A stretch of 64,000 nucleotides of DNA, from NCBI RefSeq assembly GCF_035994945.1, contig NZ_CP108677.1, positions 2,170,001 to 2,234,000 of the forward strand, read 5' to 3'. The position numbers and the translations under genes are program-made. Position 1 is the stretch's first letter, and each line of letters begins with the position of its first letter. Positions 1-64,000 of this stretch are shown piece after piece. The notes below the pieces were generated by a model that had not been told where the DNA came from, did no database searches, and saw only the letters and a list, made by a program, of their open reading frames with translations. The stretch comes from Streptomyces sp. NBC_01216 (GTDB lineage: Bacteria > Actinomycetota > Actinomycetes > Streptomycetales > Streptomycetaceae).

Positions 1-1299
1 ACTCCCTCGGAAGTCCTGCGTCTGGCGGCCTCGGTCGACCAGTACTCGCCGCACGTCCTCGCGCAGGCCATCGCCGACACCGCCCGGGAACGCGACCTCG
101 CGCTCTCGGTCCCGGCGGACGTCTCCGAGGAGCCCGGCCGGGGAGCCACCGGCAGCGTGGACGGGCACCGGGTCTCCATCGGCCGCCTCGGCCCCGACGA
201 CGCACGGCCCCCGTGGGCCAAGGCGGTCGACAACCGTGCGCTCCTCGACGGCGCGTCCGTGGCCTGGCTCACCGTTGACGGCCGGCTCTCCGGTGCGATC
301 CTGCTGCGCGACCCGCTGCGGCACGACGCCCCGCGCACCCTGCGCCATCTGCGGGCGGCGGGCATCCAGCGGCTCCTGATGCTCACCGGCGACCGTGCCG
401 CACCCGCCCACGAGGTCGCCGCCGTCCTCGGCCTCGACGGCGTGCTCGCCGAACTGACCCCGGCAGGCAAGGTCACCGCCGTACGCGACGAGCGTGAGCG
501 CGCGGTCACCGTCATGGTCGGCGACGGCGTCAACGACGCCCCCGCCCTCGCCGCCGCCGACATCGGCGTCGCCATGGGCGCCCGAGGTTCCACGGCCTCC
601 TCGGAAGCCGCCGACATCGTCCTGACCACCGACCGCGTGGACCGCCTCGCCGACGCCGTCACCATCGCCCAGCGCGCCCGCCGCATCGCCGTGCAGAGCG
701 CCCTGGGCGGCATGGTCATGTCGCTGGCGGCCATGGCCGCTGCCGCCGCCGGTCTGCTGCCGCCCGCCGCCGGCGCACTGCTCCAGGAAGCCATCGACGT
801 CGCCGTGATCCTGAACGCCCTGCGCGCCCTGCGCGTCGACCAGGCCGCGCGTCCGGCCCTCACCCCCGCCGCCGAAGCCCTCATCCACCGCTTCGCGGCC
901 GAACACGACGACCTGCGCGACGTCCTCGACTCCGTACGTGACGCCGCCGACCGGCTCTCCGACACCCCCGGCCCGACCGCCCTGGCGGCCGTGGAGGAAA
1001 CGCACCGGCTGCTGACCGAACGCCTGCTGCCTCACGAGTACGCCGAGGAGCACCAGCTCTACCCGGCGCTGGCCCCCACGCTCGGGGGACCCGAGGCCAC
1101 CGCCACCATGAGCCGCGCCCACACCGAGATCGAACGACTCTCCCGCCGCATCGCCACCCACCTGCAACTCGCCCGCACAAGCGGCGCACTGGCCCCCGAA
1201 CAAGTCGACGACCTGCGCTCCTGCCTCTACGGCCTGAACACCGTCCTGCGCCTGCACTTCACCCAGGAAGAAGAGAACTACTTCTCCCTCGCGCCATGA
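1..1299 (+). CDS. Heavy-metal P-type ATPase C-terminal half fused to a hemerythrin (HHE) domain, 5'-truncated by the window edge
   Basis: The reading frame is open from base 1, so the gene begins upstream and about 432 residues are visible. The start of the fragment reads as the nucleotide-binding domain of a cation-pumping ATPase. It is followed by the LTGD motif (near 385) and the GDGVND hinge motif (near 520-540), which coordinates Mg during dephosphorylation, then two membrane helices with AAMAAAAAGLL-type segments. The phosphorylated Asp (DKTGT) and metal-site helices lie outside the window. From about 880 to the stop the protein carries a helical HHE domain with spaced His/Glu pairs (AEHDD, HEYAEEHQLYP, HTEIE, HFTQEEENYF), which in hemerythrins bind a di-iron centre. 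The pump would export a soft or transition metal at the membrane; the HHE tail may sense or buffer iron or oxygen, which is inference. Family identity is secure, metal specificity is not. Confidence 0.85.
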   Translation, partial: TPSEVLRLAASVDQYSPHVLAQAIADTARERDLALSVPADVSEEPGRGATGSVDGHRVSIGRLGPDDARPPWAKAVDNRALLDGASVAWLTVDGRLSGAILLRDPLRHDAPRTLRHLRAAGIQRLLMLTGDRAAPAHEVAAVLGLDGVLAELTPAGKVTAVRDERERAVTVMVGDGVNDAPALAAADIGVAMGARGSTASSEAADIVLTTDRVDRLADAVTIAQRARRIAVQSALGGMVMSLAAMAAAAAGLLPPAAGALLQEAIDVAVILNALRALRVDQAARPALTPAAEALIHRFAAEHDDLRDVLDSVRDAADRLSDTPGPTALAAVEETHRLLTERLLPHEYAEEHQLYPALAPTLGGPEATATMSRAHTEIERLSRRIATHLQLARTSGALAPEQVDDLRSCLYGLNTVLRLHFTQEEENYFSLAP

Positions 1300-1566
1300 A
1301 ACGACGGCGTACCGGGCACGTGCCCCACCGGTGTTGTGTCTTCGGCCGGCCCGTGGGCAAGCACTCCTACGGGGGCTACCCGCCCGAATAGGCCACTGCC
1401 CTCCAACCATCGCCTGGGGCGATTGCTGGAGATGACCCAAGTACCCTGCGCCACGGCTGGACCGGCTACCTGGTCGATCGGCATCTGCCAGACTCTCCGT
1501 CGAGCGGCCGGGGCGACGGAACCGCTCCAGCGGGGACCAAGGCGAGTTCGAGTGCTCGCCCTCCAG

Positions 1567-1593
1567 CGGTCCCGCCGCGAGGCGGCGGGACCG
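1567..1593. terminator. GC-rich hairpin, likely terminator
   Basis: A perfect 12-bp stem (CGGTCCCGCCGC and its complement) with a GAG loop lies between the ATPase gene and the decayed region. It sits just past the stop of the minus-strand fragment at 1599 and could also end transcription arriving from the plus strand. Confidence 0.5.
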
Positions 1594-1598
1594 GGCCA

Positions 1599-1795
1599 TC
1601 AGCTCCGCTCGGCGACCGCGGCCAGGCGGTCGCGGTAGTGGTCCCACCACTGCTCGTTCGCCGAGGGCAGTCGCTCGCCCTTGGGCAGTAGCCCGCCGAC
1701 CTCGCGGATCCTGGCAGCAACCGCTTCAACAGGGCCGTACGATGCAGACGCGGGGGCCGCTGTGAGTTCCCGGGTATCGAATCAATGAAGCCCCG
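1599..1795 (-). pseudogene. Short unrecognised gene remnant
   Basis: The minus strand has a roughly 60-codon open stretch with good Streptomyces codon bias. It ends NEQWWDHYRDRLAAVAERS before a TGA at 1599-1601, and has an upstream in-frame stop with no credible start. It looks like the C-terminal scrap of a larger protein. I do not recognise the family. The rest of 1300-1822 shows no coding signal beyond this and the hairpin. Confidence 0.3.
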
Positions 1796-1821
1796 CTTTC
1801 AAGGGCAGCCGCATCAGGAGG

Positions 1822-2726
1822 GTGACAGGCGACGGCAGCGAACGCCGAGCACCTGAAAGCCCTGGTGCGCGCACATGGCGACGCCGATGACGATCTCTTC
1901 TACAGCGTTGCCCTGCAGGTAGCGGCGAAGTCCGCCCGGCAGGGGCAGGGAAAGTTCGCTGTGGACCTACGCGAGCTGGTCGAGACCGCGCGGCAGAAAC
2001 AAGGGCAGGTCGGAAAACGGCGTGCCGCGACGCCGGTGGTGCAGCCCCGCGGCGAGCTCTCCAGCCTGCTGACGGCCGGGTACCCCGACATCCAGCTGGA
2101 CGACATGACGCTCGATGCCGGGCTGCGCGCTTCCCTGGACCGGGTGCTGCACGAGCAGCGCCAGCGCGCCCGGCTGGAGCGGTTCGGCTTCACCCCAGTA
2201 CACCGGATCCTGCTGTCGGGGCCTCCGGGGACGGGCAAGAGCATGACCGCCGCAGCGTTGGCGGGCGAGCTGAAGCTGCCGTTGTTCACCATCCGTCTGG
2301 ACGGTCTGATCAGCCGGTTCATGGGCGAGACGGCGGCGAAGCTGCGTCTGGTCTTCGACGCGGTGGCCCAGACACGGGCGGTGTATCTGTTCGACGAGTT
2401 CGACGCGCTCGGGGCTGAGCGGGCGGCGGGCAATGACGTCGGCGAGGCCCGCCGGATCCTGAACTCGTTTCTTCTGTTCCTGGACGAGGCGCCTTCCGAG
2501 AGCCTCGTGGTGGCCGGCACCAATCACCACCAGCTGCTGGACCGGGCGCTCTTCCGCCGATTCGACATGGTCGCCACCTACGGTCCCCCCACGCCGGAGC
2601 AGGCGGTTGCGGTGATGCGCCGGCGTCTGGCCGGAATGGATACGAGCACAGTACGACCAGGACGCGGTGAGTGAGCAGCTCCTGCTGGAAGCGCTGACCG
2701 AGCGGCATGCCTCCCGCCATGCATGA
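1822..2726 (+). pseudogene. Decayed AAA+ ATPase of the AAA/subtilisin pair
   Basis: The central frame (1865-2674) encodes a clear AAA core: GPPGTGKS Walker A, YLFDEFDALG Walker B, a sensor Asn in AGTNHHQLLD, and an RRFD arginine finger. Both ends are damaged. The family's N-terminus (AEHLKALVRAHG-like) is present from about 1844, but the GTG with a good AGGAGG site at 1822 is in another frame, so a frameshift lies between them. At the 3' end, after LAGMDTSTV, the frame runs into an early stop. The expected terminus (SEQLLLEALTERHASRHA, stop 2724-2726) continues in a different frame after an apparent deletion of the small helical domain. A 269-residue product could still be made from GTG 1865 but would lack the C-terminal lid. 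It lies directly upstream of its usual peptidase partner, also broken. Confidence 0.75.
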
Positions 2727-3046
2727 GCCCTCCGCCTCCGCACGGTCCGCTCCGCACCTGATCGTGCCCTGGCAGGCCACCACGCTGACACCGCGCTCCG
2801 AACCCTCTGGCGGAGGCGGTCCGAAGCTGGTCCGTCGCGAACCGCAACGGGCACGCCACCGCGCTGGTGGACGGTCTGGAAACCGCCGAGCAGGAGTCGG
2901 TCCGGCTCGCCCAGGAGACTCCCGACGCCTTCCAGCCCGACGGTCTCGCGGTGCGGATCGAGGCGACACGGGACCACCCGCTGCAGTTGGAGCGTCTGGA
3001 CGGCTCGGGTCTGACCCTGATGAGCACTCCAGCTCGGACAGCGTGA
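2719..3046 (+). pseudogene. N-terminal remnant of an S8 (subtilisin-like) peptidase
   Basis: From ATG 2719, overlapping the AAA remnant end, the frame reads PHLIVPWQATTLTPRS and GGGGPKLVRREPQR, typical of the N-terminus of subtilisin-family peptidases paired with this AAA ATPase type. Near 2850 the match jumps to another frame (NGHATALVDGLETAEQESV, then PDAFQPDGLAVRIEAT and LQLERLDGSGLTLMS) and stops at 3044-3046. The catalytic Asp/His/Ser domain is absent. This is a truncated, frameshifted pseudogene; with the previous entry it marks loss of a two-gene ATPase/protease system. Confidence 0.65.
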
Positions 3047-3071
3047 TCAAAGCGTTGACCAGTGAGAGTGC

Positions 3072-3122
3072 CAATCACAGAGACCCGGACTCAGTCCCAC
3101 TGAGTCCGGGTCTCTGTGATTG
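3072..3122. terminator. Perfect 24-bp hairpin with 3-base loop
   Basis: Bases 3072-3095 and 3099-3122 are exact reverse complements around a CCC loop. The symmetry continues imperfectly outward to about 3057 and 3134. This is much longer and less GC-biased than ordinary Streptomyces terminators nearby. It could be a strong bidirectional terminator or a leftover mobile-element or recombination site at the breakpoint of the deleted peptidase gene. The flanks up to 3339 show nothing coding. Confidence 0.6.
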
Positions 3123-3339
3123 TGTGTCACTGATCGCGAGTGAGAGCTTGGGGCGCCGGCGCCCACGCTTGCCCGGACCGCCACCCTCGCGCGAGCAACG
3201 TCGGCTGCAGGGCCCGCGATCACACCGCCGCGACCTGCACACCCTCATGATCACCAGGACTTTGAATCAGCCCTGAGCCACTCCGCGAGCGGACAATGCA
3301 GTTCGATGTCCACACGCGGTCTCCCTGTCACAGTGACTC

Positions 3340-3468
3340 GACGGCGCGGTAGACGTGGCCCGCCGCACCGCGTGCCCGATCCCCGACGACATCGGGCACG
3401 TGGAGAACTGACAGCTCGCACTCGACATGCTCGACGAGACCCGCTCGTGGGGCATCGAGGTGTCGCTG
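3340..3468 (+). pseudogene. IS701-family transposase fragment
   Basis: The frame reads DGAVDVARRTACPIPDDIGH, then VEN, a TGA stop, and QLALDMLDETRSWGIEVSL. This matches my memory of the middle of IS701-type DDE transposases (PDDIGHVEKWQLALDMLDE). An in-frame stop and loss of both ends show it is a relic. It suggests the 3-kb region was shaped by insertion-element activity. Assignment rests on a remembered motif. Confidence 0.5.
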
Positions 3469-3493
3469 CGCCGCCGGCGCACGCCGGCCGGGT

Positions 3494-6151
3494 TCAGTCC
3501 GGGGTGCCAGGCTCCTCGTCCGCCGGGCGGCGGGACCCGGCGAGAGCGGCCGTGTGCGCGAACCAGTCGAGGACGCCGCGGAGCTCCTCGCCGTGTTCGG
3601 CGAAGACTTCCAGCGGGAACGAGGGACGCAGGTCCAGCTTCGCCTCCGCGAGGTCGACGCCCCGCACACGGTTCAGGCGGGCCATCAGCTCGCGCCGCAG
3701 CAGCTCGTCGTCGAAGGGCGGCCGGCGCTTCAGGTGCTGGAAGACCACCTCGGCGGTGCCCGTCACCGGGTACAGGGCGAGGAGCCACAGCGAACGGGCC
3801 CGGGTGCCCGCGGACAGCGTGGGGAAACAACTGGTCTCGCTCCTCCTGCCGTAGTCGAGAGTGCCGCCCCGCTCCTCCCAGAACCGCAGGGACGCGAGGA
3901 CTCCCGCGACCGTGTCGGGTGTCTGGTTGTCGCGCAGCAGCTTCTCGAACCGGGTGGCCGCGGACTCCCCGTCGGCTCCGGAGCGCCCGGGGTCCTGAGC
4001 GGGTGACTCGTCCTCGAAGTCCTCCCTGCCGACCAGGGTGGCCAGGTCCGCCGCCGTCAGCCGGTGCGAGCGGCGGGCGCGGCCCCACTCGTCGAACGGC
4101 ACCCCTTCGAACTCCAGGACCTCGCGCGGATCGGGCCCGCCTTCGCGCTCTTCCGGCCAGCGGAAGCCGGGCGAGATCTTGCCGTCGGCCATCAGTACGC
4201 GATAGGCCCCGTGCAGCGCGGGCCTGGTACCGAGGTGGTTGCCGACCGCGACGGCATGGGTGCCGATGAGAGCGGCGAGGTCACCGTACGTCGTCCAGGT
4301 TCCCGCCGGCAGGCTCAGCAGCGCGTGCCGCAGCTCACCCCAGCCGGCCCATTCGGCGTCGGCGTGGACCACACCATCGAGGGGCCCCGGCCACAGCTCC
4401 GTCGACCGCTGGGCGAGTTCCTCGGCGCGCGCGAGGATCTCGGTCCTCCCCCAGCGCTCCTGGCCCGCGATGCGCTGGTTCATGCGCAGGGCACTGGAGT
4501 CCAGGATCTGCTGCTTGCGGCGGAACGGATGGTTGGAGAGTCTCGCGTTGTCGCCGGAGAGCGTCAGGTTGCCGAGGGTGTGGACCAGTTGGGTGTGCAG
4601 CTCCTCCGGGCTCTCTCCCTCCCCGGACTCCTCGGCGAGGAGGTCGAACCACTGCTGAGCGGGCTTCTGCGGCAGCACGTGCTCCACGGTGAGTCTCGCC
4701 TTGGCGTAGTCGACCGGTTCGCTGGCGCCGTAACTCTCCTCGAACCGGCGCAGAATCTCGAATCGCTGGTTCGACCGACCGGACTTGTAGAAGGGGCGGC
4801 TGCGGATCGACTCCCGCGTCACCGTGTCGGAGGGCCAGGCGCGTGTCCCCGTCTTCGTGGACAGGGCGTGGCGTACGGCGTCGGCGAGCGAGCGCTCGTT
4901 CTCGAGTTCCCTCTCGACCTCCTTGGGGAGTTCCATGAAGGTGCGGTTGTTGCCCGTGGTGGAATGGCCGGCGATCAGACGCCGCACCAGGTAGCTCTCG
5001 GCGTAGGAGAGGGCGGTGGCCGCTTCCCGGGGGTCGCAGCCGCCTTCGTCCAGCCGGTCGAGCAGGAGCAGCGCCAGCGGGTAGTGAGTCTGACCGCCCC
5101 AGCGGGCGAGGCGTTCCAGGACGTCGCGCAGGCCAGGGTCGCTCTCCCGCCACGGCTCGGCGATCCGCATGAGGCGGCCGGCCCGCAGGTGCAGCCGGGA
5201 GACCTCCGCCTCCAACGCCTCCTCGTCCGAGCTCAGCGGTTCGAGGCGTTTCTTCTGGTCGCGGTAGATCTCGCTCTGCTTGGCCCGGTTGTCGCCGCCG
5301 ACGACCAGGTCGAGCCAGACGAGGAGCTCCAGCCTGGCCGGGCCCAGCAGCTCCTGCATCGGAAGCCACAGGTTGCGGTAGACGGCCTCGCCGCGCTTGG
5401 GGAGGCACATGAAGAGGTAGTTGCGGAGCAGGTCGCTCTGGCTGAGGCCGACACCGGTGTTGTTGATGGACTCGAAGATCCGGTACACGTTGTCGCCCTC
5501 GGCGGCGGTGATCGACACGACGGAGAGGAAGTCCCGCAGGACGGACTCCACGGCGCCGACCCATTGTTCGCCGGCGTTCTCCTGGTGGGTCTCCTCGTCG
5601 GCGTTCTCCTCGCCGACCCGTTGTTCGCCGGCGCTCTCCTCGCCCTCGGTCAGGGCGGCGAGGAAGAACCGGTACGCACCTCCGATGTTGCCCGGACCTC
5701 CGGCCGTCGGGTACGCCTCCACGCAGGCGACGAACGCCTCACGGTCGGCCTGCGTCGGCAGGAGGCGGTAGTGGTCGTTCCCGTCCTGATAGCCGTTGAC
5801 CAGGATGAGGTCGTGAATGCGGGCGGCCTTCTTCTCCCGTCCCCGGGCTCGGTGACGGTCCCGCAGAGCGGTGAAGGCGAGCATCAGGGTGGTGAGACGC
5901 TGCTGGCCGTCCACGACGAGCCAGCGCTGCATCCCGCCCGCCGCGACCCGTTCCGGCGCGAGCACGACCGACCCGAGGAAGTGTGCCGCCGGCGCGTTGC
6001 CCGCTCGCTTGTCGTCGACGAGTTCCAGGACGTCGTCCCACAACCGGCGCAGCTCGTCGCGCTGCCAGGTGTAGGTGCGTTGGTAGAGAGGGACCTGGAA
6101 CTGTGTCTCGCCGTGGACCAGCTTGCTGAACGTCGTCTCCTGCGCGTGCAC
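3494..6151 (-). CDS. GmrSD-like restriction protein (DUF262 + HNH) with alkyltransferase-like domain
   Basis: An 885-residue protein. Residues 1-330 are a DUF262 (ParB/GmrS-like) domain with the signature DGQQRLTTL at 81-89. Residues about 480-560 are a DUF1524 HNH nuclease domain (VEHVLPQ at 489-495, LGNLTLSGDN at 526-535). Families with this pair include type IV enzymes that cut modified DNA. Residues about 604-705 then resemble the DNA-binding domain of O6-alkylguanine transferases (LPAGTWTTYGDLAALIG, GAYRVL) but lack the PCHR cysteine, as in ATL proteins that bind alkylated bases without repair. A last domain (about 735-870; FQHLKRRPPFDDELLRRELM) is common in such proteins but I cannot name it. 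An acidic, repeated linker (AGEQRVGEEN, AGEQWVG) occurs at 174-198. The likely role is defence against modified phage DNA; it stands alone, flanked by decayed genes. Confidence 0.8.
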   Translation of the reverse strand: MHAQETTFSKLVHGETQFQVPLYQRTYTWQRDELRRLWDDVLELVDDKRAGNAPAAHFLGSVVLAPERVAAGGMQRWLVVDGQQRLTTLMLAFTALRDRHRARGREKKAARIHDLILVNGYQDGNDHYRLLPTQADREAFVACVEAYPTAGGPGNIGGAYRFFLAALTEGEESAGEQRVGEENADEETHQENAGEQWVGAVESVLRDFLSVVSITAAEGDNVYRIFESINNTGVGLSQSDLLRNYLFMCLPKRGEAVYRNLWLPMQELLGPARLELLVWLDLVVGGDNRAKQSEIYRDQKKRLEPLSSDEEALEAEVSRLHLRAGRLMRIAEPWRESDPGLRDVLERLARWGGQTHYPLALLLLDRLDEGGCDPREAATALSYAESYLVRRLIAGHSTTGNNRTFMELPKEVERELENERSLADAVRHALSTKTGTRAWPSDTVTRESIRSRPFYKSGRSNQRFEILRRFEESYGASEPVDYAKARLTVEHVLPQKPAQQWFDLLAEESGEGESPEELHTQLVHTLGNLTLSGDNARLSNHPFRRKQQILDSSALRMNQRIAGQERWGRTEILARAEELAQRSTELWPGPLDGVVHADAEWAGWGELRHALLSLPAGTWTTYGDLAALIGTHAVAVGNHLGTRPALHGAYRVLMADGKISPGFRWPEEREGGPDPREVLEFEGVPFDEWGRARRSHRLTAADLATLVGREDFEDESPAQDPGRSGADGESAATRFEKLLRDNQTPDTVAGVLASLRFWEERGGTLDYGRRSETSCFPTLSAGTRARSLWLLALYPVTGTAEVVFQHLKRRPPFDDELLRRELMARLNRVRGVDLAEAKLDLRPSFPLEVFAEHGEELRGVLDWFAHTAALAGSRRPADEEPGTPD

Positions 6152-6362
6152 GCGCGTCCCCTCCCCGACTGCTGCTTCGCAGGCCCGTCATTGTGCCGCA
6201 TCCGGTCGTGGTGACCGGCGGAATCGGCGGCGGTACCGGTCGGCGGCGAATGCGAGGATGCCGGTCGTCCGTCAGCCGGATCGAGTCGACTCCCCTGTAC
6301 GGCAAGGGAGTCGGCCGTCGACTGACCGCGTTCCGCCCACCCCGTCCGGCGAAAGGGAACCC

Positions 6363-6901
6363 ATGAGCACCGAAGGGGCCGCGCGCGTGAGACCGGGCGG
6401 CGCGGAGTCCTGAAAGGCAGGTGGCGGCCTCGCCACCGCTCTGCTGGGCGGCTCCGTCCTGCTCCTCTCACCGCCTCCGCGGCGAGCTCGGCGGTGCCCG
6501 ACTCGCCGCGGTTCAGGCTCGACGGAGCCGGCGACAAGCCGATATGGAAGAAGTCGCTGCACGCCAACTGGGTGATGTGTTCGTTCGGTTACGGCAACGT
6601 CCACCAGCATGTCCACTTCCTGCAGCCGAAGACCGGTTCCACGAACGGGGACATCCGGGTCACCAGGAAGGACACGGCGGGCAACCAGCCGGGCTCCACG
6701 GCCCCGCACGACTTCGGCCAGCCGCAGGGCATGTCCGTCCGGCTGTCGTCCGCCGGGTCCCGGCCGGCCTTCGGCATGTACTCCCGCACCAACGACGTCC
6801 GCCAGGCCAGCGTCTTCTACGAGAGCACGCTCGTGCAGTCCGGTGGCCCCGCCGACGCGGACGGCCCGCGACCGCCCCATCACATCGATAAGGAGTCCTG
6901 A
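6363..6901 (+). pseudogene. Interrupted small secreted-protein gene
   Basis: ATG 6363 follows AAAGGGA and opens MSTEGAARVRPGGAES, then meets TGA at 6411. The same frame resumes as a hydrophobic signal-like stretch (GGGLATALLGGSVLLLS), and a one-base shift near 6468 leads to TASAASSAVPDS and the body (SPRFRLDGAGDKPIWKK to DKES, stop 6899-6901). The pattern is a basic N-terminus, hydrophobic core, Ala-X-Ala site and mature domain of about 130 residues, broken by one stop and one frameshift. A GTG at 6494 could start an unexported 135-residue product. I do not recognise the mature domain. Confidence 0.5.
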
Positions 6902-6985
6902 TCCCGGGCTCGTTGTCCCCCTCCATTCGCCGCCCTAGCGTGAGGGCAAACGTCAGCCGTATTCGGACTGACCGAAGGGGGCGAA

Positions 6986-8575
6986 ATGAAGTTCGGGGTA
7001 TATCCGGCCTACATCGGTGGCCAGGACATCACCGGCGACAATCCGCAGTACGTACACACCGTGACCGCCCGTTCCCTCATCGAGGACACCTTCCCCAGTC
7101 TGCGCCTCAAGCGTGATCTCGATCTCGGGGTCGTCGGTCCGGACGCGGCGGGGGAACGGGTCGTCGGGGCCTGCGTGGTGGCCGACGAGGACATGGCGCG
7201 GCAGGCGCTGGAGGCGGCGGCGGGTGCCGCCGCGGAGTGGCGGCGGGTGCCGCTGGAGCGGCGGCTGGAGGTGGGGCGCCGGATCGGCGAGCGGCTGCTG
7301 GCGCACCGTGAGCCGCTCGTCGAGATCCTCGTCGCGGAAGGGACTCCGCGGGACGCCGCCGAGGGAATGCTCACCGGAATTCCGTTCACCAGCTGGAGCA
7401 AGGAAACGCTCGAATGGTGCGCCGAACAAATGGAGTTCCGGCGTGTCGACGGTGAGCGCGAGATGATTCTGCGACGACTCCCCGACGGGGTCGTCTGCAT
7501 CAATCCACCGCAGAACGCCGCGACCGTGAACGCGCTGAACGGACTCACGGCGCTGCTCGCCGGGAACACCGTGGTGGTGCGGGCGCCTCGGGGCGTCGCG
7601 CTCAGCTGCATGTACGCGATGCGCGAGGTCGTGGCGCCGGTACTGGAGGAGATGGGGGCGCCGGCCGGCACCGTCAACGCGTTCTGCGGGGCGCCGATGC
7701 TGGAGACCTGGCTGGCCAGTGAGCACGTCGACGACGTCCTCTACTTCGGCGGCAGCAAGAAGGGCCTGGAGTTCGAGGCCGACGCGATCGCCGCCGGCAA
7801 GAAGCCGATCCTGGAGCTCGCCGGGAACGACTGCTGCGTCGTCTGGCACGACGCGGACCTGGACGCCGCGGTGGACTCCATCGCGCAGTTCTTCCTGAAC
7901 TCCGGCCAGATCTGCAACGTGCCCAACCAGGTCGTGGCGCACCCGGCGATCGCCGACGAACTCATCGCGCGCGTGGTCGCCGCCACGGCCCGGATCAAGC
8001 CCGGATATCCGGACGAGCCCGGCGTGGTGCTCACCCCGGTACTCGGCGTGGACTGGTTCTACGGCTGCCTCGGCGAGGCCCTCGCCAAGGGGGCGCGGCT
8101 GGTGCACGGCGGGCGGCGGCTGGAGGTCGACGGAACACCGTCGAGCACCGGCTTCTTCGTAGAGCCGAGCATCGTCCGGGTGGACGGGCTGCGGGGCGCG
8201 CGCTCCCTCTCCGTCGTACGCGACGAGACCTTCTTCCCGCTGTTGCCGATCATCGTGCCCGAGGCCGGCTCGTCGGACGACGAACTCCTCGCCGAGGTGC
8301 TCGGCTTCGTCAACTCCAACGCGTACGGCCTGCGCAACTCCGTCTGGTCGCGCGACCCGGACATCGTCGGGCGGTTCCTGGACGGCGTCACCAACGCCGG
8401 AAACCTGAAGATCAACGACTCGCACAGCGGGTTCGTCCCCTTCCTGCCCAACCAGGGCGGCCCCGGTCTCACCGGTGGGGCCTTCGGGGAGGCGAGCCAC
8501 CCCATGCTGCGCACCACACGCCTCCAGGGCGTCAGCATCCTGCGCCCGTCGGCCGACAAGGAGCACGCGTCATGA
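6986..8575 (+). CDS. NAD(P)-dependent aldehyde dehydrogenase family protein
   Basis: 529 residues, start ATG preceded by AAGGGGGCGA. The ALDH fold is shown by the general-base region (ILELAGND, Glu of the usual ELGG motif) and the catalytic cysteine in NSGQICNVPN, about 300 residues in, plus the C-terminal FVNSNAYGLRNSVWS and NAGNLKINDS segments. It would oxidise an aldehyde to an acid, or act on an acyl-thioester, in the cytosol. It overlaps the next gene by four bases (ATGA) and heads a three-gene operon with an SRPBCC protein and a flavin monooxygenase. Together these suggest oxidation of a hydrophobic substrate: ketone or aldehyde oxygenation, lipid-like binding, then aldehyde oxidation. 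The substrate is unknown. The N-terminal 35 residues are atypical for ALDHs. Confidence 0.8.
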   Translation: MKFGVYPAYIGGQDITGDNPQYVHTVTARSLIEDTFPSLRLKRDLDLGVVGPDAAGERVVGACVVADEDMARQALEAAAGAAAEWRRVPLERRLEVGRRIGERLLAHREPLVEILVAEGTPRDAAEGMLTGIPFTSWSKETLEWCAEQMEFRRVDGEREMILRRLPDGVVCINPPQNAATVNALNGLTALLAGNTVVVRAPRGVALSCMYAMREVVAPVLEEMGAPAGTVNAFCGAPMLETWLASEHVDDVLYFGGSKKGLEFEADAIAAGKKPILELAGNDCCVVWHDADLDAAVDSIAQFFLNSGQICNVPNQVVAHPAIADELIARVVAATARIKPGYPDEPGVVLTPVLGVDWFYGCLGEALAKGARLVHGGRRLEVDGTPSSTGFFVEPSIVRVDGLRGARSLSVVRDETFFPLLPIIVPEAGSSDDELLAEVLGFVNSNAYGLRNSVWSRDPDIVGRFLDGVTNAGNLKINDSHSGFVPFLPNQGGPGLTGGAFGEASHPMLRTTRLQGVSILRPSADKEHAS

Positions 8576-9153
8576 CCACCCGTGTACTGAAGGCCACGGT
8601 GCCCTCGACGGCCGCCGAGGTGATCGGCCGTCTCGCCGACGAGACGGCGTTCCCCTCGTACGCCGAGGACATCCTCTCGGTCACCCCTGACGCGGACGGC
8701 GACGGAGGCGACGGGAGCGGAGCCGGGGGCGGCCGGTACGCCTGGGTGCTGGCCTTCCGCGGCGGTGCGGCCCGCTGGGTGCAGGACAGCCGGCGCGCCG
8801 GGCACGCCACGGACGACGGTGCCGACGGCAGCGCGGACGGCGCCGGAGAAAACGGCGGGAGCGGCGGCGCACCGGCGCACCGGATCGTCTTCGAGCAGGT
8901 CGGTGGGGACTTCCAGCACCTCAAGGGGTCCTGGACCAGCACCGACGTTCCCGGTGGCGGCTGCGAGGTCGCCTTCGAGGTCAGTTACAGCACGAGCGTG
9001 CCCCATCTCGCCGGAGCGATCGACTCGGCCGTCGGCCGGGTCCTCGTCGGCGGTGCCCACCAGGTCATCACGGCCGTCGCGGGCGGCCCCGTGCGGGTCA
9101 CCGCCGGCCACCACCACCTGGGAGACCCGGCCGCACACCTCCGGCAGTCCTGA
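8572..9153 (+). CDS. SRPBCC (START/polyketide cyclase-like) protein
   Basis: 193 residues, translationally coupled to the ALDH gene. The N-terminus (VLKATVPSTAAEVIGRLADETAFPSYAEDILSV) and the C-terminal part (HRIVFEQVGGDFQHLKGSW, CEVAFEVSYSTSVPHLAGAI) follow the SRPBCC pattern, a hydrophobic-pocket fold used by aromatase/cyclases, Coq10 and lipid carriers. A Gly/Asp-rich insertion (about residues 40-105) divides the domain. It probably binds the substrate of the flanking oxidoreductases. Exact function unknown. Confidence 0.65.
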   Translation: MTTRVLKATVPSTAAEVIGRLADETAFPSYAEDILSVTPDADGDGGDGSGAGGGRYAWVLAFRGGAARWVQDSRRAGHATDDGADGSADGAGENGGSGGAPAHRIVFEQVGGDFQHLKGSWTSTDVPGGGCEVAFEVSYSTSVPHLAGAIDSAVGRVLVGGAHQVITAVAGGPVRVTAGHHHLGDPAAHLRQS

Positions 9154-9206
9154 ACCCCCGGTCGGCGGACCCGACCGGCCTCGGCCCACAAGGAGAAGCA
9201 CACACC

Positions 9207-11114
9207 ATGGAGAACGTCTGCATCATCGGAGCGGGCTGGTCGGGACTCGCGGCCTGCCAGGTCCTCCACGAACGCGGGATCCCCTTCGACTGCTACGAAG
9301 CCGGCTCCGAGGTCGGCGGGAACTGGCGCTACCTCAACGACAACGGGATGTCCTCGGGCTACCAGTCCCTGCACATCAACACGTCCAAGAAGCTGTCGGA
9401 GTACCGCAGTCACCCGATGCCGAAGGACTATCCGCACTATCCCGACCACACCCTGATCGCACGCTACCTGGACGACTACGTCGACCACTTCGGCTTCCGC
9501 GGGGCGATCGCCTTCCGCACCTCGGTCACCCATGTGGAGCCGGCTGAGGGAGGCGGCTGGACCGTCACCGCCCGCCACCGCGACACCGGGGAGGAGACCG
9601 TCCGTCACTACGGTTCGGTGATCGTGGCCAACGGTCACCACTGGGACCCGCGCGACCCCGAGCCCGCGTTCCCCGGCGCGGACACCTTCACCGGTACGCA
9701 GATCCACTCGCACTACTACCGGGTCCCGGACGAGTACGCGGGCAAGCGGGTGCTGGTGCTCGGTTTCGGCAACTCGGCGTCGGACATCGCGGTGGAGACC
9801 TCCACGGTCTCCGAGCGTACGTTCCTGTCCATCCGCACCGGCGGGTACGTCTTCCCGAAGTTCATGTTCGGCAAGCCCGGCGACGACATGATCAGCCCCT
9901 TCATCACCCGGGTCATGCCGCGTGAGACGCAGCGCTGGGTGATGGCCGCGCTGCTGCGGATGACGATCGGGAAGGTCACGGACTTCGGGCTGCCGAAGCC
10001 GGGCCACAAGCTGTTCAACTCCCACCCGACGGTCTCGGAGTCGCTGCTCCCGCGCCTCGGCCACGGTGGTCTGTCGGTCAAGCCGAACGTGTCCCGCTTC
10101 GACGGTGACACGGTGCACTTCACCGACGGCAGCAGCGAGGTCGTCGACGCGGTGATCTACAGCACCGGGTACAAGATCAGCTTCCCGTTCCTGGACGAGT
10201 CCGTGATCGCCCCGACGGACAACGACGTCTCGCTCTTCCACCGGGTCGTCGACCCGAACCATCCCGGTCTGTACTTCGTGGGTCTGTTCCAGCCCCTGGG
10301 GGCGACGACCGTGCTGGCCGAGGCCCAGTCTCACTGGGTGGCCGACCTGCTCCAGGGCCGGGCGGCGCTGCCGTCGACGGCGAAGATGTGGAAGGAGATC
10401 ACCCGCTACAAGGAGAAGCTCGCCAAGCGCTACATCACCTCCAAGCGGCACACCATGCAGGTGGACCACTATCCGTACCTGGCCGAGCTGCGCGGGGCCC
10501 GGCGCAGGGGTGCCCGGCTGGCGAGGAAGGCGGGCGGGGCCGGTGCGCGGCCGTCGCTCGCCGGCTACCGGCCGGAGGAGGTGTCGATCCGGATCGACGC
10601 CGCTCCCGAGGCCGTGTGGGACCTGATCAGCGACGTGACACGGATGGGGCAGTGGAGTCCCGAGTGCCGTCGCTGCTACTGGCGCGGCTCCCGGCGCGGG
10701 GTGGGCGCGCGGTTCATCGGGATCAACCGGCGCGGCCGGGTCTTCTGGATCACCTCGAACACGGTGGAGCGGGCCGAGCGGGGCAGGTCGTTCGCGTTCC
10801 ACACCACGACCAACGGGGTCCGCTGGGGCTACCGGCTGGAGCGGGACGGTGACGGCACTCTGCTCACCGAGGTGTGGGACGTCTCCGGGCAGAACGAGGG
10901 CCAGCGCAAGCGCACGGCGTCCTTCGCCGAGATGATGCTCGGCGGCTACGAGAACCACACCGAGGAGCTGCGCGAGGGCATGCGCAGGACCCTGGAGCGG
11001 GTGAAGGCCGCGGCCGAGGAGCGGAACCTGCCGCTGAGCGCCGTACCGGGCACCGAGCGGTCCGTGGCGCCCGCCGGACGGGCCGCGGGGGTGAAGGTGG
11101 ACACGGCCGCGTGA
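9207..11114 (+). CDS. Flavin-containing monooxygenase fused to a C-terminal SRPBCC domain
   Basis: 635 residues after a good GGAGAAG site. Residues 1-430 are an FMO/Baeyer-Villiger-type enzyme: FAD motif GAGWSGLAA at 7-15, the family fingerprint FTGTQIHSHYYRV (FxGxxxHxxxY), the NADPH motif GFGNSASD, and ATGY-like STGYKISFPF. Residues about 455-600 form an SRPBCC domain (EVSIRIDAAPEAVWDLISDV, FHTTTNGVRWGYRL). The enzyme would insert oxygen into a soft nucleophile or ketone using NADPH and O2. The fused domain, together with the stand-alone SRPBCC gene just upstream, suggests a bulky hydrophobic substrate or product. Whether the gene belongs to the clusters further right is uncertain; a two-component pair and 400 bases of non-coding DNA separate them. 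Confidence 0.8.
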   Translation: MENVCIIGAGWSGLAACQVLHERGIPFDCYEAGSEVGGNWRYLNDNGMSSGYQSLHINTSKKLSEYRSHPMPKDYPHYPDHTLIARYLDDYVDHFGFRGAIAFRTSVTHVEPAEGGGWTVTARHRDTGEETVRHYGSVIVANGHHWDPRDPEPAFPGADTFTGTQIHSHYYRVPDEYAGKRVLVLGFGNSASDIAVETSTVSERTFLSIRTGGYVFPKFMFGKPGDDMISPFITRVMPRETQRWVMAALLRMTIGKVTDFGLPKPGHKLFNSHPTVSESLLPRLGHGGLSVKPNVSRFDGDTVHFTDGSSEVVDAVIYSTGYKISFPFLDESVIAPTDNDVSLFHRVVDPNHPGLYFVGLFQPLGATTVLAEAQSHWVADLLQGRAALPSTAKMWKEITRYKEKLAKRYITSKRHTMQVDHYPYLAELRGARRRGARLARKAGGAGARPSLAGYRPEEVSIRIDAAPEAVWDLISDVTRMGQWSPECRRCYWRGSRRGVGARFIGINRRGRVFWITSNTVERAERGRSFAFHTTTNGVRWGYRLERDGDGTLLTEVWDVSGQNEGQRKRTASFAEMMLGGYENHTEELREGMRRTLERVKAAAEERNLPLSAVPGTERSVAPAGRAAGVKVDTAA

Positions 11115-11524
11115 GGGCCGTGCACGAGGCTCCGCGCGGCACTGCGTGCGGCCCGCCCGGCGCCCCTCGGCCGGGCGACGCGTCGCCCTTGAGGTCCGCC
11201 CCCGCCGGGGCGACGCCCGCGTCCCCCGCCTCGCCCGCGCGGGCAGGGGGCCGCGGGCGCGCCGGGCGCGGTGAAGCCTCCGCGCCGGCGCCGGGAGACC
11301 GCCCCGCGGCGGGTCCGGAAGCCGCCCCCGCGGCGGGTTCCGGCCAGGGAAGGCGAGGGATGTGGCCACGCAGGAGGACCGTAACGCCGTGGTCTTCGTC
11401 CGGTCGGCGCTGTGACCTGGGGCAATGTGTTCGCCGGAGGTCGATTATCCGCCAATTCGCCCTTCTCCCAGTACGATTCACCTCGCCAACGGGCCTCACC
11501 GGGGGTCCGTGAGGGGGGAATGCT
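11115..11524. other. 410-base intergenic stretch
   Basis: The first 300 bases are very GC-rich and low in complexity, with local inverted CG runs that could end the monooxygenase operon. The last 100 bases are less GC-rich (TCGATTATCCGCC, AGTACGATTCACC) and probably carry the promoter of the LuxR gene. No coding frame with convincing start and bias was found. Confidence 0.4.
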
Positions 11525-12130
11525 GTGATCCGAGTGTTGCTCGCGGACGACATGTTGATGCTGCGGCGGGCCCTGGTCTCGCTACTCGAACTGGAGGACG
11601 GCATCCAGGTGGTGGGCGAGGCGGACAACGGCGACCGGGTGCTTCCGGTCGCGCTGGAGACCCGCCCCGATGTGGCGGTCCTGGACATCGACATGCCGGG
11701 GATCGACGGCATCAGGGCCGCGGAGTTGCTCGGCCGGGAACTCCCGGCCTGCAGGACCATCATCCTGACCAGCCTCGGCAGGCCGGGGAACCTGCGTCGG
11801 GCGCTGGAGGCCAAGGTGTCCGGCTTCCTGCTGAAGGACGCGGACCCGACCCGGCTCGCCGCCGCGATCCGCCAGGTCGTCGCCGGGGAGCAGGTCGTGG
11901 ACCCGCAGCTGGCGCTGGCGACGCTGCAGACCAGTGCCAGTCCGCTGAGCGCGCGGGAGAGCGAGGTGCTGCGGCTCGCCGCGCAGGGGCTGGACGCACC
12001 GGAGATCGCCCGGAAGCTGTTCTTGTCGGCCGGGACCGTACGCAACTACCTGACCACGGTGGTGACCAAGCTCAACGCCCGCAACCGGATGGACGCGGTG
12101 CGGATCGCCCGCGACGCCGGCTGGCTCTGA
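11525..12130 (+). CDS. LuxR/NarL-family response regulator
   Basis: 201 residues from GTG 11525, preceded by GAGGGGGGAA. The receiver domain has the acidic pair (LLADD), the phospho-acceptor Asp in VAVLDIDMPGIDG, the conserved Thr/Ser in IILTSLG and Lys in GFLLKDAD. The C-terminal 60 residues are a LuxR helix-turn-helix (SARESEVLRLAAQGLDAPEI, GTVRNYLTTVVTKLNARNR). It controls transcription when phosphorylated. The likely partner is the histidine kinase at 13104-14378, two genes away on the other strand, of the kinase type that normally pairs with this family. Its targets may include either neighbouring operon. Confidence 0.9.
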   Translation: MIRVLLADDMLMLRRALVSLLELEDGIQVVGEADNGDRVLPVALETRPDVAVLDIDMPGIDGIRAAELLGRELPACRTIILTSLGRPGNLRRALEAKVSGFLLKDADPTRLAAAIRQVVAGEQVVDPQLALATLQTSASPLSARESEVLRLAAQGLDAPEIARKLFLSAGTVRNYLTTVVTKLNARNRMDAVRIARDAGWL

Positions 12131-12194
12131 GCTCGCGGACTGTCCCGGCGGGTCACCCGGCTTGCTGATCCGCGGCTCTTCCCGGGACAGCCGG

Positions 12195-12249
12195 GCGGCC
12201 GTTCTCCACGCTTCGAGAGGTCTCGTCACGGAGCGTGGAGAACGGCCGC
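12195..12249. terminator. Bidirectional terminator between convergent genes
   Basis: Bases 12195-12212 and 12232-12249 are perfect 18-bp reverse complements (GCGGCCGTTCTCCACGCT) around a 19-base loop. They lie between the plus-strand LuxR gene and the minus-strand membrane-protein gene, as expected for a shared terminator. Confidence 0.75.
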
Positions 12250-12318
12250 TGCTCATGCCGTTCCTGGGCCGTACGCCTACGACGCGCCTTCCCCGCCGGC
12301 ATGGCACCGACGAGCTGG

Positions 12319-12855
12319 CTACTTGATCAAGGCATTCGCGAGGATGACCGCCAGGCCGATCAGCATGTCCATGCCTCCTGCCCGACACGCGGACGGCCAT
12401 CCGTACCCGGCGGTGCGAGCGGCCCAGGCGCCCCAGCCGAACAAGGCAGCGGCGTTGAAGAGCAGGGCCGCGTCCACAGCCGTGGCCTCCGCCCACCAGC
12501 CGGCAACCGCGGCGAGCAGTATCCCGACCGTGGGCAGCACGGCGGCGACCAGTGGCCATTCGGCGAGCACCAACCGCAATCTGCTCACGGTGGCCGCCTT
12601 GTCGCCCGACGCACGCTGGGCGATGACGTGCGAGTATCCGTGAGCGGCACCCGACGCCAGCGCGGTGAGCAGTACCCACAGCGCGTCCGGGCCGGGATTG
12701 GCCTTCTCGCCCGCCGAGTCCAGCGCGGCCACCAGCGCGCTGGCCAGCACCAGTCCGTAGATGCCGCTGAACAGCGACGGAGCCGGGGGCCGGTACCGCG
12801 AGGTCCGCCGTGGTGCGGCGTTCTCGGGGGGAACCTGGTCGGCGTGTTCGGGCAT
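12319..12855 (-). CDS. Small integral membrane protein, function unknown
   Basis: 178 residues from ATG 12855, which follows CGAGGCGATG; an upstream GTG at 12894 would add 13 residues but lacks a ribosome site. After a polar Pro-rich N-terminus there are about four hydrophobic segments (SLFSGIYGLVLASALVAAL, ALWVLLTALASGAAHGYS, WPLVAAVLPTVGILLAAVAG and a final one ending LIGLAVILANALIK). The family resembles uncharacterised actinobacterial membrane proteins. It lies between the response regulator and kinase genes; a signalling link is possible but not shown. Confidence 0.6.
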   Translation of the reverse strand: MPEHADQVPPENAAPRRTSRYRPPAPSLFSGIYGLVLASALVAALDSAGEKANPGPDALWVLLTALASGAAHGYSHVIAQRASGDKAATVSRLRLVLAEWPLVAAVLPTVGILLAAVAGWWAEATAVDAALLFNAAALFGWGAWAARTAGYGWPSACRAGGMDMLIGLAVILANALIK

Positions 12856-13103
12856 CGCATCGCCTCGGTGCGGGAGGGGGAAGGGGGTCCCCACATACTC
12901 GACCGCGTGGCGGTGAGGGACACGACGCCACGCGGGACGTCTCCCTCCGGCCCGTCTTCGTCATCGGTCCTTGGGGAAGCACCGCCGACAGCCTCTGAGC
13001 CGAGCCCGTCGGGGCCTCGACCCCACCGCGCGCCGTCCGACGGGCACCCTGTCGGCCACGCCGCCACCGCCCGTCCGCCACTTCCGCCGACGGCTGACGG
13101 GCG

Positions 13104-14378
13104 TCAGCCGTCGGCGGAGGCGAGGTCGGAGCCCGCGTCGTCGGCCGTGGGGGGCGTGGCGGCGGCGGAGGCATTGTCCACCGGGTTGCCTCCGGTGGTG
13201 GGCCGGGCCGGGAGTTCCACGCCGAGTTCGAACCAGCCGTCGGGGCGGGCGCGGCACGAGAGCGTCCCGCCCAGGGCCTCGGCACGGATCGTGAGGCTGC
13301 GCAGACCCACTCCGCCGGTGACGTCCCCGCCCGTGGTGGGGCCGTGGTCGGCGCCCCGGTCGCGCAGGCCGTCGTTGGAGATGCACAGGCGGACGCTGTC
13401 GCCTTCGACGCTCGCCTCGATCACGCAGTTCTGCGCCTTGCTGTGACGCAGCAGGTTCGTCACGCCCTCGCGCAGCACCGTGGCGAGGACGGTGTCCACA
13501 GAGGCGTCCAGCGGTTCCTGCGTGACGCGGATGTCGGTACGGATGCCCACCGCCCGCAGCAGTGAGGCGGCGGACTCCACCTCGCGGTTGAGGTTCATCC
13601 GGACGTAACTGCTGGCCACCGACCGCACGTCGGACAGCGCCTGCCGCGCGGTCTGGACGATCTCGGTGATCTCCATCTCCGCCCGCTCCGGCTGCACCCG
13701 CACCAGACGGTGGGCGAGCTCGCATTTGAGGGTGATCGTGGACAGGCTGAAGCCGAGCAGGTCGTGCAGGTCGCGGGCGAAGCGGAGACGTTCCTGCGTG
13801 ACGGCGAGACGGATCAGCTCCTCGCGTGCCGCCTGCACTTCGCGGATCAGCCCGGACAGCCGGCTCAGGCCGTACACGACCAGGCCGGTGAGCGCGGTCG
13901 CCACCGTGTTGTAGGCGAGGTGGCCGGCGTCGTACCCGACGGCGAACTGCACGACGCCGGTCGCGACGATGACCGCGGCGAAACCCGCCCAGCCCACGGC
14001 CGACCTCAGGACGAGGAGCGAGGAGGCGGCCAGGAAACCCGGCATGCCGAGCCAGGCGGCGCCGAACAACGTGAAGGGGGCGAAGGTGAGGACGGCCTGG
14101 GCGGCCAGGGTCGCCGTGCGGAACCGGGCGGCGCGCGGTATCCAGTCGGGGAAGGAGTGGCTGAGCTGGAGGAAGAGCAGCATCAGCATCAGCAGGCCGC
14201 AGAGGGCGAGTCCGGCGGCGCCGAACCCTCCGTCGACGGCGTAGGTGAGGGCGACGGCGAAGAAGCAGAGGATGACGACGACGGTGATGGTGCCCGCGAC
14301 GCGCGGCGCCAAGTCACCCCCTTCGGCAGCCCGGTGGGTGAGAAAGGCGTCTGGATCGGTGGCGCGAGACCATCGCAC
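13104..14378 (-). CDS. NarL-type sensor histidine kinase
   Basis: 424 residues from GTG 14378 (GGAG seven bases upstream). About five membrane helices fill residues 25-180. They are followed by a short coiled segment and the HisKA_3 box with the phospho-acceptor His (RLRFARDLHDLLGFSLSTI). The ATPase domain has an N box (REGVTNLLRHSKA) and a G box (GVGLRSLTIRAEALGGTL). It autophosphorylates and passes phosphate to a LuxR-type regulator, most likely the one at 11525. The membrane part has no large extracellular sensor domain, so the signal is probably membrane-borne, as in DesK-like kinases. The C-terminal 35 residues are a disordered Ala/Asp tail. Confidence 0.88.
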   Translation of the reverse strand: MRWSRATDPDAFLTHRAAEGGDLAPRVAGTITVVVILCFFAVALTYAVDGGFGAAGLALCGLLMLMLLFLQLSHSFPDWIPRAARFRTATLAAQAVLTFAPFTLFGAAWLGMPGFLAASSLLVLRSAVGWAGFAAVIVATGVVQFAVGYDAGHLAYNTVATALTGLVVYGLSRLSGLIREVQAAREELIRLAVTQERLRFARDLHDLLGFSLSTITLKCELAHRLVRVQPERAEMEITEIVQTARQALSDVRSVASSYVRMNLNREVESAASLLRAVGIRTDIRVTQEPLDASVDTVLATVLREGVTNLLRHSKAQNCVIEASVEGDSVRLCISNDGLRDRGADHGPTTGGDVTGGVGLRSLTIRAEALGGTLSCRARPDGWFELGVELPARPTTGGNPVDNASAAATPPTADDAGSDLASADG

Positions 14379-14458
14379 AGGGGCTCCCTACTCGACTGCG
14401 TTTTCGCACAGGAGTGCAGCATAGGCGGAGTAGGGAGGTACCGGGACGGTATCGCCGC

Positions 14459-16090
14459 TCAAGGGCGTCTCGTGGCGGGTCCGCCGGACTCGGCCGAAAC
14501 CGCACCGGTCGGCACCGCGGCCAGCACGAACTCGCCGACGCCGGACTCCGCGCGCCAGTCGAGCCGGAAGGCGCGGGCCGAGGTCGCGGTGTCGCCGAAG
14601 GCCAGGGCGCACGGACCGATGCCCATGGCGGTGGAGACCAGGTAGAGCGTCTGCTGGAGTGCGCCGACCTCCTTGAGCAGGACGCTGTAGGCGATGCCGG
14701 GGAAGGCGGAACTCATGCGCCGGAAACGCGCCGTCATGCTGATCAGTACGGGCGGCTCCTCGCTGAGTCCGGCGTTGACGCCCGCCTCGTCCAACAAGGC
14801 GTCGACCAGCACGGGTTCCGTGCGCAGCGGGAAGAGCGTGTGCGCGGCCGGATCGTAGTGGTAGCAGCCGCGGGCCAGCTCGGCGGAGCCGGCGACCGTG
14901 ACGTACAACTCCAGCGGATAGACGGACCCGGCGCTCGGATAGGGGCGGCCGGCGGCCGGACGGGCGCGTGCGGCCCGGTACAGCAACTCCCCCAACTGGG
15001 CGAGGGACAGCGGGAGTCCGCCGTCCTGGCGGACGGAGCGGCGGGATTCCAGCACGGTGGTGAGCTGCGGGTCCCGGGTGAGGACCAGTTCGAGGTCGGG
15101 CACGGGCAGCGCGAGGGGCGTGGCGTCGGAGTCGGGGTGCTCGCGGGCGTCCTTGGGCGCCTCGGCCGAGCCGAGGCCCAGGCCGATCGGCTCGTCGTGC
15201 AGACCGGGCCTGCTGCGGTTGTGCAGCATCAGCTCGCGCGGGGACCAGTGCTCCAGCACGGGGTCGTGGTCCTCGGCGAAGGCCGGGGCGTACCGCCCCA
15301 GGCCCCAGGGTCCGTACAGGGCGAAGGAGCCGGGCCCGGACGGCAGGCCCGTGCCGGTGGCCGGTCCCGGGTCCGCGCCGGGAACACCCGTCGGGCCGCC
15401 GGACCGCGGGCGCGTACCGGAGGTCGGTCCCTTCCGGGAGCTCTCCGCGCGCAGGGCCGGGACCAGCATGCCGGACGCCTCCAGGTAGCCGACCGCCGTG
15501 CGCGCCACGTCGAGGGGCACGTCGAGCAGCCGGGCCGTGTCGCGGACGGACGCGGGGCGGACGTAGCAGCTGACCAGCCACATCGCCTGCGGGGTGTGCA
15601 GCAGCACGCGGTGCGCGCTGAGCGGTGATTCCAGCACCATGTCGCGGGGGCCGACGCGCAGGGCGGCGAAGCGGGACAGCCGGTGGACGCGGTCCGGGGC
15701 GGGCGGGCGCGGAGCGAAACGTGCCTCACGCACGATCGGCACCACGGACAGCTGTTCGGTGCCGTCGGCGAGGGCCAGGGTGCGGATCACGGAGTGCCGG
15801 ACCGCCTCCAGGGTGGAGCGCAGCGCGGCGCGCCGTGGGTCGCCGGGCAGGGACCGGGTGTCGCTGAAGCCGGGGAGGACGTTGTCCAGCGACACCGGAC
15901 CGTACGTCATGCGTTCGAGTGCGCGGGGGATCACCGGATCGGTCATCGGCAGCCTGATCTCGCCCCATCGGGTGCTGATCAGGCCGGTCCCGGGATCGTC
16001 CGTCGCCGTCTCCACCGTGGTGTCCTCACGGAGCGACCAGAGTTCGATCAGGCGGGTGTCCCGCGGTGCGGGCGGGGCGGAAGACTTCAT
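14459..16090 (-). CDS. SagB-type azoline dehydrogenase for an azole RiPP
   Basis: 543 residues. The C-terminal half (about 290-530) is a nitroreductase-fold, FMN-dependent domain with the SagB pattern ESRRSVRQDGG, YPSAGSVYPLELYV and GIGPCALAFGD. In thiazole/oxazole-modified microcin (TOMM) pathways this enzyme oxidises thiazolines and oxazolines to aromatic azoles. The N-terminal 250 residues have the divergent SagB extension seen in actinobacterial homologues. It lies 30 bases downstream of the YcaO cyclodehydratase gene, and the precursor gene is just above that, so the three form a modification operon. No dedicated RiPP transporter or leader peptidase is nearby. Confidence 0.85.
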   Translation of the reverse strand: MKSSAPPAPRDTRLIELWSLREDTTVETATDDPGTGLISTRWGEIRLPMTDPVIPRALERMTYGPVSLDNVLPGFSDTRSLPGDPRRAALRSTLEAVRHSVIRTLALADGTEQLSVVPIVREARFAPRPPAPDRVHRLSRFAALRVGPRDMVLESPLSAHRVLLHTPQAMWLVSCYVRPASVRDTARLLDVPLDVARTAVGYLEASGMLVPALRAESSRKGPTSGTRPRSGGPTGVPGADPGPATGTGLPSGPGSFALYGPWGLGRYAPAFAEDHDPVLEHWSPRELMLHNRSRPGLHDEPIGLGLGSAEAPKDAREHPDSDATPLALPVPDLELVLTRDPQLTTVLESRRSVRQDGGLPLSLAQLGELLYRAARARPAAGRPYPSAGSVYPLELYVTVAGSAELARGCYHYDPAAHTLFPLRTEPVLVDALLDEAGVNAGLSEEPPVLISMTARFRRMSSAFPGIAYSVLLKEVGALQQTLYLVSTAMGIGPCALAFGDTATSARAFRLDWRAESGVGEFVLAAVPTGAVSAESGGPATRRP

Positions 16091-16120
16091 GGACGGGACC
16101 TCACGGGTGGCGCGACGGTT

Positions 16121-18391
16121 TCACAGGAAGAGCGGGACCGGGTTGAGGTCCTCGTAGGGGGTCGGGGTGTCGAGGCGGCCCAGGTGTACCGGGACGTCGT
16201 ACAGGCGACCGGGGGCGAAGCGGGTCCAGAAGGTGCGCAGTCCGGGCACGATCACCTTGACGACCGGCAGGCCGATGTCGGCTCTGGTCTGGTCGAGCAC
16301 CAGGAGTTCGCTGCCGATTCCCCGGGCGAGTGCCTCGGCGGCGGCCACGTCGTCGGCCAGGTCGGCGCGCGGCGTGTACGGGAAGTCGTCGGGTGTGCGG
16401 TCGGGGCCGGCGGGTCTCAGATAGGACCGGCCGGCCGTGGTGGCGGTGCGCCACCAGTGCAGCGGCGCGGGGTCGTCGCAGGTGTAGCCGGTGCCGTCCG
16501 CTCTGACGCCGACGACCGGCGGCAGCATCTGGTTGACCTCGGCCACGGCCCGCCGCAGGGCGATCCGGGGGTCGAAGTGGGCGCCGAAGCCGAGGGTGAT
16601 GTCCTCGGCGGGTTTGTCGGTGCGTCGGGACAGCGCGGCGAAGACGGGGATGCCGAGGTCGCTGGTGAGGTCGAGTGCCCACAGTTCCCGGTCGAGTTCG
16701 CCGTGCGCCGTTCTCGTCCGCTCGATCCACGGGTCGCCGAAGGACGCGAGGTCGACGCCGGGTTGCCGGGTGCGGTTGTACCACCACAGGGCGACCGCGT
16801 CGCGTTCGACGAGTTCGAGGAAGCCCTGGACGATGGCGTCCTCGCGGGAGCTGCCGGCCGCGGTGCCGTTGGAGTGCGCGGAGAAGAAGCCGGAGGGGCA
16901 GGGTGCGTCGTAGTAGAGCATCGAGGTGGGCAGCAGCCGGTGGCGGTCCGCGGTGAGCGACCAGACGGGCGTCCAGTCGACCGGGGTGTCCTCGTCGAAG
17001 GGGGCGCAGACGCGGTGGGCCGGGGTGTGTGCGGCGTTCCAGGCGTCCCGGTCGGGGAACTGCCGGGGGTGGAAGAGCTGCACGGTGTCGGGGTGGATGG
17101 CCCGGTCGGCTACTTCGCGGTAGGAGGCGAGCAGGGTGGGTTCGTCGCCCTGCCGGTAGCCGCTGTGCCGTTCGACGGCCTCACACAGGGCGCTGACCTG
17201 GGCCTGGAGCGGGGTGGTGCCCTTTCCGGAGCTGTGGCTGCGCAGCCCGGCGCGGACGGCCGCGAGCCCGGTGGGCGAGGTGGCCGGATTGTGCCCGGAG
17301 TGGAAGCAGTTGAGGAAGCCGGGGTCTCGCCGGTCGCGGCGTACCTCCTTGACCACGCCGGTCAGTTCGTCGACGAGGTGCCCGTAGCGTTCGAGCATCT
17401 CCTCGGGGGTGAGGGAGCGTTCGCCGGTGCCGGTGCCGGACTTGGCCTGGCTGACGGGCCGGATCGGGGCCCAGACCCGGCGGGCTGTGATCCCGGGGTC
17501 GCCACAGGACGGGCACTGGGGGCGCCGGCGGACGGGGTGGTGACGGCCGGACAGGGTGAGGGTGTCCATGGTCCACAGGGAGTTCTGTCCGGAGTGCCGG
17601 TGTCCGGCCATCCACTTGACGGCTTCGAGGCAGGCGAGGTGCAGTCCGACGGCGCGGCCGGCGGCCAGCCCCGAGGGGGGCACGCTGACCGGGCGGCCGA
17701 GGGCCTGGCCGAGGTACGTCTCCGCGGGCCGGTTGCGGCGCAGCGGTTCGGCCAGGCACTGCCAGCAGGGGCCTTCGTCGGGTCGGAACACCGGTCCGAT
17801 CCAAGGCTGTTCGCCGGTGAGGCGCACGGGAAGCCAGGGGGTGCCGGCCGCGCGGTACGCGGTGTCCAGCCCGCCGAGCGCGGGGTCGAGGTAGCTGTCG
17901 CACAGGACGACGGCCAGTCCGGGTGCGTCGGTGCCGGTGTCGGTCCGGTGGATGCGCAGGCCCGCCGCGTCGAGGGCCGCGAGGAGTTCCTCGGTGCCGG
18001 CGCCCGCCTCGGCGCCCGTGCCGATACCGGCGACGGTGGCGCTGCCGGTGCGGCGGGCGGCTTCGTCGCCGTCCACTCCGGCCAGCTCCCAGAACGCCTC
18101 GCCCGAGCCGGGTACGGTGTCCGGGGTGCGGTGGGTGAGCAGTCCCGAGCCGATGAGCCGGGCGACGACCCGGCGTACCTGCTCGGCGGAGAGGTTCTCG
18201 GCGGCGTCGGCTACCAGCCGGTCGATCGTGCGGGTGCCGTCCAGCAGCGGGGCGAGCGTGGTGACGCTGGTTCCTCGGAGCGCGGTGACACCGCGCTCGG
18301 ATATGAGGAACACGCCTTCCCCGGGGACGACTTCAGCCTTCAGATGAGGCTTGAACCCGAGACCGTTCGTGGTGCCGTGGCCATGTGCCAC
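16121..18391 (-). CDS. Fused ThiF/Ocin-like and YcaO cyclodehydratase (TOMM synthetase)
   Basis: 756 residues from GTG 18391 (GGGGGAAAC upstream). Residues 1-90 resemble a RiPP recognition element (winged helix). Residues about 130-350 are an E1/ThiF-like partner domain with a structural zinc site made by CWQC and CPSC pairs. Residues about 390-756 are the YcaO domain, with ATP-site segments such as SSREDAIVQGFLELVERDA and ALRRAVAEVNQ. The C-terminus (YEDLNPVPLFL) is proline-rich, as in azoline-forming YcaO enzymes. Using ATP it cyclises Cys, Ser or Thr side chains of the precursor onto the backbone, giving thiazolines and oxazolines that SagB then oxidises. Its substrate is very probably the 47-residue peptide encoded 97 bases upstream. 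Confidence 0.88.
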   Translation of the reverse strand: MAHGHGTTNGLGFKPHLKAEVVPGEGVFLISERGVTALRGTSVTTLAPLLDGTRTIDRLVADAAENLSAEQVRRVVARLIGSGLLTHRTPDTVPGSGEAFWELAGVDGDEAARRTGSATVAGIGTGAEAGAGTEELLAALDAAGLRIHRTDTGTDAPGLAVVLCDSYLDPALGGLDTAYRAAGTPWLPVRLTGEQPWIGPVFRPDEGPCWQCLAEPLRRNRPAETYLGQALGRPVSVPPSGLAAGRAVGLHLACLEAVKWMAGHRHSGQNSLWTMDTLTLSGRHHPVRRRPQCPSCGDPGITARRVWAPIRPVSQAKSGTGTGERSLTPEEMLERYGHLVDELTGVVKEVRRDRRDPGFLNCFHSGHNPATSPTGLAAVRAGLRSHSSGKGTTPLQAQVSALCEAVERHSGYRQGDEPTLLASYREVADRAIHPDTVQLFHPRQFPDRDAWNAAHTPAHRVCAPFDEDTPVDWTPVWSLTADRHRLLPTSMLYYDAPCPSGFFSAHSNGTAAGSSREDAIVQGFLELVERDAVALWWYNRTRQPGVDLASFGDPWIERTRTAHGELDRELWALDLTSDLGIPVFAALSRRTDKPAEDITLGFGAHFDPRIALRRAVAEVNQMLPPVVGVRADGTGYTCDDPAPLHWWRTATTAGRSYLRPAGPDRTPDDFPYTPRADLADDVAAAEALARGIGSELLVLDQTRADIGLPVVKVIVPGLRTFWTRFAPGRLYDVPVHLGRLDTPTPYEDLNPVPLFL

Positions 18392-18487
18392 CGTTGTTTC
18401 CCCCTGTCTGGTGTGCGGCTGTCGACGGTTGGCCGGGTGCGGCTGCCCGAAGCGGTGGTGCGGGAGTTCGTGGAGCTCTGGAGCGGG

Positions 18488-18631
18488 CTACTCGCCGGTC
18501 AGCTCGCCCGTCCAGCAGATGCAGGTGCCGGGCTGGTACTGCTCGAAGGCCGCTGCGCCGAAGTCCTCGATGACCAGGTCCTCGACGACGGGGGCGGTGG
18601 TGGCGGCGGTGGTGGTGACGTTGAGGTTCAT
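18488..18631 (-). CDS. Azole-RiPP precursor peptide
   Basis: 47 residues from ATG 18631, with GGAAGGG eight bases upstream; a longer frame to 18745 lacks a ribosome site. The leader is Thr/Ala- then acid-rich (APVVEDLVIEDFGAAAFEQ) and the C-terminal part is YQPGTCICWTGELTGE. The core (roughly TCICWTGELTGE) has two Cys and three Thr, the residues converted to thiazoles and methyloxazoles, plus one Trp and a repeated TGE. It is directly upstream of the YcaO and SagB genes on the same strand and is followed by no gene before YcaO. The product resembles no TOMM core I can name (not plantazolicin, goadsporin, bottromycin or streptolysin S). The leader/core boundary is unknown. Confidence 0.8.
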   Translation of the reverse strand: MNLNVTTTAATTAPVVEDLVIEDFGAAAFEQYQPGTCICWTGELTGE

Positions 18632-18757
18632 GTGTCGGCCCTTCCGGTGGGGTGCTGACCTGCTGACGGGGAAGAGTCTGCTGGTCGGAGGGGAAGGGCC
18701 GACAGTGCTGGCGTCACCGGGCCGGCATGAACTTCTCATGGTCATCCGGCGAGGACG

Positions 18758-20083
18758 TCACTTCCCCTCCCCGGTGGTCGGTCCGTCCGCCATGCCGGCG
18801 GTCAGGGTGGTGCCGTCGACGGGGTCGACGAGCAGGAAGGACCCGGTGCGCCGGAAGTCGGCGTAGCCGTCCAGGGCGATCGGCTCGGCGGTGCGCAGCA
18901 CGACGCGGCCGATGTCGTTCATGCGGAGCGTGTCGGTGCCCGGTCGCTCCGAGAGGTCCTCCAGGTCGAGCCGCGAGGAGATCTCGGCGACGACGGCCCG
19001 GACGGTGCGGGTGGTGTGCCGGAGCAGCACCTGCCGTCCGGCGAACAGCGGCTGGTCGCCCAGGTGACAGACGGTGGCGGTCAGCCGCCGGACGGCACGG
19101 GGCGCGCCGGCGGCGGGGGCGATGAGGTCGCCGCGGGCGATGTCCAGGTCGTCGGCGAGACGTACGGTCACCGACTGGGGTGCCCAGGCGGTGTCGGTGG
19201 TGGCGCCGTCCAGGGTGTCGATGGCGGCTACGGTGCTGGCCCCGCCGGAGGGCAGGACGGTGATCCGGTCGCCGACCCGCAGTACACCGGAGGTGATCTG
19301 GCCGGCGTAGCCGCGGTAGTCGGGGTGGGCGGCGGTCTGCGGACGGATCACGTACTGGACGGGCAGGCGGGCCGCCTCGGTGCGCGGATCGGCACCGACG
19401 GGGACCGACTCCAGGTGTTCGAGGACGGTGGGTCCGGCGTACCAGTCCATGCGCTCGGAGGGGCGGACGACGTTGTCGCCGGCGAGGGCCGAGATGGGGA
19501 TGGCGGTCACCCGCTCGATGCCGAGTGCGTCCGCACAGGCGGAGAACGCGGCGGCGGTGCGGGCGAACACCTCCTCGGAGCAGTCCACCAGGTCCATCTT
19601 GTTGACGACGAGGGTCACATGACGGATCCGCAGGAGTGCGGCGACGGCAAGGTGGCGGCGGGTTTGTTCGACGACGCCGTTGCGGGCGTCGACGAGGACG
19701 AGGGCGAGGTCGGCGGTGGAGGCGCCGGTGACCATGTTGCGGGTGTACTGCACGTGGCCGGGGGTGTCGGCGAGGATGAAGCGGCGTCGGCTGGTGGCGA
19801 AGTAGCGGTAGGCCACGTCGATGGTGATGCCCTGCTCGCGTTCGGCGCGCAGGCCGTCGGTGAGCAGTGCGAGGTCGGGGGTTTCCTGGCCGCGGGAGCG
19901 GGAGGCGTGTTCGACGGCTTCGAGCTGGTCGGTGAGGACCGATTTGGAGTCGTGGAGCAGGCGGCCGACGAGGGTGGACTTGCCGTCGTCGACGGAGCCG
20001 GCGGTCGCGAGGCGCAGGGTGTCGGCGGCGGTGCGGGGGCCGCTCGCGCGGGGGGCGCCGGTGGGCGCTTCGGTGATGTTCAC
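18758..20083 (-). CDS. cysN: Sulfate adenylyltransferase large subunit (GTPase, CysN)
   Basis: 441 residues from GTG 20083. A translation-factor-like GTPase domain shows G1 AGSVDDGKSTL, G2/G3 DTPGHVQYTRNM and G4 NKMDLVD, followed by EF-Tu-like beta-barrel domains (RPQTAAHPDYRGYAGQITSG). CysN uses GTP to drive CysD formation of adenosine 5'-phosphosulfate from sulfate and ATP. It is encoded two bases after cysD. No sulfite or APS reductase is nearby, and cysC and a sulfotransferase gene are upstream, so this copy probably feeds sulfation rather than cysteine synthesis. Confidence 0.93.
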   Translation of the reverse strand: MNITEAPTGAPRASGPRTAADTLRLATAGSVDDGKSTLVGRLLHDSKSVLTDQLEAVEHASRSRGQETPDLALLTDGLRAEREQGITIDVAYRYFATSRRRFILADTPGHVQYTRNMVTGASTADLALVLVDARNGVVEQTRRHLAVAALLRIRHVTLVVNKMDLVDCSEEVFARTAAAFSACADALGIERVTAIPISALAGDNVVRPSERMDWYAGPTVLEHLESVPVGADPRTEAARLPVQYVIRPQTAAHPDYRGYAGQITSGVLRVGDRITVLPSGGASTVAAIDTLDGATTDTAWAPQSVTVRLADDLDIARGDLIAPAAGAPRAVRRLTATVCHLGDQPLFAGRQVLLRHTTRTVRAVVAEISSRLDLEDLSERPGTDTLRMNDIGRVVLRTAEPIALDGYADFRRTGSFLLVDPVDGTTLTAGMADGPTTGEGK

Positions 20084-20085
20084 GG

Positions 20086-21045
20086 TTAGAAGTACCCTTC
20101 GCGTTTGCGGTCTTCCATCGCGGCCTCGGACATCTTGTCGTCGGCGCGGGTGGCGCCGCGTTCGGTGAGGCGGGAGGCGGCGATCTCGGCGATCACGGCC
20201 TCGACGGTGGTGGCGTCGGAGTCGACGGCGCCGGTGCAGGACATGTCTCCGACGGTGCGGTAGCGCACCAGCCGCTTCTCCACCCGCTCGCCGTCCCTCG
20301 GACCGCCCCACGCTCCGGGGGCCAGCCACATCCCGTCACGGGCGAAGACCTCCCGCTCGTGCGCGAAGTAGATCCGGGGCAGGGCGATGTCCTCGCGCTG
20401 GATGTACTGCCACACGTCCAGCTCGGTCCAGTTCGACAACGGGAACACCCGCACGTGCTCACCCGGCGCGTGCCGCCCGTTGTACAGCTGCCACAGCTCG
20501 GGCCGCTGACGACGCGGGTCCCACTGCGAGAACTCGTCGCGCAGGGAGAACACCCGCTCCTTGGCCCGCGCCTTCTCCTCGTCACGCCGGCCGCCACCGA
20601 ACACCGCGTCGAACCGGTGCTGACGGATCGCCTCCGTCAACGGCACCGTCTGCAACGGGTTACGCGTCCCGTCCGGGCGCTCCCGCAACCGGCCGTCGTC
20701 GATGTAGTCCTGCACGGAGGCGACATACAACCGCAGCCCGTGCGCGGCGACCGTCCGGTCCCGGTACTCCAGCACCTCGGGAAAGTTGTGCCCGGTGTCC
20801 ACATGCAGCAACGTGAACGGCACCGGCGCCGGCGCGAACGCCTTCAACGCCAGATGCAGCATCACGATCGAGTCCTTACCACCGGAGAACAGGATCACCG
20901 GCCGCTCGAACTCACCCGCCACCTCACGGAAGATGTGCACCGCCTCCGACTCGACCGTGTCGAGATGGGAGAGCCCGAAGGCGTCGCCGGTGTGGACGGT
21001 GGGCAGCGACGGGGCTGCGAACGGGGTGACCGTCGTGGCGGTCAT
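20086..21045 (-). CDS. cysD: Sulfate adenylyltransferase small subunit (CysD)
   Basis: 319 residues, the normal family length. The PP-loop ATP-pyrophosphatase motif SGGKDSIVMLHLA is at about residue 54, with FGGGRRDEEKARAKERVFS and the terminal DRKREGYF typical of CysD. With CysN it makes APS in the cytosol. It is transcribed after cysC, in a row with the sulfotransferase gene, consistent with a PAPS-supplying module for natural-product sulfation. Confidence 0.95.
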   Translation of the reverse strand: MTATTVTPFAAPSLPTVHTGDAFGLSHLDTVESEAVHIFREVAGEFERPVILFSGGKDSIVMLHLALKAFAPAPVPFTLLHVDTGHNFPEVLEYRDRTVAAHGLRLYVASVQDYIDDGRLRERPDGTRNPLQTVPLTEAIRQHRFDAVFGGGRRDEEKARAKERVFSLRDEFSQWDPRRQRPELWQLYNGRHAPGEHVRVFPLSNWTELDVWQYIQREDIALPRIYFAHEREVFARDGMWLAPGAWGGPRDGERVEKRLVRYRTVGDMSCTGAVDSDATTVEAVIAEIAASRLTERGATRADDKMSEAAMEDRKREGYF

Positions 21046-21085
21046 GTCGCGCTCCTTTCGTTTGCGGTGGCCGGGTCTGCGTCGC

Positions 21086-21694
21086 TCACAGCAGCCCCCT
21101 GGCGGAGAGCAGGACGAGCAGCTCCTGCGCGGAATCGGTGACGGTCTGGGTATGGGAGCGGACCCTCAGATCGGGATCGCGCGGCTCCTCGTAGGGGTCG
21201 TCGACACCGGTCAGGCCGCTGATCTCGCCGGCGGCCTGGCGGGCGTACAGTCCCTTGACGTCGCGCCGGGCGCACACCGACAGCGGGGCGGCGACATGGA
21301 CCTCCAGGAAGGCGGTGCCGCTGTCGCGGTGCCAGGAGCGGACCAGGTCGCGGGACTCCGCATAGGGCGCGATGACCGGCACCAGGACCGTGATGCCGTT
21401 GCGGGCCAGGACCTGGGCGACCCGGCCGATGCGCTCGACGTTGCGGTGCCGGTCGGCGCGGGTGTATCCGAGGCCGGCCGAGAAGGTCCGGCGCAGTTCG
21501 TCGCCGTCGAGGACCTCCACCCGTCGGCCGCGGGCGCGCAGCAGGTCGGCGGTGGCGTTCGCGAGCGTGGTCTTGCCCGCGCTGGGCAGGCCGGTGAGCC
21601 AGAGGGTCGATCCGGGGTAGCAGGTGCAGTGCGTGGAGGGGGCCGCGAGGTCGTGCGCGGGGGCGGCCGTCAGGACGGTCACATCGAGCTCCAT
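21086..21694 (-). CDS. cysC: Adenylylsulfate kinase (CysC)
   Basis: 202 residues from ATG 21694. Walker A is GLPSAGKTT at about 35-43, and FSAGLGYTRADRHRNVERIG and VKGLYARQAAGEISGLTGVDDPYE are APS-kinase signatures. It phosphorylates APS to PAPS, the sulfate donor for the sulfotransferase encoded four genes upstream. Its start lies inside the end of the upstream kinase/peptidase gene (16-base overlap), so translation is probably coupled. Confidence 0.95.
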   Translation of the reverse strand: MELDVTVLTAAPAHDLAAPSTHCTCYPGSTLWLTGLPSAGKTTLANATADLLRARGRRVEVLDGDELRRTFSAGLGYTRADRHRNVERIGRVAQVLARNGITVLVPVIAPYAESRDLVRSWHRDSGTAFLEVHVAAPLSVCARRDVKGLYARQAAGEISGLTGVDDPYEEPRDPDLRVRSHTQTVTDSAQELLVLLSARGLL

Positions 21695-23535
21695 TCTCGG
21701 ACGGCGGCGGTCAGCAGACGCTGGGCGCGCCGGAACTCGTCCGCGTGCAGGTGTTCGTCGGGGGTGTGGTCGAGCCTGGCGTCGCCGGGGCCGTAGGCGA
21801 CCATGGGCACGCCGCGCCAGGTGGTGGCCAGCGTGTTCATGTCGCTGCTGCCCTTCTTCATGAGGTAGCGGGGTGTCACGCCCTCCTCGGAGAAAGCCCG
21901 TTGGAACGCCTTGACGAGCGGGCTGGTGCGTCGGGTGGTGACCCCGGGGGTGGCCCGCAGGACGTCGGCGCGGACCGGTCCCGAGGCGAGGGCGCGCAGG
22001 GCTGCGACGGTCTCGTCCGGGTCGAGGCCCGGGGGGACGCGGACGTCCACGACGGCCTCGCCGGACTGGGTGTCGCCCTGGTTGAGGGCGCTGACGCCGA
22101 GGACGGCGGTCAGGGCGTCCGGGTGGAGGGCCGCGACGGCGGCCGGGACCTTGGAGAGCACGTCGACCATGCGGTCGCCCGCGGTACGGACGCCTTCGCC
22201 GGCCGTGTGCCCGGTGGGTTCCCGCACGCTGAAGCGGACCTTGACCAGACCGTAGTAGCCGAGGGTGAGGGCCTCCGCGCCGCTGGGCTCGCCGACGACG
22301 ACCGCGTCGGCCGGGTAGGCGTCGCGGACGTGGAAGGCGCCGGCGCCGGTGATCTCCTCCTCCACCGCGCCGACCACGCGCAGTTCCACGCCTTCGGGCG
22401 GGTCGTAGGAGGCCAGGGTCTGGAGGTACGTCACCAGGCTGCCCTTGGCGTCCACCGATCCGCGTCCGGAGAGCACCTCGCCGTCCCAGCGGACCGGCCA
22501 GCGGTGCGGGACGGTGTCCAGGTGGCCGAGCATCAGCAGCCGGCGGGAGCCCGCTCCCTTGGTGGCGACCAGGTTGTTCGCGGCGTCGATCTCGGCCTTG
22601 ACGCCGTGGTCCGCGCACCATTCGGCGAGGAACTCGGCGATCTCCCGCTCGTCCCGGGAGACCGAGGACAGTTCCACGGTGCGGGCCAGCAGATCGAGGT
22701 CGGGGGCCGGGGCGGGTGCCCGCCAGAACCAGGTGGCGCCCGCCGCGGACAGCGTGTGCGGTCCGGTGATCGCGGTGTCCGAGGTGCCCCTCAGGGCGAT
22801 CTCGGCGGCGCGTACCTTCTGCCGCATGCGGCCCTTGGCGTAGCGGCGGCCCTCGCCCTCGGTGAGGTGGCGCAGGCTGCTGGCGGGGTCGGCCGGGTCG
22901 GTGAGCAGTCCGGCGGTGCCGGTGACCAGCCGGAGGTGGTCGGCGTCCAGGGCCAGGGCCGCCTCGGCGGCGAGTACGTCGGCGTCGACGTTGAGCGGGG
23001 TGCCGCCTTCGGCGTCGGCGACCGGCGGGGAGAGGCAGACGACGTCGAAGGTGGACAGCAGGCCGGTGAGCCGGGGGACGTCGACGGAGCTGACCGTGCC
23101 GGCGCGGTGGTCCCGCACGAGCCGGGTCCGGCCGTCCTCCCGGACCCGCAACGGACCGTTGACGGTGGCCTTGACGAGGGCTCCGGTACGGGCGACCGCC
23201 GCGAAGACGGACAGTCCGCGCCTGGTGAGCTCCTCCTCCACCAGGGGCAGGGTGACCTCTTCGTACGCGGCGACGATGTGGCGCATCTCCGACGGGGGGC
23301 AGTAGCGGATCTCGTCGCCGTTGCGGGAGACCAGGGTGCGGATCTCGCGGCCGGTGCGCCGGTAGTGCTCGGCGATGCCGGCCGCTCCCCCGGCGATGAC
23401 GAGCAGCCGCGCGCCGCGCCGGCTGAGTTCGAGCAGTTCGTCGAAGACCTGACTGTGGAGCAGCGTGGCGCTGCCCAGCTTGACCACGTACAGCGCGGCC
23501 TCGCGTGAGCTGGCGACTTCCCCGAGGGCTGGCAT
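21679..23535 (-). CDS. Fusion of carrier-protein-dependent kinase (LysZ-like) and M20 peptidase (LysK-like)
   Basis: 618 residues. Residues 1-265 are an amino-acid kinase of the N-acetylglutamate kinase/LysZ type (VVKLGSATLL, VIAGGAAGIAEHY, GGTPLNVDADVLAAEAA, KGRMRQKVRAAEIAL). Residues about 275-618 are an M20 metallopeptidase with the expected zinc ligands (GHLD 337-340, Asp362 in SVDAKG, Glu392-394 in VEEEITG, C-terminal HTPDEH). In LysW systems the kinase activates the side-chain carboxyl of the carrier-bound glutamate, and LysK cuts the finished amino acid off the carrier. Having both in one chain joins an early and the last step. In known LysW pathways they are separate proteins. The carrier itself is at 27817. 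Both sets of key residues appear intact. Confidence 0.85.
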   Translation of the reverse strand: MPALGEVASSREAALYVVKLGSATLLHSQVFDELLELSRRGARLLVIAGGAAGIAEHYRRTGREIRTLVSRNGDEIRYCPPSEMRHIVAAYEEVTLPLVEEELTRRGLSVFAAVARTGALVKATVNGPLRVREDGRTRLVRDHRAGTVSSVDVPRLTGLLSTFDVVCLSPPVADAEGGTPLNVDADVLAAEAALALDADHLRLVTGTAGLLTDPADPASSLRHLTEGEGRRYAKGRMRQKVRAAEIALRGTSDTAITGPHTLSAAGATWFWRAPAPAPDLDLLARTVELSSVSRDEREIAEFLAEWCADHGVKAEIDAANNLVATKGAGSRRLLMLGHLDTVPHRWPVRWDGEVLSGRGSVDAKGSLVTYLQTLASYDPPEGVELRVVGAVEEEITGAGAFHVRDAYPADAVVVGEPSGAEALTLGYYGLVKVRFSVREPTGHTAGEGVRTAGDRMVDVLSKVPAAVAALHPDALTAVLGVSALNQGDTQSGEAVVDVRVPPGLDPDETVAALRALASGPVRADVLRATPGVTTRRTSPLVKAFQRAFSEEGVTPRYLMKKGSSDMNTLATTWRGVPMVAYGPGDARLDHTPDEHLHADEFRRAQRLLTAAVREWSSM

Positions 23536-23608
23536 GGACGGAACTCCTTCGGCTGGTGACGGTGGGCGGGGTGCGGGCGGGCGGGGGTACGGGCGGGCGC
23601 GGGTGCGG

Positions 23609-24379
23609 TCAGCCGATGCCGCGGGAGTTGCCCCCGTCCGCGACCAGTACGGCTCCGGTGACGAACCCGGCCTGTTCGGCGGCGAGGAAGGCCACCAGGG
23701 CGCCCAGGTCCTCCGCGCGGCCGATCCGGCCGAGCGGGATCCCGGCCGCGACCTCGGCGAGGCGTTCCTCGACCTCGTCCCCGTACTGCACGTCGAGGAT
23801 CGGGGTGCGGTGGAAGCCGGGCGCGAGGACGTTGACGGTCACCCCCGCCGGTCCGAAGGCGTCGACGAGGCCCCGGGCGAAGCCCAGGACGCCGAGCCTG
23901 GCCACCGAGGACAGCCCGCTGCCCGGGTGGGGCCGGCGCACGGACTCGGAGGTGATCATGACGATCCGTCCCCAGCCGGCCTCCCGCAGGTACGGCGCGG
24001 CGGCCAGCGACAGCGACACATGGGGCAGCAGGTTGCCGTTCACCGCCTCGCGGTACTCGGCGACCTCGAAGCTCTCCACGGGGCCGAAGGGCACCCCGCC
24101 GGAGTTGGTGACCAGTACGTGCAGGGCACCGAACTCCTCGGCGGTGTGCCGGACCCAGCCGGCCGCGGCGTCCTCGTCGCACAGGTCGACGACAGTGCTC
24201 AGCACCCGGCCCGGCCCGCAGGCGTCGACCTCCTTGTGGGCGCGGGCCAGCCGCTCGGGGTCACGGCCGCAGAGGGACACGTCGGCGCCCTCGGCCGCCA
24301 GCGCTCGGGCGATCGCGAGACCGATTCCGCTGCTGGACGCGGCCACCATGGCGGCCCGTCCGGCGAGACCGAGATTCAC
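23609..24379 (-). CDS. Short-chain dehydrogenase/reductase with atypical catalytic residues
   Basis: 256 residues, coupled by ATGA to the sulfotransferase gene. The Rossmann fold is evident (GRAAMVAASSSGIGLAIARAL, DL at the acidic position, TNSGG in place of NNAG) and the C-terminus is FVTGAVLVADGGNS. The usual Tyr-X3-Lys is replaced around PHPGSGLSSVARLGVLGFAR, where Ser and Arg stand at the Tyr and Lys positions, although the Ser of SES is kept. Some FabG-like SDR subfamilies share this loss. It may reduce the ketone left after transketolase extension, or it may be non-catalytic. SDRs recur next to the sulfotransferase in amino-group-carrier clusters as far as I recall. Confidence 0.75.
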   Translation of the reverse strand: MNLGLAGRAAMVAASSSGIGLAIARALAAEGADVSLCGRDPERLARAHKEVDACGPGRVLSTVVDLCDEDAAAGWVRHTAEEFGALHVLVTNSGGVPFGPVESFEVAEYREAVNGNLLPHVSLSLAAAPYLREAGWGRIVMITSESVRRPHPGSGLSSVARLGVLGFARGLVDAFGPAGVTVNVLAPGFHRTPILDVQYGDEVEERLAEVAAGIPLGRIGRAEDLGALVAFLAAEQAGFVTGAVLVADGGNSRGIG

Positions 24380-25416
24380 GTGGCCTCACCCCGCGAGGCG
24401 GCTCCGGTGACGGACGGTTCCGGCCGGCCGGCCGGTGTCGGGGTCCGCCGGGCGTCGGGCGCGTGGCCGGACCGGCCCGCCCGGGGCGGGCGGACGGGGG
24501 CGAGCGGGTAGCCGTAGCGGCTCAGCAGCGGGGCCGCCGCCGCCGTGGCCGCGGCGATGTCCGCGCCGGGCAGCGCGGTGCGCCAGCGTTCGTCGGGCCT
24601 GATCCGGGTGACGCCGCGGCGCAGCCGGTCCGGGTTGCCCGTGACGGTGTGGTTGGCGCCGAGCGGGATCCGGCCGTCGGCGTCCACCGGGGACGCGTCG
24701 TCGAGGCCGGCGAAGCGCAGGACCCGGGCCGTCACCTCGCGCGGGCCGCGCGCCAGATCCTCGTGCCGGACCCGCAGATAGCGCGGGCCGGCGGTCCGCC
24801 CGACGAGCTCGGAGGCGAGGTTGAACGCGGTCCAGTAGCCGCTGCTGCGGGCCGGGGACATGGGGTCGATGTAGTCCTTGGCGCTGCGGTAGGACAGGGC
24901 GGTGGCGCGCGGGTCGCGCACGATGTGCAGGACCCGGACGTCCAGGTCCCGCCGGCCGAGGAGGGCGGCGGCCTCCGCCGGGTACTTGGAACCGTCCACG
25001 ATGAGCCGGTCGCCGCCGAGCGCGGCGACCTGCCGGTAGACGGACGCCGAGTGGTCCAGGAGTTCGGTCACACCGGGGGCGGTGGGCCGTTCGCCGCGTG
25101 CCTCGGCGAGTCGCGCCGGGGTGTGCCGGGTACGCAGCAGCGCCTGCTGGAGGACGGCGATCCGGTGCGCGGTGGCCTCGGTCGGGGCTTCGGGCAGCGC
25201 CGCGAGGACCCCGGACCAGAGCGGGCACGCGAGGACGGGCTGTCCGCAGCCGCAGACGGAGTTGGTGCCGGCGCCGAGCACGCCGTTGCGCCACAGGTAG
25301 TACAGCTCTCCGACGTGCCGGACGCCGGGAAGCTCGTTGAGGACGTTGCCGAGCAGGGTGCTGCCGCTGCGCATCCATCCGGTGATGTAGAGGACGCGCG
25401 GGGAGGGGCCTGTCAT
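24376..25416 (-). CDS. PAPS-dependent sulfotransferase with disordered C-terminal tail
   Basis: 346 residues. The 5'-phosphosulfate loop is GWMRSGSTLLGNVL (13-26) and the 3'-phosphate site is VRDPRATALSYRSAK (166-180). Cys55, 57 and 64 in CGCGQPVLACPLW may form a metal site or disulfide. It transfers sulfate from PAPS to a hydroxyl; in vazabitide- and azinomycin-type pathways a sulfated hydroxyl on a carrier-derived amino acid becomes the leaving group for aziridine closure. Here no Vzb10/11 (AziU3/U2)-type ring-closing gene was recognised in the window, so the sulfate may stay. Residues 308-346 are Pro/Arg/Gly/Ser-rich and look disordered, a possible shell-targeting segment given the capsid-like gene 71 bases upstream. 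Confidence 0.85.
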   Translation of the reverse strand: MTGPSPRVLYITGWMRSGSTLLGNVLNELPGVRHVGELYYLWRNGVLGAGTNSVCGCGQPVLACPLWSGVLAALPEAPTEATAHRIAVLQQALLRTRHTPARLAEARGERPTAPGVTELLDHSASVYRQVAALGGDRLIVDGSKYPAEAAALLGRRDLDVRVLHIVRDPRATALSYRSAKDYIDPMSPARSSGYWTAFNLASELVGRTAGPRYLRVRHEDLARGPREVTARVLRFAGLDDASPVDADGRIPLGANHTVTGNPDRLRRGVTRIRPDERWRTALPGADIAAATAAAAPLLSRYGYPLAPVRPPRAGRSGHAPDARRTPTPAGRPEPSVTGAASRGEAT

Positions 25417-25487
25417 GGTGGTGGGGGTCCCTTCTGGGTGCGGCCCGTCGCGGTCGCCCGCGCGGGCGCGTCGGTCGCGGACCGCCG

Positions 25488-26381
25488 TCAGTCGCGGGTC
25501 AGCAGCAGGAAGTGCTGCGGCAGGTGGACGGCGAGACCGATCCGGCTGCTCGCCTCGACGAGGTCGGAGCCGTCAGGGCCCGCTCCGCGGAGCAGCGCCA
25601 GCGAGGCGACGCCCGGGACGAGGAGCGTGACGGCGGCCCGGAAGTCGCCGAGCAGGACCTGGCCGCGCGGGATCATGCGGGTGCGCGAGACGGTGATGCC
25701 CGCGGCGCCCAGCTGCCCGAGGACGCCGGCCCGGACGAGCTCCCAGTAGGTGAAGGGGTGGACGACGATCCCGTCGCAGGAGCCGCCGGTCTCCTCGACC
25801 TCGGCGGCGGCCTCGGTGATGGCCGCGTGGACGTCGTCACCGAGCGTGCCGCGGCGGATCTCGGGCAGGTTCAGCAGGCCGGTGACGGTCTTGTCCGCGC
25901 TGCCGTGCAGCAGCGTCTCGTTCTCCACCACGGACAGCCGGACGAGGACGCGGTAGTCGACGAAGGAGGCGAGGAGCGCCGGCTCGTCGAGGAGTCCGGC
26001 GGGCAGCGGCACCCGCACCGTCAGGTCGGTGAGTTCGGCCTGCTCCAGCCGGGGGGCGAACGCGCCTTCCGGGGTGGCCTGGTAGGAGGTCCCGGCGGCG
26101 GCCAGGCGGGCGGCCGGCGGCTCGTGCACGAAGGTCACCGGCGCGTCGGCGACCGAGGCGGTCTTCAGCAGGTGGCGGACCGCGTAGCGGGGGCGGGTCG
26201 CGAACAGCGGGAAGACGGCCGGGAGATGGGCGCGGAAGGGGACCACGTGGTCCTGGCCCGGTCCCGCGGTGCCCACGGACCAGGCGAACTCCTCCCCCGG
26301 GCTGCGGGTGGCCAGGTCCGGGTCCGCGAGCTGTATCCGGACTCCCTGCTGCACGGCGGAATCGGCGGTGGCTGCCAGCAT
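25488..26381 (-). CDS. HK97-fold shell protein, natural-product (family 3-like) encapsulin
   Basis: 297 residues from ATG 26381 (GGGGAGACATC upstream). It matches the pattern of HK97-type major capsid proteins. There is a variable N-terminal arm and E-loop-like region (1-110), then a spine-helix segment (VRVPLPAGLLDEPALLASFV 122-141; RLSVVENETLLHG 148-160), TGLLNLPEI (167-175), a P-domain helix (DDVHAAITEAAAEV 182-195), and DGIVVHPFTYWELV (203-216). The A-domain end follows: RMIPRGQVLLGDFRAAVTL 235-253, with IGLAVHLPQHFLLL at the C-terminus. No portal, terminase or tail genes are near, so this is not a prophage. It is the first gene of the sulfotransferase/SDR/carrier-kinase run. Encapsulins of this kind inside natural-product clusters with sulfotransferases, SDRs and amino-group carriers have been proposed computationally, as I recall (Andreas and Giessen, 2021). 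The fold call is from motif pattern only. Confidence 0.72.
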   Translation of the reverse strand: MLAATADSAVQQGVRIQLADPDLATRSPGEEFAWSVGTAGPGQDHVVPFRAHLPAVFPLFATRPRYAVRHLLKTASVADAPVTFVHEPPAARLAAAGTSYQATPEGAFAPRLEQAELTDLTVRVPLPAGLLDEPALLASFVDYRVLVRLSVVENETLLHGSADKTVTGLLNLPEIRRGTLGDDVHAAITEAAAEVEETGGSCDGIVVHPFTYWELVRAGVLGQLGAAGITVSRTRMIPRGQVLLGDFRAAVTLLVPGVASLALLRGAGPDGSDLVEASSRIGLAVHLPQHFLLLTRD

Positions 26382-26641
26382 GATGTCTCCCCAGGATTTC
26401 GGTGAAATGTTCGGTGGTCATTCACATTAGGCAGCGGCGGCCATCCGGGGGGAGTAAACCGATGGCGCCTTTTTATGGCTCGAATAAGTCGGGGTGATTC
26501 CCCCTTCTTGAGCAGCGCATGCCCGCCGTATGACGATGTCACATCGGGTCCGTGACGCCATCCGTGGCGCGGCCGAAAGAGGCCGCCCTAGGCTGAGCCG
26601 CAGACTTCACGGAACGTCCTTCTGACGATGTGGGTGGGAGA
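26382..26641. promoter_or_regulatory. Divergent promoter region between shell-protein and LysR genes
   Basis: This 260-base region is clearly less GC-rich than its surroundings (CCTTTTTATGGCTCGAATAAG). It holds two short dyads of LysR-box type: ATTTC-N3-GAAAT (26396-26408), just above the shell-gene ribosome site, and CGATGT-C-ACATCG (26534-26546). A GCGGCC/GGCCGC hairpin lies nearer the LysR gene. The layout suggests a LysR protein controlling both its own gene and the divergent 12-kb run. Confidence 0.5.
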
Positions 26642-27631
26642 ATGCATCACGACTTGCAGATAAACAGGCTGCGGACTCTGGTGGCCGTGGTGGAGCTCGG
26701 CGGCTTCCGGCGGGCGGCGGAGTCCCTGCACATCACCCAGCCCGCGGTCAGCCAGCAGATACGCCAGCTGAGCGGTCTCATACGGAGCCCGGTGTTCGCC
26801 TCGACGGGGCGCAACCTGCGGCTCAGCCCGCGGGGCGAGGAGCTCCTGCGGTACGCCCGTCGCATGGTGGCGCTCAACGACGAGGCGGTCGACCGGTTCG
26901 TCCCGCAGTCCGGCCAGATCATGGTGTCGATCGGCGTGACGAGCCAGCTCGGTGAGGTGCTGCCGGAGTTCCTGCGGCTGCTGAACCGGGGCATGCCGCA
27001 GGCCCAGCTGAGCGTACGGACCGGGGCGAGCGAGGAGCTCGAGGCGCAGCTGTCCAGCGGGCAGCTCGACGCGGCGCTGCTGCTCCAGGGCGATCCGTCG
27101 GCCGCCGGCACGCGGAGCCGGGAACTGGGCCGGATGCGGATGGCCTGGTTCGGGCGGCCGGCCCACGGCGAGCGTGACGCGCTGCCCCTGGCACTCTTCC
27201 CCGAACCGTGCACGCTGCGCGGCCGGGTTCGGGAGACGCTCGACGCCTCGGAGGTCGAGTGGCGGGTCGCGTACGAGAGCGGCGAGCTGATCGGCCTGCG
27301 CTCGGCCGCCAAGGCGGGTCTCGGTATGACCTGCCTGATCGCCAACGGGGACGAGCTGTGGGGGCTGACCCCGACGGTGCGTCCCGGCCTTCCGGCGCCA
27401 CCCGGACCGCTGCCGGTGACCATGGCGCTGGCCCACGACGGCCTGCCGGACGAGTTCGTCGCCATCGCGGAGAAGGCGTTCCGACAGGCGCTGCGGGGCT
27501 ACCCGCTGGTCCCGGCGGACGGTGCGGACGGGCCCGGCACCGGGCCGGGGGCCGGTCCGTCCCCGGTGGAGGCGGCCGGACCGCCGGCCGGCGACCCACG
27601 AGGCCCCGCCCTCGCGACGGCCGTGGCCTGA
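26642..27631 (+). CDS. LysR-family transcriptional regulator
   Basis: 329 residues from ATG 26642 (MHHDLQINRL); a GTG at 26630 would add four residues, and neither start has an ideally spaced ribosome site. The N-terminal winged helix is clear (FRRAAESLHITQPAVSQQIRQL), followed by a substrate-binding domain (SIGVTSQLGEVLPEFLRLL, RSAAKAGLGMTCLI). The last 45 residues are a disordered Pro/Gly/Ala tail. It is divergent from the shell/sulfotransferase run and precedes the carrier-protein operon, so it is the best candidate for a pathway-specific activator sensing a pathway metabolite. Confidence 0.88.
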   Translation: MHHDLQINRLRTLVAVVELGGFRRAAESLHITQPAVSQQIRQLSGLIRSPVFASTGRNLRLSPRGEELLRYARRMVALNDEAVDRFVPQSGQIMVSIGVTSQLGEVLPEFLRLLNRGMPQAQLSVRTGASEELEAQLSSGQLDAALLLQGDPSAAGTRSRELGRMRMAWFGRPAHGERDALPLALFPEPCTLRGRVRETLDASEVEWRVAYESGELIGLRSAAKAGLGMTCLIANGDELWGLTPTVRPGLPAPPGPLPVTMALAHDGLPDEFVAIAEKAFRQALRGYPLVPADGADGPGTGPGAGPSPVEAAGPPAGDPRGPALATAVA

Positions 27632-27816
27632 CCGCCCCGGCCCCGCGCCCCACCCCCCCCCACCCCCCTCACCGCTCCCCGGCCCACCCCCCGCCCCATA
27701 AGCACGGACCGTCGTTCCGATCCAGATCCTTCATTGAAGCAGGACGAAACACCGGAATTACCGGACTAGAGTAATTCCCGATTCACCAACCCGCCGGAAG
27801 AATTGAGGAAATCGCC

Positions 27817-27999
27817 ATGCAGGAAACCCTCGTAGCCCCCGCATGCCCGGAATGCGACGCCGAAGTCTCGCTGGGAACGGACGCCCGGGTCAGCGAAATA
27901 GTCGAGTGCCCGGAGTGCCGCCTGGAACTCGAAATCGAGTCCGTCGAGCCGCCGCTTCTGATTCTGGCCCCCGAGGTCGAGGAGGACTGGGGCGAGTAA
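27817..27999 (+). CDS. LysW-type amino-group carrier protein
   Basis: 60 residues. Two CPEC knuckles (Cys10/13 and Cys31/34) form the zinc ribbon of LysW proteins, the body is very acidic (isoelectric point clearly low), and the C-terminus ends VEEDWGE, matching the family's EDWGE whose terminal Glu gamma-carboxyl carries the substrate. LysX attaches the alpha-amino group of an amino acid, usually glutamate, to this Glu. Later enzymes recognise the acidic surface. It heads the operon lysX-lysY-transketolase. In Streptomyces this system is used for secondary metabolites such as vazabitide A and azinomycin rather than lysine. Confidence 0.93.
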   Translation: MQETLVAPACPECDAEVSLGTDARVSEIVECPECRLELEIESVEPPLLILAPEVEEDWGE

Positions 28000-28043
28000 C
28001 GGGCCGGCCATCCCGACGAGAAGACGAGAAGGAGATTTCCCTG

Positions 28044-28913
28044 ATGAGCTCTGCGGCAGCGCGCCTCGGTGTCCTCGCCTCCCGGGTGCGGTTCGAGGAG
28101 AAGAACATCCTGACCGCGCTGGAGAGGCGCGGCGTCGCTTGCGAACAGATCGACCCCCGCACCCTGTCCGTCCGGGCCGGTACGCCCTGGGACGGCCCGC
28201 AGACCGTGCTCAACCGCGAGGTGGGCCACTACCGGGCGCTCTACGCGGCGTCCGCACTGGAGTCGGCGGGCGTGACGGTGCTCAACACCGCCGCCGCGAC
28301 GGCGGTCTGCGGGGACAAGTGGCAGACCTCGGCGACCCTGGTCGCCCGGGGCCTGCCCACCCCGGAGACCACGCTCGCCCTGACTCCCGAGGCGGCGCTC
28401 AAGGCACTCGAGGAACTGGGCTATCCCGCGGTGATCAAGCCGCTGGTCGGGTCCTGGGGGCGCCTGGTCACCCGCGTCACCGACCGGGCCATGGCCGAGG
28501 CCGTCCTGGAACACCTCGCCGCACTGCCCTCCCCGCAGTCGCACATCGTCTACGTCCAGCGCGAGATCGCCAAGGCGGACCGGGACATCCGGGTCCTCGT
28601 CGTGGGCGGCCGGGCGGTCGGGGCGACGTACCGCAGGAGCGAGGACTGGCGCACCAACGTGGCCAGGGGCGCGGTCAGCGAACGCTGCCCGCTGGAGCCG
28701 GAGCTGACCGCCCTCGCGGTGGCTGCGGCGGACACCGTCGGCGCCACGCTCGCCGGGGTGGACCTCCTGGAGGAGCCGGGCGGCCGGCTCACCGTCCTGG
28801 AGGTCAACGACCGGGTCGAGTTCCGGGGCCTGCAGTCGACGTACGGAACGGACCTCGATGTGGCGGAGACCATCGCCGCCCTCCTGACAGCGAAGGCAGG
28901 GGCACAGTCATGA
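28044..28913 (+). CDS. LysX-like ATP-grasp ligase charging the carrier protein
   Basis: 289 residues from ATG 28044 (AAGGAG upstream). It is a RimK/LysX-family ATP-grasp enzyme. ATP-site segments are TAVCGDKWQTSATLVARGLP, AVIKPLVGSWGRLV and VQREIAKADRDIRVLVVG, and metal ligands are in LTVLEVNDRVEFRGL. It forms the isopeptide bond between the terminal Glu of the carrier and the alpha-amine of glutamate or a related acid. It lies 44 bases after the carrier gene and overlaps lysY by four bases. Confidence 0.92.
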   Translation: MSSAAARLGVLASRVRFEEKNILTALERRGVACEQIDPRTLSVRAGTPWDGPQTVLNREVGHYRALYAASALESAGVTVLNTAAATAVCGDKWQTSATLVARGLPTPETTLALTPEAALKALEELGYPAVIKPLVGSWGRLVTRVTDRAMAEAVLEHLAALPSPQSHIVYVQREIAKADRDIRVLVVGGRAVGATYRRSEDWRTNVARGAVSERCPLEPELTALAVAAADTVGATLAGVDLLEEPGGRLTVLEVNDRVEFRGLQSTYGTDLDVAETIAALLTAKAGAQS

Positions 28914-29935
28914 TCCGCGCAGCAGTGCTGGGAGCGGCCGGCTACATCGGCGGGGAGCTGCTGCGGCTGCTCGTCAACCACCCGCAGGTCGACGTGGTCG
29001 CCGCCACCTCGCGCACCCTCCAGGGACGCCAGATCGACGGCGTCCACCCGAACCTGCGCCACCGCACCAAGCTGGCCTTCTCCTCGGAGGACCAGCTCCC
29101 GCGCTGCGACGTGCTCTTCCTGGCGACCCCGCACCGCGAGACCATGCGCCGGATGCCGGAGTTCCTGGACAGGGCGGGCGTCGTCATCGACCTGTCCGGC
29201 GACTTCCGGCTGCGGGACACCGGCACGTACGAGGACTACTACGGCACACCGCACGAGGCACCCGGGCTCATCCCGACCTTCGTCCAGGGGCTGCCGGAGC
29301 ACCACCGGCAGGCGCTGCGCACCGCGGACCGGATCTCCGTACCCGGCTGCATGGCCGCCGCGGGCATCCTGTCGCTGGTCCCGCTGGCCGAGGCCGGGCT
29401 CATCACCGGGGACATCACCGTGGACGCCCGGACCGGCTCCAGCGGTTCGGGCGCGAAGGCCGGAGCGGAGAACCTGCACGCCGAACGCAGCGGAGCGCTG
29501 CGGGTGTTCGCTCCGACCCGGCACCGGCACGAGGCGGAGATCGCCCAGGCCACCGGCCACACCGTACGGATGTCGGCGACCGGTGTGGAGGCTGTCCGGG
29601 GGGTCCAGCTCCTCAGCCGGGCGACACTGGCCGAGGGGGTCGACGAGCGGGCCATCCGCTCCGCCTACCGGTCCCGCTACGCCGACGAGCCGTTCATGCG
29701 CATCGTCGCGGCGCGGCGCGGACTGCACCGCTTCCCCGACGCCAAGATCCTCTCCGGTTCCAACTTCTGCGACATCGGGTTCGCCCTCGACCGCGGCGCC
29801 GCCACGGTCACCGTGATCGCGGCACTGGACAACCTCGTCAAGGGCGGCGCGGGCAACGCGGTGCAGTGCATGAACGTGCGCTTCGGCGAACCCGAGGAGC
29901 GCGGACTGGAGTTCACCGGCCTGCACCCCAACTGA
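28910..29935 (+). CDS. LysY/ArgC-type reductase
   Basis: 341 residues. The NADPH fold opens AAVLGAAGYIGGELLRLL, the active cysteine is in VPGCMAAAGIL, and the His region is SGAKAGAENLHA. It reduces the acyl phosphate made by the kinase half of the 21679 gene to a carrier-bound semialdehyde. The end (GAGNAVQCMNVRFGEPEERG) is typical of carrier-dependent members rather than of free N-acetylglutamyl-phosphate reductases. Start ATG overlaps the lysX stop. Confidence 0.9.
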   Translation: MIRAAVLGAAGYIGGELLRLLVNHPQVDVVAATSRTLQGRQIDGVHPNLRHRTKLAFSSEDQLPRCDVLFLATPHRETMRRMPEFLDRAGVVIDLSGDFRLRDTGTYEDYYGTPHEAPGLIPTFVQGLPEHHRQALRTADRISVPGCMAAAGILSLVPLAEAGLITGDITVDARTGSSGSGAKAGAENLHAERSGALRVFAPTRHRHEAEIAQATGHTVRMSATGVEAVRGVQLLSRATLAEGVDERAIRSAYRSRYADEPFMRIVAARRGLHRFPDAKILSGSNFCDIGFALDRGAATVTVIAALDNLVKGGAGNAVQCMNVRFGEPEERGLEFTGLHPN

Positions 29936-30054
29936 CCCGCCCGGCCGGACCCTCCCCCGCGGCCCCGCCGGGACCGCCGGACCCGTCCGGCCGGCTCCCT
30001 CCCACGGCCCCGCACCCGAGCCCCGCCCCACGTACCAGTCGAAAGGACCCAGCC

Positions 30055-30966
30055 ATGAGCAGCCCACCTCTGCTGCGGGGCGCCCCCGCCCGCACCGACA
30101 TCACCGGCACGGACGTCACCGGCCTCGACGCGCACGGACCCGACACGACGGAGCCGGCCGCCGTCACCCGCCGGATCAGGGAACACATCGTCGCCATGTG
30201 CGCCGGACCCGAGGGCGGCCACCTCGGCGGTTCGATGTCGCTCGTCGAGATCCTGTCCGTCCTCTACTTCCGGGTGATGCGGCACGACCCGCGCTTCCCG
30301 GGCCTGCCCGAGCGCGACGTGCTGCTGCTGAGCAAGGGCCACGGCGGCATCGCCCTGTTCGCGACGCTGTGCGAGGCCGGCTACTTCCCGGCCGAGGTAC
30401 TCGACGAGTACGCCCGGCCCGGCAGCCACTTCATGGCCCACCCGCACCCGGAGATCCCTGGCGTGGAGATCGCCTCCGGCTCGCTCGGCCACGGGCTCGC
30501 ACTCGGGGTCGGCTACGCGCTGGCCAACCGACTCGACGGCTCCGACCGGCGCTCCTTCGTGGTGATGGGCGACGGCGAGCTCCAGGAGGGCTCCGTCTGG
30601 GAGGCCGCCTCGGTCGCCTCCGCACACCGGCTGAACAGCCTCACCGCGATCGTCGACCGCAACGGCCTCCAGATCACCGGCGGCACCGAGAGCGTCAACT
30701 CCCTGGAGCCGCTGGCAGATCGCTGGCGGGCCTTCGGCTGGCGGGTGCTGGAGGCCGACGGGCACGACACCGAGGAGCTCACCCGCGCGCTGACCCTGCC
30801 GGCCGACCCGCAGGCGCCCACCGTGATCATCGCGCACACCGTCAAGGGCAAGGGCGTTCCCTTCGTGGAGGGCCAGGCACGGAGCCACTACGCGCGGCTG
30901 AACGGCCGGCAGCACCTGCGGGCGCTCAACGCGGTCCGCGCCTCGACGGGCGGTGAGCGCCGATGA
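30055..30966 (+). CDS. Transketolase N-terminal (thiamine-diphosphate) subunit
   Basis: 303 residues after GAAAGGA. The ThDP motif is GDGELQEGSVWEAASVASAHRLN-type with the usual GDG(x)26N spacing. LSKGHGGIALFATLCEAGYF and IEIASGSLGHGLALGVG-like segments are conserved. The protein covers only the pyrophosphate domain, as in split archaeal-type transketolases, and the partner follows with an ATGA overlap. In the vazabitide pathway a similar split transketolase moves a two-carbon ketol unit onto the carrier-bound glutamate semialdehyde. That role is inferred here from context. The first 40 residues are a low-complexity extension. Confidence 0.9.
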   Translation: MSSPPLLRGAPARTDITGTDVTGLDAHGPDTTEPAAVTRRIREHIVAMCAGPEGGHLGGSMSLVEILSVLYFRVMRHDPRFPGLPERDVLLLSKGHGGIALFATLCEAGYFPAEVLDEYARPGSHFMAHPHPEIPGVEIASGSLGHGLALGVGYALANRLDGSDRRSFVVMGDGELQEGSVWEAASVASAHRLNSLTAIVDRNGLQITGGTESVNSLEPLADRWRAFGWRVLEADGHDTEELTRALTLPADPQAPTVIIAHTVKGKGVPFVEGQARSHYARLNGRQHLRALNAVRASTGGERR

Positions 30967-31925
30967 GTACGGCCCCCGCCCCCGCCCGCGCCGCCCGCGA
31001 GGTCTACCGCGACACCGTCGCCGAACTCCTGCCCGGCGAGCCGCGCCTGGTCGTCCTGGACAGCGACACCGGACTGTTCGGAGGGGTGGACTTCGGTTCC
31101 GCCGCCGACCGGTACCTCAACCTCGGCATCGCCGAGCACACCCTGATGGGGACGGCCGCCGGCCTGGCCCGCGAAGGCCGCATCCCCCTGGTCAACACCA
31201 TGGCCGCGTTCGCCTCCTCCCGCGCGGTGGAGGCCGTGAAGATCGACATCGCGATGGGGAACCTTCCGGTGCTGATCGCGGCCACCCACTCCGGGGTGTC
31301 GGCCGGGCACCTCGGCCCGACCCACCACGCCCTGGAGGACCTCGCGGTGATGCGGGCGCTGCCCCACATGACCGTGGTGGTCCCCGGCGACGCCGCCGGC
31401 ACCGGGGAACTCCTGCGCCAGGCGCTCACCCTGGGCGGTCCGGTCTACTTCCGGCTCGGCCGGGGCGCCACCCCCGACCTGCCCGCCGGTCCGCCGCTGC
31501 GGCTCGGCAAGGCCCAGCAGCTGCGGCACGGCACGGACGTCACGCTCGCCGCGTGCGGCCCCTACCCGACGCTCGCCGCCCTGGAGGCGGCCGACCTCCT
31601 GGAGTGCGAGGGCATCACGGCGAACGTGCTGCACCTGCACACGGTCAAGCCGCTGGACACCCCGGCGCTGCTCAGCTCGCTGGGCGTCCGCGACACGGTG
31701 ATCACCGTGGAGGAGCACTGGAGCTCCGGCGGGTTCGGCTCGGCGGTCGCCGAGGCGCTCAGCGCCGTGCGTCCGGTGCGGGTGCACCGGATGGCGCTGC
31801 CGGACGAGTTCGTCCCCGTCGCCGGCAGCCAGCGCTATCTGCTCGAACGCGGCGGGGTGAGCGCGCGGGCGATCGCCGAGCGTGCCCGCGACTCGCTCGT
31901 CTCGCGGTCGGGAGGCACCCGTTGA
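30963..31925 (+). CDS. Transketolase C-terminal (pyrimidine-binding) subunit
   Basis: 320 residues. The ThDP-activating Glu is in NLGIAEHTLMGTAAGLA, followed by FASSRAVEAVKIDIAMGNLPV and the C-terminal domain (HTVKPLDTPALLSSL, VITVEEHWSSGGFGSAVAE). With the previous subunit it forms the active heterotetramer. Tight coupling upstream (ATGA) and downstream (TTGA) places it inside the carrier-protein operon. Confidence 0.9.
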   Translation: MSTAPAPARAAREVYRDTVAELLPGEPRLVVLDSDTGLFGGVDFGSAADRYLNLGIAEHTLMGTAAGLAREGRIPLVNTMAAFASSRAVEAVKIDIAMGNLPVLIAATHSGVSAGHLGPTHHALEDLAVMRALPHMTVVVPGDAAGTGELLRQALTLGGPVYFRLGRGATPDLPAGPPLRLGKAQQLRHGTDVTLAACGPYPTLAALEAADLLECEGITANVLHLHTVKPLDTPALLSSLGVRDTVITVEEHWSSGGFGSAVAEALSAVRPVRVHRMALPDEFVPVAGSQRYLLERGGVSARAIAERARDSLVSRSGGTR

Positions 31926-33562
31926 CCGCCGCCGACGCCTATCGCGCCGCCGGCTGGTGGCGGGACGAGACGGTCCTGCACGACCTGCGCCGCTGGGCCC
32001 GGGAAAGGCCGGACCGGGCCGCCCTGGTCTGCTACCGGGGCACCGCCCACGAGTCGGTGAGCTACGCCGAACTGGCCCGCCGCGTCGACCGGCTCGCGGT
32101 CGGTCTGCTCCGCCTCGGGGTACGCCGCGGCGACGTGGTGACCCTGCAACTGCCCAACTCCTGGGAGCTGGTGGCGCTCTGCCTGGCCGCCGCCCGGGTC
32201 GGCGCGGTCCCGGGCCCGGTGGTCCCGGTCATGCGCCGCCGCGAGGTGGAGTTCATGACCCGGCTCACCGCGAGCCCCGTCTACATCGGCGCCTCTCAGA
32301 CGCGCGGCTTCTCCTACGGGGAGATGAGCGCGGAGGTCGCCGGCGCCGTCCCCACCCTGCGCCACCGGGTGCTGCTGGGGGCGAGCACCGAGGACCTGGC
32401 CGGCGGCGCCCTGGACTTCGGGCGTGATCTCTACGCGCCGGAACCCGATCCGGAGCTGCTCGCCTCCCTGGACGCGATCGAGGCCGGGCCCGACGACGCC
32501 GGGCAGATCATGTTCACCTCGGGGACCACGGGAGAACCCAAGGGCGTCGTGCACAGCCACAACACGCTGTACTCGATGAACCGCGCGCAGGCCGACGTCC
32601 TCGGTCTGACCGGTGACGAGGTCACCGCCATGGGCTCGCCGACCACCCACCAGGCCGGTTTCACCTGGAACTTCGTGATGCCTCTGCTCCTCGGCGCGAC
32701 CGCCGTGCAGGTGGACCGCTGGGACCCGCGGCTGATGCTGCGCACGCTCCAGGAGCAGCGGGTGACGTTCTTCATGGGCGCCCCCACCTTCCTTTCGGAC
32801 CTGATCGACGCCCAGCGCGAGACCCCGCACGACCTCTCGGCGCTGCGCAGCTTCGCCACCGGCAGCGCGCCGATAGCGCCGCTGCTCGTGGAGGACGCCC
32901 GTGAGGTGCTCGGCTGCCGGGTCTACGCGCTGTGGGGCATGACCGAGAACGGCTGCGTCACCGTCACCCGGCCCGGACAGCCGGTGCTGCGCGCCGCCGA
33001 GAGCGACGGCACGCCCGTGCCCGGCATGGAGGTGCGGATCGTCGGGCGGAACGGCGAGCCGGTGGAGCCGGGTACGGCCGGGCTGCTCCAGGTGCGCGGC
33101 TCCGCCCAGTGCCTGGGCTACTTCCGGCGCCACGCGGTGTACGACGCCTGCGTCACCGCCGACGGCTGGTTCGACACCGGGGACCTGGCCCGGGACGACG
33201 GTCACGGCGGGATACGGATCACCGGCCGCGTCAAGGACGTGATCATGCGCGGCGCCGAGAACATCCCGGTCGTGGAGGTCGAGGGGGCCCTGCTGCGCCA
33301 TCGCGCGGTCAAGGACGTCGCGGTGGTCGGTTACCCGGACGCCCGGCTCGGTGAACGCGCCTGCGCCTTCCTCGTCACCCAGGGCGCCGCCCCCGGCCTG
33401 GAGGACGTCCGAGCCCATCTGGCCGGACTCGGCATGGCCCGTACGTACTGGCCCGAGCGGCTGGAACTGGTGCCGGCCCTGCCGCGCACCCCCTCCGGAA
33501 AGATCCAGAAATTCGCGCTCCGGGACCGGCTCCGGGCCCAGGAAGGACGCACGGCCTCATGA
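31922..33562 (+). CDS. Acyl-CoA synthetase / AMP ligase, cyclohexanecarboxylate-CoA ligase type
   Basis: 546 residues from TTG 31922, overlapping the transketolase stop. ANL motifs are present: FTSGTTGEPKGVVHSH (A3), YALWGMTENG (A5), GWFDTGDLARDDGHGGIRI (A7), GRVKDVIMRGAENIPVVEVE (A8) and PRTPSGKIQKFALR with the catalytic Lys (A10). It activates a carboxylic acid as acyl-AMP and then CoA thioester. No carrier domain is attached. It is coupled to the acyl-CoA dehydrogenase gene. The substrate may be the released amino acid or a separate acyl building block. Confidence 0.88.
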   Translation: MTAADAYRAAGWWRDETVLHDLRRWARERPDRAALVCYRGTAHESVSYAELARRVDRLAVGLLRLGVRRGDVVTLQLPNSWELVALCLAAARVGAVPGPVVPVMRRREVEFMTRLTASPVYIGASQTRGFSYGEMSAEVAGAVPTLRHRVLLGASTEDLAGGALDFGRDLYAPEPDPELLASLDAIEAGPDDAGQIMFTSGTTGEPKGVVHSHNTLYSMNRAQADVLGLTGDEVTAMGSPTTHQAGFTWNFVMPLLLGATAVQVDRWDPRLMLRTLQEQRVTFFMGAPTFLSDLIDAQRETPHDLSALRSFATGSAPIAPLLVEDAREVLGCRVYALWGMTENGCVTVTRPGQPVLRAAESDGTPVPGMEVRIVGRNGEPVEPGTAGLLQVRGSAQCLGYFRRHAVYDACVTADGWFDTGDLARDDGHGGIRITGRVKDVIMRGAENIPVVEVEGALLRHRAVKDVAVVGYPDARLGERACAFLVTQGAAPGLEDVRAHLAGLGMARTYWPERLELVPALPRTPSGKIQKFALRDRLRAQEGRTAS

Positions 33563-34722
33563 ACGACACCTTCGCCTCCCAGGACGCCTTCACCCCCCGC
33601 CAGGAAGAACTGGCCAAGCGGATCGAGGAGTTCGCCGCCGAGAAGATCGCGCCGCACCGTCAGGAGAACGACCGGCGCGGGGCGTACCGCCCGGGGCTGA
33701 TCGAGGACCTGGCCGCGGCCGACCTGTTCGCGCTGCGGGTGCCGCCCGAGTACGGCGGCCTCGGTCTGGACGCCGTGAGCGCCGGCATCGCCCTGGAGAA
33801 GCTGGCGGCGGCCGACCTGTCGGTCTGCTTCCCGGTGCTGAACGCCGCGCTGATCGGCGGGGTGCTCGCCTCGCACGGGGACGCGGCCCAGCTGGAGCGC
33901 TGGCTGCCGCCGATCGCCCGCGGCGAGGCGGTGGTGGCGCTCGCGCTGACCGAGGCGGGGCACGGCACGGACGCGGCGGGCATCGAGATGCGCGCCGAGC
34001 CCGACGGCGACGGCTGGGTACTCACCGGCGAGAAGACCTCGATCATGGTGACGGCCTACGCCACGCACGCGCTGGTGTTCGCGCGCACCGGCGGCGAGGG
34101 CGCGCACGGCATCAGCGCCTTCTACGTGCCGCTGGACGGCGACCGGGTCCGCAAGGAGCGGCTGACCGACCTCGGCTGCCGCTCCGGCGGACGTGGCCGG
34201 CTGGTCTTCGACGGCCTGCGGGCCGGGCCGGAGGACCTGGTCGGGGCGCCCGGTGGCGGCTTCGCCGCGGTGATGCGCGGCTTCGCGGTCTCCCGGGCGT
34301 ACATCGCGCTGATGGCGATAGCCGTCGGGAACGCGGCTCTGGCGGAGGCGTATACGCACGCGACCGGGCGGACCGCGTTCGGGCAGCCGATCAGCCGCTA
34401 CCAGTCGGTCGTGTTCCCGCTCGTGGAGCACACCACGCTGCTGCACGCGGCGCGGCTCGTGTCCTTCGAGGCGCTGGGCAAGTCGGACCGCGGCGAGGAC
34501 CCGCGGGTCCCGTCGAACATGGCCAAGTGGTGGGCCCCGAAGGCGGCCGTGGAGGCCGTGCACCAGGCACTGCTGACCATGGGTCACCTGGGCTGGAGCG
34601 AGGACGGACCGGTCGCCCAGCGACTGCGGGACGTCATCGGGCTGCAGCTCGCGGACGGCACCGCGGCGGCCACCAAGCTGACGGTGGCGCGGCTGCTGCT
34701 CGGCAAGGAGCACGCGCCGTGA
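33559..34722 (+). CDS. Acyl-CoA dehydrogenase
   Basis: 387 residues, ATGA overlap with the ligase. Family features are VVALALTEAGHGTDAAG, the FAD-site region RTAFGQPISRYQSVVFPLVEH, and a C-terminal Glu in WSEDGPVAQRLRDV that could be the catalytic base. It would desaturate the alpha-beta bond of the CoA thioester made by the preceding ligase, transferring electrons from FAD to ETF. Last gene of the plus-strand operon. Activity on a carrier-protein-bound or aminoacyl substrate is also possible, as ACAD homologues in natural-product pathways do this. Confidence 0.88.
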   Translation: MNDTFASQDAFTPRQEELAKRIEEFAAEKIAPHRQENDRRGAYRPGLIEDLAAADLFALRVPPEYGGLGLDAVSAGIALEKLAAADLSVCFPVLNAALIGGVLASHGDAAQLERWLPPIARGEAVVALALTEAGHGTDAAGIEMRAEPDGDGWVLTGEKTSIMVTAYATHALVFARTGGEGAHGISAFYVPLDGDRVRKERLTDLGCRSGGRGRLVFDGLRAGPEDLVGAPGGGFAAVMRGFAVSRAYIALMAIAVGNAALAEAYTHATGRTAFGQPISRYQSVVFPLVEHTTLLHAARLVSFEALGKSDRGEDPRVPSNMAKWWAPKAAVEAVHQALLTMGHLGWSEDGPVAQRLRDVIGLQLADGTAAATKLTVARLLLGKEHAP

Positions 34723-34796
34723 CGGCCCCGGTGGCCGAGAGTCCGGCGGGCGCCTTACGGTCGGCGGACGCCGTGCGGTCCGTGGCGGCCCTGCTG

Positions 34797-35387
34797 TCAG
34801 CGGGCGCCGGCGGGAGCGCGGAGCCCTTGGCGGTAGGTCTGCATCTTGGAGCGGGTGCCACAGACGGCCATGGAGCACCAGCGGCCGCTGCGGTTGCGGG
34901 CGCGGTCGTAGAAGGCCCACTCGCAGCGGTGCTCGCGGCATGCCTTGAGTCGCTGCCAGGACCCGTCGCCGGCCGCCTCGACGACGACGGCGAGGATCTG
35001 CCCGATCATGCCGCGGGTGCCGGTTCCGGCCGGCCGCAGACCGGGGGTCCCGGTCTCGTCGAAGGCCAGGACCAGGGGGCAGTCCGCCGCGGCACGGCCG
35101 ACGGCCGGGCGGGCCTCCGGGTCGGCCGGGGCTCCGTTGTTCTCCCGCATGAGGGCGCGCAGCGCCTCGCGTACCTCGACCACCTCCCGGCGGTCGGACT
35201 CGGTGGTGCCCCGGAGGTCCGGGCGGAAGCCCTGCCGTTCCATCCACCGCGTCAGCCCGTCAAGGGACGCGAACTCGTCGGGTCCGAACTCGACGTTGAC
35301 GCTGTTGACGAACGACTGCACCAGGGCGAGCCGGCCGGGGGCCACCTCACGGTCGCCGGGCTGTCGCACGCGCTTGGGTTCCGTCAT
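34797..35387 (-). CDS. CGNR zinc-finger regulator (ABATE domain)
   Basis: 196 residues. An N-terminal ABATE-like domain (VNSVNVEFGPDEFASL, REALRALMRENN) precedes a C-terminal CGNR zinc finger whose ligands are in CREHRCEWAFYDRARNRSGRWCSMAVCGTR. These are putative stress-linked transcription regulators. It is divergent from the MFS exporter gene, the classic arrangement for a local repressor of an efflux pump. Confidence 0.85.
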   Translation of the reverse strand: MTEPKRVRQPGDREVAPGRLALVQSFVNSVNVEFGPDEFASLDGLTRWMERQGFRPDLRGTTESDRREVVEVREALRALMRENNGAPADPEARPAVGRAAADCPLVLAFDETGTPGLRPAGTGTRGMIGQILAVVVEAAGDGSWQRLKACREHRCEWAFYDRARNRSGRWCSMAVCGTRSKMQTYRQGLRAPAGAR

Positions 35388-35467
35388 CCCCCAGACCCTA
35401 CCGGCGAATCACTTTCGCCGGTATCCCCCGCCGCCCGTCCCACCCCGTCCCCCCTGACACCCGAAAT

Positions 35468-35503
35468 CCCCGTGAACCCCGTGAACCCCGTGAACCCCGT
35501 GAA
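35468..35503. repeat. Four perfect 9-bp direct repeats before the exporter gene
   Basis: CCCCGTGAA occurs four times head to tail, ending just before the AAAGGAAAC ribosome site of the MFS gene (start 35513). It lies in the 5' leader between two divergent genes. It may be slippage-prone DNA tuning the spacing, or an iterated regulator site. Confidence 0.8.
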
Positions 35504-35512
35504 AGGAAACTC

Positions 35513-36982
35513 ATGACCAGCACCCACGGCACGGCCGCCGCCCGGCCGCCGCTTCTCCTGCTGTGCTCCGCGCAGTTCATGCTCGTCCTCGACTTCGCCA
35601 TCGTGAACGTGGCGCTGGGCGCCATGCAGCGCGACCTCGGATTCACCGCCGGCGGACTCCAGTGGGTCGTCGGCGCCTACGCGCTCTTCTACGGCGGCTT
35701 CCTGCTGCTCGGCGGGCGTGCCGGTGACGTGTTCGGCCGCAAGCGGATGTTCGTGACCGGCCTGGGCGTCTTCACGCTCGCCTCGCTCGTCGGCGGCCTC
35801 GCCACCGAACCATGGCTCCTCGTCCTGGCGCGCGCGGTCCAGGGCCTGTCGGCCGCGGCCGTCTCCCCGGCGGTCCTGGCGATGATCGCCGGCGGCTTCC
35901 CCGAGGGTCCCGAGCGCGTGAAGGCGATGGGCATCTTCGGCGCGGTCTCCTCGGCCGGCTTCACCGGCGGTGTGGTGGCCGGCGGTCTGCTCACCGAGTA
36001 CCTCACCTGGCGTGCGGTCATGCTGGTCAACGTGCCCGTCGGCATCGTGCTCGTGGCGCTGGCCGCCCGCCGGCTCGTCGCGGACCACCGCGCCACCCGC
36101 TCCGCCTCGCTGGACCTGCCCGGCGCGGTGCTCGTCACCTCGGCGATGTGCGCCCTCACCTACGGGCTGACCATGGCCTCCGACCGCGGCTGGGGCTCGA
36201 CGCCGGTCCTCACCTCGCTGATCGGCGGCGCGGTCCTGCTGCTCGTCTTCCTGGTCGTGCAGACCAAGGTCTCCGAGCCGCTGGTGCCGCTGTCGATCTT
36301 CCGCAACCGCGCGCTCTCCTCGGGCAACGGGATCGCGTTCCTGTCCGGTGGCGTGATGTCGGTGTCGACCTTCTGCATCACCATGTACATGCAGCAGGTG
36401 CTCGGGTACTCCCCCCTCAAGGCGAGCATGGGCTTCTTCCCTCAGGCATTCGTGGTGTTCCTGGCGAGCCTGCCGGTCGTCAAGCTCACTCACCGGCTCG
36501 GCGCCCGCACGGTCCTGATCATCGGCGGAGTGCTGCTGGCCCTCGGTTCGGGCCTGCTGGCCCAGGTCACCGCGGACAGCTCCTACGCGCTGGGCGTGCT
36601 GCCCGGCGGTGTGCTGATCGGTCTCGGTGTCACGGTCATGATGATCTCCACCGCCATCGCCGGCACCAGCGGCGTCAGCGGACCGCAGATGGGTCTGGCC
36701 TCCGGTCTGTTCAACTCCAGCCGCCAGCTCGGCGTCGGTCTCTGCCTCGCTCTCGGCGTGGCCATCGCCGGTGTCGCGCACGGCGCCGGCGCGAAGATCC
36801 CGGTGAGCGGCTTCCAGGACGCCTTCTGGTTCACCACCGCCATCTCCGCGGCCATCGTCGTGGTGTCGGTCTTCGGGCTGCGGCGCACGGCCGTGGCCTC
36901 GGCCGCGACCGCCGCGCCGGCCGCCGGCGGGGAGCAGAAGGCCCCGGTCGCCGCGAACGGCGCCACGGCCGCGGCCCAGTAG
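35513..36982 (+). CDS. DHA2-family (EmrB/QacA, 14-TM) drug exporter
   Basis: 489 residues with about 14 hydrophobic segments. Motif A (GGRAGDVFGRKRMF) follows helix 2, motif C-like GAVSSAGFTGGVVAGGLLTEYLTWR follows in helix 5, and DFAIVNVALGAMQ (motif D1) is in helix 1. A proton-driven antiporter in the cytoplasmic membrane, likely exporting or giving self-resistance to a product of the flanking clusters. Divergent from the CGNR regulator. Terminator-like hairpins follow it. Confidence 0.9.
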   Translation: MTSTHGTAAARPPLLLLCSAQFMLVLDFAIVNVALGAMQRDLGFTAGGLQWVVGAYALFYGGFLLLGGRAGDVFGRKRMFVTGLGVFTLASLVGGLATEPWLLVLARAVQGLSAAAVSPAVLAMIAGGFPEGPERVKAMGIFGAVSSAGFTGGVVAGGLLTEYLTWRAVMLVNVPVGIVLVALAARRLVADHRATRSASLDLPGAVLVTSAMCALTYGLTMASDRGWGSTPVLTSLIGGAVLLLVFLVVQTKVSEPLVPLSIFRNRALSSGNGIAFLSGGVMSVSTFCITMYMQQVLGYSPLKASMGFFPQAFVVFLASLPVVKLTHRLGARTVLIIGGVLLALGSGLLAQVTADSSYALGVLPGGVLIGLGVTVMMISTAIAGTSGVSGPQMGLASGLFNSSRQLGVGLCLALGVAIAGVAHGAGAKIPVSGFQDAFWFTTAISAAIVVVSVFGLRRTAVASAATAAPAAGGEQKAPVAANGATAAAQ

Positions 36983-37001
36983 GTCCCCGCTGTCGATGCC
37001 G

Positions 37002-37074
37002 GCGGCCGGCCCCGGAGCGACGGGGCCGGCCGCCGCATCGCATCCCCACGACCGGGACCGGCAGCCGGTCCCGG
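37002..37074 (+). terminator. Two stem-loops after the exporter gene
   Basis: A 13-bp perfect stem (37002-37014 with 37021-37033, GCGGCCGGCCCCG) and a 10-bp perfect stem (37052-37061 with 37065-37074, CCGGGACCGG) follow the MFS stop. The stretch to 37180 is a Pro/Thr-like low-complexity spacer (CCCCAC and ACGACC runs) leading to the GAGGAG site of the next gene. Confidence 0.6.
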
Positions 37075-37182
37075 CACCACGACCCGCACGACCCGCACGG
37101 CCGGCACGGACCCACGGCCCCACAAGCCCCACCGACTCCACCGGCCCCACAAGCACCACGAACATCACGAGAGGAGCAGGCG

Positions 37183-38412
37183 ATGACACACGTACTCGTC
37201 GCGGGCGGAGGGATCGGCGGGCTCGCCGCCGCTCTGGCGCAGGCCCGCGCAGGCCACCGAGTGACGGTCCTGGAGGGCCGGGCGGAGTTCTCGGAGATCG
37301 GCGCGGGCATCCAGCTGGCGCCCAACGCCTTCCACGCGCTCGGCGCACTGGGGGTGCGCGAGGCGGTGGCCGGGCGGGCCGACTTCATCGACGAACTGCG
37401 CTTCCTGGACGGCACCTCCGGACGAAAGGTCGCCGCCATGGAGCTGACCGGGGCCTACCGGGGCAGGTTCGGCGGCCCCTACGCCGTGGTCCACCGCGGC
37501 GATCTGCACCGGGCCCTGCTCGACGGCTGCCGGGACGCCGGGGTGCGGCTGCTGGCGGGTCACCGGGTGGCCGGCTACCGGCAGGCCCGGGACCGGGTGA
37601 CGGCGCTGACCGACAGCGGGCGGCGCTTCGCCGCCGACGTGCTGCTGGGCGCGGACGGACTGCGCTCGGCGGTCCGGGCCCAGCTCGTCGGCGACGGCGG
37701 CCCCCGTATATCGGGACACACCATCTACCGTTCCGTGATCCCGATGTCAGAGGTCCCCGAGGAGCTGCGGTCGAAGTCCGTCACCCTCTGGGCGGGCCCC
37801 GGCTGGCACTTCGTGCACTACCCGATCGGTGGCGGCGCGTTCCTCAACCTCGCCGCGACCCGCGACGACGGCGCCGCGCGGGAGATCACCGGCGTCCCGG
37901 CGGACCGCGCTCATGTCCTGGGCGAGTTCCCCGGACTGTGCGCCGGGGCCCGGCGCCTCCTGGAGCTGGGCCGGGACTGGCGCATCTGGGTGTTGTGCGA
38001 CCGCGATCCGGTGGACGGCTGGGTGGACGACCGGGTGGCGCTGCTCGGCGACGCCGCCCATCCGATGCTGCAGTACGCCGCGCAGGGCGCCTGCATGGCC
38101 CTGGAGGACGCGGTGGTGCTGGGCGGGCTGCTGCGCTGCCCGCCCGGAGAGCTTCCGGCGCGCCTGACCGAGTACAACGCGCTGCGTCGCGGCCGTACCG
38201 CGCGGACGACCCTGACCGCGCGGGAGATGGGCGAGCGGCTCTACCACGCGGCGGGCGCGGAACGACCGGCGCGGAACGCACTGCTGGCGGGGCTCTCCGC
38301 CGACGGACTGCGTGACGCGGTGGCCTGGCTGCACGGCTCCACCTCGTTCACCGAGGCCGCAGAAGCCCCCGGGGTCACCGGGAGGGCGCTCGCGGTGGCC
38401 GAGGTGCCGTGA
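37183..38412 (+). CDS. FAD-dependent aromatic hydroxylase (salicylate hydroxylase-like)
   Basis: 409 residues from ATG 37183 (AGAGGAG upstream). Class A flavoprotein monooxygenase motifs: GGGIGGLAAALAQARAGH (FAD), LLGADGLRSAVR (DG motif) and VALLGDAAHPMLQYAAQGACMALEDA (GD motif). It would hydroxylate an aromatic ring with NAD(P)H and O2. Nearby pathways supply salicylate and 3-hydroxyanthranilate, so modification of one of these or of the final benzoxazole is plausible but not shown. Its 3' end overlaps the convergent WYL regulator by 172 bases. Confidence 0.88.
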   Translation: MTHVLVAGGGIGGLAAALAQARAGHRVTVLEGRAEFSEIGAGIQLAPNAFHALGALGVREAVAGRADFIDELRFLDGTSGRKVAAMELTGAYRGRFGGPYAVVHRGDLHRALLDGCRDAGVRLLAGHRVAGYRQARDRVTALTDSGRRFAADVLLGADGLRSAVRAQLVGDGGPRISGHTIYRSVIPMSEVPEELRSKSVTLWAGPGWHFVHYPIGGGAFLNLAATRDDGAAREITGVPADRAHVLGEFPGLCAGARRLLELGRDWRIWVLCDRDPVDGWVDDRVALLGDAAHPMLQYAAQGACMALEDAVVLGGLLRCPPGELPARLTEYNALRRGRTARTTLTAREMGERLYHAAGAERPARNALLAGLSADGLRDAVAWLHGSTSFTEAAEAPGVTGRALAVAEVP

Positions 38413-39434
38413 CCCTCGGCTCCGCCCGCGCGCCGGACGACGACCGCCGTACCCGCTCCGCCGGGGTGCGGCGGTCCGTGCTGTCGGCCCACACTCGCGT
38501 ACCGCCCGGCGAGTTCGGCGCCTATCCGCGCCAGCTCGGCGCGCACGGAGCCGGGTTCGAGCACCTCGACAAGGGCACCCCAGCCGGCCAGGTTGCGGGC
38601 GACGTCCAGCGGTGTCGGCGCGGCGAGCCGGACGCGCGCCCGGCCGTCGGGATGGGTGCCGTCGGGATGGCAGTGGCGGCCGAACCGGTCGCGCAGCACC
38701 TTCAGGTACCGCTCCTCGACGAGGACGGTCGCCCAGGTGCGCGAGCGTCGCTCCTCCACGTCGCCGACGACCTCCCGCCACGCCTCGGCGAGCGCGAAGC
38801 CGTCCGGGCGCGCGGCCCGCTCGCCGGTCGGCTCGGCCGATCCGATCCGGTCGACCCGGAAGGTCCGCCGGCCCCGCTCGGTACCGGCGACGAGATACCA
38901 GGTGTCGTCCTTGTCGACCAGGCCCCAGGGGTCGACGATCCGCTCGGTCGTCTCCCGCGCGCCGTCGGTGTACGTCAGCCGGACCCGGTACCGGCGGATC
39001 ACGGCCGCCTGGAGCCGGTCGACCATCGCGGGCCGGCCGCGGTCGCGCTCGCCCCACGGGGTGGGGTCGACCATGGTCGCGTCGGCGGCGGCCTCGGCGT
39101 CGGCGCGGAAGGTCGGCGGCAGCGCCCGCAGGAGTTTACGCAGCGCGGCCCTGGCCTCGGCGGAGACCGCCGCGGCCGGTCCGACGAGCAGGAACAGCGC
39201 CTCGGCCTCGCCGGCGGACAGTCCGGTCAGATCGGTGCGCGCCCCGCCGACCAGCGCCCAGCCGCCACCGCGGCCGGGTTGCGGGTACACCGGTATGCCG
39301 GCCGCGGCCATCGCCTCCAGGTCGCGGCGGGCGGTGGCCACGGACACCTCGAGCTCGCCGGCCAGCTCGGCGGCGGTGACCCGGCCCCGTCGCTGCAGGA
39401 GCAGGAGGCCGGCGACGAGTCGGTCAGCGCGCAT
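38241..39434 (-). CDS. HTH/WYL-domain transcriptional regulator
   Basis: 397 residues. An N-terminal DeoR-like helix-turn-helix (RVTAAELAGELEVSVATARRDLEAM) is followed by a WYL domain (YRVRLTYTDGARETTERIVDPWGL, TWYLVAGTERGRRTFRVDRI) and its C-terminal extension. The family part ends near residue 320. The last 75 residues are low-complexity and read antisense through the end of the FAD-hydroxylase gene. It is divergent from the VOC gene, which starts 90 bases away and has a small A/T-richer gap (CTCACTTGGTGAGCACTTT) that could hold its operator. Confidence 0.85.
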   Translation of the reverse strand: MRADRLVAGLLLLQRRGRVTAAELAGELEVSVATARRDLEAMAAAGIPVYPQPGRGGGWALVGGARTDLTGLSAGEAEALFLLVGPAAAVSAEARAALRKLLRALPPTFRADAEAAADATMVDPTPWGERDRGRPAMVDRLQAAVIRRYRVRLTYTDGARETTERIVDPWGLVDKDDTWYLVAGTERGRRTFRVDRIGSAEPTGERAARPDGFALAEAWREVVGDVEERRSRTWATVLVEERYLKVLRDRFGRHCHPDGTHPDGRARVRLAAPTPLDVARNLAGWGALVEVLEPGSVRAELARIGAELAGRYASVGRQHGPPHPGGAGTAVVVRRAGGAEGHGTSATASALPVTPGASAASVNEVEPCSQATASRSPSAESPASSAFRAGRSAPAAW

Positions 39435-39439
39435 GTTTC

Positions 39440-39524
39440 CAGCCTCTCTCGTAAAGTGCTCACTTGGTGAGCACTTTGGGTCGGAGGATGGTCACGGTTA
39501 CGGAACGAAGGAAGGAACCACCCC
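39440..39524. promoter_or_regulatory. Divergent promoter with inverted repeat, WYL regulator / VOC gene
   Basis: The gap contains AAAGTGCTCACTTGGTGAGCACTTT (39454-39478): AAAGTGCTCAC and GTGAGCACTTT are perfect 11-bp arms around TTG. This is an ideal dimeric-regulator operator between the divergent WYL and VOC genes and is probably the site for the WYL protein. Confidence 0.75.
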
Positions 39525-39932
39525 ATGCTGCGAGGACTTGCCACCGTCAACTTCTATGCGGACGACGTGGAAGCAGCCAAGAAGTGGTACGCGCAACTGC
39601 TCGGCGTCGAGCCGTACTTCGAGCGTCCGGGCGACGGCGAGCCGGCCGTCTACTACGAGTTCAGGATCGGTGACCACCAGACCGAACTCGGCCTGATCGA
39701 CCGCCGCTACGCGCCTCCGGGCCTGCCCGAGACCCCCGGCGGGGCGATCGGCCACTGGCACGTCGACGACGTGGAGGCCACCCTCGAACGGCTGCTGGCG
39801 ATGGGAGCCACGCCGTACACGCCGCTGACCGAGTACGGCCCCGGCTTCGTGACCGCGTCCGTGACGGACCCCTTCGGCAACGTCCTGGGCATCATGTACA
39901 ACGAGCACTACCTGTCGATGTTGAGCGCCTGA
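39525..39932 (+). CDS. VOC (glyoxalase/bleomycin-resistance fold) protein
   Basis: 135 residues. Paired beta-alpha-beta-beta-beta units are visible (TVNFYADDVEAAKKWYAQLLG; GHWHVDDVEATLERLLAMGA), ending TDPFGNVLGIMYN. Possible metal ligands are the His of GHWHVDD and the Glu of YYEFRIG. Members are dioxygenases, isomerases or drug-binding resistance proteins; none can be chosen here. Start follows GAAGGAA. It is regulated, probably, by the divergent WYL gene. Confidence 0.85.
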   Translation: MLRGLATVNFYADDVEAAKKWYAQLLGVEPYFERPGDGEPAVYYEFRIGDHQTELGLIDRRYAPPGLPETPGGAIGHWHVDDVEATLERLLAMGATPYTPLTEYGPGFVTASVTDPFGNVLGIMYNEHYLSMLSA

Positions 39933-39985
39933 CCGTCCTCGGGCCCGTGTCACGCCGCCGCGCGCGCCGGCACCCGCGCGCACGG

Positions 39986-40019
39986 CGGTGGCCCCCACGT
40001 CGATCCGTGGGGGCCACCG
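39986..40019. terminator. Convergent terminator between VOC and NRPS genes
   Basis: A 14-bp perfect stem (CGGTGGCCCCCACG with its complement) and a six-base loop (TCGATC) lie between the VOC gene (plus) and the NRPS operon end (minus). Confidence 0.75.
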
Positions 40020-40028
40020 TCACGCGTG

Positions 40029-40105
40029 GCGCCCGCCTTCCGGCCAGAGGTCATCCGGCGGGCTCTCGGAGCCTGCCGGATGGCCTTCGGCCGGAAGGCG
40101 GGCGC
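40029..40105. repeat. 77-bp compound palindrome
   Basis: Outer arms GCGCCCGCCTTCCGGCC (40029-40045) and 40089-40105 are exact complements. Inside, CATCCGGCGGGCTC and GAGCCTGCCGGATG form a second, nearly perfect stem. The inner left arm (40041-40067) recurs with one mismatch at 40207-40233, across the NRPS stop codon. Confidence 0.7.
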
Positions 40106-40206
40106 GGCATGGTGCGTGCGACTCCAAGGCGCCGGGAGGTCCTCGTAGCGGAGCTACTCGGACGTGTCGGCGACGCGGGAAGCGTGCGTGCCAGGTCGTG
40201 GCCGCC

Positions 40207-40233
40207 CGGCCAGAGGTGATCCGGCGGGCTCTC
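40207..40233. repeat. Second copy of a 27-bp element at the NRPS stop
   Basis: 26 of 27 bases match 40041-40067 (CGGCCAGAGGT, then C or G, then ATCCGGCGGGCTCTC). A more diverged relative (CCAGAGGTCACCCGACAGG) sits at 47844-47870 at the stop of the SDR gene. The 101 bases between the copies show no gene. Confidence 0.65.
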
Positions 40234-42592
40234 AGACGGCCACGTCCTTGCGGCCGACCAGCGCGGCCATCTTCTGGACGGTCGGTTCGTCGAAGAGGTC
40301 GACCAGTTCCAGTTCGACGCCGTGCTCCTCGCGGACCAGTTCGGTCAGCCGGGCCGCGCGCAGCGAGTCGCCGCCGAGGTCGAAGAAGTTGTCCAGGACC
40401 CCGACGCCGTCCAGTTCGAGGACCTTCGTCCACAGGCCGTGCAGCGACTTCTCGAGCGGGTCGGCGGGGGCCTGGTAGGCGGTGTCGACGTCGGGGCGGG
40501 AGCGCGGCGGCTCGGGCAGCGCGGCGCGGTCGATCTTGCCGTTGGTGCTGGTGGGCAGGCCGCCGACGACATAGGCCGCGGGGACCATGAAGGACGGCAG
40601 TCGTCGGCCGAGGCCGCGGCGGATCTCGCGCACCGAGGGCGTGGCGCCGGTGTCGGGCTCGATGTAGGCGGTCAGCTGCACGTCGCCCTGGCCGTCCTGG
40701 CGGGCGAGGACGGCGGCCTGCTGGACGCCGGGGAGGGTGGTGAGGACGACCTCGATCTCGCCGAGGTGGACGCGGTTGCCGCGCACCTTGACCTGGTTGT
40801 CGGTGCGGCCGACGATCTCGATGCTGCCGTCGGGCCAGTATCGGGCGAGGTCGCCGGTGCGGTACATGACCGGGTGCCGGGCGGGGTCGATCGGGTTGGT
40901 GATCCATTTCTCGGCGGTGGCCTGCGGCCGGCCGAGGTAGCCGGCCGAGAGGCTGACGCCGGCGATGCAGAGCTCGCCGACCAGACCGGGCGGCAACGGG
41001 CGGAGGTCCTCGTCGAGGACGTAGATGGTGACGTTGGTGGTGGGCCGGCCGATGGGCGGCAGCCTGCGGGCCCGGCCTTCCTCGCCGAGCCGCTCGCCCA
41101 TCTCGCTGATGTCGCAGCTGGCGACGACGGTCGCCTCCGCGGAGCCGTAGAGGTTGATCAGCCGGAACGGCAGCCCGGCCGGCGGCCAGGACTGGATGCG
41201 CTCGCCGCAGACCCGGATGTTCTCCAGCGGGGTGTCCTCGGGCCATTCCAGCCGCCACAGGCGTTCGGCCATCGGCTTCATCAGGAGGGTGGTGGTGATG
41301 CCCTCGCGCAGGAACCACTCCTGGAGGCGGTACTCGGAGGCGACGACGGAGACGTCGGGGATGTGCACGGTGCCGCCGACGGCGAGGACCGGGAAGCACT
41401 CGACCTCGATCATCCCGTAGCCGGGGGCCGCGAGCCAGGTGCCCTGCGAGTCGCTGCTCATGCCGCACAGCCCGGCCATGCTGTGGATCAGGTTGCGGGC
41501 GGCGCCGAAGCGGACCATGACGGCCTTGGGGGCGCCGGTGGAGCCGGAGGTGTAGCAGATGTGGATGAGGTCGTCGGCGCCGACGGGTTCGCTGACCTCG
41601 GTGACCGGCTCGGTGTGCCAGTCGTCGGTGTCCAGCGCGAGGACCGGGGCGAGGCCCTCGACCTTGGACTCGTGGGCGGCCAGCGTCAGCACGGCGGCGG
41701 CGGACGCGTCCTCGATCATGTAGCGGATGCGGTCGGCCGGGAAGTCGCTGTCCAGCAGGATCGCCGCGCAGGCCAGCTTGAAACAGGCGAGCTGGGCGAT
41801 CAGGCTCTCGGCACCGCGCGGGAAGCAGACGCCGATCCGGTCGCCGGGCCGTACGCCGCGCGCGGTCAGCCGGTGGGCGAGCTGGTTGGCCCGCTCGTCC
41901 AGCTCGCGGTAGGTCAGCCGGGCGCCGGGCAGGATCACGGCGAGGGCGTCGGGAGTGCTCCGGGCGTGTGCGGCGACCCGCTCGTGGAACCAGGGTTCCG
42001 GCACCGGTCCCGCGGTGTCGTTCCACTCCACCAGCGTGCGGTGGGTCTCCTCCGGCGTGAGCAGGGCGATGTCCCGCACGGTGCCCTCGGGTGCGGCGCT
42101 CAGCGCGGCGAGCACCCGCTCCAGGTGGCGGGCGTACTGGAGTGCCGCCTGCTCGTCGAACTCCTCACTGTCGAGAGCCAGTTCGAAGGAACCCTCGGCA
42201 GGCTGGACGGAGAGGGTCAGGGCGGCGGGTGCGGGACCGGCGGGCAGGGCCGCGGTGGTGACGGCGGCGTGCGCGGGGCGCCCTGACGGGACCTCGGCGG
42301 CGTCGGCGACGACGGCTTCGGCCGCGGCGCGCAGGAGCCGGGCCGCCGTGGTGTCGCCGGTCACCCGTATCGCGGCGGCCTGGCCGGAGCCGGACTGTCG
42401 CAGGCGTCCGATCAGCAGTTCCGTCTCACCCGTGTAGCGGTGTACGAGCGCGGCCAGGGCGGCCGTCGCGTACTCCTCGGGGTGGGCCGCGGCGGGGGCG
42501 GGGACGGCGAGGGTGTGTCGGTGCGGGGTGGCGGTCCGCGCGCCGTCGAGAACGCGGGCCAGGGGCAGGGTGGAACTCGTGTTGACTGCCAC
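40232..42592 (-). CDS. NRPS module: truncated condensation domain, adenylation, carrier
   Basis: 786 residues from GTG 42592, chosen because GAGAGGAATC precedes it; GTG 42619 would add nine residues with a poorer site. Residues 1-180 resemble the C-terminal half of a condensation domain but lack HHxxxDG, so no condensation activity is expected. The adenylation domain has LTYRELDERANQLAHRL, CYTSGSTGAPKAVMV, INLYGSAEATV, MYRTGDLARYWPDG, GRTDNQVKVRGNRVHLGEIE and NGKIDRAALPEP. The carrier domain has FFDLGGDSLRAARL with the phosphopantetheine Ser. It loads one amino or aryl acid as a thioester; specificity cannot be read reliably. Last gene of the benzoxazole-like operon. It may attach an amino acid to the aryl product or use the carrier-derived amino acid from the opposite operon. 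Confidence 0.85.
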   Translation of the reverse strand: MAVNTSSTLPLARVLDGARTATPHRHTLAVPAPAAAHPEEYATAALAALVHRYTGETELLIGRLRQSGSGQAAAIRVTGDTTAARLLRAAAEAVVADAAEVPSGRPAHAAVTTAALPAGPAPAALTLSVQPAEGSFELALDSEEFDEQAALQYARHLERVLAALSAAPEGTVRDIALLTPEETHRTLVEWNDTAGPVPEPWFHERVAAHARSTPDALAVILPGARLTYRELDERANQLAHRLTARGVRPGDRIGVCFPRGAESLIAQLACFKLACAAILLDSDFPADRIRYMIEDASAAAVLTLAAHESKVEGLAPVLALDTDDWHTEPVTEVSEPVGADDLIHICYTSGSTGAPKAVMVRFGAARNLIHSMAGLCGMSSDSQGTWLAAPGYGMIEVECFPVLAVGGTVHIPDVSVVASEYRLQEWFLREGITTTLLMKPMAERLWRLEWPEDTPLENIRVCGERIQSWPPAGLPFRLINLYGSAEATVVASCDISEMGERLGEEGRARRLPPIGRPTTNVTIYVLDEDLRPLPPGLVGELCIAGVSLSAGYLGRPQATAEKWITNPIDPARHPVMYRTGDLARYWPDGSIEIVGRTDNQVKVRGNRVHLGEIEVVLTTLPGVQQAAVLARQDGQGDVQLTAYIEPDTGATPSVREIRRGLGRRLPSFMVPAAYVVGGLPTSTNGKIDRAALPEPPRSRPDVDTAYQAPADPLEKSLHGLWTKVLELDGVGVLDNFFDLGGDSLRAARLTELVREEHGVELELVDLFDEPTVQKMAALVGRKDVAV

Positions 42593-42850
42593 GGTGGTGA
42601 TTCCTCTCGGGATGTTCACGGCATCGGAAGGGGCACGTGGGGGCGCCGCCGGGGTGGGACGGGATCGGGCCGGTCCGGGTGCCGGACGGGCCGGCGGCGA
42701 AGGACCTGCGGCGAAGGACGCGCACGCGGTACGAAGCGGCGCGGGGGGCCGGGGACACCGGGGCGCCGGACGCGGAGGGGGTGCGCGCGGCGGTGGGGGC
42801 CGGTGGTGGGGGTCCCCGGCGGTCCGGGGTGGGCGGCGAGCGGGTGGGGG
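42593..42850. other. 258-base gap inside the operon
   Basis: GC-rich and low in complexity (GGGGGCC, GGCGGTGG runs) with no credible short gene. It may contain a secondary minus-strand promoter for the NRPS gene, since coupling seen elsewhere in the operon is broken here. Confidence 0.35.
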
Positions 42851-43957
42851 TCAGTGCCGGGTGGGGGCGGTCCGCGTCGCCCGGCGGGTGGCGACGGCGT
42901 CGGCGAGTCCCTCGATCATCCGGGCCGTCTGCTGCCAGTCCACACAGGCGTCGGTGACGCTCTGTCCGTACGTGAGCAGGTCGGTCCGGCCGATCCGCAG
43001 GTCCTGACGGCCGGCGGCCAGGAAGCTCTCGATCATGACACCGGCGACGCCCCGCTCCCCGGCGGCGATCCGCGCGGCGATGTCGTCGACGACCAGCGGC
43101 TGACGCTCGTGGTCCTTGTTGCTGTTGCCGTGGCTGGCGTCGACGACCAGCCGCTCGGACAGCCCGGCGGCGGTGAGCTGTGCCAGCACCTCGGCGACCG
43201 GCTCGGCCCCGTAGTTGGGCCCCTGGCTGCCGCCGCGCAGCACCACGTGGCCGTCGGGGTTGCCCTCGGTGCTGATCACGGCCGCCCGTCCGTCGTCGCC
43301 GATGCCCGGGTAGACGTGCGGGTGCGAGGCGGAGACGATCGCGTCGACCGCGTCCTCGACGCTGCCGCCGGTGGCGTTCTTGAAGCCGATCGGCATGCCG
43401 AGGCCGCTGGTGACCTGGCGGTGCACCTGGCTCTGGACGGTGCGGGCGCCGACGCAGCCCCAGGAGACCGCGTCGGACAGGTAGTGCGGGACCAGCGGGT
43501 CGAGGAACTCGCAGGCGACCGGCAGCCCGGTGCCGGCGATCTGGGCCATCAGGCCGCGGGCGAGGCGCAGCCCGCTGGGCAGGTCCTGCGAGCCGTCCAG
43601 CCGGGGGTCGCTGAGCAGGCCCTTCCAGCCGACCCGGGTGCGCGGCTTCTCGACGTACACGCGCATGACCACGAGGAGCCGGTCCTGGAGTTCGGCGGCG
43701 AGCGCGGAGAGCCGTTCGGCATAGGTGAGGGCGGCGTCCGGGTCGTGCACGGAGCACGGGCCCGAGATGACCAGCAGGCGGTCGTCCTGGCCGGACAGGA
43801 CCCGGGCGATCTCGCGGCGGGCTCTCTGGGTGGTCTTGCGGGCGAGCGGCGGGAGCGGGATCTCCTCGCGGAGCTCGGCGGGAGTGGGCAACCGGGCGGC
43901 GGCGGTGCCGGTGAAGGCCGTGGTGGGCGGGGTGGCCGGGGTGCGGACGATGCTCAT
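42851..43957 (-). CDS. Class I DAHP synthase
   Basis: 368 residues with AroG/F/H signatures: LLVISGPCSVHDPDAAL, VMRVYVEKPRTRVGWKG, ACEFLDPLVPHYLSDAVSWG, GFKNATGGSVEDAVDAI and VDASHGNSNKDHERQP. It condenses phosphoenolpyruvate with erythrose 4-phosphate to start the shikimate pathway. Streptomyces primary metabolism uses the unrelated class II enzyme, so a class I copy in a cluster raises flux to chorismate for secondary metabolism. Here both salicylate and 3-hydroxyanthranilate need chorismate. Confidence 0.93.
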   Translation of the reverse strand: MSIVRTPATPPTTAFTGTAAARLPTPAELREEIPLPPLARKTTQRARREIARVLSGQDDRLLVISGPCSVHDPDAALTYAERLSALAAELQDRLLVVMRVYVEKPRTRVGWKGLLSDPRLDGSQDLPSGLRLARGLMAQIAGTGLPVACEFLDPLVPHYLSDAVSWGCVGARTVQSQVHRQVTSGLGMPIGFKNATGGSVEDAVDAIVSASHPHVYPGIGDDGRAAVISTEGNPDGHVVLRGGSQGPNYGAEPVAEVLAQLTAAGLSERLVVDASHGNSNKDHERQPLVVDDIAARIAAGERGVAGVMIESFLAAGRQDLRIGRTDLLTYGQSVTDACVDWQQTARMIEGLADAVATRRATRTAPTRH

Positions 43958-44008
43958 CTGGGTGGGTCCCTTCGTGGGGCGGAAGTGGGTGCGGGCCGTG
44001 CGGGCGGG

Positions 44009-45031
44009 TCAGACGCCGTCGGCGGTGAGCACCGCGGCGGAGAAGGTGAAGCCCATTCCGGTGCCGATCACGAGGATGCGGTCGCCGGGGCTCAGCAGGT
44101 CGTTGCGCAGCAGGTGGTCGAGGCCGTACAGCTGGTCGCAGGGACCGAGGTGACCGATGGTCAGGCCCAGCTCGTGGAGGGAGTCGCGCGGAGTGATGTC
44201 GAGGTGCCGTACGAAGCTCTCGCGGTGCAGGGTCCGGCCGACGAAGGGCGTCACGAGCCAGTCGACGCCGTCGGGGGCGACGCCCGCCTCGTCGAGGGCG
44301 CGGCCGACGACGCTGCGGGTGCGCTCGACCGACCGGGTCTGCACGTCGCGCAGCGACACCTCTCCGGTGGCCAGGAACTCCCGGGTCCGGCGGCGCATGT
44401 CGGGCTGGTCCCCGGGCGCGGTACGGAAGGGCTCGGCGCCGCGGGACAGTCCTTCGAGGACGGTGTCGGTCTCGCTGACGAGAGACCGCAGGCGCAACCG
44501 GCCGGTGTCGCGGGTCACCACGGCGGCGGCGGCGCCGTCGCCGAAGACCATGCCGGGCGAGGTGTACCAGCGGTTGCTCGGCGGCGCGAAACGGTCCGCG
44601 AGGGTGATCAGGGCGGAGGGCACGTCGGGGCGGGCGATCAGGGTGGAGGCGGCGACGTCGAGTGAGGCGAGGGAGCCGTTGGACCAGGCGGCGACGGTCA
44701 TCGGCATGCTGCGGAGGGTGGGGCCGAGCAGTTCGCGGGCGATCCAGCAGGCGGCGGGCCACATGTCGATGCCCTGGAAGTGGCCGTGGCTGTGCAGGAC
44801 GAGGGAGTCGGCGTCGACGCGCGCGCCCTTCTCACCGGCGTCCTTGACGGCCTGGCGGCCGGCGGTGACCGCCATCTCCGGGGGCGCCTCGGTGGAGCGG
44901 GAGTAGCTGATCATGCCGGTGCTGGCGGCGGCATCGGCCGAGTAGGAACCGTCGGCCACCGCCTCGGCCACCGGCACGGCTTCACCGAGGGTGCCTCCGG
45001 TGCCGGCGATCCAGATGTTGTCGAAACGCAT
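44009..45031 (-). CDS. KAS III-like acyltransferase with Cys-to-Ser active site
   Basis: 340 residues from ATG 45031 (AGGAAAGGACC upstream); a GTG at 45103 adds 24 residues with no site. Thiolase fold of the FabH/CerJ type: ASTGMISYSRSTEAPPEMAV, VFGDGAAAAVV and LGLTIGHLGPCDQLYGLDHL with the His. The nucleophile position, normally Cys, reads AAWSNGSLASLDVAAS, with Ser at residue 117. The paralogue at 52331 keeps Cys117. In A33853 biosynthesis a KAS III-like protein (BomK) joins two aromatic acids by an ester that an amidohydrolase then converts to the benzoxazole. This copy may use Ser, act as an O-acyltransferase, or be a non-acylating partner of the other. Confidence 0.82.
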   Translation of the reverse strand: MRFDNIWIAGTGGTLGEAVPVAEAVADGSYSADAAASTGMISYSRSTEAPPEMAVTAGRQAVKDAGEKGARVDADSLVLHSHGHFQGIDMWPAACWIARELLGPTLRSMPMTVAAWSNGSLASLDVAASTLIARPDVPSALITLADRFAPPSNRWYTSPGMVFGDGAAAAVVTRDTGRLRLRSLVSETDTVLEGLSRGAEPFRTAPGDQPDMRRRTREFLATGEVSLRDVQTRSVERTRSVVGRALDEAGVAPDGVDWLVTPFVGRTLHRESFVRHLDITPRDSLHELGLTIGHLGPCDQLYGLDHLLRNDLLSPGDRILVIGTGMGFTFSAAVLTADGV

Positions 45032-45111
45032 CGGACAGGTCCTTTCCTGGGTGGGGGCGGTGGGAGGGGCGGTGGCGGTGCGGGCCCGTACTTCCGTTAC
45101 CAATAAAGACG

Positions 45112-47076
45112 TTATGCAGGTATCGCGGTCGGGACAACGGTCTCTCGATAACGCTCCGTTACCTCTCCGAGCAGTTCGGAGATCAGGCCGGCGAGCAACT
45201 CGCCGCCGCGGCGGGTCAGCACCGAGGCGGGGTGGAACTGGACCGAGGCGAAGCCGGGGCCGCGCAGGGCGTGCACCTCGCCGCTCTCCTCGCGGAACAC
45301 CCGGACGCTCCCCGGGCGGGCCGGACAGTCGACGAGGTCGTGGGCGGAATGGGCGGCGAAGGTGTTGTAGAAGCCGACGGGCTCGTCCCGGCCGAAGCAG
45401 TCGATGTGCCGCTGGAGCCCCTGGGTGGGCATCGGGTGGCGCACGATCGGGAGCCCGAGGAGCGTGCCGAGCACCTGGTGGCCGAGGCAGACGGAGAGGA
45501 AGGGGATGCCCCGGTCGAGGAGTTCGCCCGTGACCCTGCGCATCCGGGCGATCTTCGGGTCGTCCGGGTCCCGCGGGTCACCGGGACCGGGGCCGACGAT
45601 GACCAGGTCGTGGGCGTCGACCCGGAAGTCCTCGTCGTGCCGCTTCACGACGATCCGCAGGCCCTGGGCCTCCAGCAGGTGGCGGGCCATCGCGGTGAAG
45701 GTGTCCTCCGCGTCGATCACCAGCACCCGCCGGCCGGCGAGGGCGGGCACGGCGCGGGCGCGGTCCCCGGGTGGCCGGAACCAGAACTCGGCCAGCGGCT
45801 CGTTGCGGGCGGCCAGCGCCCTCGCCACCTCCGGGTGGGAGGCGAGCCCGTCCGCGCGACCCGCTCCCGCCGGGGCGACGCCCTCCGGGGACCGCAGTGC
45901 CTCGACGAGCCCGGCCGCCTTGGCCCGGGTCTCCGCCGCCTCACCCGCCGGGTCGGAGTCGCGCACCAGGGTGGCGCCGACCGGGATGCGGACCCGGCCG
46001 GCCGCGTCGATCTCCGCCGTACGGATGAGGATCGCCGAGTCCATGGCCCGGCGGCCGTGCGCGTCACGGCCGATCAGCGCGGCCACCCCCGCGTAGTAGC
46101 CGCGTCCCTCGGGTTCGTGACGGCTGATCACCTCGCAGGCGCTCTCCAGCGGGCCGCCGGTCACCGTGGGCGCGAACAGCGTCTCCCGCAGGATGTCACG
46201 TACGTCCAGGGAACTGGTGCCCTCGATGTGGTACTCGGTGTGGGCGAGACGGGCCATCTGCTTGAGGGCCGGACCGGTGACCCTTCCGCCCAGGTCGCAG
46301 ACCCGGCCCATCATCTTCAGCTCCTCGTCGAGCACCATGTACAGCTCGTTGGCCTCCTTGGGGTCGGCGAGGAAGTCCAGCACCCCGGCCAGATCGGGCC
46401 CGTCCGCCGGATAGCGGTAGGTGCCGCTGATCGGGTTCATCACGACCTGCCCCGCGTCCAGGCTGATGTGCCTCTCCGGGGACGCCCCCACGAAGGTCCG
46501 GCCCCCGGTGTGGATGACGAACGTCCAGTATCCGCCGGGGTCGCGGCCGGCCAGCCTGCGGAAGAAGGACAGCGCGGTGCGCGCCGACCAGTCGGTGATC
46601 CGCGCGGTGAAGGACCGCTTGATCACGAAGTTCGCCCCGGCACCCCGGCCGATCTCCTCGGTGAGCACCCGGCGGACCCGCGCCGCGTACTCCTCGTCGT
46701 CGGCGTCGAAACAGGCGTCCGTCAGATCGATCGGCACGTCCGGCAGGGCGGCGAGGACCGCGTCGAACGGCAGGACCGCCTGGTCCTCGACGGTCATGGT
46801 CAGCAGGGGCGCCCCGTCGTCCGGGCAGGCGTAGCCGCGCTCGCGGATCTGCCGGTAGGGCAGCAGCGCCAGGACCTCGTGGCGGGCGGCCGGGCCCGGC
46901 CCGGGGTCGCCCGCGGGCGCGGGCGGCAGCGGAATGTCCGCGATCAGTTCACGCTCGGTGGTCGGGCCCACGAGCAGGTCGATCCGGTCGGGCCCGGTGG
47001 CGCCGGGCCGGTGGAGCAGGGCGAACGGCGGCGGATCCGCGCCGAGCACCCGGTCGAGCAGGGGGTGGCGGCTCAT
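45112..47076 (-). CDS. PhzE-like 2-amino-2-deoxyisochorismate synthase (fused synthase/amidotransferase)
   Basis: 654 residues from ATG 47076, overlapping the isochorismatase gene by four bases. Residues 1-420 are a chorismate-binding TrpE/PhzE domain (PISGTYRYPADG, LDEELKMMGRVC, HTEYHIEGTSSLDVRDIL, TGGPLESACEVISRHEP). Residues about 455-654 are a class I glutamine amidotransferase with catalytic Cys in SVCLGHQVLG and the His/Glu region VQFHPASVL (the usual HPES Glu reads Ala-Ser). It turns chorismate and glutamine into ADIC. The variation at the HPES motif deserves notice. Together with the PhzD-like and SDR enzymes it makes 3-hydroxyanthranilate. Confidence 0.88.
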   Translation of the reverse strand: MSRHPLLDRVLGADPPPFALLHRPGATGPDRIDLLVGPTTERELIADIPLPPAPAGDPGPGPAARHEVLALLPYRQIRERGYACPDDGAPLLTMTVEDQAVLPFDAVLAALPDVPIDLTDACFDADDEEYAARVRRVLTEEIGRGAGANFVIKRSFTARITDWSARTALSFFRRLAGRDPGGYWTFVIHTGGRTFVGASPERHISLDAGQVVMNPISGTYRYPADGPDLAGVLDFLADPKEANELYMVLDEELKMMGRVCDLGGRVTGPALKQMARLAHTEYHIEGTSSLDVRDILRETLFAPTVTGGPLESACEVISRHEPEGRGYYAGVAALIGRDAHGRRAMDSAILIRTAEIDAAGRVRIPVGATLVRDSDPAGEAAETRAKAAGLVEALRSPEGVAPAGAGRADGLASHPEVARALAARNEPLAEFWFRPPGDRARAVPALAGRRVLVIDAEDTFTAMARHLLEAQGLRIVVKRHDEDFRVDAHDLVIVGPGPGDPRDPDDPKIARMRRVTGELLDRGIPFLSVCLGHQVLGTLLGLPIVRHPMPTQGLQRHIDCFGRDEPVGFYNTFAAHSAHDLVDCPARPGSVRVFREESGEVHALRGPGFASVQFHPASVLTRRGGELLAGLISELLGEVTERYRETVVPTAIPA

Positions 47077-47735
47077 CGCGCACCTCCGTCCAGGGCGGTC
47101 AGCACCGCACGCGTGGAGACCGCGACCGAGCAGCGGGAGGAGACGTACTCCAGCGTCTCGCGGTGACGGTCGGCGGAGAAGTCGGCGATCGCGTCGCCGA
47201 CCACGAAGGTCTGGATGTCGTGCGAGAAGCCCTCGTGTGCGGTCATCAGGATGCCGACGTGGGCGTAGACCCCGCAGATGACGAGCTGGTCGCGGCCGGT
47301 CCGGCGGAGCAGCGCGAGCAGATCGGTGCGGCAGAAGGCACTGGGCCGCCACTTGGTGAAGACCTGGTCGCCGGGGGCCGGCGCGATCCGCTCGGGGATG
47401 GCGCGGTGGGCCGGGTCGGCGCTCATGCCGGTGCCCCAGAAGTCCTTCAGCAGGCCGCGCTGCTCGTCCGTCATGCCGCCGGGCTGGGCGGTGTAGACGA
47501 CGGGCGCCCCGGCTTCGGCGAAGGCGCCGCGCAGCGCCTCGGTGTGGTCCATCAGGTCGGTGAGCGGCTGGCGGCCCTCGTCCGGGCCGCCGTGGCCGAA
47601 GGGGCTGAGGAAGTAGTTCTGCAGGTCGTGGACGAGCAGGACCGCGCGGTCGGGGTCGACCGTCCAGGTCGCGGTGTTGCGCGGCAGTTCGTCCTCGGCC
47701 GGCATGGGATAGGAGTCGATCAGGGGGATCGCCAT
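47073..47735 (-). CDS. PhzD-like isochorismatase
   Basis: 220 residues from ATG 47735 (CTGGAGCCACG upstream); longer starts lack sites. Conserved parts: IPLIDSYPMP, AVLLVHDLQNYFLSPF with the catalytic Asp, VFTKWRPSAFCRTDL with Lys, and VICGVYAHVGILMTAHEG, where Gly-Val-Tyr-Ala replaces the Cys of cysteine hydrolases, as in PhzD and EntB. It removes pyruvate from ADIC to give trans-2,3-dihydro-3-hydroxyanthranilate. No carrier domain is attached. Confidence 0.92.
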   Translation of the reverse strand: MAIPLIDSYPMPAEDELPRNTATWTVDPDRAVLLVHDLQNYFLSPFGHGGPDEGRQPLTDLMDHTEALRGAFAEAGAPVVYTAQPGGMTDEQRGLLKDFWGTGMSADPAHRAIPERIAPAPGDQVFTKWRPSAFCRTDLLALLRRTGRDQLVICGVYAHVGILMTAHEGFSHDIQTFVVGDAIADFSADRHRETLEYVSSRCSVAVSTRAVLTALDGGAR

Positions 47736-47866
47736 CGTGGCTCCAGGGATGCGGAGGGAAACACGGACAGGGAAGGAGAGGGCGGGTGGCGGGGAGGCCG
47801 GAAGGGGGCGGGGGCTCAGGGCCTGGCGGGCGGTCTTCGGCCGCCCAGAGGTCACCCGACAGGCGC

Positions 47867-48637
47867 TCAGGCACCGAGCGCCGCGCCGCCGTCCACCGTC
47901 AGGCCGTGCAGCGTGATGTGCGCGGCGCGGTCGGAGAGCAGGAAGAGCACCGCGTGCGCGACGTCCTCGGGCTGGGCGAGCCTCCCGAGCGGGATGCCCA
48001 CCCGGTACGTGGCGGGCGAGCCCTCCACGGAGGGGCGGGTCGCGTCGCCGTCGCCGTACATGGTGGTGAGCATCGGTGTCTCGGTGGAGCCGGGGGCGAC
48101 CACGTTGCAGCGGATGCCGTAGCGGGCCAGTTCGAGGCCGAGCGTCTTGGTGAGGCTGGTGGCCGCCGCCTTGGAGGCCGCGTAGGCCGCCATGTTCCAG
48201 CGCGGGATGCCCGCCGCGTTCGAGGCGACCGTGACGATCGCCCCGGAGCGGCGCGGCACCATCCGGTTGGCGACCGCGCGGCTGACGTGGAAGACGCCGG
48301 TCGCGTTGACCGCGAAGGTGGTGTCCCAGTCCTCGTCGCTGAATCCGGCGACCTCGCCGGTGCGCAGCACACCGGCGGCGTTCACCAGGTGGTCCAGCGG
48401 GCCGAGTTCGCGTTCGGTGCGGTCGACGGCGGCGTCGACCTCGCCGCTGGAGCGCACGTCCACGCCCAGCGCCAGGACCGCGGCGCCCTCCGTCCGCAGC
48501 TCCTTGGCCAGCGGTTCCAGCGCGGCCGGGTCGGCGTCGAGCAGCGCGACCCGCGCGCCGTCCGCGGCCAGCGCGCGGGCGACCGCCGCCCCGATCCCGC
48601 CCGCCGCCCCGGTGACCAGGGCCGTCTTCGGGTTCAT
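47867..48637 (-). CDS. SDR, DhbA/EntA-like, dihydro-hydroxyanthranilate to 3-hydroxyanthranilate
   Basis: 256 residues from ATG 48637. Full SDR catalytic set: ALVTGAAGGIGAAVARAL, NAAG, IVTVASNAAGIPRWNMAAYAASKAAATSLTK (Ser, Tyr, Lys), ending DGGAALGA. EntA/DhbA-like enzymes aromatise dihydrodiols with NAD. In this context the substrate is most likely the amino analogue from the PhzD-like step, giving 3-hydroxyanthranilic acid, a benzoxazole building block. Four-base overlap with the amidohydrolase gene. Confidence 0.88.
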   Translation of the reverse strand: MNPKTALVTGAAGGIGAAVARALAADGARVALLDADPAALEPLAKELRTEGAAVLALGVDVRSSGEVDAAVDRTERELGPLDHLVNAAGVLRTGEVAGFSDEDWDTTFAVNATGVFHVSRAVANRMVPRRSGAIVTVASNAAGIPRWNMAAYAASKAAATSLTKTLGLELARYGIRCNVVAPGSTETPMLTTMYGDGDATRPSVEGSPATYRVGIPLGRLAQPEDVAHAVLFLLSDRAAHITLHGLTVDGGAALGA

Positions 48638-50178
48638 CGCCGTTCCTTCCGGTGAGTGGGCGGCACCGTCAGGCCCGCGCGGGCGAGCCGTCGGGTCGCG
48701 AGGGCCTCGGTGCGCTGCCGCAGCCGGGCGGTGACGGCGTCGGCGTCGACGCCGAGGCAGCGCACGGTGAAGGAGCCGAGCGCCTCCAGGTAGTCGGCCT
48801 CCAGGACCTCCTCGTCGAGGCCGGTGGACCGGCCGTCCTCGACCAGGACCCGGCCGGCGACGACCACGGTGTCGACGTCCATGGAGCCGCCGAGGGCCAG
48901 GAAGCCCTCCAGCGGGCGGGGGTTGAGCAGGTAGCGCCAGTCGTCGGCCTTCACCAGCAGCAGGTCGGCCTGCTTGCCCGGTTCGAGGCTGCCGATCCGG
49001 TCCCCCTGGTCGAGTCCCCGGGCGGGCAGCCGGGTGGCCATCGCCAGCGCGTCGGTGGGCAGCACCTCGGTCGGGTCGGCGTACATCTCGTTGTAGATCT
49101 GCCAGGCCACCCTCATCGACTCGGCCATGCCGCCGATCGGCATGGCGGCGCCGTCGGTGGAGAGCGAGACGTCGAGTCCGGCCCGGCGGAACTCCGGGAA
49201 CAGCCGGGTCTCGGTGAGGGACGCCTCCCCCGCGGGCCCGTACTTGGCCGGCGAGTGGCTGATGTGGGCGCCCGCGCCGATCAGCAGGGCCCGCTCGCCG
49301 GCGTCGGCGAAGGCGCAGTGCACCGCCATGAAACGGTCGGAGAGCAGCCCGAGGTCGGCGAAGCGGCGGACCGGGGTGGAGCCGTGGTACGCGAGCATCA
49401 CCTCGGCCTCGTTGCGCAGCGCCCCGACGTGCGCGGCGAACGGCACGTCGAAACGGGCCACCAGCTCGGCGAATCCGGCGCCGAGTTCGTCGGTCATGTT
49501 GGTGCCGTAGACGGCGGTGGGCCAGGCCCGCACGAGCCCGTCGGGATCGTCCGAGCAGTCGATGAGGAGCTTCTCGATCCGCTGGAGTTCGCCGTCGGCG
49601 TCGCGGGTGCGGCGGAAGCGGCTGTCTCCGGGGGCGCAGACCGCGTCCGAGGCCCAGGTGCTCACCGTGAGGCGCATCCCGAGGTCGCGGGCGGCGCGGG
49701 CGAGCGCCTCCGGTTTGTTGAGGGAGCCGACATCGCCCAGGGCGGTGACCCCGGACCGCAGCTGGGTCCACATCGAGTACCGGGCGATGGCGAGCGCCTC
49801 GTCCGGTGTGAGCCGGTCGACCTGTCCGTGGAAGGAGTCGAAGATGACGGAGATCTGCGGGACGTCGCCGCCCAGGGCCATGAACACCGGTTTGTCGTCC
49901 CGGTCGGAGGCGTCGCGCAGGGCACCCTTGAAGGGGAAGCGCATCGCGAACATCTCGTGCCAGTGCGGGTTGACGAAGCCGGGCAGGATCATCCGGCCGC
50001 GGGCGTCGATGGTGCGCAGCCCGGCGCGTTGCTCGGGCCTGATCGCGGCCTCGACCTCCGCGACGGTGCCGACCGCGGTCAGCACGCCGTTCTCGGCGAG
50101 GACGGCGCCGTCGGGCACGACGCGGTCCGCGTCGTCGGCCGGGTAGAGGCAGCCGCCCTTGATCAGCAAGGCGTTCAT
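48634..50178 (-). CDS. Amidohydrolase-superfamily enzyme, probable benzoxazole-forming cyclase
   Basis: 514 residues. Metal motif NPHWHEMF (HxH) near residue 70, later His in AAHVGALRNEAEV and AHISHSPAKYGPA, and Asp in LSTDGAAMPIGG, as in ATZ/TRZ-type hydrolases. In benzoxazole pathways (NatAM, CbxI, BomN types) such an enzyme closes the oxazole ring by cyclodehydration of the ester or amide formed between a salicylate-like acid and 3-hydroxyanthranilate. The carrier-protein and ligase genes immediately upstream, coupled by overlaps, support this role over simple hydrolysis. Confidence 0.85.
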   Translation of the reverse strand: MNALLIKGGCLYPADDADRVVPDGAVLAENGVLTAVGTVAEVEAAIRPEQRAGLRTIDARGRMILPGFVNPHWHEMFAMRFPFKGALRDASDRDDKPVFMALGGDVPQISVIFDSFHGQVDRLTPDEALAIARYSMWTQLRSGVTALGDVGSLNKPEALARAARDLGMRLTVSTWASDAVCAPGDSRFRRTRDADGELQRIEKLLIDCSDDPDGLVRAWPTAVYGTNMTDELGAGFAELVARFDVPFAAHVGALRNEAEVMLAYHGSTPVRRFADLGLLSDRFMAVHCAFADAGERALLIGAGAHISHSPAKYGPAGEASLTETRLFPEFRRAGLDVSLSTDGAAMPIGGMAESMRVAWQIYNEMYADPTEVLPTDALAMATRLPARGLDQGDRIGSLEPGKQADLLLVKADDWRYLLNPRPLEGFLALGGSMDVDTVVVAGRVLVEDGRSTGLDEEVLEADYLEALGSFTVRCLGVDADAVTARLRQRTEALATRRLARAGLTVPPTHRKERR

Positions 50179-50468
50179 CGGGCCACCTCCCCGTTCCGGG
50201 TGGTCCAGGCGTCGGTGAGGTGGTGGTGCCAGGCGTCGAGGGTGGGGGCGGCGGCGAGTTCGGCGAACTCGGCGGGCAGACCCTGGCGGCGCCAGCGGGT
50301 GGCGAGCCGCATCATCTCCAGGGAGCCGAGACCGAGGTGGACGAGGTGGTCGTCACCGGCGAGGGTGCCCGGCGGGACACCGAGCACGGCGGCGACCTCC
50401 TCCCGGAGTTCCTCGGCGGAGAGCGGTGTGGTGCGGGGTGCGGGGCGTGCGGCACGTATGCCGGCCAT
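50175..50468 (-). CDS. Free-standing acyl/aryl carrier protein
   Basis: 97 residues. The phosphopantetheine site is in LVHLGLGSLEMMRLATRWR, with helix 3 at FAELAAAPTLDAWHHHL. It would carry the aryl acid loaded by the ligase encoded six bases upstream. Overlap with the amidohydrolase gene suggests the ring-closing enzyme may meet the carrier-bound intermediate. Confidence 0.9.
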   Translation of the reverse strand: MAGIRAARPAPRTTPLSAEELREEVAAVLGVPPGTLAGDDHLVHLGLGSLEMMRLATRWRRQGLPAEFAELAAAPTLDAWHHHLTDAWTTRNGEVAR

Positions 50469-50474
50469 GGCGGT

Positions 50475-52331
50475 TCATCCTTTCCGGGCTGCGGTGCGGG
50501 CGGGCGGGGCCGCGACGGGTGCGGCGGTGACGGTGGCGACCTCCGGGGCGGGCAGGGCGGAAGGGGAGTCGACGGCGGCGGGGTCCCGGGCGAGGACGAC
50601 GGTGCCGCCGGCCGTGAGGGAGCCGGGTTCGGGCAGGAGGGCCGCGGGTCCGGGCACGGGTGTCGCGGGTGCGGGCCGCTCGTCGCCGGAGGGGGCGGCG
50701 AGCTTCCAGTGGCGTGAGACGGCGGGGTCGGCGGCGGCTGCCGCGAGGACCTTCTTGTCGATCTTCCCGAGCGGGGTCAGCGGCAGGTCCGCCACGAACT
50801 CGGCCCGGTCCGGCAGCTTGTAGTCGGCGAGCCCGCGGGCGTGCAGCGCGGCCTTGAGCTCGGCCAGGGTGGGGCGTGCGCCGTGGTCGCGGGCGACCAT
50901 GAAGGCGTAGATCCGTTCGCCGAGGAACTCGTCCGGCACGGGCACCACGGCCGCCGCCGCCACCCCGGGGCAGGCTTGCAGGTGGGCTTCGACCTCACCC
51001 GCGGCGATCTTGTCGCCGCCTCTGATGACGACGTCCTTGAGCCGTCCGCGCACGATCAGCCGGCCGTCCGCGGTGAGGGAGGCGAGGTCACCGGTGCGGT
51101 AGAAGCCGTCCTCGGTGAACGCCTTGGCGTTGTGCTCGGGTGCCCGGTAGTAGCCGCGCAGGGTGTACGGGCCCCGGGTGAGGAGCTCGCCGGTGACGCC
51201 CGCCGGGACCTCGGCCCCCCGCTCGTCGACGATCCGCAGCTCGTCGGCCGGGGACACCGGCCGGCCCTGGGTGTGCAGGACTGCGTCCGGGGCGTCGTCC
51301 GGGCGGGACATGGTCAGCAGCCCCTCCGCCATGCCGAAGACCTGCTGGAGGCGGCAGCCGAGCTCGGGGGTGACCCGGGCGGCCAGTTCGGGTTCGAGGC
51401 GGGCTCCGCCGATCTGGAGGACCTTCAGACTGGACAGGTCGGCGTCGGACCACTCCCGCTCGTCCAGCCAGAGCCGGGCCACGGTCGGCACCACCGAGGT
51501 CAGGGTGACGCGCTCCCGTTCGATGAGGCGGAAGCAGTCGTCGGCGGTGGGGTCCGGGGCGAGGACGACGGTGCCGCCGGCCGAGAGGGTGCCGACGACT
51601 CCGGGGCAGCCCCAGGTGAAGTTGAACTCCACGGGCAGGGCGGCCAGGTAGACGTCCTCGGTGGTGAGACCGGCCAGGGAGGCCACCGTGCGGGTCTGGT
51701 AGGCGTAGTCGTCGTGGGTGCGCGGGATCAGCTTGGGCAGCGCCGTCGTCCCTCCGGACAGCAGGAAGAAGGCCACGTCGGAGGGGTCGTTGGCGGGCAG
51801 CTCCAGCGGGTCGGCGTCGACCGTGTCCAGGGGGACGACCGCGGGCGAGTCGTACTCGCCCTGAGCGTAGATCCTGCGCAGGGCGGGCAGTTCGGCCGCC
51901 ATCTCCAGGGCGAGCGCGGTGTGGTCGAAGCCGCGGAAGACGCCGGGGACGACGTAGCCGGACGCCCCGGACAGTTCGCACAGGTGGCGGATCTCGTTGG
52001 AGCGGTGCGAGGTGAGGGAGAACACCGGCTTCGCGCCGGCCCGGAAGAGCGCGAACGCCACCTCGACGAACTCGGGGACGTTGGGGAGTTGCAGCACGAT
52101 CCGGTCGCCGGGCTCGACGCCCTGGCGGACGAATCCGGCGGCGGTGCGGTCCACCCGGTCGGCCAGTTCCCGGTAGCCGATCCGGCGTTCGCCGGAGACG
52201 AGCGCGGTGGCGTCGCCGTACCGCTCGGCCCAGGCCCGGGGCAGCGCGCCCAGGTCGGTGCCGTTCCACAGGCCCTCACGGCGGTAGCGCGCGGCCGTCT
52301 CGGCGGGCCGGGGGGTGCATCCTTCGAGCAT
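50475..52331 (-). CDS. Aryl-AMP ligase (DhbE/salicylate or 3-HAA activating type)
   Basis: 618 residues from ATG 52331. It resembles 2,3-dihydroxybenzoate-AMP ligases: RREGLWNGTDLGALPRAWAE, LSGGTTALPKLIPRTHDDY (A3), VEFNFTWGCPGVVGTL, QQVFGMAEGLLTMSRPDD (A5), GFYRTGDLASLTADGRLIVRGRLKDVVIRGGDKI (A7-A8, quoted in parts) and LPLTPLGKIDKKVL (A10 Lys). It activates an aryl acid and loads the carrier protein. Its C-terminal 65 residues beyond the family end are Pro/Ala-rich, and part (AGGTVVLARDPAA) repeats an internal segment (AGGTVVLAPDPTA); see the DNA duplication entry. Confidence 0.88.
   Translation of the reverse strand: MLEGCTPRPAETAARYRREGLWNGTDLGALPRAWAERYGDATALVSGERRIGYRELADRVDRTAAGFVRQGVEPGDRIVLQLPNVPEFVEVAFALFRAGAKPVFSLTSHRSNEIRHLCELSGASGYVVPGVFRGFDHTALALEMAAELPALRRIYAQGEYDSPAVVPLDTVDADPLELPANDPSDVAFFLLSGGTTALPKLIPRTHDDYAYQTRTVASLAGLTTEDVYLAALPVEFNFTWGCPGVVGTLSAGGTVVLAPDPTADDCFRLIERERVTLTSVVPTVARLWLDEREWSDADLSSLKVLQIGGARLEPELAARVTPELGCRLQQVFGMAEGLLTMSRPDDAPDAVLHTQGRPVSPADELRIVDERGAEVPAGVTGELLTRGPYTLRGYYRAPEHNAKAFTEDGFYRTGDLASLTADGRLIVRGRLKDVVIRGGDKIAAGEVEAHLQACPGVAAAAVVPVPDEFLGERIYAFMVARDHGARPTLAELKAALHARGLADYKLPDRAEFVADLPLTPLGKIDKKVLAAAAADPAVSRHWKLAAPSGDERPAPATPVPGPAALLPEPGSLTAGGTVVLARDPAAVDSPSALPAPEVATVTAAPVAAPPARTAARKG
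50573..50625. repeat. 53-bp duplicated segment inside the aryl-AMP ligase gene
   Basis: 50573-50625 matches 51542-51594 at 49 of 53 positions, same orientation. The upstream copy encodes part of the conserved adenylation domain; this copy encodes part of the non-homologous C-terminal tail in the same frame. The tail thus appears partly built by duplicating internal sequence. Confidence 0.85.
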
Positions 52332-53401
52332 CACAGGTCTTCCTCCTGTCGTGCGGTACCGGGCAGATAGGGGGCGGTGATCTCCACGACCGCGCAGGCG
52401 ACCTCCATGCCGGGCCCGGCCGCGAGCAGCAGGACACGGTCCCCGGGGGCGATCTCGCCCCGTGTCCAGAGGCGTTCGAGTCCGATGAAGGGGTCGGCGG
52501 CGCCGACGTGCCCGATGCGCCGGGCGAACTCCCAGGTGCCGTCGGCGGCCTCGATCTCCAGCGGGTCGAGGTAGATGGTGTGCAGGGCTCCGTCGGCGTA
52601 GTTGGTGTGGCAGATCCGGGCGATCTCCTCCAGGCTGGTGTCCGCGTCCGCCAGGGCTCGGCCGACGGCCTCGGCGACGACGTCGCCGAGGTGGACCTTG
52701 GGCGGCGCGGCGCCCTCGGCCCACCGTCGGCGCCAGTGGTCGCTGCGCTCCTCGAAGTTGAGGGAGCGGCCGACGGTGATGCCGGGCGGGAAGAGGTCCT
52801 CGCCGCCGCGGTGCAGTTCCTCCATCGACGGGGCGGAGACCGAGCCGACGGACAGCAGCCGGGCGAAGCCCGCGCGCCGGGACAGCACGGCGGCGGCGCC
52901 GCCGTCGGCGAGCAGGAACAGCCGGGAGGAGTTCCAGCGGTCCACCAGCGGTGCGGAGAAGTTGTCGGCCGCCGTGAGCAGGACGGCGTCCTTGCCGTCG
53001 TCGGCGGCGAGCCGGTGGGCGGCCATCTCCAGGGCCGTCAGCATGCCGAGGCAGCCGGGGCCGACCTGGGCCGCGCCGATCGGACGGTCCAGGGTGCGGT
53101 GCAGGACGTAGTGCGGGGCGGACCAGCCGTCGGGTCCCTGGTGGTAGGTGGCGCAGTGCAGCAGGGCCCCGTAGTCGTCGGGGGCGAGGCCGGCGCGGGC
53201 GGCCCGGCGCAGGGCGGTGCGAGCGGCCCGTACCGCGATCTCGGGGGCCGGGAGGTCTCCGGCGACCCGGACGGCGAGCATCCCGGAGGCCGTACGGTCG
53301 GCGTCCTGGTACCAGCCGTGGGTCACGGCGTCGGCGGTGGTGACCTCCTCGGGCAGCCAGCTGCCGAGGCCGGCGAGGTGGAGCTCGGTGGTCACCCTCA
53401 T
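52331..53401 (-). CDS. KAS III-like condensing/acyltransferase enzyme (Cys intact)
   Basis: 356 residues from ATG 53401, overlapping the salicylate synthase stop. Thiolase fold: catalytic Cys117 in AAQVGPGCLGMLTALEMAA, LLADGGAAAVLSRRAG, ICHTNYADGALHTIYLDP and a His in ARRIGHVGAADPFIGLERL. It probably transfers the carrier-bound aryl group onto the hydroxyl or amine of 3-hydroxyanthranilate, as proposed for BomK-like proteins. It is paralogous to the Ser117 protein at 44009. Confidence 0.85.
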   Translation of the reverse strand: MRVTTELHLAGLGSWLPEEVTTADAVTHGWYQDADRTASGMLAVRVAGDLPAPEIAVRAARTALRRAARAGLAPDDYGALLHCATYHQGPDGWSAPHYVLHRTLDRPIGAAQVGPGCLGMLTALEMAAHRLAADDGKDAVLLTAADNFSAPLVDRWNSSRLFLLADGGAAAVLSRRAGFARLLSVGSVSAPSMEELHRGGEDLFPPGITVGRSLNFEERSDHWRRRWAEGAAPPKVHLGDVVAEAVGRALADADTSLEEIARICHTNYADGALHTIYLDPLEIEAADGTWEFARRIGHVGAADPFIGLERLWTRGEIAPGDRVLLLAAGPGMEVACAVVEITAPYLPGTARQEEDL

Positions 53402-54744
53402 CGTGTACCGCCCGCCCCGGCCGGGACGAGGAACCGGGCGACGCTGTCGAGCTTCTCGCAGGTCTCCTCGAACTCCCGCTCCGGCGTGGAGTGTCCGACG
53501 ATCCCGGCGCCGGCCCGCAGCCAGGTGCGCCCGTCCTGGCGGTAGGCGCTGCGCAGCACCAGGGCCGCGTCCATCGCGCCGGTGTGGTCGACGGTCAGGA
53601 CGGCGCCGCTGTAGAGACCGCGGGATTCCGGCTCGTGTCGGCGGATGGAGTCGTAGGCGGCGGACTTCGGGACGCCGGACGCGGTGACGGCGGGGAAGAC
53701 CGCCCCGAAGGCGTCCCAGGCCGCGCGGCCGGGGGCGAGCTGTCCGGCGACGCGGGAGGCGAGGTGCTGGACGCTGCCGCGCTCGCGGATGGCCATGAAC
53801 TCGGGGACCTCGACGGAGCCCTTGACGCAGACGTCGACCAGTTCGTCGGCGCCGACCTTGACGGAGATGGCGTGCTCGTAGACCTCCTTGGGGGAGCCGA
53901 ACAGGTCGGCGCGCAGGGACTCGTCGGTGAGGAGGTCGCCGGTGAGGGCGCGGGTGCCGGCCAGCGGCTGGCTGACGACCCGGCCGTCCTCGGAGACCTG
54001 GACGACGATCTCCGGGCTGAAGCCGATGGCCTCCGTGCCGCCCAGGTTGAGCATGAAGGAGCGGGCCGGGTTGTTGCCGCGGCGGCCGGCCACGTAGGTG
54101 CCGGTCAGGTCGACGTCGTCGTCGACCTCGACGACGCGGGACAGGATCACCTTGTGCAGGGCGCCCGCGTTGATCTCGTCGACGGCGAGCCGGACCGCCT
54201 CGCGGTACTGGGGGCCGCCGGTGGCGTGCACGTCCAGCGGCCGGGGCTGTCCGGCGGTGGCCGGCGAGGCGCTGGAGACGGTGGTGAGCAGGGCGTCGAG
54301 GGTGGCCTGGTCGGCAGCGCGCAGCAGGGCGTGTCCGGCTTCGAAGCGGACCTCGGCGCGCGGCACGACAAGGTGCATCAGGCGTCCGTCGCCGATGCCG
54401 TCGAGGTTGCCGTCCTTGGCGTAGGACAGCTCGAAGGTGGCCCAGCCGTAGGCCCGCCAGTAGGGCACGGTGACGGTGTCGAGCAGTTCGGAGACCAGCC
54501 GCAGCGGCTGGTCGTCCCAGGGGCGGAAGACGTCCGGGACGTCCTCCTGGGTGAGCCGGGCGCCGGTGCGGTCCAGCGTCAGTTCGGCCCGCACGCCTCC
54601 GGCGTAGGCCCAGTCGCCGCCGTTCTCGTAGACGACGTACGAGTCGTGCAGTCCGGAGTCCGCGAGACGGGCGGCGACCAGCAGCGGGTCCTCGGTGAGC
54701 TGGAGCTGGGTCTCGAAGTAGTGGCGCGGGGCGATGGGGCTCAT
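53398..54744 (-). CDS. Salicylate synthase (MbtI/Irp9-type chorismate-utilising enzyme)
   Basis: 448 residues from ATG 54744, which has GAGGAGGAA ideally placed; ATG 54762 and 54777 are alternatives. Chorismate-enzyme motifs: LHKVILSRVVEV, PEIVVQVSEDGRVVSQPLAGTRA (in parts), SPKEVYEHAISVKVGADELVD, VKGSVEVPEFMAIRERGSVQHLAS and AFGAVFPAVTASGVPKSAAYDSI. It converts chorismate through isochorismate to salicylate and pyruvate. An isochorismate synthase alone is less likely because no separate lyase is present. It is the first gene of the minus-strand operon, giving the acid half of a caboxamycin- or UK-1-like benzoxazole. Confidence 0.9.
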   Translation of the reverse strand: MSPIAPRHYFETQLQLTEDPLLVAARLADSGLHDSYVVYENGGDWAYAGGVRAELTLDRTGARLTQEDVPDVFRPWDDQPLRLVSELLDTVTVPYWRAYGWATFELSYAKDGNLDGIGDGRLMHLVVPRAEVRFEAGHALLRAADQATLDALLTTVSSASPATAGQPRPLDVHATGGPQYREAVRLAVDEINAGALHKVILSRVVEVDDDVDLTGTYVAGRRGNNPARSFMLNLGGTEAIGFSPEIVVQVSEDGRVVSQPLAGTRALTGDLLTDESLRADLFGSPKEVYEHAISVKVGADELVDVCVKGSVEVPEFMAIRERGSVQHLASRVAGQLAPGRAAWDAFGAVFPAVTASGVPKSAAYDSIRRHEPESRGLYSGAVLTVDHTGAMDAALVLRSAYRQDGRTWLRAGAGIVGHSTPEREFEETCEKLDSVARFLVPAGAGGTR

Positions 54745-54766
54745 CGGGAGTTCCTCCTCCATAGCG

Positions 54767-54795
54767 GTTACCTTCAAAAACGATACGGAGGTAAC
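54767..54795. promoter_or_regulatory. Inverted repeat before the benzoxazole operon
   Basis: GTTACCT (54767-54773) and AGGTAAC (54789-54795) form a perfect 7-bp dyad with a 15-base A/T-rich spacer (TCAAAAACGATACGG), 20-50 bases above the chosen start of the first operon gene. This is a plausible operator or part of the promoter. A single CGTTACC also occurs at 45095-45101 above the Ser-type KAS III gene. Confidence 0.5.
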
Positions 54796-54890
54796 AGCCT
54801 TCGCCCCAGGGTGTGTCGATTAGCCCTCCTGATCGAAGTGCGAACCCGGGCGCGGGCCACCGGCCGCCCGGCACGGCCCCCGAGACACGG

Positions 54891-54922
54891 CGAAGGGCCG
54901 CACGGCGACGCGTGGCCCTTCG
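54891..54922 (-). terminator. Terminator hairpin after the M4 remnant
   Basis: CGAAGGGCC (54891-54899) pairs with GGCCCTTCG (54914-54922), with partial pairing of CACG and CGTG inside the loop, 40 bases past the stop of the peptidase remnant. Confidence 0.6.
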
Positions 54923-54960
54923 GTGGTGCGGTGTGGGAGTGGTCCGGAGGTCCGGGTGGG

Positions 54961-55740
54961 CTACTTCACGTTGACCGCGGTCCAGGCGGCGGCGACCGCC
55001 GCGTACTCGGCGCCGCCCGTGCCGTAGAGGTCGCCGGCCGCCTCGAGGGTGGCGGTGCGGGCGCCCGCGTAGTCGGTGGAGGAGGTCATGTAGGTGGAGA
55101 GGGCCTTGTACCAGCTCTGGTATGCCTTGGTCCGGCCGATCCCGGTGACCGTCGAGCCGTCGGCGGTCGGCGAGTCGTAGCTGACGCCGTTGAGGGTCTT
55201 GGCGCCGCTTCCCTCGGAGAGCAGGTAGAAGAAGTGGTTCGCCGGCCCGGAGAAGTAGTGGACGTCCAGGCGGCCGACGCTCTTCGACCAGTAGTCGGCC
55301 GAGCTACCGTCGTAGTGGGCGTCGGCGGCGGCCGTGCCGGGCACGGCTGTCCGGGCACCGGTCGCCTTGGCGGTGGAGCGCGCGCCGCCCTTCCCGCGGT
55401 GCACGACGAGGTCGCCGCCGAGGACGGGCAGGTCCTCGCAGGTGCGCTCGTAGCGCGTGTGGACGGTGCCGTCCGCGCCCTTGACGACGTCGCGGACGAC
55501 CAGGCCCTCCCGGCCGGACAGGCCGATCGCCCGCGCGGTCTGGGCGGCCTCGGCCTGGGCGCCCGTGATCGCGGCGGTGCGCTCGGCGGCCGGGAGGACC
55601 AGCGCGGTGGCGCCGTCCTCCCGCTCGGAGACGGCCCCGGCCGTTCCGCTCTGAACGCCCACGACGACCAGGGAGGCCGAGGCGAGCAGGGCGGCGGCAC
55701 GCGAGGAGGGGCGGTGGTGCGAGGACTGCCGGCGGGTCAC
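54961..55740 (-). pseudogene. M4 (thermolysin/griselysin-like) peptidase lacking its catalytic core
   Basis: 259 residues from GTG 55740 (AAGGAGCCCGC upstream). A signal peptide (AAALLASASLVVVGVQSGTAGA) and most of an FTP propeptide are intact. At the propeptide/mature junction (ADAHYDG) the sequence jumps directly to the C-terminal helical domain (SSADYWSKSVGRLDVHYFSG, ANHFFYLLSEGSG, ending AAAWTAVNVK). About 190 residues, including the HEXXH zinc site and the second Glu ligand, are missing, yet the frame is open throughout. This looks like a clean in-frame internal deletion. It may still be secreted but cannot be a peptidase. It could be simple decay or a propeptide-like inhibitor of related enzymes. 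Confidence 0.8.
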
Positions 55741-55900
55741 GCGGGCTCCTTCGCTGAAGCTGTGGGGGATGGCGCGGCGGTGAGCGTGGCAGCGAAAGAG
55801 CCTTGTCGACAGGTCTGCAACAAGGATTTGACCGTCAGTTGTCCGGAGGGCGATCAATCATGTCCGTTATGCGATCGGATCGACCTGCTTGGATACCTCG

Positions 55901-56713
55901 ATGGAAAACCTTCTGTACGTCACCGACCTCGGCTACCAGGCGCGCGGCCGGCGCTACTGCGACGAGGACATCCACCTGAGCGGCCGACTGCGCGAGGAGT
56001 TCGGCGTCGCGCTCTGCCATCCGCGGGACGCGGCGGCGCTGATGGGCCGCTTCGACGCCGTCGTCGTGCGCAACAGCGGACCGGTCATCCACTACCAGGA
56101 GGCGTACGACGGTTTCCGTGCCGCGGCGCTCCGCGACGGTGTACGGGTGTTCAACTCCCTCGACGGGAAGGCCGACATGGCCGGGAAGGAGTACCTCCTC
56201 CAGCTGTCGAGGGAGGGCTTTCCGGTCATTCCCACGGCCGGACGACGCGAGGAGTTCCACCGGCTTCCGGAGGCCGGCACCTACGTCGTCAAGCCGCTGC
56301 TCGGCGCCGACTCGGTGGGCCTGCGCTTCGTGGAGCGGGCGGAACTCGACGACGTGGACCCCGCCGGAATGCTGGTTCAGCCGCGCGTCCCGTTCGTCTA
56401 CGAGGTGTCGTTCTACTTCGTGGGGCGCGCCTTCCAGTACGCGCTGTACGCCCCCGACCCCGAGGCGCGCTGGCTGCTGCGGACCTACGAACCGACCGCC
56501 CGGGACCTGGAGTTCGCCCAGCGGTTCGCGGACTGGAACGAGCTGTCTCACGGAATCCAACGGGTGGACGCCTGCCGGGCACCCGACGGGGAACTCCTGC
56601 TCGTGGAGCTGGAGGACCTCAATCCCTACCTGTCGCTCGACCTGGCCGGGGAGGCGGAGCGGGAGGCGTTCGTCGCCGCGATGAAGAGCGCGCTACGGGA
56701 GCTGCTGGCGTAG
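55901..56713 (+). CDS. ATP-grasp domain protein
   Basis: 270 residues from ATG 55901 (an in-frame TTG at 55889 is possible). RimK/glutathione-synthetase-like layout: GVRVFNSLDGKADMAGKEYLLQLSREGFPVIPT (quoted in parts), TYVVKPLLGADSVGLRF and the metal-ligand segment LLVELEDLNPYLSLD. ATP-grasp ligases join a carboxylate to an amine or similar nucleophile via an acyl phosphate. The substrate is unknown. It is divergent from the peptidase remnant and stands alone. Confidence 0.75.
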   Translation: MENLLYVTDLGYQARGRRYCDEDIHLSGRLREEFGVALCHPRDAAALMGRFDAVVVRNSGPVIHYQEAYDGFRAAALRDGVRVFNSLDGKADMAGKEYLLQLSREGFPVIPTAGRREEFHRLPEAGTYVVKPLLGADSVGLRFVERAELDDVDPAGMLVQPRVPFVYEVSFYFVGRAFQYALYAPDPEARWLLRTYEPTARDLEFAQRFADWNELSHGIQRVDACRAPDGELLLVELEDLNPYLSLDLAGEAEREAFVAAMKSALRELLA

Positions 56714-56722
56714 CCGCCCGGA

Positions 56723-56854
56723 GGCGGAGGGGCGGTCCGGGGCGGAGGGGCGGTCCGGGGCGGAGGGGCGGTCCCGGCCGGGGCGCCGCCGGCAAGGGGG
56801 CGGGCGCGGCGACCAGGGGGCGGGGGCGGCGACCAGGGGGCGGGCGTGGCGAGG
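56723..56854. repeat. Two G-rich tandem repeat arrays
   Basis: Three 18-bp units (GGCGGAGGGGCGGTCCGG, 56723-56776) are followed by a short spacer and three 20-bp units (AGGGGGCGGGCGCGGCGACC type, 56795-56854). They lie between convergent genes. G-runs on the plus strand could form quadruplexes or act as a pause or terminator. Confidence 0.85.
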
Positions 56855-56891
56855 GCGCGGGCTTCACCCGCGCCCCTCCCCCGCGACGCCG

Positions 56892-57989
56892 TCAGGCGCT
56901 GCGCCTGCGCGGGGTCGCCTTCTTCTCCGGCCGCTTCCCGGCGGCACCCTTGGCGTTCCCCCCGGCCGCGCCCTTCGCCGACGAGGCGCTCTTCGTGGCA
57001 GCGGTCCCGCTCGCCGCGGTCTTCTTCGCGGAGGTCTTCTTCGCGGCCGTCTTCGCGGTGGACTTCCGCGCCGGCGCGGCCGTCTTCTTCGCCGTGGTCC
57101 TCGACGTGGACTTCTTGGCGTCCGTCTCCTTCGGGGCCGGCCGGGTCGGCCGTCCCGCCTCCTTGCGCGAGGTCAGCGCCGTGACCGACGCCTCCGCCGG
57201 CTCCTCGCCTCTGGCCTCCTTCGCCGCCCGGACGCTGTTCTCCAGTGCCGCCATCAGGTCGATGACCCGGCCGCCGTCCTCCGCCTCGGGCTCCGGGGGC
57301 GCGACCCCCTCGCCGCCTTCCGCCTTGGCCGCGACCATCCGTTCGACCGCCTCGCGGTAGTCGTCGTGCAGGGAGTCGAGGTCGACCTCGCCCAGTGTCG
57401 CCATCAAGGCGTCAGCCAGGTCGAGTTCGGCTTCCCGGACCGAGACGGGCGTTTCCGGGGCGACACCCTCGGGCGCGCGGATCTCGTCGGGCCACAGCAG
57501 CCCGTGCATGGCGATGACGTCGTCCACGACCCGTAGCATCCCGAGCCGTTCGCGCCCCCGCAGGGCGTACTTCGCCACCGCCACCCGGTCGCTGCGCTTG
57601 AGCGCCTCGCGCAGCAGCGTGTACGGCTTGGCCGCCGCGGCGCCGTTGGCCGAGAGATAGTACGCCGCGTCCATCTGGAGCGGATCGATCTCACCGGCGG
57701 GCACGAAGGACACGATCTCGATCGTCCGCGCCGTCGGTAGCGGCAGGGACGCCAGGTCCTCCTCGGTGATCGGGATCATGGTCCCGTCGGCATCCTCGTA
57801 CGCCTTGCCGATCCCGGCCTGGGAGACCTCCTCCCCGTCCAGCTCGCAGACCTTGCGGTAGCGGATGCGCCCGCCGTCCTCGGTGTGGATCTGGCGGAAG
57901 GACACGGAGCGGCTCTCGGTGGCGTTGACCAGCTTGATCGGGATGCTGACCAAGCCGAAGGAAATGGCGCCGTTCCATATGGATCGCAC
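56892..57989 (-). CDS. ku: Ku DNA-end-binding protein (bacterial NHEJ)
   Basis: 365 residues from GTG 57989. The Ku core begins MRSIWNGAISFGLVSIPIKL and contains YRKVCELDGEEV, AYYLSANGAAAAKPYTLL and LRGRERLGMLRVVDDVI. Residues about 275-365 are a Lys/Ala/Ser-rich basic tail (KKTAAPARKSTAKTAAKK), as in other actinobacterial Ku proteins, which adds DNA binding. The ring-forming dimer threads onto broken DNA ends and recruits LigD. The LigD-type genes are divergent, 58 bases away. Confidence 0.95.
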   Translation of the reverse strand: MRSIWNGAISFGLVSIPIKLVNATESRSVSFRQIHTEDGGRIRYRKVCELDGEEVSQAGIGKAYEDADGTMIPITEEDLASLPLPTARTIEIVSFVPAGEIDPLQMDAAYYLSANGAAAAKPYTLLREALKRSDRVAVAKYALRGRERLGMLRVVDDVIAMHGLLWPDEIRAPEGVAPETPVSVREAELDLADALMATLGEVDLDSLHDDYREAVERMVAAKAEGGEGVAPPEPEAEDGGRVIDLMAALENSVRAAKEARGEEPAEASVTALTSRKEAGRPTRPAPKETDAKKSTSRTTAKKTAAPARKSTAKTAAKKTSAKKTAASGTAATKSASSAKGAAGGNAKGAAGKRPEKKATPRRRSA

Positions 57990-58047
57990 GTTTATTCCCT
58001 TTCTTCGGGATTGAACGAGTCTGACCGTTTCGTGGGATTCTCATCGT

Positions 58048-58932
58048 ATGACGCCGATCACGGAGGTGGAGGGGCGGCGCCTCGCGCTCAGCAATCTGCA
58101 CAAGGTGCTCCACCCGGCCACCGGCACGACCAAGGGCGAGCTGCTGCACTACTACGCCACGGTCTCCGCCGCGATGCTGCCGCATCTGCGCGACCGGCCG
58201 GTGTCCTTCCTGCGCTATCCGGACGGGCCCGGCTGCCAGCTCTTCTTCACCAAGAACCCGCCGCCCGGCACGCCCGGCTGGGTGAGGACCACCCCCGTGC
58301 CGCGCTCCAAGGACCCCCGTGCCCGGCAGGTGATGATCCAGGACCTGCCCTCGCTGATGTGGGCGGCGAACCTGGTCGTGGAGTTCCACACGCCGCAGTG
58401 GCGGGCCGGTGCGCCCGCGGTCGCCGACCGGCTGGTCCTCGATCTCGACCCCGGGCCGCCGGCGACCGTGGTGGAGTGCTGCCGGGTGGCCCTGCGCCTG
58501 CGGGAGCGCCTCGCGGCCGACGGCCTGGAGGCGTTCGCGAAGACCTCCGGCGCCAAGGGCCTGCATCTGCTCGTACCCCTGGAGCCCACCCCCTCCGGAG
58601 AGGTCTCCGCGTACGCGAGGGAGCTGGCCGTGCGGGCCGAGGCGGAGCTTCCCTCGCTCGTCCTGCACCGGATGAACCGGGCCCTGCGGGCCGGCAAGGT
58701 GTTCGTCGACTTCAGCCAGAACGCCGCCGCCAAGACCACCGCGACGCCCTACACGCTGCGTGCCCGGGAGCGCCCCACCGTCTCCGCGCCGGTGACCTGG
58801 GAGGAGGTAGCGGCGTGCCAGAGCCCCGAGCGGCTGGTGCTGCTGATGGACGACATCGCGCCACGTCTGGAGCGGCACGGAGACCTCCTCGCCCCGCTCT
58901 TCGACCCCGGGCGGGCCGGGGCCCTGCCGTGA
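58048..58932 (+). CDS. ligD: NHEJ DNA polymerase/primase (LigD polymerase domain)
   Basis: 294 residues, a stand-alone version of the LigD archaeo-eukaryotic primase domain: VSFLRYPDGPGCQLFFTKN, LVLDLDPGPPATVVECC with the catalytic Asp pair, TSGAKGLHLLVPL, and VFVDFSQNAAAKTTATPYTLR. It fills ends with rNTPs or dNTPs during end joining. It overlaps the ligase gene (GTGA). The phosphoesterase domain of full-length LigD is not encoded here. Confidence 0.93.
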   Translation: MTPITEVEGRRLALSNLHKVLHPATGTTKGELLHYYATVSAAMLPHLRDRPVSFLRYPDGPGCQLFFTKNPPPGTPGWVRTTPVPRSKDPRARQVMIQDLPSLMWAANLVVEFHTPQWRAGAPAVADRLVLDLDPGPPATVVECCRVALRLRERLAADGLEAFAKTSGAKGLHLLVPLEPTPSGEVSAYARELAVRAEAELPSLVLHRMNRALRAGKVFVDFSQNAAAKTTATPYTLRARERPTVSAPVTWEEVAACQSPERLVLLMDDIAPRLERHGDLLAPLFDPGRAGALP

Positions 58933-59828
58933 GCGGCGTCGTCCTGCGGCCCCCGGCCGGCGTGATGCGCCCCCGGGCGGCCGACGAGATCCCCGCGCGC
59001 GGCAGCGTGCCGGGCGGGCTGCAGTACTCCGTCAAGCTGGACGGCTTCCGGGCCCTCGCCTTCGTCCTGGAGGAAGGGCGGGTCTTCCTCCAGTCCCGCT
59101 CGGAGCGGGACCTGTCCCGCGAGTTCCCCGGGATCGCCGCGTGCCTGAGGGATCTGCTGCCGGCGGGCACCGTCCTGGACGGCGAGCTGTGCGCGTACCG
59201 CGAGGGACGGCTCAGCTTCGGCGACCTGCTGCGCTCGCCCGGGGACCGGGCGCGGCTGGGCGTCCCGGTCTCGTACATCGCCTTCGACCTGCTCGCCCTG
59301 CCCGGCCGGGACGTCCGCCCGCTGCCGCTGAGGGAGCGCTGGGACCTCCTCGGGAGCGCCCTGGCGGACGCCGCGCCGCCGCTCCAGCGGGTGCTGGCGA
59401 CCGAGGACGAGGACACCGCCCGGGACTGGTTCCGCGACCTGCGGCCGGTGGGTGTCGAGGGCCTCGTGGCCAAGGCCCTGGACTCGGCGTACCGGCCCGG
59501 CGCGACCTGGTCGTGGCGCAAGATCCGGCACGCCGACACCCTGGACGGCGCCCTGCTCGGCGTCTTCGGCCCGGCCGACCGGCCCCGGGCACTCCTCGTC
59601 CGCCTCCCCGACGGCCGCGCCGTGGCGACCTCGCCCCGGCTGACCCCACCGCAGTCGCGCCAGGTCGCCGAACTCGTCCACAGCCGGCTCGGCGAGCCCG
59701 CGGCCGATCCGGACCACCCCGACCTGGGGGTGGTGCGCCCGCTGACCGACCCACTGGTCGTGGAACTGCGCCAGACGGCCGGCCGCCACGAGACGGCGCG
59801 CTTCGTGCGGTTCCGCGCGGAGGGATGA
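58929..59828 (+). CDS. ATP-dependent DNA ligase (LigD ligase domain type)
   Basis: 299 residues from GTG 58929. The adenylated Lys is in SVKLDGFRALAF (KxDG), followed by DGELCAY (motif III), YIAFDLLALPGRDV, EGLVAKALDSAYRPGA (motif IV) and WSWRKIRHADTLDGALLG (motif V). It seals Ku/polymerase-processed breaks. Coupled to the polymerase gene; with Ku it completes a split NHEJ system. Confidence 0.93.
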   Translation: MSGVVLRPPAGVMRPRAADEIPARGSVPGGLQYSVKLDGFRALAFVLEEGRVFLQSRSERDLSREFPGIAACLRDLLPAGTVLDGELCAYREGRLSFGDLLRSPGDRARLGVPVSYIAFDLLALPGRDVRPLPLRERWDLLGSALADAAPPLQRVLATEDEDTARDWFRDLRPVGVEGLVAKALDSAYRPGATWSWRKIRHADTLDGALLGVFGPADRPRALLVRLPDGRAVATSPRLTPPQSRQVAELVHSRLGEPAADPDHPDLGVVRPLTDPLVVELRQTAGRHETARFVRFRAEG

Positions 59829-60501
59829 CCCGGCGAGGGGGCGGCGCGGGGGCGTGGCGTGCGGAGGAGGACGGGCCCGGGGCGCGTACGGGGCGAGCCG
59901 GGGTGTGGGGCGAGCCGGGGTGTGGGGTGCGCCGGGGAGCCGTCCCGGGCCGGGGGTGTGGCGGGGGTCGGCTCTGAGCCGCATACCGGCCAACTGCCGT
60001 TCCCGCGAAAGGGACACGAGCGCCGCCCACGCGTCCGGGAACGCCGCGGCCTCCCCCGCCCGGCGCCGGGCTCGCGAAGAAACCACCCACGAGGCTTCGC
60101 GTGCGCGAAGTGTCAGGTCGGCTTCCGCTGACACCCGCCGCCAGGCCGGGAGCACCTGCCCCGCCCTGTCGGCCCGGAAGCCCTCTCACCACACCGCAGG
60201 CCGGTGGTACGGGGCGGGGTGAGCGGCGGGGCGACGCGCCGGTCACCACGATTCGGCGGGCCGTGGCGCGCGGGCCCGGGAAGCAGCGGCCGACGATGCG
60301 CGGGCAAAGGTTCGGGGCACGGCACACCCGGTGGCGGGGGCCAGGCCCGGGGATGCCGGGGACCCTCGTACCGCACTTGGCGCAAAGCGAGCGCCCCGGG
60401 CGCCCTTCCGTGAACGCGTCCGGTCAGCGGGTCCTCGTCTCCGTTGCCGTGGTGCACACTTGCTCCCTGGTACAGCGCTCACGGGGAAGGCGGCGGCCGG
60501 C
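59829..60501. other. 673-base intergenic stretch
   Basis: No frame with both start signal and homology was seen. A 17-bp unit (GGCGAGCCGGGGTGTGG) is repeated head to tail at 59892-59925. Elsewhere the DNA is GC-rich and without clear dyads. The last 80 bases probably contain the promoter of the HEAT-repeat gene. Confidence 0.4.
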
Positions 60502-62604
60502 ATGCTGACGGGGATCGAGGAGGTCGACTGGGCGTCGCTGGGACATGCGTACGGTCCCGCGGACGACGTGCCGGAGCTGTTGCGGGGGCTGGCCTCGGCC
60601 GATCCCGCGGAACGGGAACTCGCCCTCGACGGGATGTACGGCTCGGTGCACCACCAGGGCGACGTGTACGACTCGACGCTCGCCTGCATCCCCTTCCTCC
60701 TCGAACTCGTCGCCGACCCGGAGGTCCAGGACCGCGGCGCGATCGTGGAACTCCTCACCAGCATCGGCGGGATCGACCTCGGCGGCGACGACGAACTGGA
60801 CGCGCTCGACCCGGACGACGAGGAGTTCATCGGCGCGGCGAACTACGCGATGGCCTCGGCGGCGGTGGCGGCCGGGTCGGACGTCTTCCTCGGCCTGGCC
60901 GGCGACCCGGACCGGGAGGTGCGGCTGGCGGCGCCGTGCGCGCTCGCCTCCCTGCACCCCGAGCCCGGCCGCGTCCTGACCCTGCTGCGGGAGCGGCTCA
61001 CGGTCGAACGCGACACGGAGGTGCGGCTCGCGCTGGTGGAAGGTGTCGGACGGATCGCGCGGCGGCACGAGTCGCTGCGCGCCGAGACCGTCGACTGGCT
61101 CGGCTGGCTCACGCGCGCGGCCCACGCGCCCGGACTGCGGCTCGCCGCGCTGGCCCAGCTCGCCCGGTGCGCGCCGGCGGAAGTCCCGGACGATGTCGTG
61201 GAGCGGGTGACCGGACTGCTGGAGGAGGTGCGGACCGCGCCGCCCGAGCCGACCGCCCACGACGGCGGGGCCCGGACCTGCCCGCCGTCCCTCGCGGGGC
61301 AGGTCAGCGAGTTCCTGGAGGAACACGCGGCCGACCGGTCGACGCCCTGGGCCGACGAACTGCTGCGCACCCTGCACACCGCGCTCGACGACCGCGTCGA
61401 GGACCGGATCGCCCTGGTGCTCGCCCAGTTGCGCAGCCCGAACCCCGGCCGGCGCGCGGACGCGATCTGGCTGTGCGGCGGTCTGATACGGATGTGGCGC
61501 GGCCCGTACGAGGAGGTGGTGCGGCTCGTCGGCGCGCAGCTCGTCGATCCCGATCCGCGGCTGCGTGACGCCGCGGCTTCCTTTCTGGAGCGGCTGTTCG
61601 AGCTGACCGCCCCGGCCGCCGACACCCTGGCGAAGTGGCTCGCCGTCGGCCCGCCGCGGCCGACGGGCGGAGCGCACGGCGAGCGTCCCGACCGGCGGGG
61701 GGCACTGCTCGCCCTCACCCGTTCCGGTGACGCGCGGGCCGTTCCGCTGCTCGCCCGCGCGCTGGCGGGACCCGAGGTGCCGCGCGAACTGCTGTACGCG
61801 CTCGACGCGCTGGGCCCGGCCGCCGTGCCGCTGACCCCGGCGCTACGCCGGCGGCTGGCCGCGGTCGCGCTCGACGAGCGCCTCTACGACAACGCCGCGC
61901 CACTGCTCTTCGCGCTGACCGCGGTCCGGGGCGTCCACGCCCTGCCCGAGGTGCTGCGCGTGCTGCGCGGGGCGCCGTCGAACCGGCGGGACTGGGTGCA
62001 GGAGGCGGCGCTGAAGGCGGTCGCGGCCTTCGGCCCGGCGGCCCGGGAGGCGGCGCCCGACCTGCTGCCCGACCTGCGGTCGCTGCTGGCGGGCGGCTCG
62101 GCGACGGTCGCCACGAAGGCGGCGCTCGCGCTGTGGTCGGTGGAGGGTGACGTCGCGGCGGTGTTGCCGGCACTGGAGGAGTGGCTACGGCCGGGAGTCT
62201 CCGATCCGGACCGCTGCGCGGCGGCCGGGGCGCTGGGCGCGATCGGCCCGGCGGCGGCCGGCGGCGCGCCCGCGCTGCGCCACGGCCTCACGGCGCGGGA
62301 CCTGTGGGTACGGGTGGGAAGCGCGGCGGCCCTGTGGCGGGTGACCGGCGACGCGGAGGCTGCCCTTCCGGTGCTGCTCGCGGCCTGGGAGGAGAACCGG
62401 CACGCGCGGGTGGCCATCGCGGAGTGCCTGGCGGAGATGGGGCCCGCGGCGGCGGAGGCGGAGTGGGTGATCCGCTCGGAACTGGCGCGGAACCGCCGCC
62501 ACAACGCCCGGGAGAACGGCTCCGGAAGTCATGACATCCACGAGGACGAGAAGCTCCTCACGTTCTGCCGGGCGGCCCTCGCCCGGATGGAACGGGGGCG
62601 CTGA
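60502..62604 (+). CDS. HEAT-repeat protein
   Basis: 700 residues from ATG 60502, chosen because the family begins near GIEEVDWASLGHAYG; the open frame extends to 60331 without a site. Repeated helical pairs rich in Ala/Leu/Arg run throughout (RLAALAQLARCAPAEVPDDV; ALDALGPAAVPLTPALRRRL; AAGALGAIGPAAAGGAPAL; ECLAEMGPAAAEAEWVI). The N-terminal part (DGMYGSVHHQGDVYDSTLAC) is typical of an actinobacterial family of unknown role. HEAT solenoids bind proteins or DNA. No enzyme motif was found. Confidence 0.82.
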   Translation: MLTGIEEVDWASLGHAYGPADDVPELLRGLASADPAERELALDGMYGSVHHQGDVYDSTLACIPFLLELVADPEVQDRGAIVELLTSIGGIDLGGDDELDALDPDDEEFIGAANYAMASAAVAAGSDVFLGLAGDPDREVRLAAPCALASLHPEPGRVLTLLRERLTVERDTEVRLALVEGVGRIARRHESLRAETVDWLGWLTRAAHAPGLRLAALAQLARCAPAEVPDDVVERVTGLLEEVRTAPPEPTAHDGGARTCPPSLAGQVSEFLEEHAADRSTPWADELLRTLHTALDDRVEDRIALVLAQLRSPNPGRRADAIWLCGGLIRMWRGPYEEVVRLVGAQLVDPDPRLRDAAASFLERLFELTAPAADTLAKWLAVGPPRPTGGAHGERPDRRGALLALTRSGDARAVPLLARALAGPEVPRELLYALDALGPAAVPLTPALRRRLAAVALDERLYDNAAPLLFALTAVRGVHALPEVLRVLRGAPSNRRDWVQEAALKAVAAFGPAAREAAPDLLPDLRSLLAGGSATVATKAALALWSVEGDVAAVLPALEEWLRPGVSDPDRCAAAGALGAIGPAAAGGAPALRHGLTARDLWVRVGSAAALWRVTGDAEAALPVLLAAWEENRHARVAIAECLAEMGPAAAEAEWVIRSELARNRRHNARENGSGSHDIHEDEKLLTFCRAALARMERGR

Positions 62605-62801
62605 CCGGTCCCGGCGGGGCTCCGCCGACCACCAGGCGGAGAGAACCACACTCAAGAGGCAGAAAGGACCCGCCTCGGGACCCCGGGGCGAGACCGACCC
62701 CCCGGACGCGCGTGAGGAGCGTCCACGGGACTGACCCTCACCGGACGGCACACCGTCACACAAAAGGGACATAAGGCTTACTGCTTGCTACGTTGCGGAC
62801 C

Positions 62802-64000
62802 ATGACCGCAACACGAGCGGACGCTCCCCCGCCCGGGCTACGCACCCCGAAGCGCCGCGGCGTGGAACTCTCCCTCCTCGTCTGCGCCGTCCTCATCTCC
62901 GTCTTCGGCTACGCCGACGTGGGCCTCGCCAGGAACGGAGCCGTCCCCCCGGACGCCGCCCGCTACGGCGCCGGGCTCGGGCTCCTCGCGCTGCTCGCCC
63001 ACCTCGCCGTACGCTTCCGCGCCCCGTACGCCGACCCGCTGCTCCTGCCGATCGCCGTGCTGCTCAACGGCCTGGGCCTGGTGCTGATCTACCGGCTCGA
63101 CCTGGAGACCCCAGGCGACCCGGCCGCACCCACCCAGTTGGACTGGTCGACGCTCGGGGTCGGCCTGTTCATCACCGTGGTCGTCCTGCTGCGCGACCAC
63201 CGGGTGCTCCAGCGGTACGCCTACCTCTCGGTGGCCGCCGCCCTGGCCCTGATGGTCGTGCCGATCTTCTTCCCGGCCGTGAACGGCGCCCGGATCTGGA
63301 TCCGTGCCGGCGGACTGTCCTTCCAGCCCGGGGAGTTCGCCAAGATCCTGCTGGCCGTCTTCTTCGCCGCCTATCTCGCCGCCAACCGCCACGCGCTGGC
63401 GTACACCGGCCGCAGGATCTGGCGGCTGCGACTCCCCGCCGGCCGGGTACTCGGCCCGATCGTCGCGATCTGGGCGGTCAGCGTGGGCGTCCTGGTCCTG
63501 GAACGCGACCTGGGCACCTCACTGCTCTTCTTCGGACTCTTCGTGATCATGCTGTACGTGGCGACCGGCCGCACCGGCTGGATCGCGGTCGGCCTGCTGC
63601 TGGCGGCCGTGGGCGCGTTCGCGGTCGGCACCCTCGAACCGCATGTGCACGGCCGGGTCGAGGACTGGCTCGACCCCTACGCCTCCATCGAAGCGGGCGA
63701 CGGCCCCGGTCAGCTCGCCCAGTCGCTGTTCTCCTTCGCCGCGGGCGGGACGCTCGGCACCGGGCTCGGCCTCGGGAACTCCATCCTCATCGGCTTCGCC
63801 GCCAAGTCAGACTTCATCCTCGCGACGGCGGGCGAGGAACTCGGGCTCGTCGGCCTGACCGCCCTGTTCCTGCTGTACGCGCTGCTCGTAGCCCGCGGCT
63901 ACCGCGCCGGACTCGCCCTGCGCGACCCCTTCGGCCGACTGCTCGCGACAGGGCTCGCCTCGATCCTGGCGTTGCAGGTCTTCGTCATCGCGGGCGGGGT
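62802..64000 (+). CDS. FtsW/RodA/SpoVE (SEDS) family protein, 3'-truncated by the window edge
   Basis: 399 residues visible, start ATG 62802. Many membrane helices and SEDS signatures are present: VPIFFPAVNGARIWIRAGGLSFQPGEFAKILLAVF (quoted in part: NGARIWIRAGGLSFQPGEF), LERDLGTSLLFFGLF with the conserved Asp, and QLAQSLFSFAAGGTLGTGLG. These proteins polymerise lipid II glycan chains in cell-wall synthesis, paired with a class B penicillin-binding protein, which in Streptomyces usually follows directly and is beyond this window. Confidence 0.92.
   Translation, partial: MTATRADAPPPGLRTPKRRGVELSLLVCAVLISVFGYADVGLARNGAVPPDAARYGAGLGLLALLAHLAVRFRAPYADPLLLPIAVLLNGLGLVLIYRLDLETPGDPAAPTQLDWSTLGVGLFITVVVLLRDHRVLQRYAYLSVAAALALMVVPIFFPAVNGARIWIRAGGLSFQPGEFAKILLAVFFAAYLAANRHALAYTGRRIWRLRLPAGRVLGPIVAIWAVSVGVLVLERDLGTSLLFFGLFVIMLYVATGRTGWIAVGLLLAAVGAFAVGTLEPHVHGRVEDWLDPYASIEAGDGPGQLAQSLFSFAAGGTLGTGLGLGNSILIGFAAKSDFILATAGEELGLVGLTALFLLYALLVARGYRAGLALRDPFGRLLATGLASILALQVFVIAGG

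Follow-up and report, generated by a model that had tools for sequence, protein, structure and literature searches.

A predicted family 3 encapsulin gene and its sulfotransferase-containing gene neighbourhood in Streptomyces sp. NBC_01216

Family 3 (natural product) encapsulins were described by Andreas and Giessen (2021; PMC8346489). In that survey, their role was given as not known and no structure as solved at that time, sulfotransferase/SDR pairs and carrier proteins were noted, and a possible sequestering of aldehyde or ketone intermediates was raised. The survey presents the chloromyxamide cluster of Myxococcus sp. MCy10608 as the one family 3 cluster with experimental work behind it, and gives its unit as 6-chloromethyl-5-methoxypipecolate. 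For azinomycin, a review (PMC9570651) sets out a transketolase step, an aminotransferase, sulfation, and then loss of the sulfate to give the aziridine. Open-access PMC was searched by titles and abstract starts (a scope leaving subscription journals and bioRxiv uncovered), and no post-2021 paper on family 3 function beyond PMC8346489 was returned. The locus compared with these systems here lies in a 64,000-nucleotide stretch of Streptomyces sp. NBC_01216 (the window). As described for family 3 encapsulins in PMC8346489, it is an actinobacterial biosynthetic cluster with sulfotransferase, SDR and amino-group carrier protein neighbours; beyond that standard it holds a cysC/cysD/cysN cassette and an adjacent TOMM RiPP cluster, both also found in close Streptomyces relatives.

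The shell gene (25488..26381, minus strand, 297 aa) was scored against NF041188, the NCBIfam model of family 3 encapsulins, and reached 354 bits (cut-off 180); the family 1 encapsulin model PF04454 gave 14.6 bits, below its gathering cut-off of 24.3. Structure prediction with AF2 returned a confident HK97 fold over residues 25-297. A search of the PDB with the sequence found no family 3 structure, with a phage capsid as top match (E 0.0044), and a genome-wide search with the shell model gave this single match in the genome. From sequence models and the predicted fold, the gene almost certainly encodes a family 3 encapsulin, a domesticated HK97-type capsid protein, and by analogy with its family and fold the protein would be expected to form an icosahedral shell by self-assembly. 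It is a further member of the family described in 2021 and named by NCBI, not a new kind. The initial annotation had proposed an HK97-type capsid fold from the order of segments and, more loosely, a family 3 encapsulin in a biosynthetic cluster; the structure prediction and the HMM search that it called for both came out in its favour, and the class is that of PMC8346489.

The shell gene was also said to lead a run with a sulfotransferase, an SDR and a carrier-protein kinase/peptidase, and this run was found on the minus strand in the order shell, sulfotransferase, SDR, kinase/M20-hydrolase fusion, CysC, CysD, CysN. The PAPS-type sulfotransferase (24376..25416, 346 aa) matched PF13469 at 44.7 bits (cut-off 27), and its RxGST-type and RDPRA-type motifs were kept in the alignment of relatives. 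It is followed by an SDR-family protein (23609..24379; PF13561, 151.6 bits) and by a LysW-type carrier-protein kinase fused to an M20 [LysW]-amino acid hydrolase (21679..23535; PF00696 and PF01546; TIGR01902 281 bits, cut-off 163). Kinase and hydrolase were read as one chain also in relatives (19 rows) and as separate proteins in others, e.g., L015-L017 and L038. The cysC gene (adenylylsulfate kinase, 21086..21682; TIGR00455 186 bits, cut-off 138.7; PF01583 181 bits) overlaps the stop of the fusion gene and was found by a genome search for APS kinase (TIGR00455 match at G000:C1:2191116-2191613). With cysD (sulfate adenylyltransferase small subunit, 20086..21045; TIGR02039 460 bits, cut-off 396.6) and cysN (large subunit, 18758..20089, start approximate; TIGR02034 532 bits, cut-off 336) it makes a complete sulfate-activation cassette within the shell operon.

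Classical SDRs carry the Tyr and Lys of a YxxxK motif. The window SDR and 51 orthologues have SxxxR where YxxxK is expected (52 aligned members, read by eye, a count that leaves out the unrelated SDR of L050, 31%), so that the usual idea of ketone reduction may fail for this protein. The same replacement was seen in alignments to solved relatives such as 1o5i, 2z1n and 5va8, and it thus marks an SDR subfamily.

Divergent from the shell gene, a plus-strand run opens with a LysR-type regulator (26630..27631; PF03466, PF00126). An amino-group carrier protein of 60 residues follows (27817..27999; called from its open reading frame and translation, LysW-like by eye, ending in EEDWGE); its orthologues adjoin LysX in relatives. 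A LysX-type carrier-protein ligase (28044..28913) matched TIGR00768 at 238 bits (cut-off 143.4) and TIGR02144 at 265 bits (below the cut-off of 275.6), and an ArgC/LysY-type phosphate reductase (28910..29935) matched TIGR01850 at 339 bits (cut-off 233.6). A transketolase is split into an N-terminal half (30055..30966; PF00456) and a C-terminal half (30963..31925; PF02779, PF02780). An acyl-CoA ligase (31907..33562, start approximate) was nearest cyclohexanecarboxylate-CoA ligase (TIGR03208, 532 bits, below the cut-off of 792), and an acyl-CoA dehydrogenase (33559..34722; PF00441/PF02771) was nearest cyclohexanecarboxyl-CoA dehydrogenase (TIGR03207, 317 bits, below the cut-off of 575). Cyclohexanecarboxylate, the substrate type of these nearest models, is a ring acid with a shape like pipecolate. 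An MFS transporter (35513..36982; PF07690, 163.7 bits) comes next, and the open reading frame at 36996-38315 had no Pfam match and no PDB match.

On this gene content and the published azinomycin/vazabitide route, the carrier-protein pathway would take glutamate to the semialdehyde, and the transketolase would add two carbons to give a carrier-bound C7 amino keto acid. CysC, CysD and CysN would supply PAPS, and the sulfotransferase would sulfate a hydroxyl of the C7 unit. ArgD-family aminotransferases gave 12 matches in the genome and none in the window, and tblastn with the genome's own ArgD (this family only) found nothing in the window or in the 64 related loci fetched below. Since no ArgD-like aminotransferase lies nearby, the free amine may cyclise onto the ketone, giving pipecolate instead of DADH; an ArgD copy elsewhere in the genome could serve the cluster. 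Ring closure to a hydroxylated 6-hydroxymethyl-pipecolate, which would have the carbon count of the chloromyxamide unit, is suggested tentatively from the genes present, with 5-hydroxy-6-hydroxymethyl-pipecolate as a plausible specific form. The comparison as a whole predicts a C7 sulfated intermediate, probably of pipecolate type.

The aziridine-forming enzymes of the azinomycin/vazabitide-type DADH/aziridine pathway are of AziU3/U2 type. With that pathway the window shares the carrier protein, ligase, kinase, reductase and split transketolase, and also a hydrolase and a sulfotransferase; unlike it, the window and the 64 other loci lack an ArgD-family aminotransferase, and the window cluster has a shell gene. 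The likeness to the chloromyxamide cluster lies in the family 3 shell gene and in a proposed unit with seven skeleton carbons, oxygenated at C5 and with a functional CH2 at position 6. Unlike the window cluster, the chloromyxamide cluster is myxobacterial, and it was compared by its description in PMC8346489 only. Some of the pathway idea may already have been published among the pathways proposed in supplementary figures S8-S12 of PMC8346489.

Related loci were collected by two routes. Named genomes were scanned by tblastn, giving 53 loci fetched with flanks of up to 10 kb (HMM score not used). HMM searches placed the shell family over cut-off in 15/392 Streptomyces genomes (the window's own genome among the 15) and in 2/396 genomes across the phylum, and added 11 loci, with L096-L099 and L102 dropped as lying on the same contigs as earlier loci. 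The total was 64 loci besides the window. One of them, L109, has its shell gene split over two frames with pieces below cut-off; its sulfotransferase and transporter genes are still recognisable. Four hand-picked phage-like hits below the shell-model cut-off (L111-L114) were used as contrast.

A sulfotransferase was present in the fetched stretch of all 64 other loci (one with a broken shell gene), and module genes were found near none of the four contrast loci. The sulfotransferase was of the window type in 57/64, with a partial match in one frame in L053, and belonged to another Pfam family, Sulfotransfer_5, in the remaining seven (L103-L109; Pfam was run on L108 and L105, and the other five were called by homology). 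A window-type sulfotransferase and SDR at every locus was considered and rejected, as L103-L109 gave no match to the window-type query; they carry the Sulfotransfer_5 protein and an aldo/keto reductase (AKR) instead of the window types. The sulfotransferase lay immediately beside the shell gene, in the same orientation, in 53/64 loci (47 downstream, 6 upstream); of the other 11, eight had it further off on the same strand (the broken L109 included) and three on the opposite strand. In the window's genome (7.7 Mb), these two sulfotransferase families were over cut-off at three places including this cluster; the chance of meeting one in a random 20-kb stretch is thus about 0.8%, a rate drawn from one genome and two families only. 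Because the loci share ancestry, 64/64 amounts to far fewer than 64 independent events, and the use of two sulfotransferase families is a stronger argument than the count. In the reverse direction, the window sulfotransferase was matched at E <= 1e-20 in 5/150 Streptomyces genomes, four of which have the shell gene; for the fifth (G508, 36-39% identity) no shell match was listed, and nothing else from the query set matched within 20 kb.

The backbone genes of the 64 loci were of five types: a carrier protein with transketolase (35/64); an aspartate kinase with an ADH-synthase-like aldolase (5/64); a transaldolase (5/64; Pfam TAL_FSA in L044 and L050); a DegT-type aminotransferase (8/64; Pfam in L045); and an adenylation-thiolation-reductase (A-T-R) protein with an aldo/keto reductase (7/64; Pfam in L108). 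Two further loci were partial (carrier protein or transketolase only) and two had none of these types. The aldolase of L040 scored 301 bits against NF005556 (cut-off 241), 267 bits against TIGR01949 (below the cut-off of 299) and 350 bits against the BagB/FevI model (below the cut-off of 500). A C7 amino keto acid would be within reach of each of the first three types (5+2, 4+3 and 4+3 carbons, the transaldolase acceptor being guessed). A C7 unit at every locus was unsupported: it fits 45/64 (35 + 5 + 5), and no C7 route was found within the flanks of the eight DegT-type and seven A-T-R-type loci.

Pairwise divergences were compared on the same 31 loci, in which all eight genes were present. 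Shell divergence correlated with that of the sulfotransferase (0.94), SDR (0.94) and CoA ligase (0.87), and with LysX, LysY and both transketolase halves at only 0.51-0.60; these last four correlated among themselves at 0.95-0.98. Bootstrapping over loci placed the correlation difference at 0.22 to 0.48. Without restriction to shared loci the pattern was the same, except that acyl-CoA dehydrogenase was intermediate (0.80 with the shell, 0.75-0.80 with backbone genes). By this measure the shell shares its history more closely with the sulfation and CoA genes than with those of the backbone. Relative to the 2021 survey, the comparison adds the constancy of sulfation over two enzyme families, the separate histories of the modules, the cysC/cysD/cysN cassette and the atypical SDR site; the open-access PMC searches listed no paper devoted to these points. 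In place of the whole cluster, it leaves a small module in which to look for cargo, made up of the sulfotransferase, the SDR or AKR and the CoA ligase.

As the likeliest role of the shell, at just short of an even chance, we propose that it is the partner of the sulfation step, holding the sulfotransferase and SDR inside or arranging them. The sulfate ester, which is a leaving group next to an amine, would then be formed and used inside the shell, away from the cytoplasm, and the shell would perhaps confine this reactive ester. A shell around amino acid sulfation or another step had been raised in the initial annotation; the gene company and the co-divergence speak for sulfation only indirectly, and no shared C-terminal cargo signal was found. 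A conserved C-terminal cargo tail on the sulfotransferase was rejected, as an extension occurs only in some Streptomyces loci: L005-L008 end in a PLWPGELW-like stretch after a disordered linker, but the ends are different in the window, L002 and L004, only a few residues are left in L003, and in most of the remaining loci the protein finishes at or close to its core. The PLWPGELW-like end in L005-L008 is a possible clade-specific docking tail. The SDR stops at its core in 29 rows, with no shared tail, and in up to 30 chosen loci of the 53 no shared C-terminal tail was found on the SDR, M20 hydrolase, kinase, CysD or CysN, nor on acyl-CoA dehydrogenase, CoA ligase, the transketolase halves, LysY or LysX. 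Of the 47 loci in which the sulfotransferase follows the shell gene directly, 34 have at most 45 bp between the shell match and the start of the sulfotransferase match, so that an N-terminal extension would have hardly any space. No orthologous SDR or AKR was found in the five transaldolase-class loci, nor in L049, where the contig ends early.

A wider form of the sulfation reading, which we hold to be rather doubtful, takes family 3 encapsulins as a mobile module for sulfo-activation, combined with five or more kinds of backbone pathway. The shell would move together with the sulfotransferase and a reductase-like partner and would confine the sulfate ester, and loss of the sulfate would yield an alkylating unit (of chloromethyl or aziridine type, on a pipecolate ring). 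If true, a compartment of viral origin would serve a step of secondary metabolism that is toxic to the producer itself.

It is also conceivable, at a probability that we put as low but substantial, that the shell is real but takes up a different enzyme of this cluster as cargo, the sulfotransferase being merely a neighbour required in every such pathway. Candidates include the pair of CoA ligase and acyl-CoA dehydrogenase, the AKR or the SDR by itself, and the carrier-protein hydrolase. The co-divergence of CoA ligase with the shell fits such an arrangement, as do its match at E <= 1e-20 in 48/64 loci and the suggestion in PMC8346489 that cargo lies among tailoring enzymes with disordered ends and aldehyde or ketone intermediates. 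At the same threshold, however, CoA ligase was found in none of the five transaldolase-class loci, and acyl-CoA dehydrogenase in none of these five and none of the seven A-T-R-class loci; the carrier-protein enzymes differ from the shell in history, and the missing shared tails count against these enzymes as well.

That the shell encloses no enzyme, and instead stores, sequesters or exports a finished or nearly finished reactive product or serves as an external scaffold, appears quite unlikely. The lack of a C-terminal cargo tail would agree with this, as would, from sequence comparison only, stretches invariant in 45 aligned shell relatives, GGSCDG and RTR among them; small molecules would however be expected to leak through the pores. 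Solved encapsulin shells carry enzyme cargo, and structure titles name EncA with EncD cargo, EncA with the EncB targeting peptide, and a DyP-loaded shell.

It is very improbable that the gene is a phage capsid gene or a remnant of a prophage. The folds nearest the shell model are the phage HK97 and D3 proheads, and tblastn gave distant shell matches in 26 records of Arthrobacter and Gordonia phages, with 24.2% identity for the ten rows that were listed. Against a phage origin, the score lies far over the family 3 cut-off, PHROGs held no match for the shell protein, and the neighbours recur across many species. Identity to the HK97 phage prohead was 19% in the alignment, and no protease, portal, terminase or tail genes were found among the scanned neighbouring proteins, in agreement with the earlier remark that phage genes are missing around the gene. 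An enzyme with an accidental resemblance to a capsid protein, for which the strongly conserved His, Trp and Cys residues in the alignment of shell relatives, unexpected for a plain coat protein, could be cited, is contradicted by the confident HK97 model and has next to no probability.

Several minor observations were made around the cluster. A 2OG-Fe dioxygenase lies just upstream of the carrier protein in L014, L018, L020-L022, L032 and L034 (PF10014 checked in L014), and in that subgroup it could hydroxylate the product. A candidate TOMM-type RiPP precursor of 47 residues (18488-18631, minus strand; leader with VIEDFG, core with TCICWTGE) adjoins a SagD-type YcaO (16121-18391) and a SagB-type dehydrogenase (14459-16090); precursor orthologues were found in L003 and L006-L009, and YcaO in 8/35 carrier-protein loci. 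The TOMM genes and the shell operon may form a joint cluster. A separate aromatic cluster (40232-54777, minus strand) holds an adenylation-PCP protein, DAHP synthase, a KSIII-like enzyme, two chorismate-binding enzymes (one with a GATase domain), an amidohydrolase, a PCP and a ligase, and presumably resembles benzoxazole clusters such as that of nataxazole.
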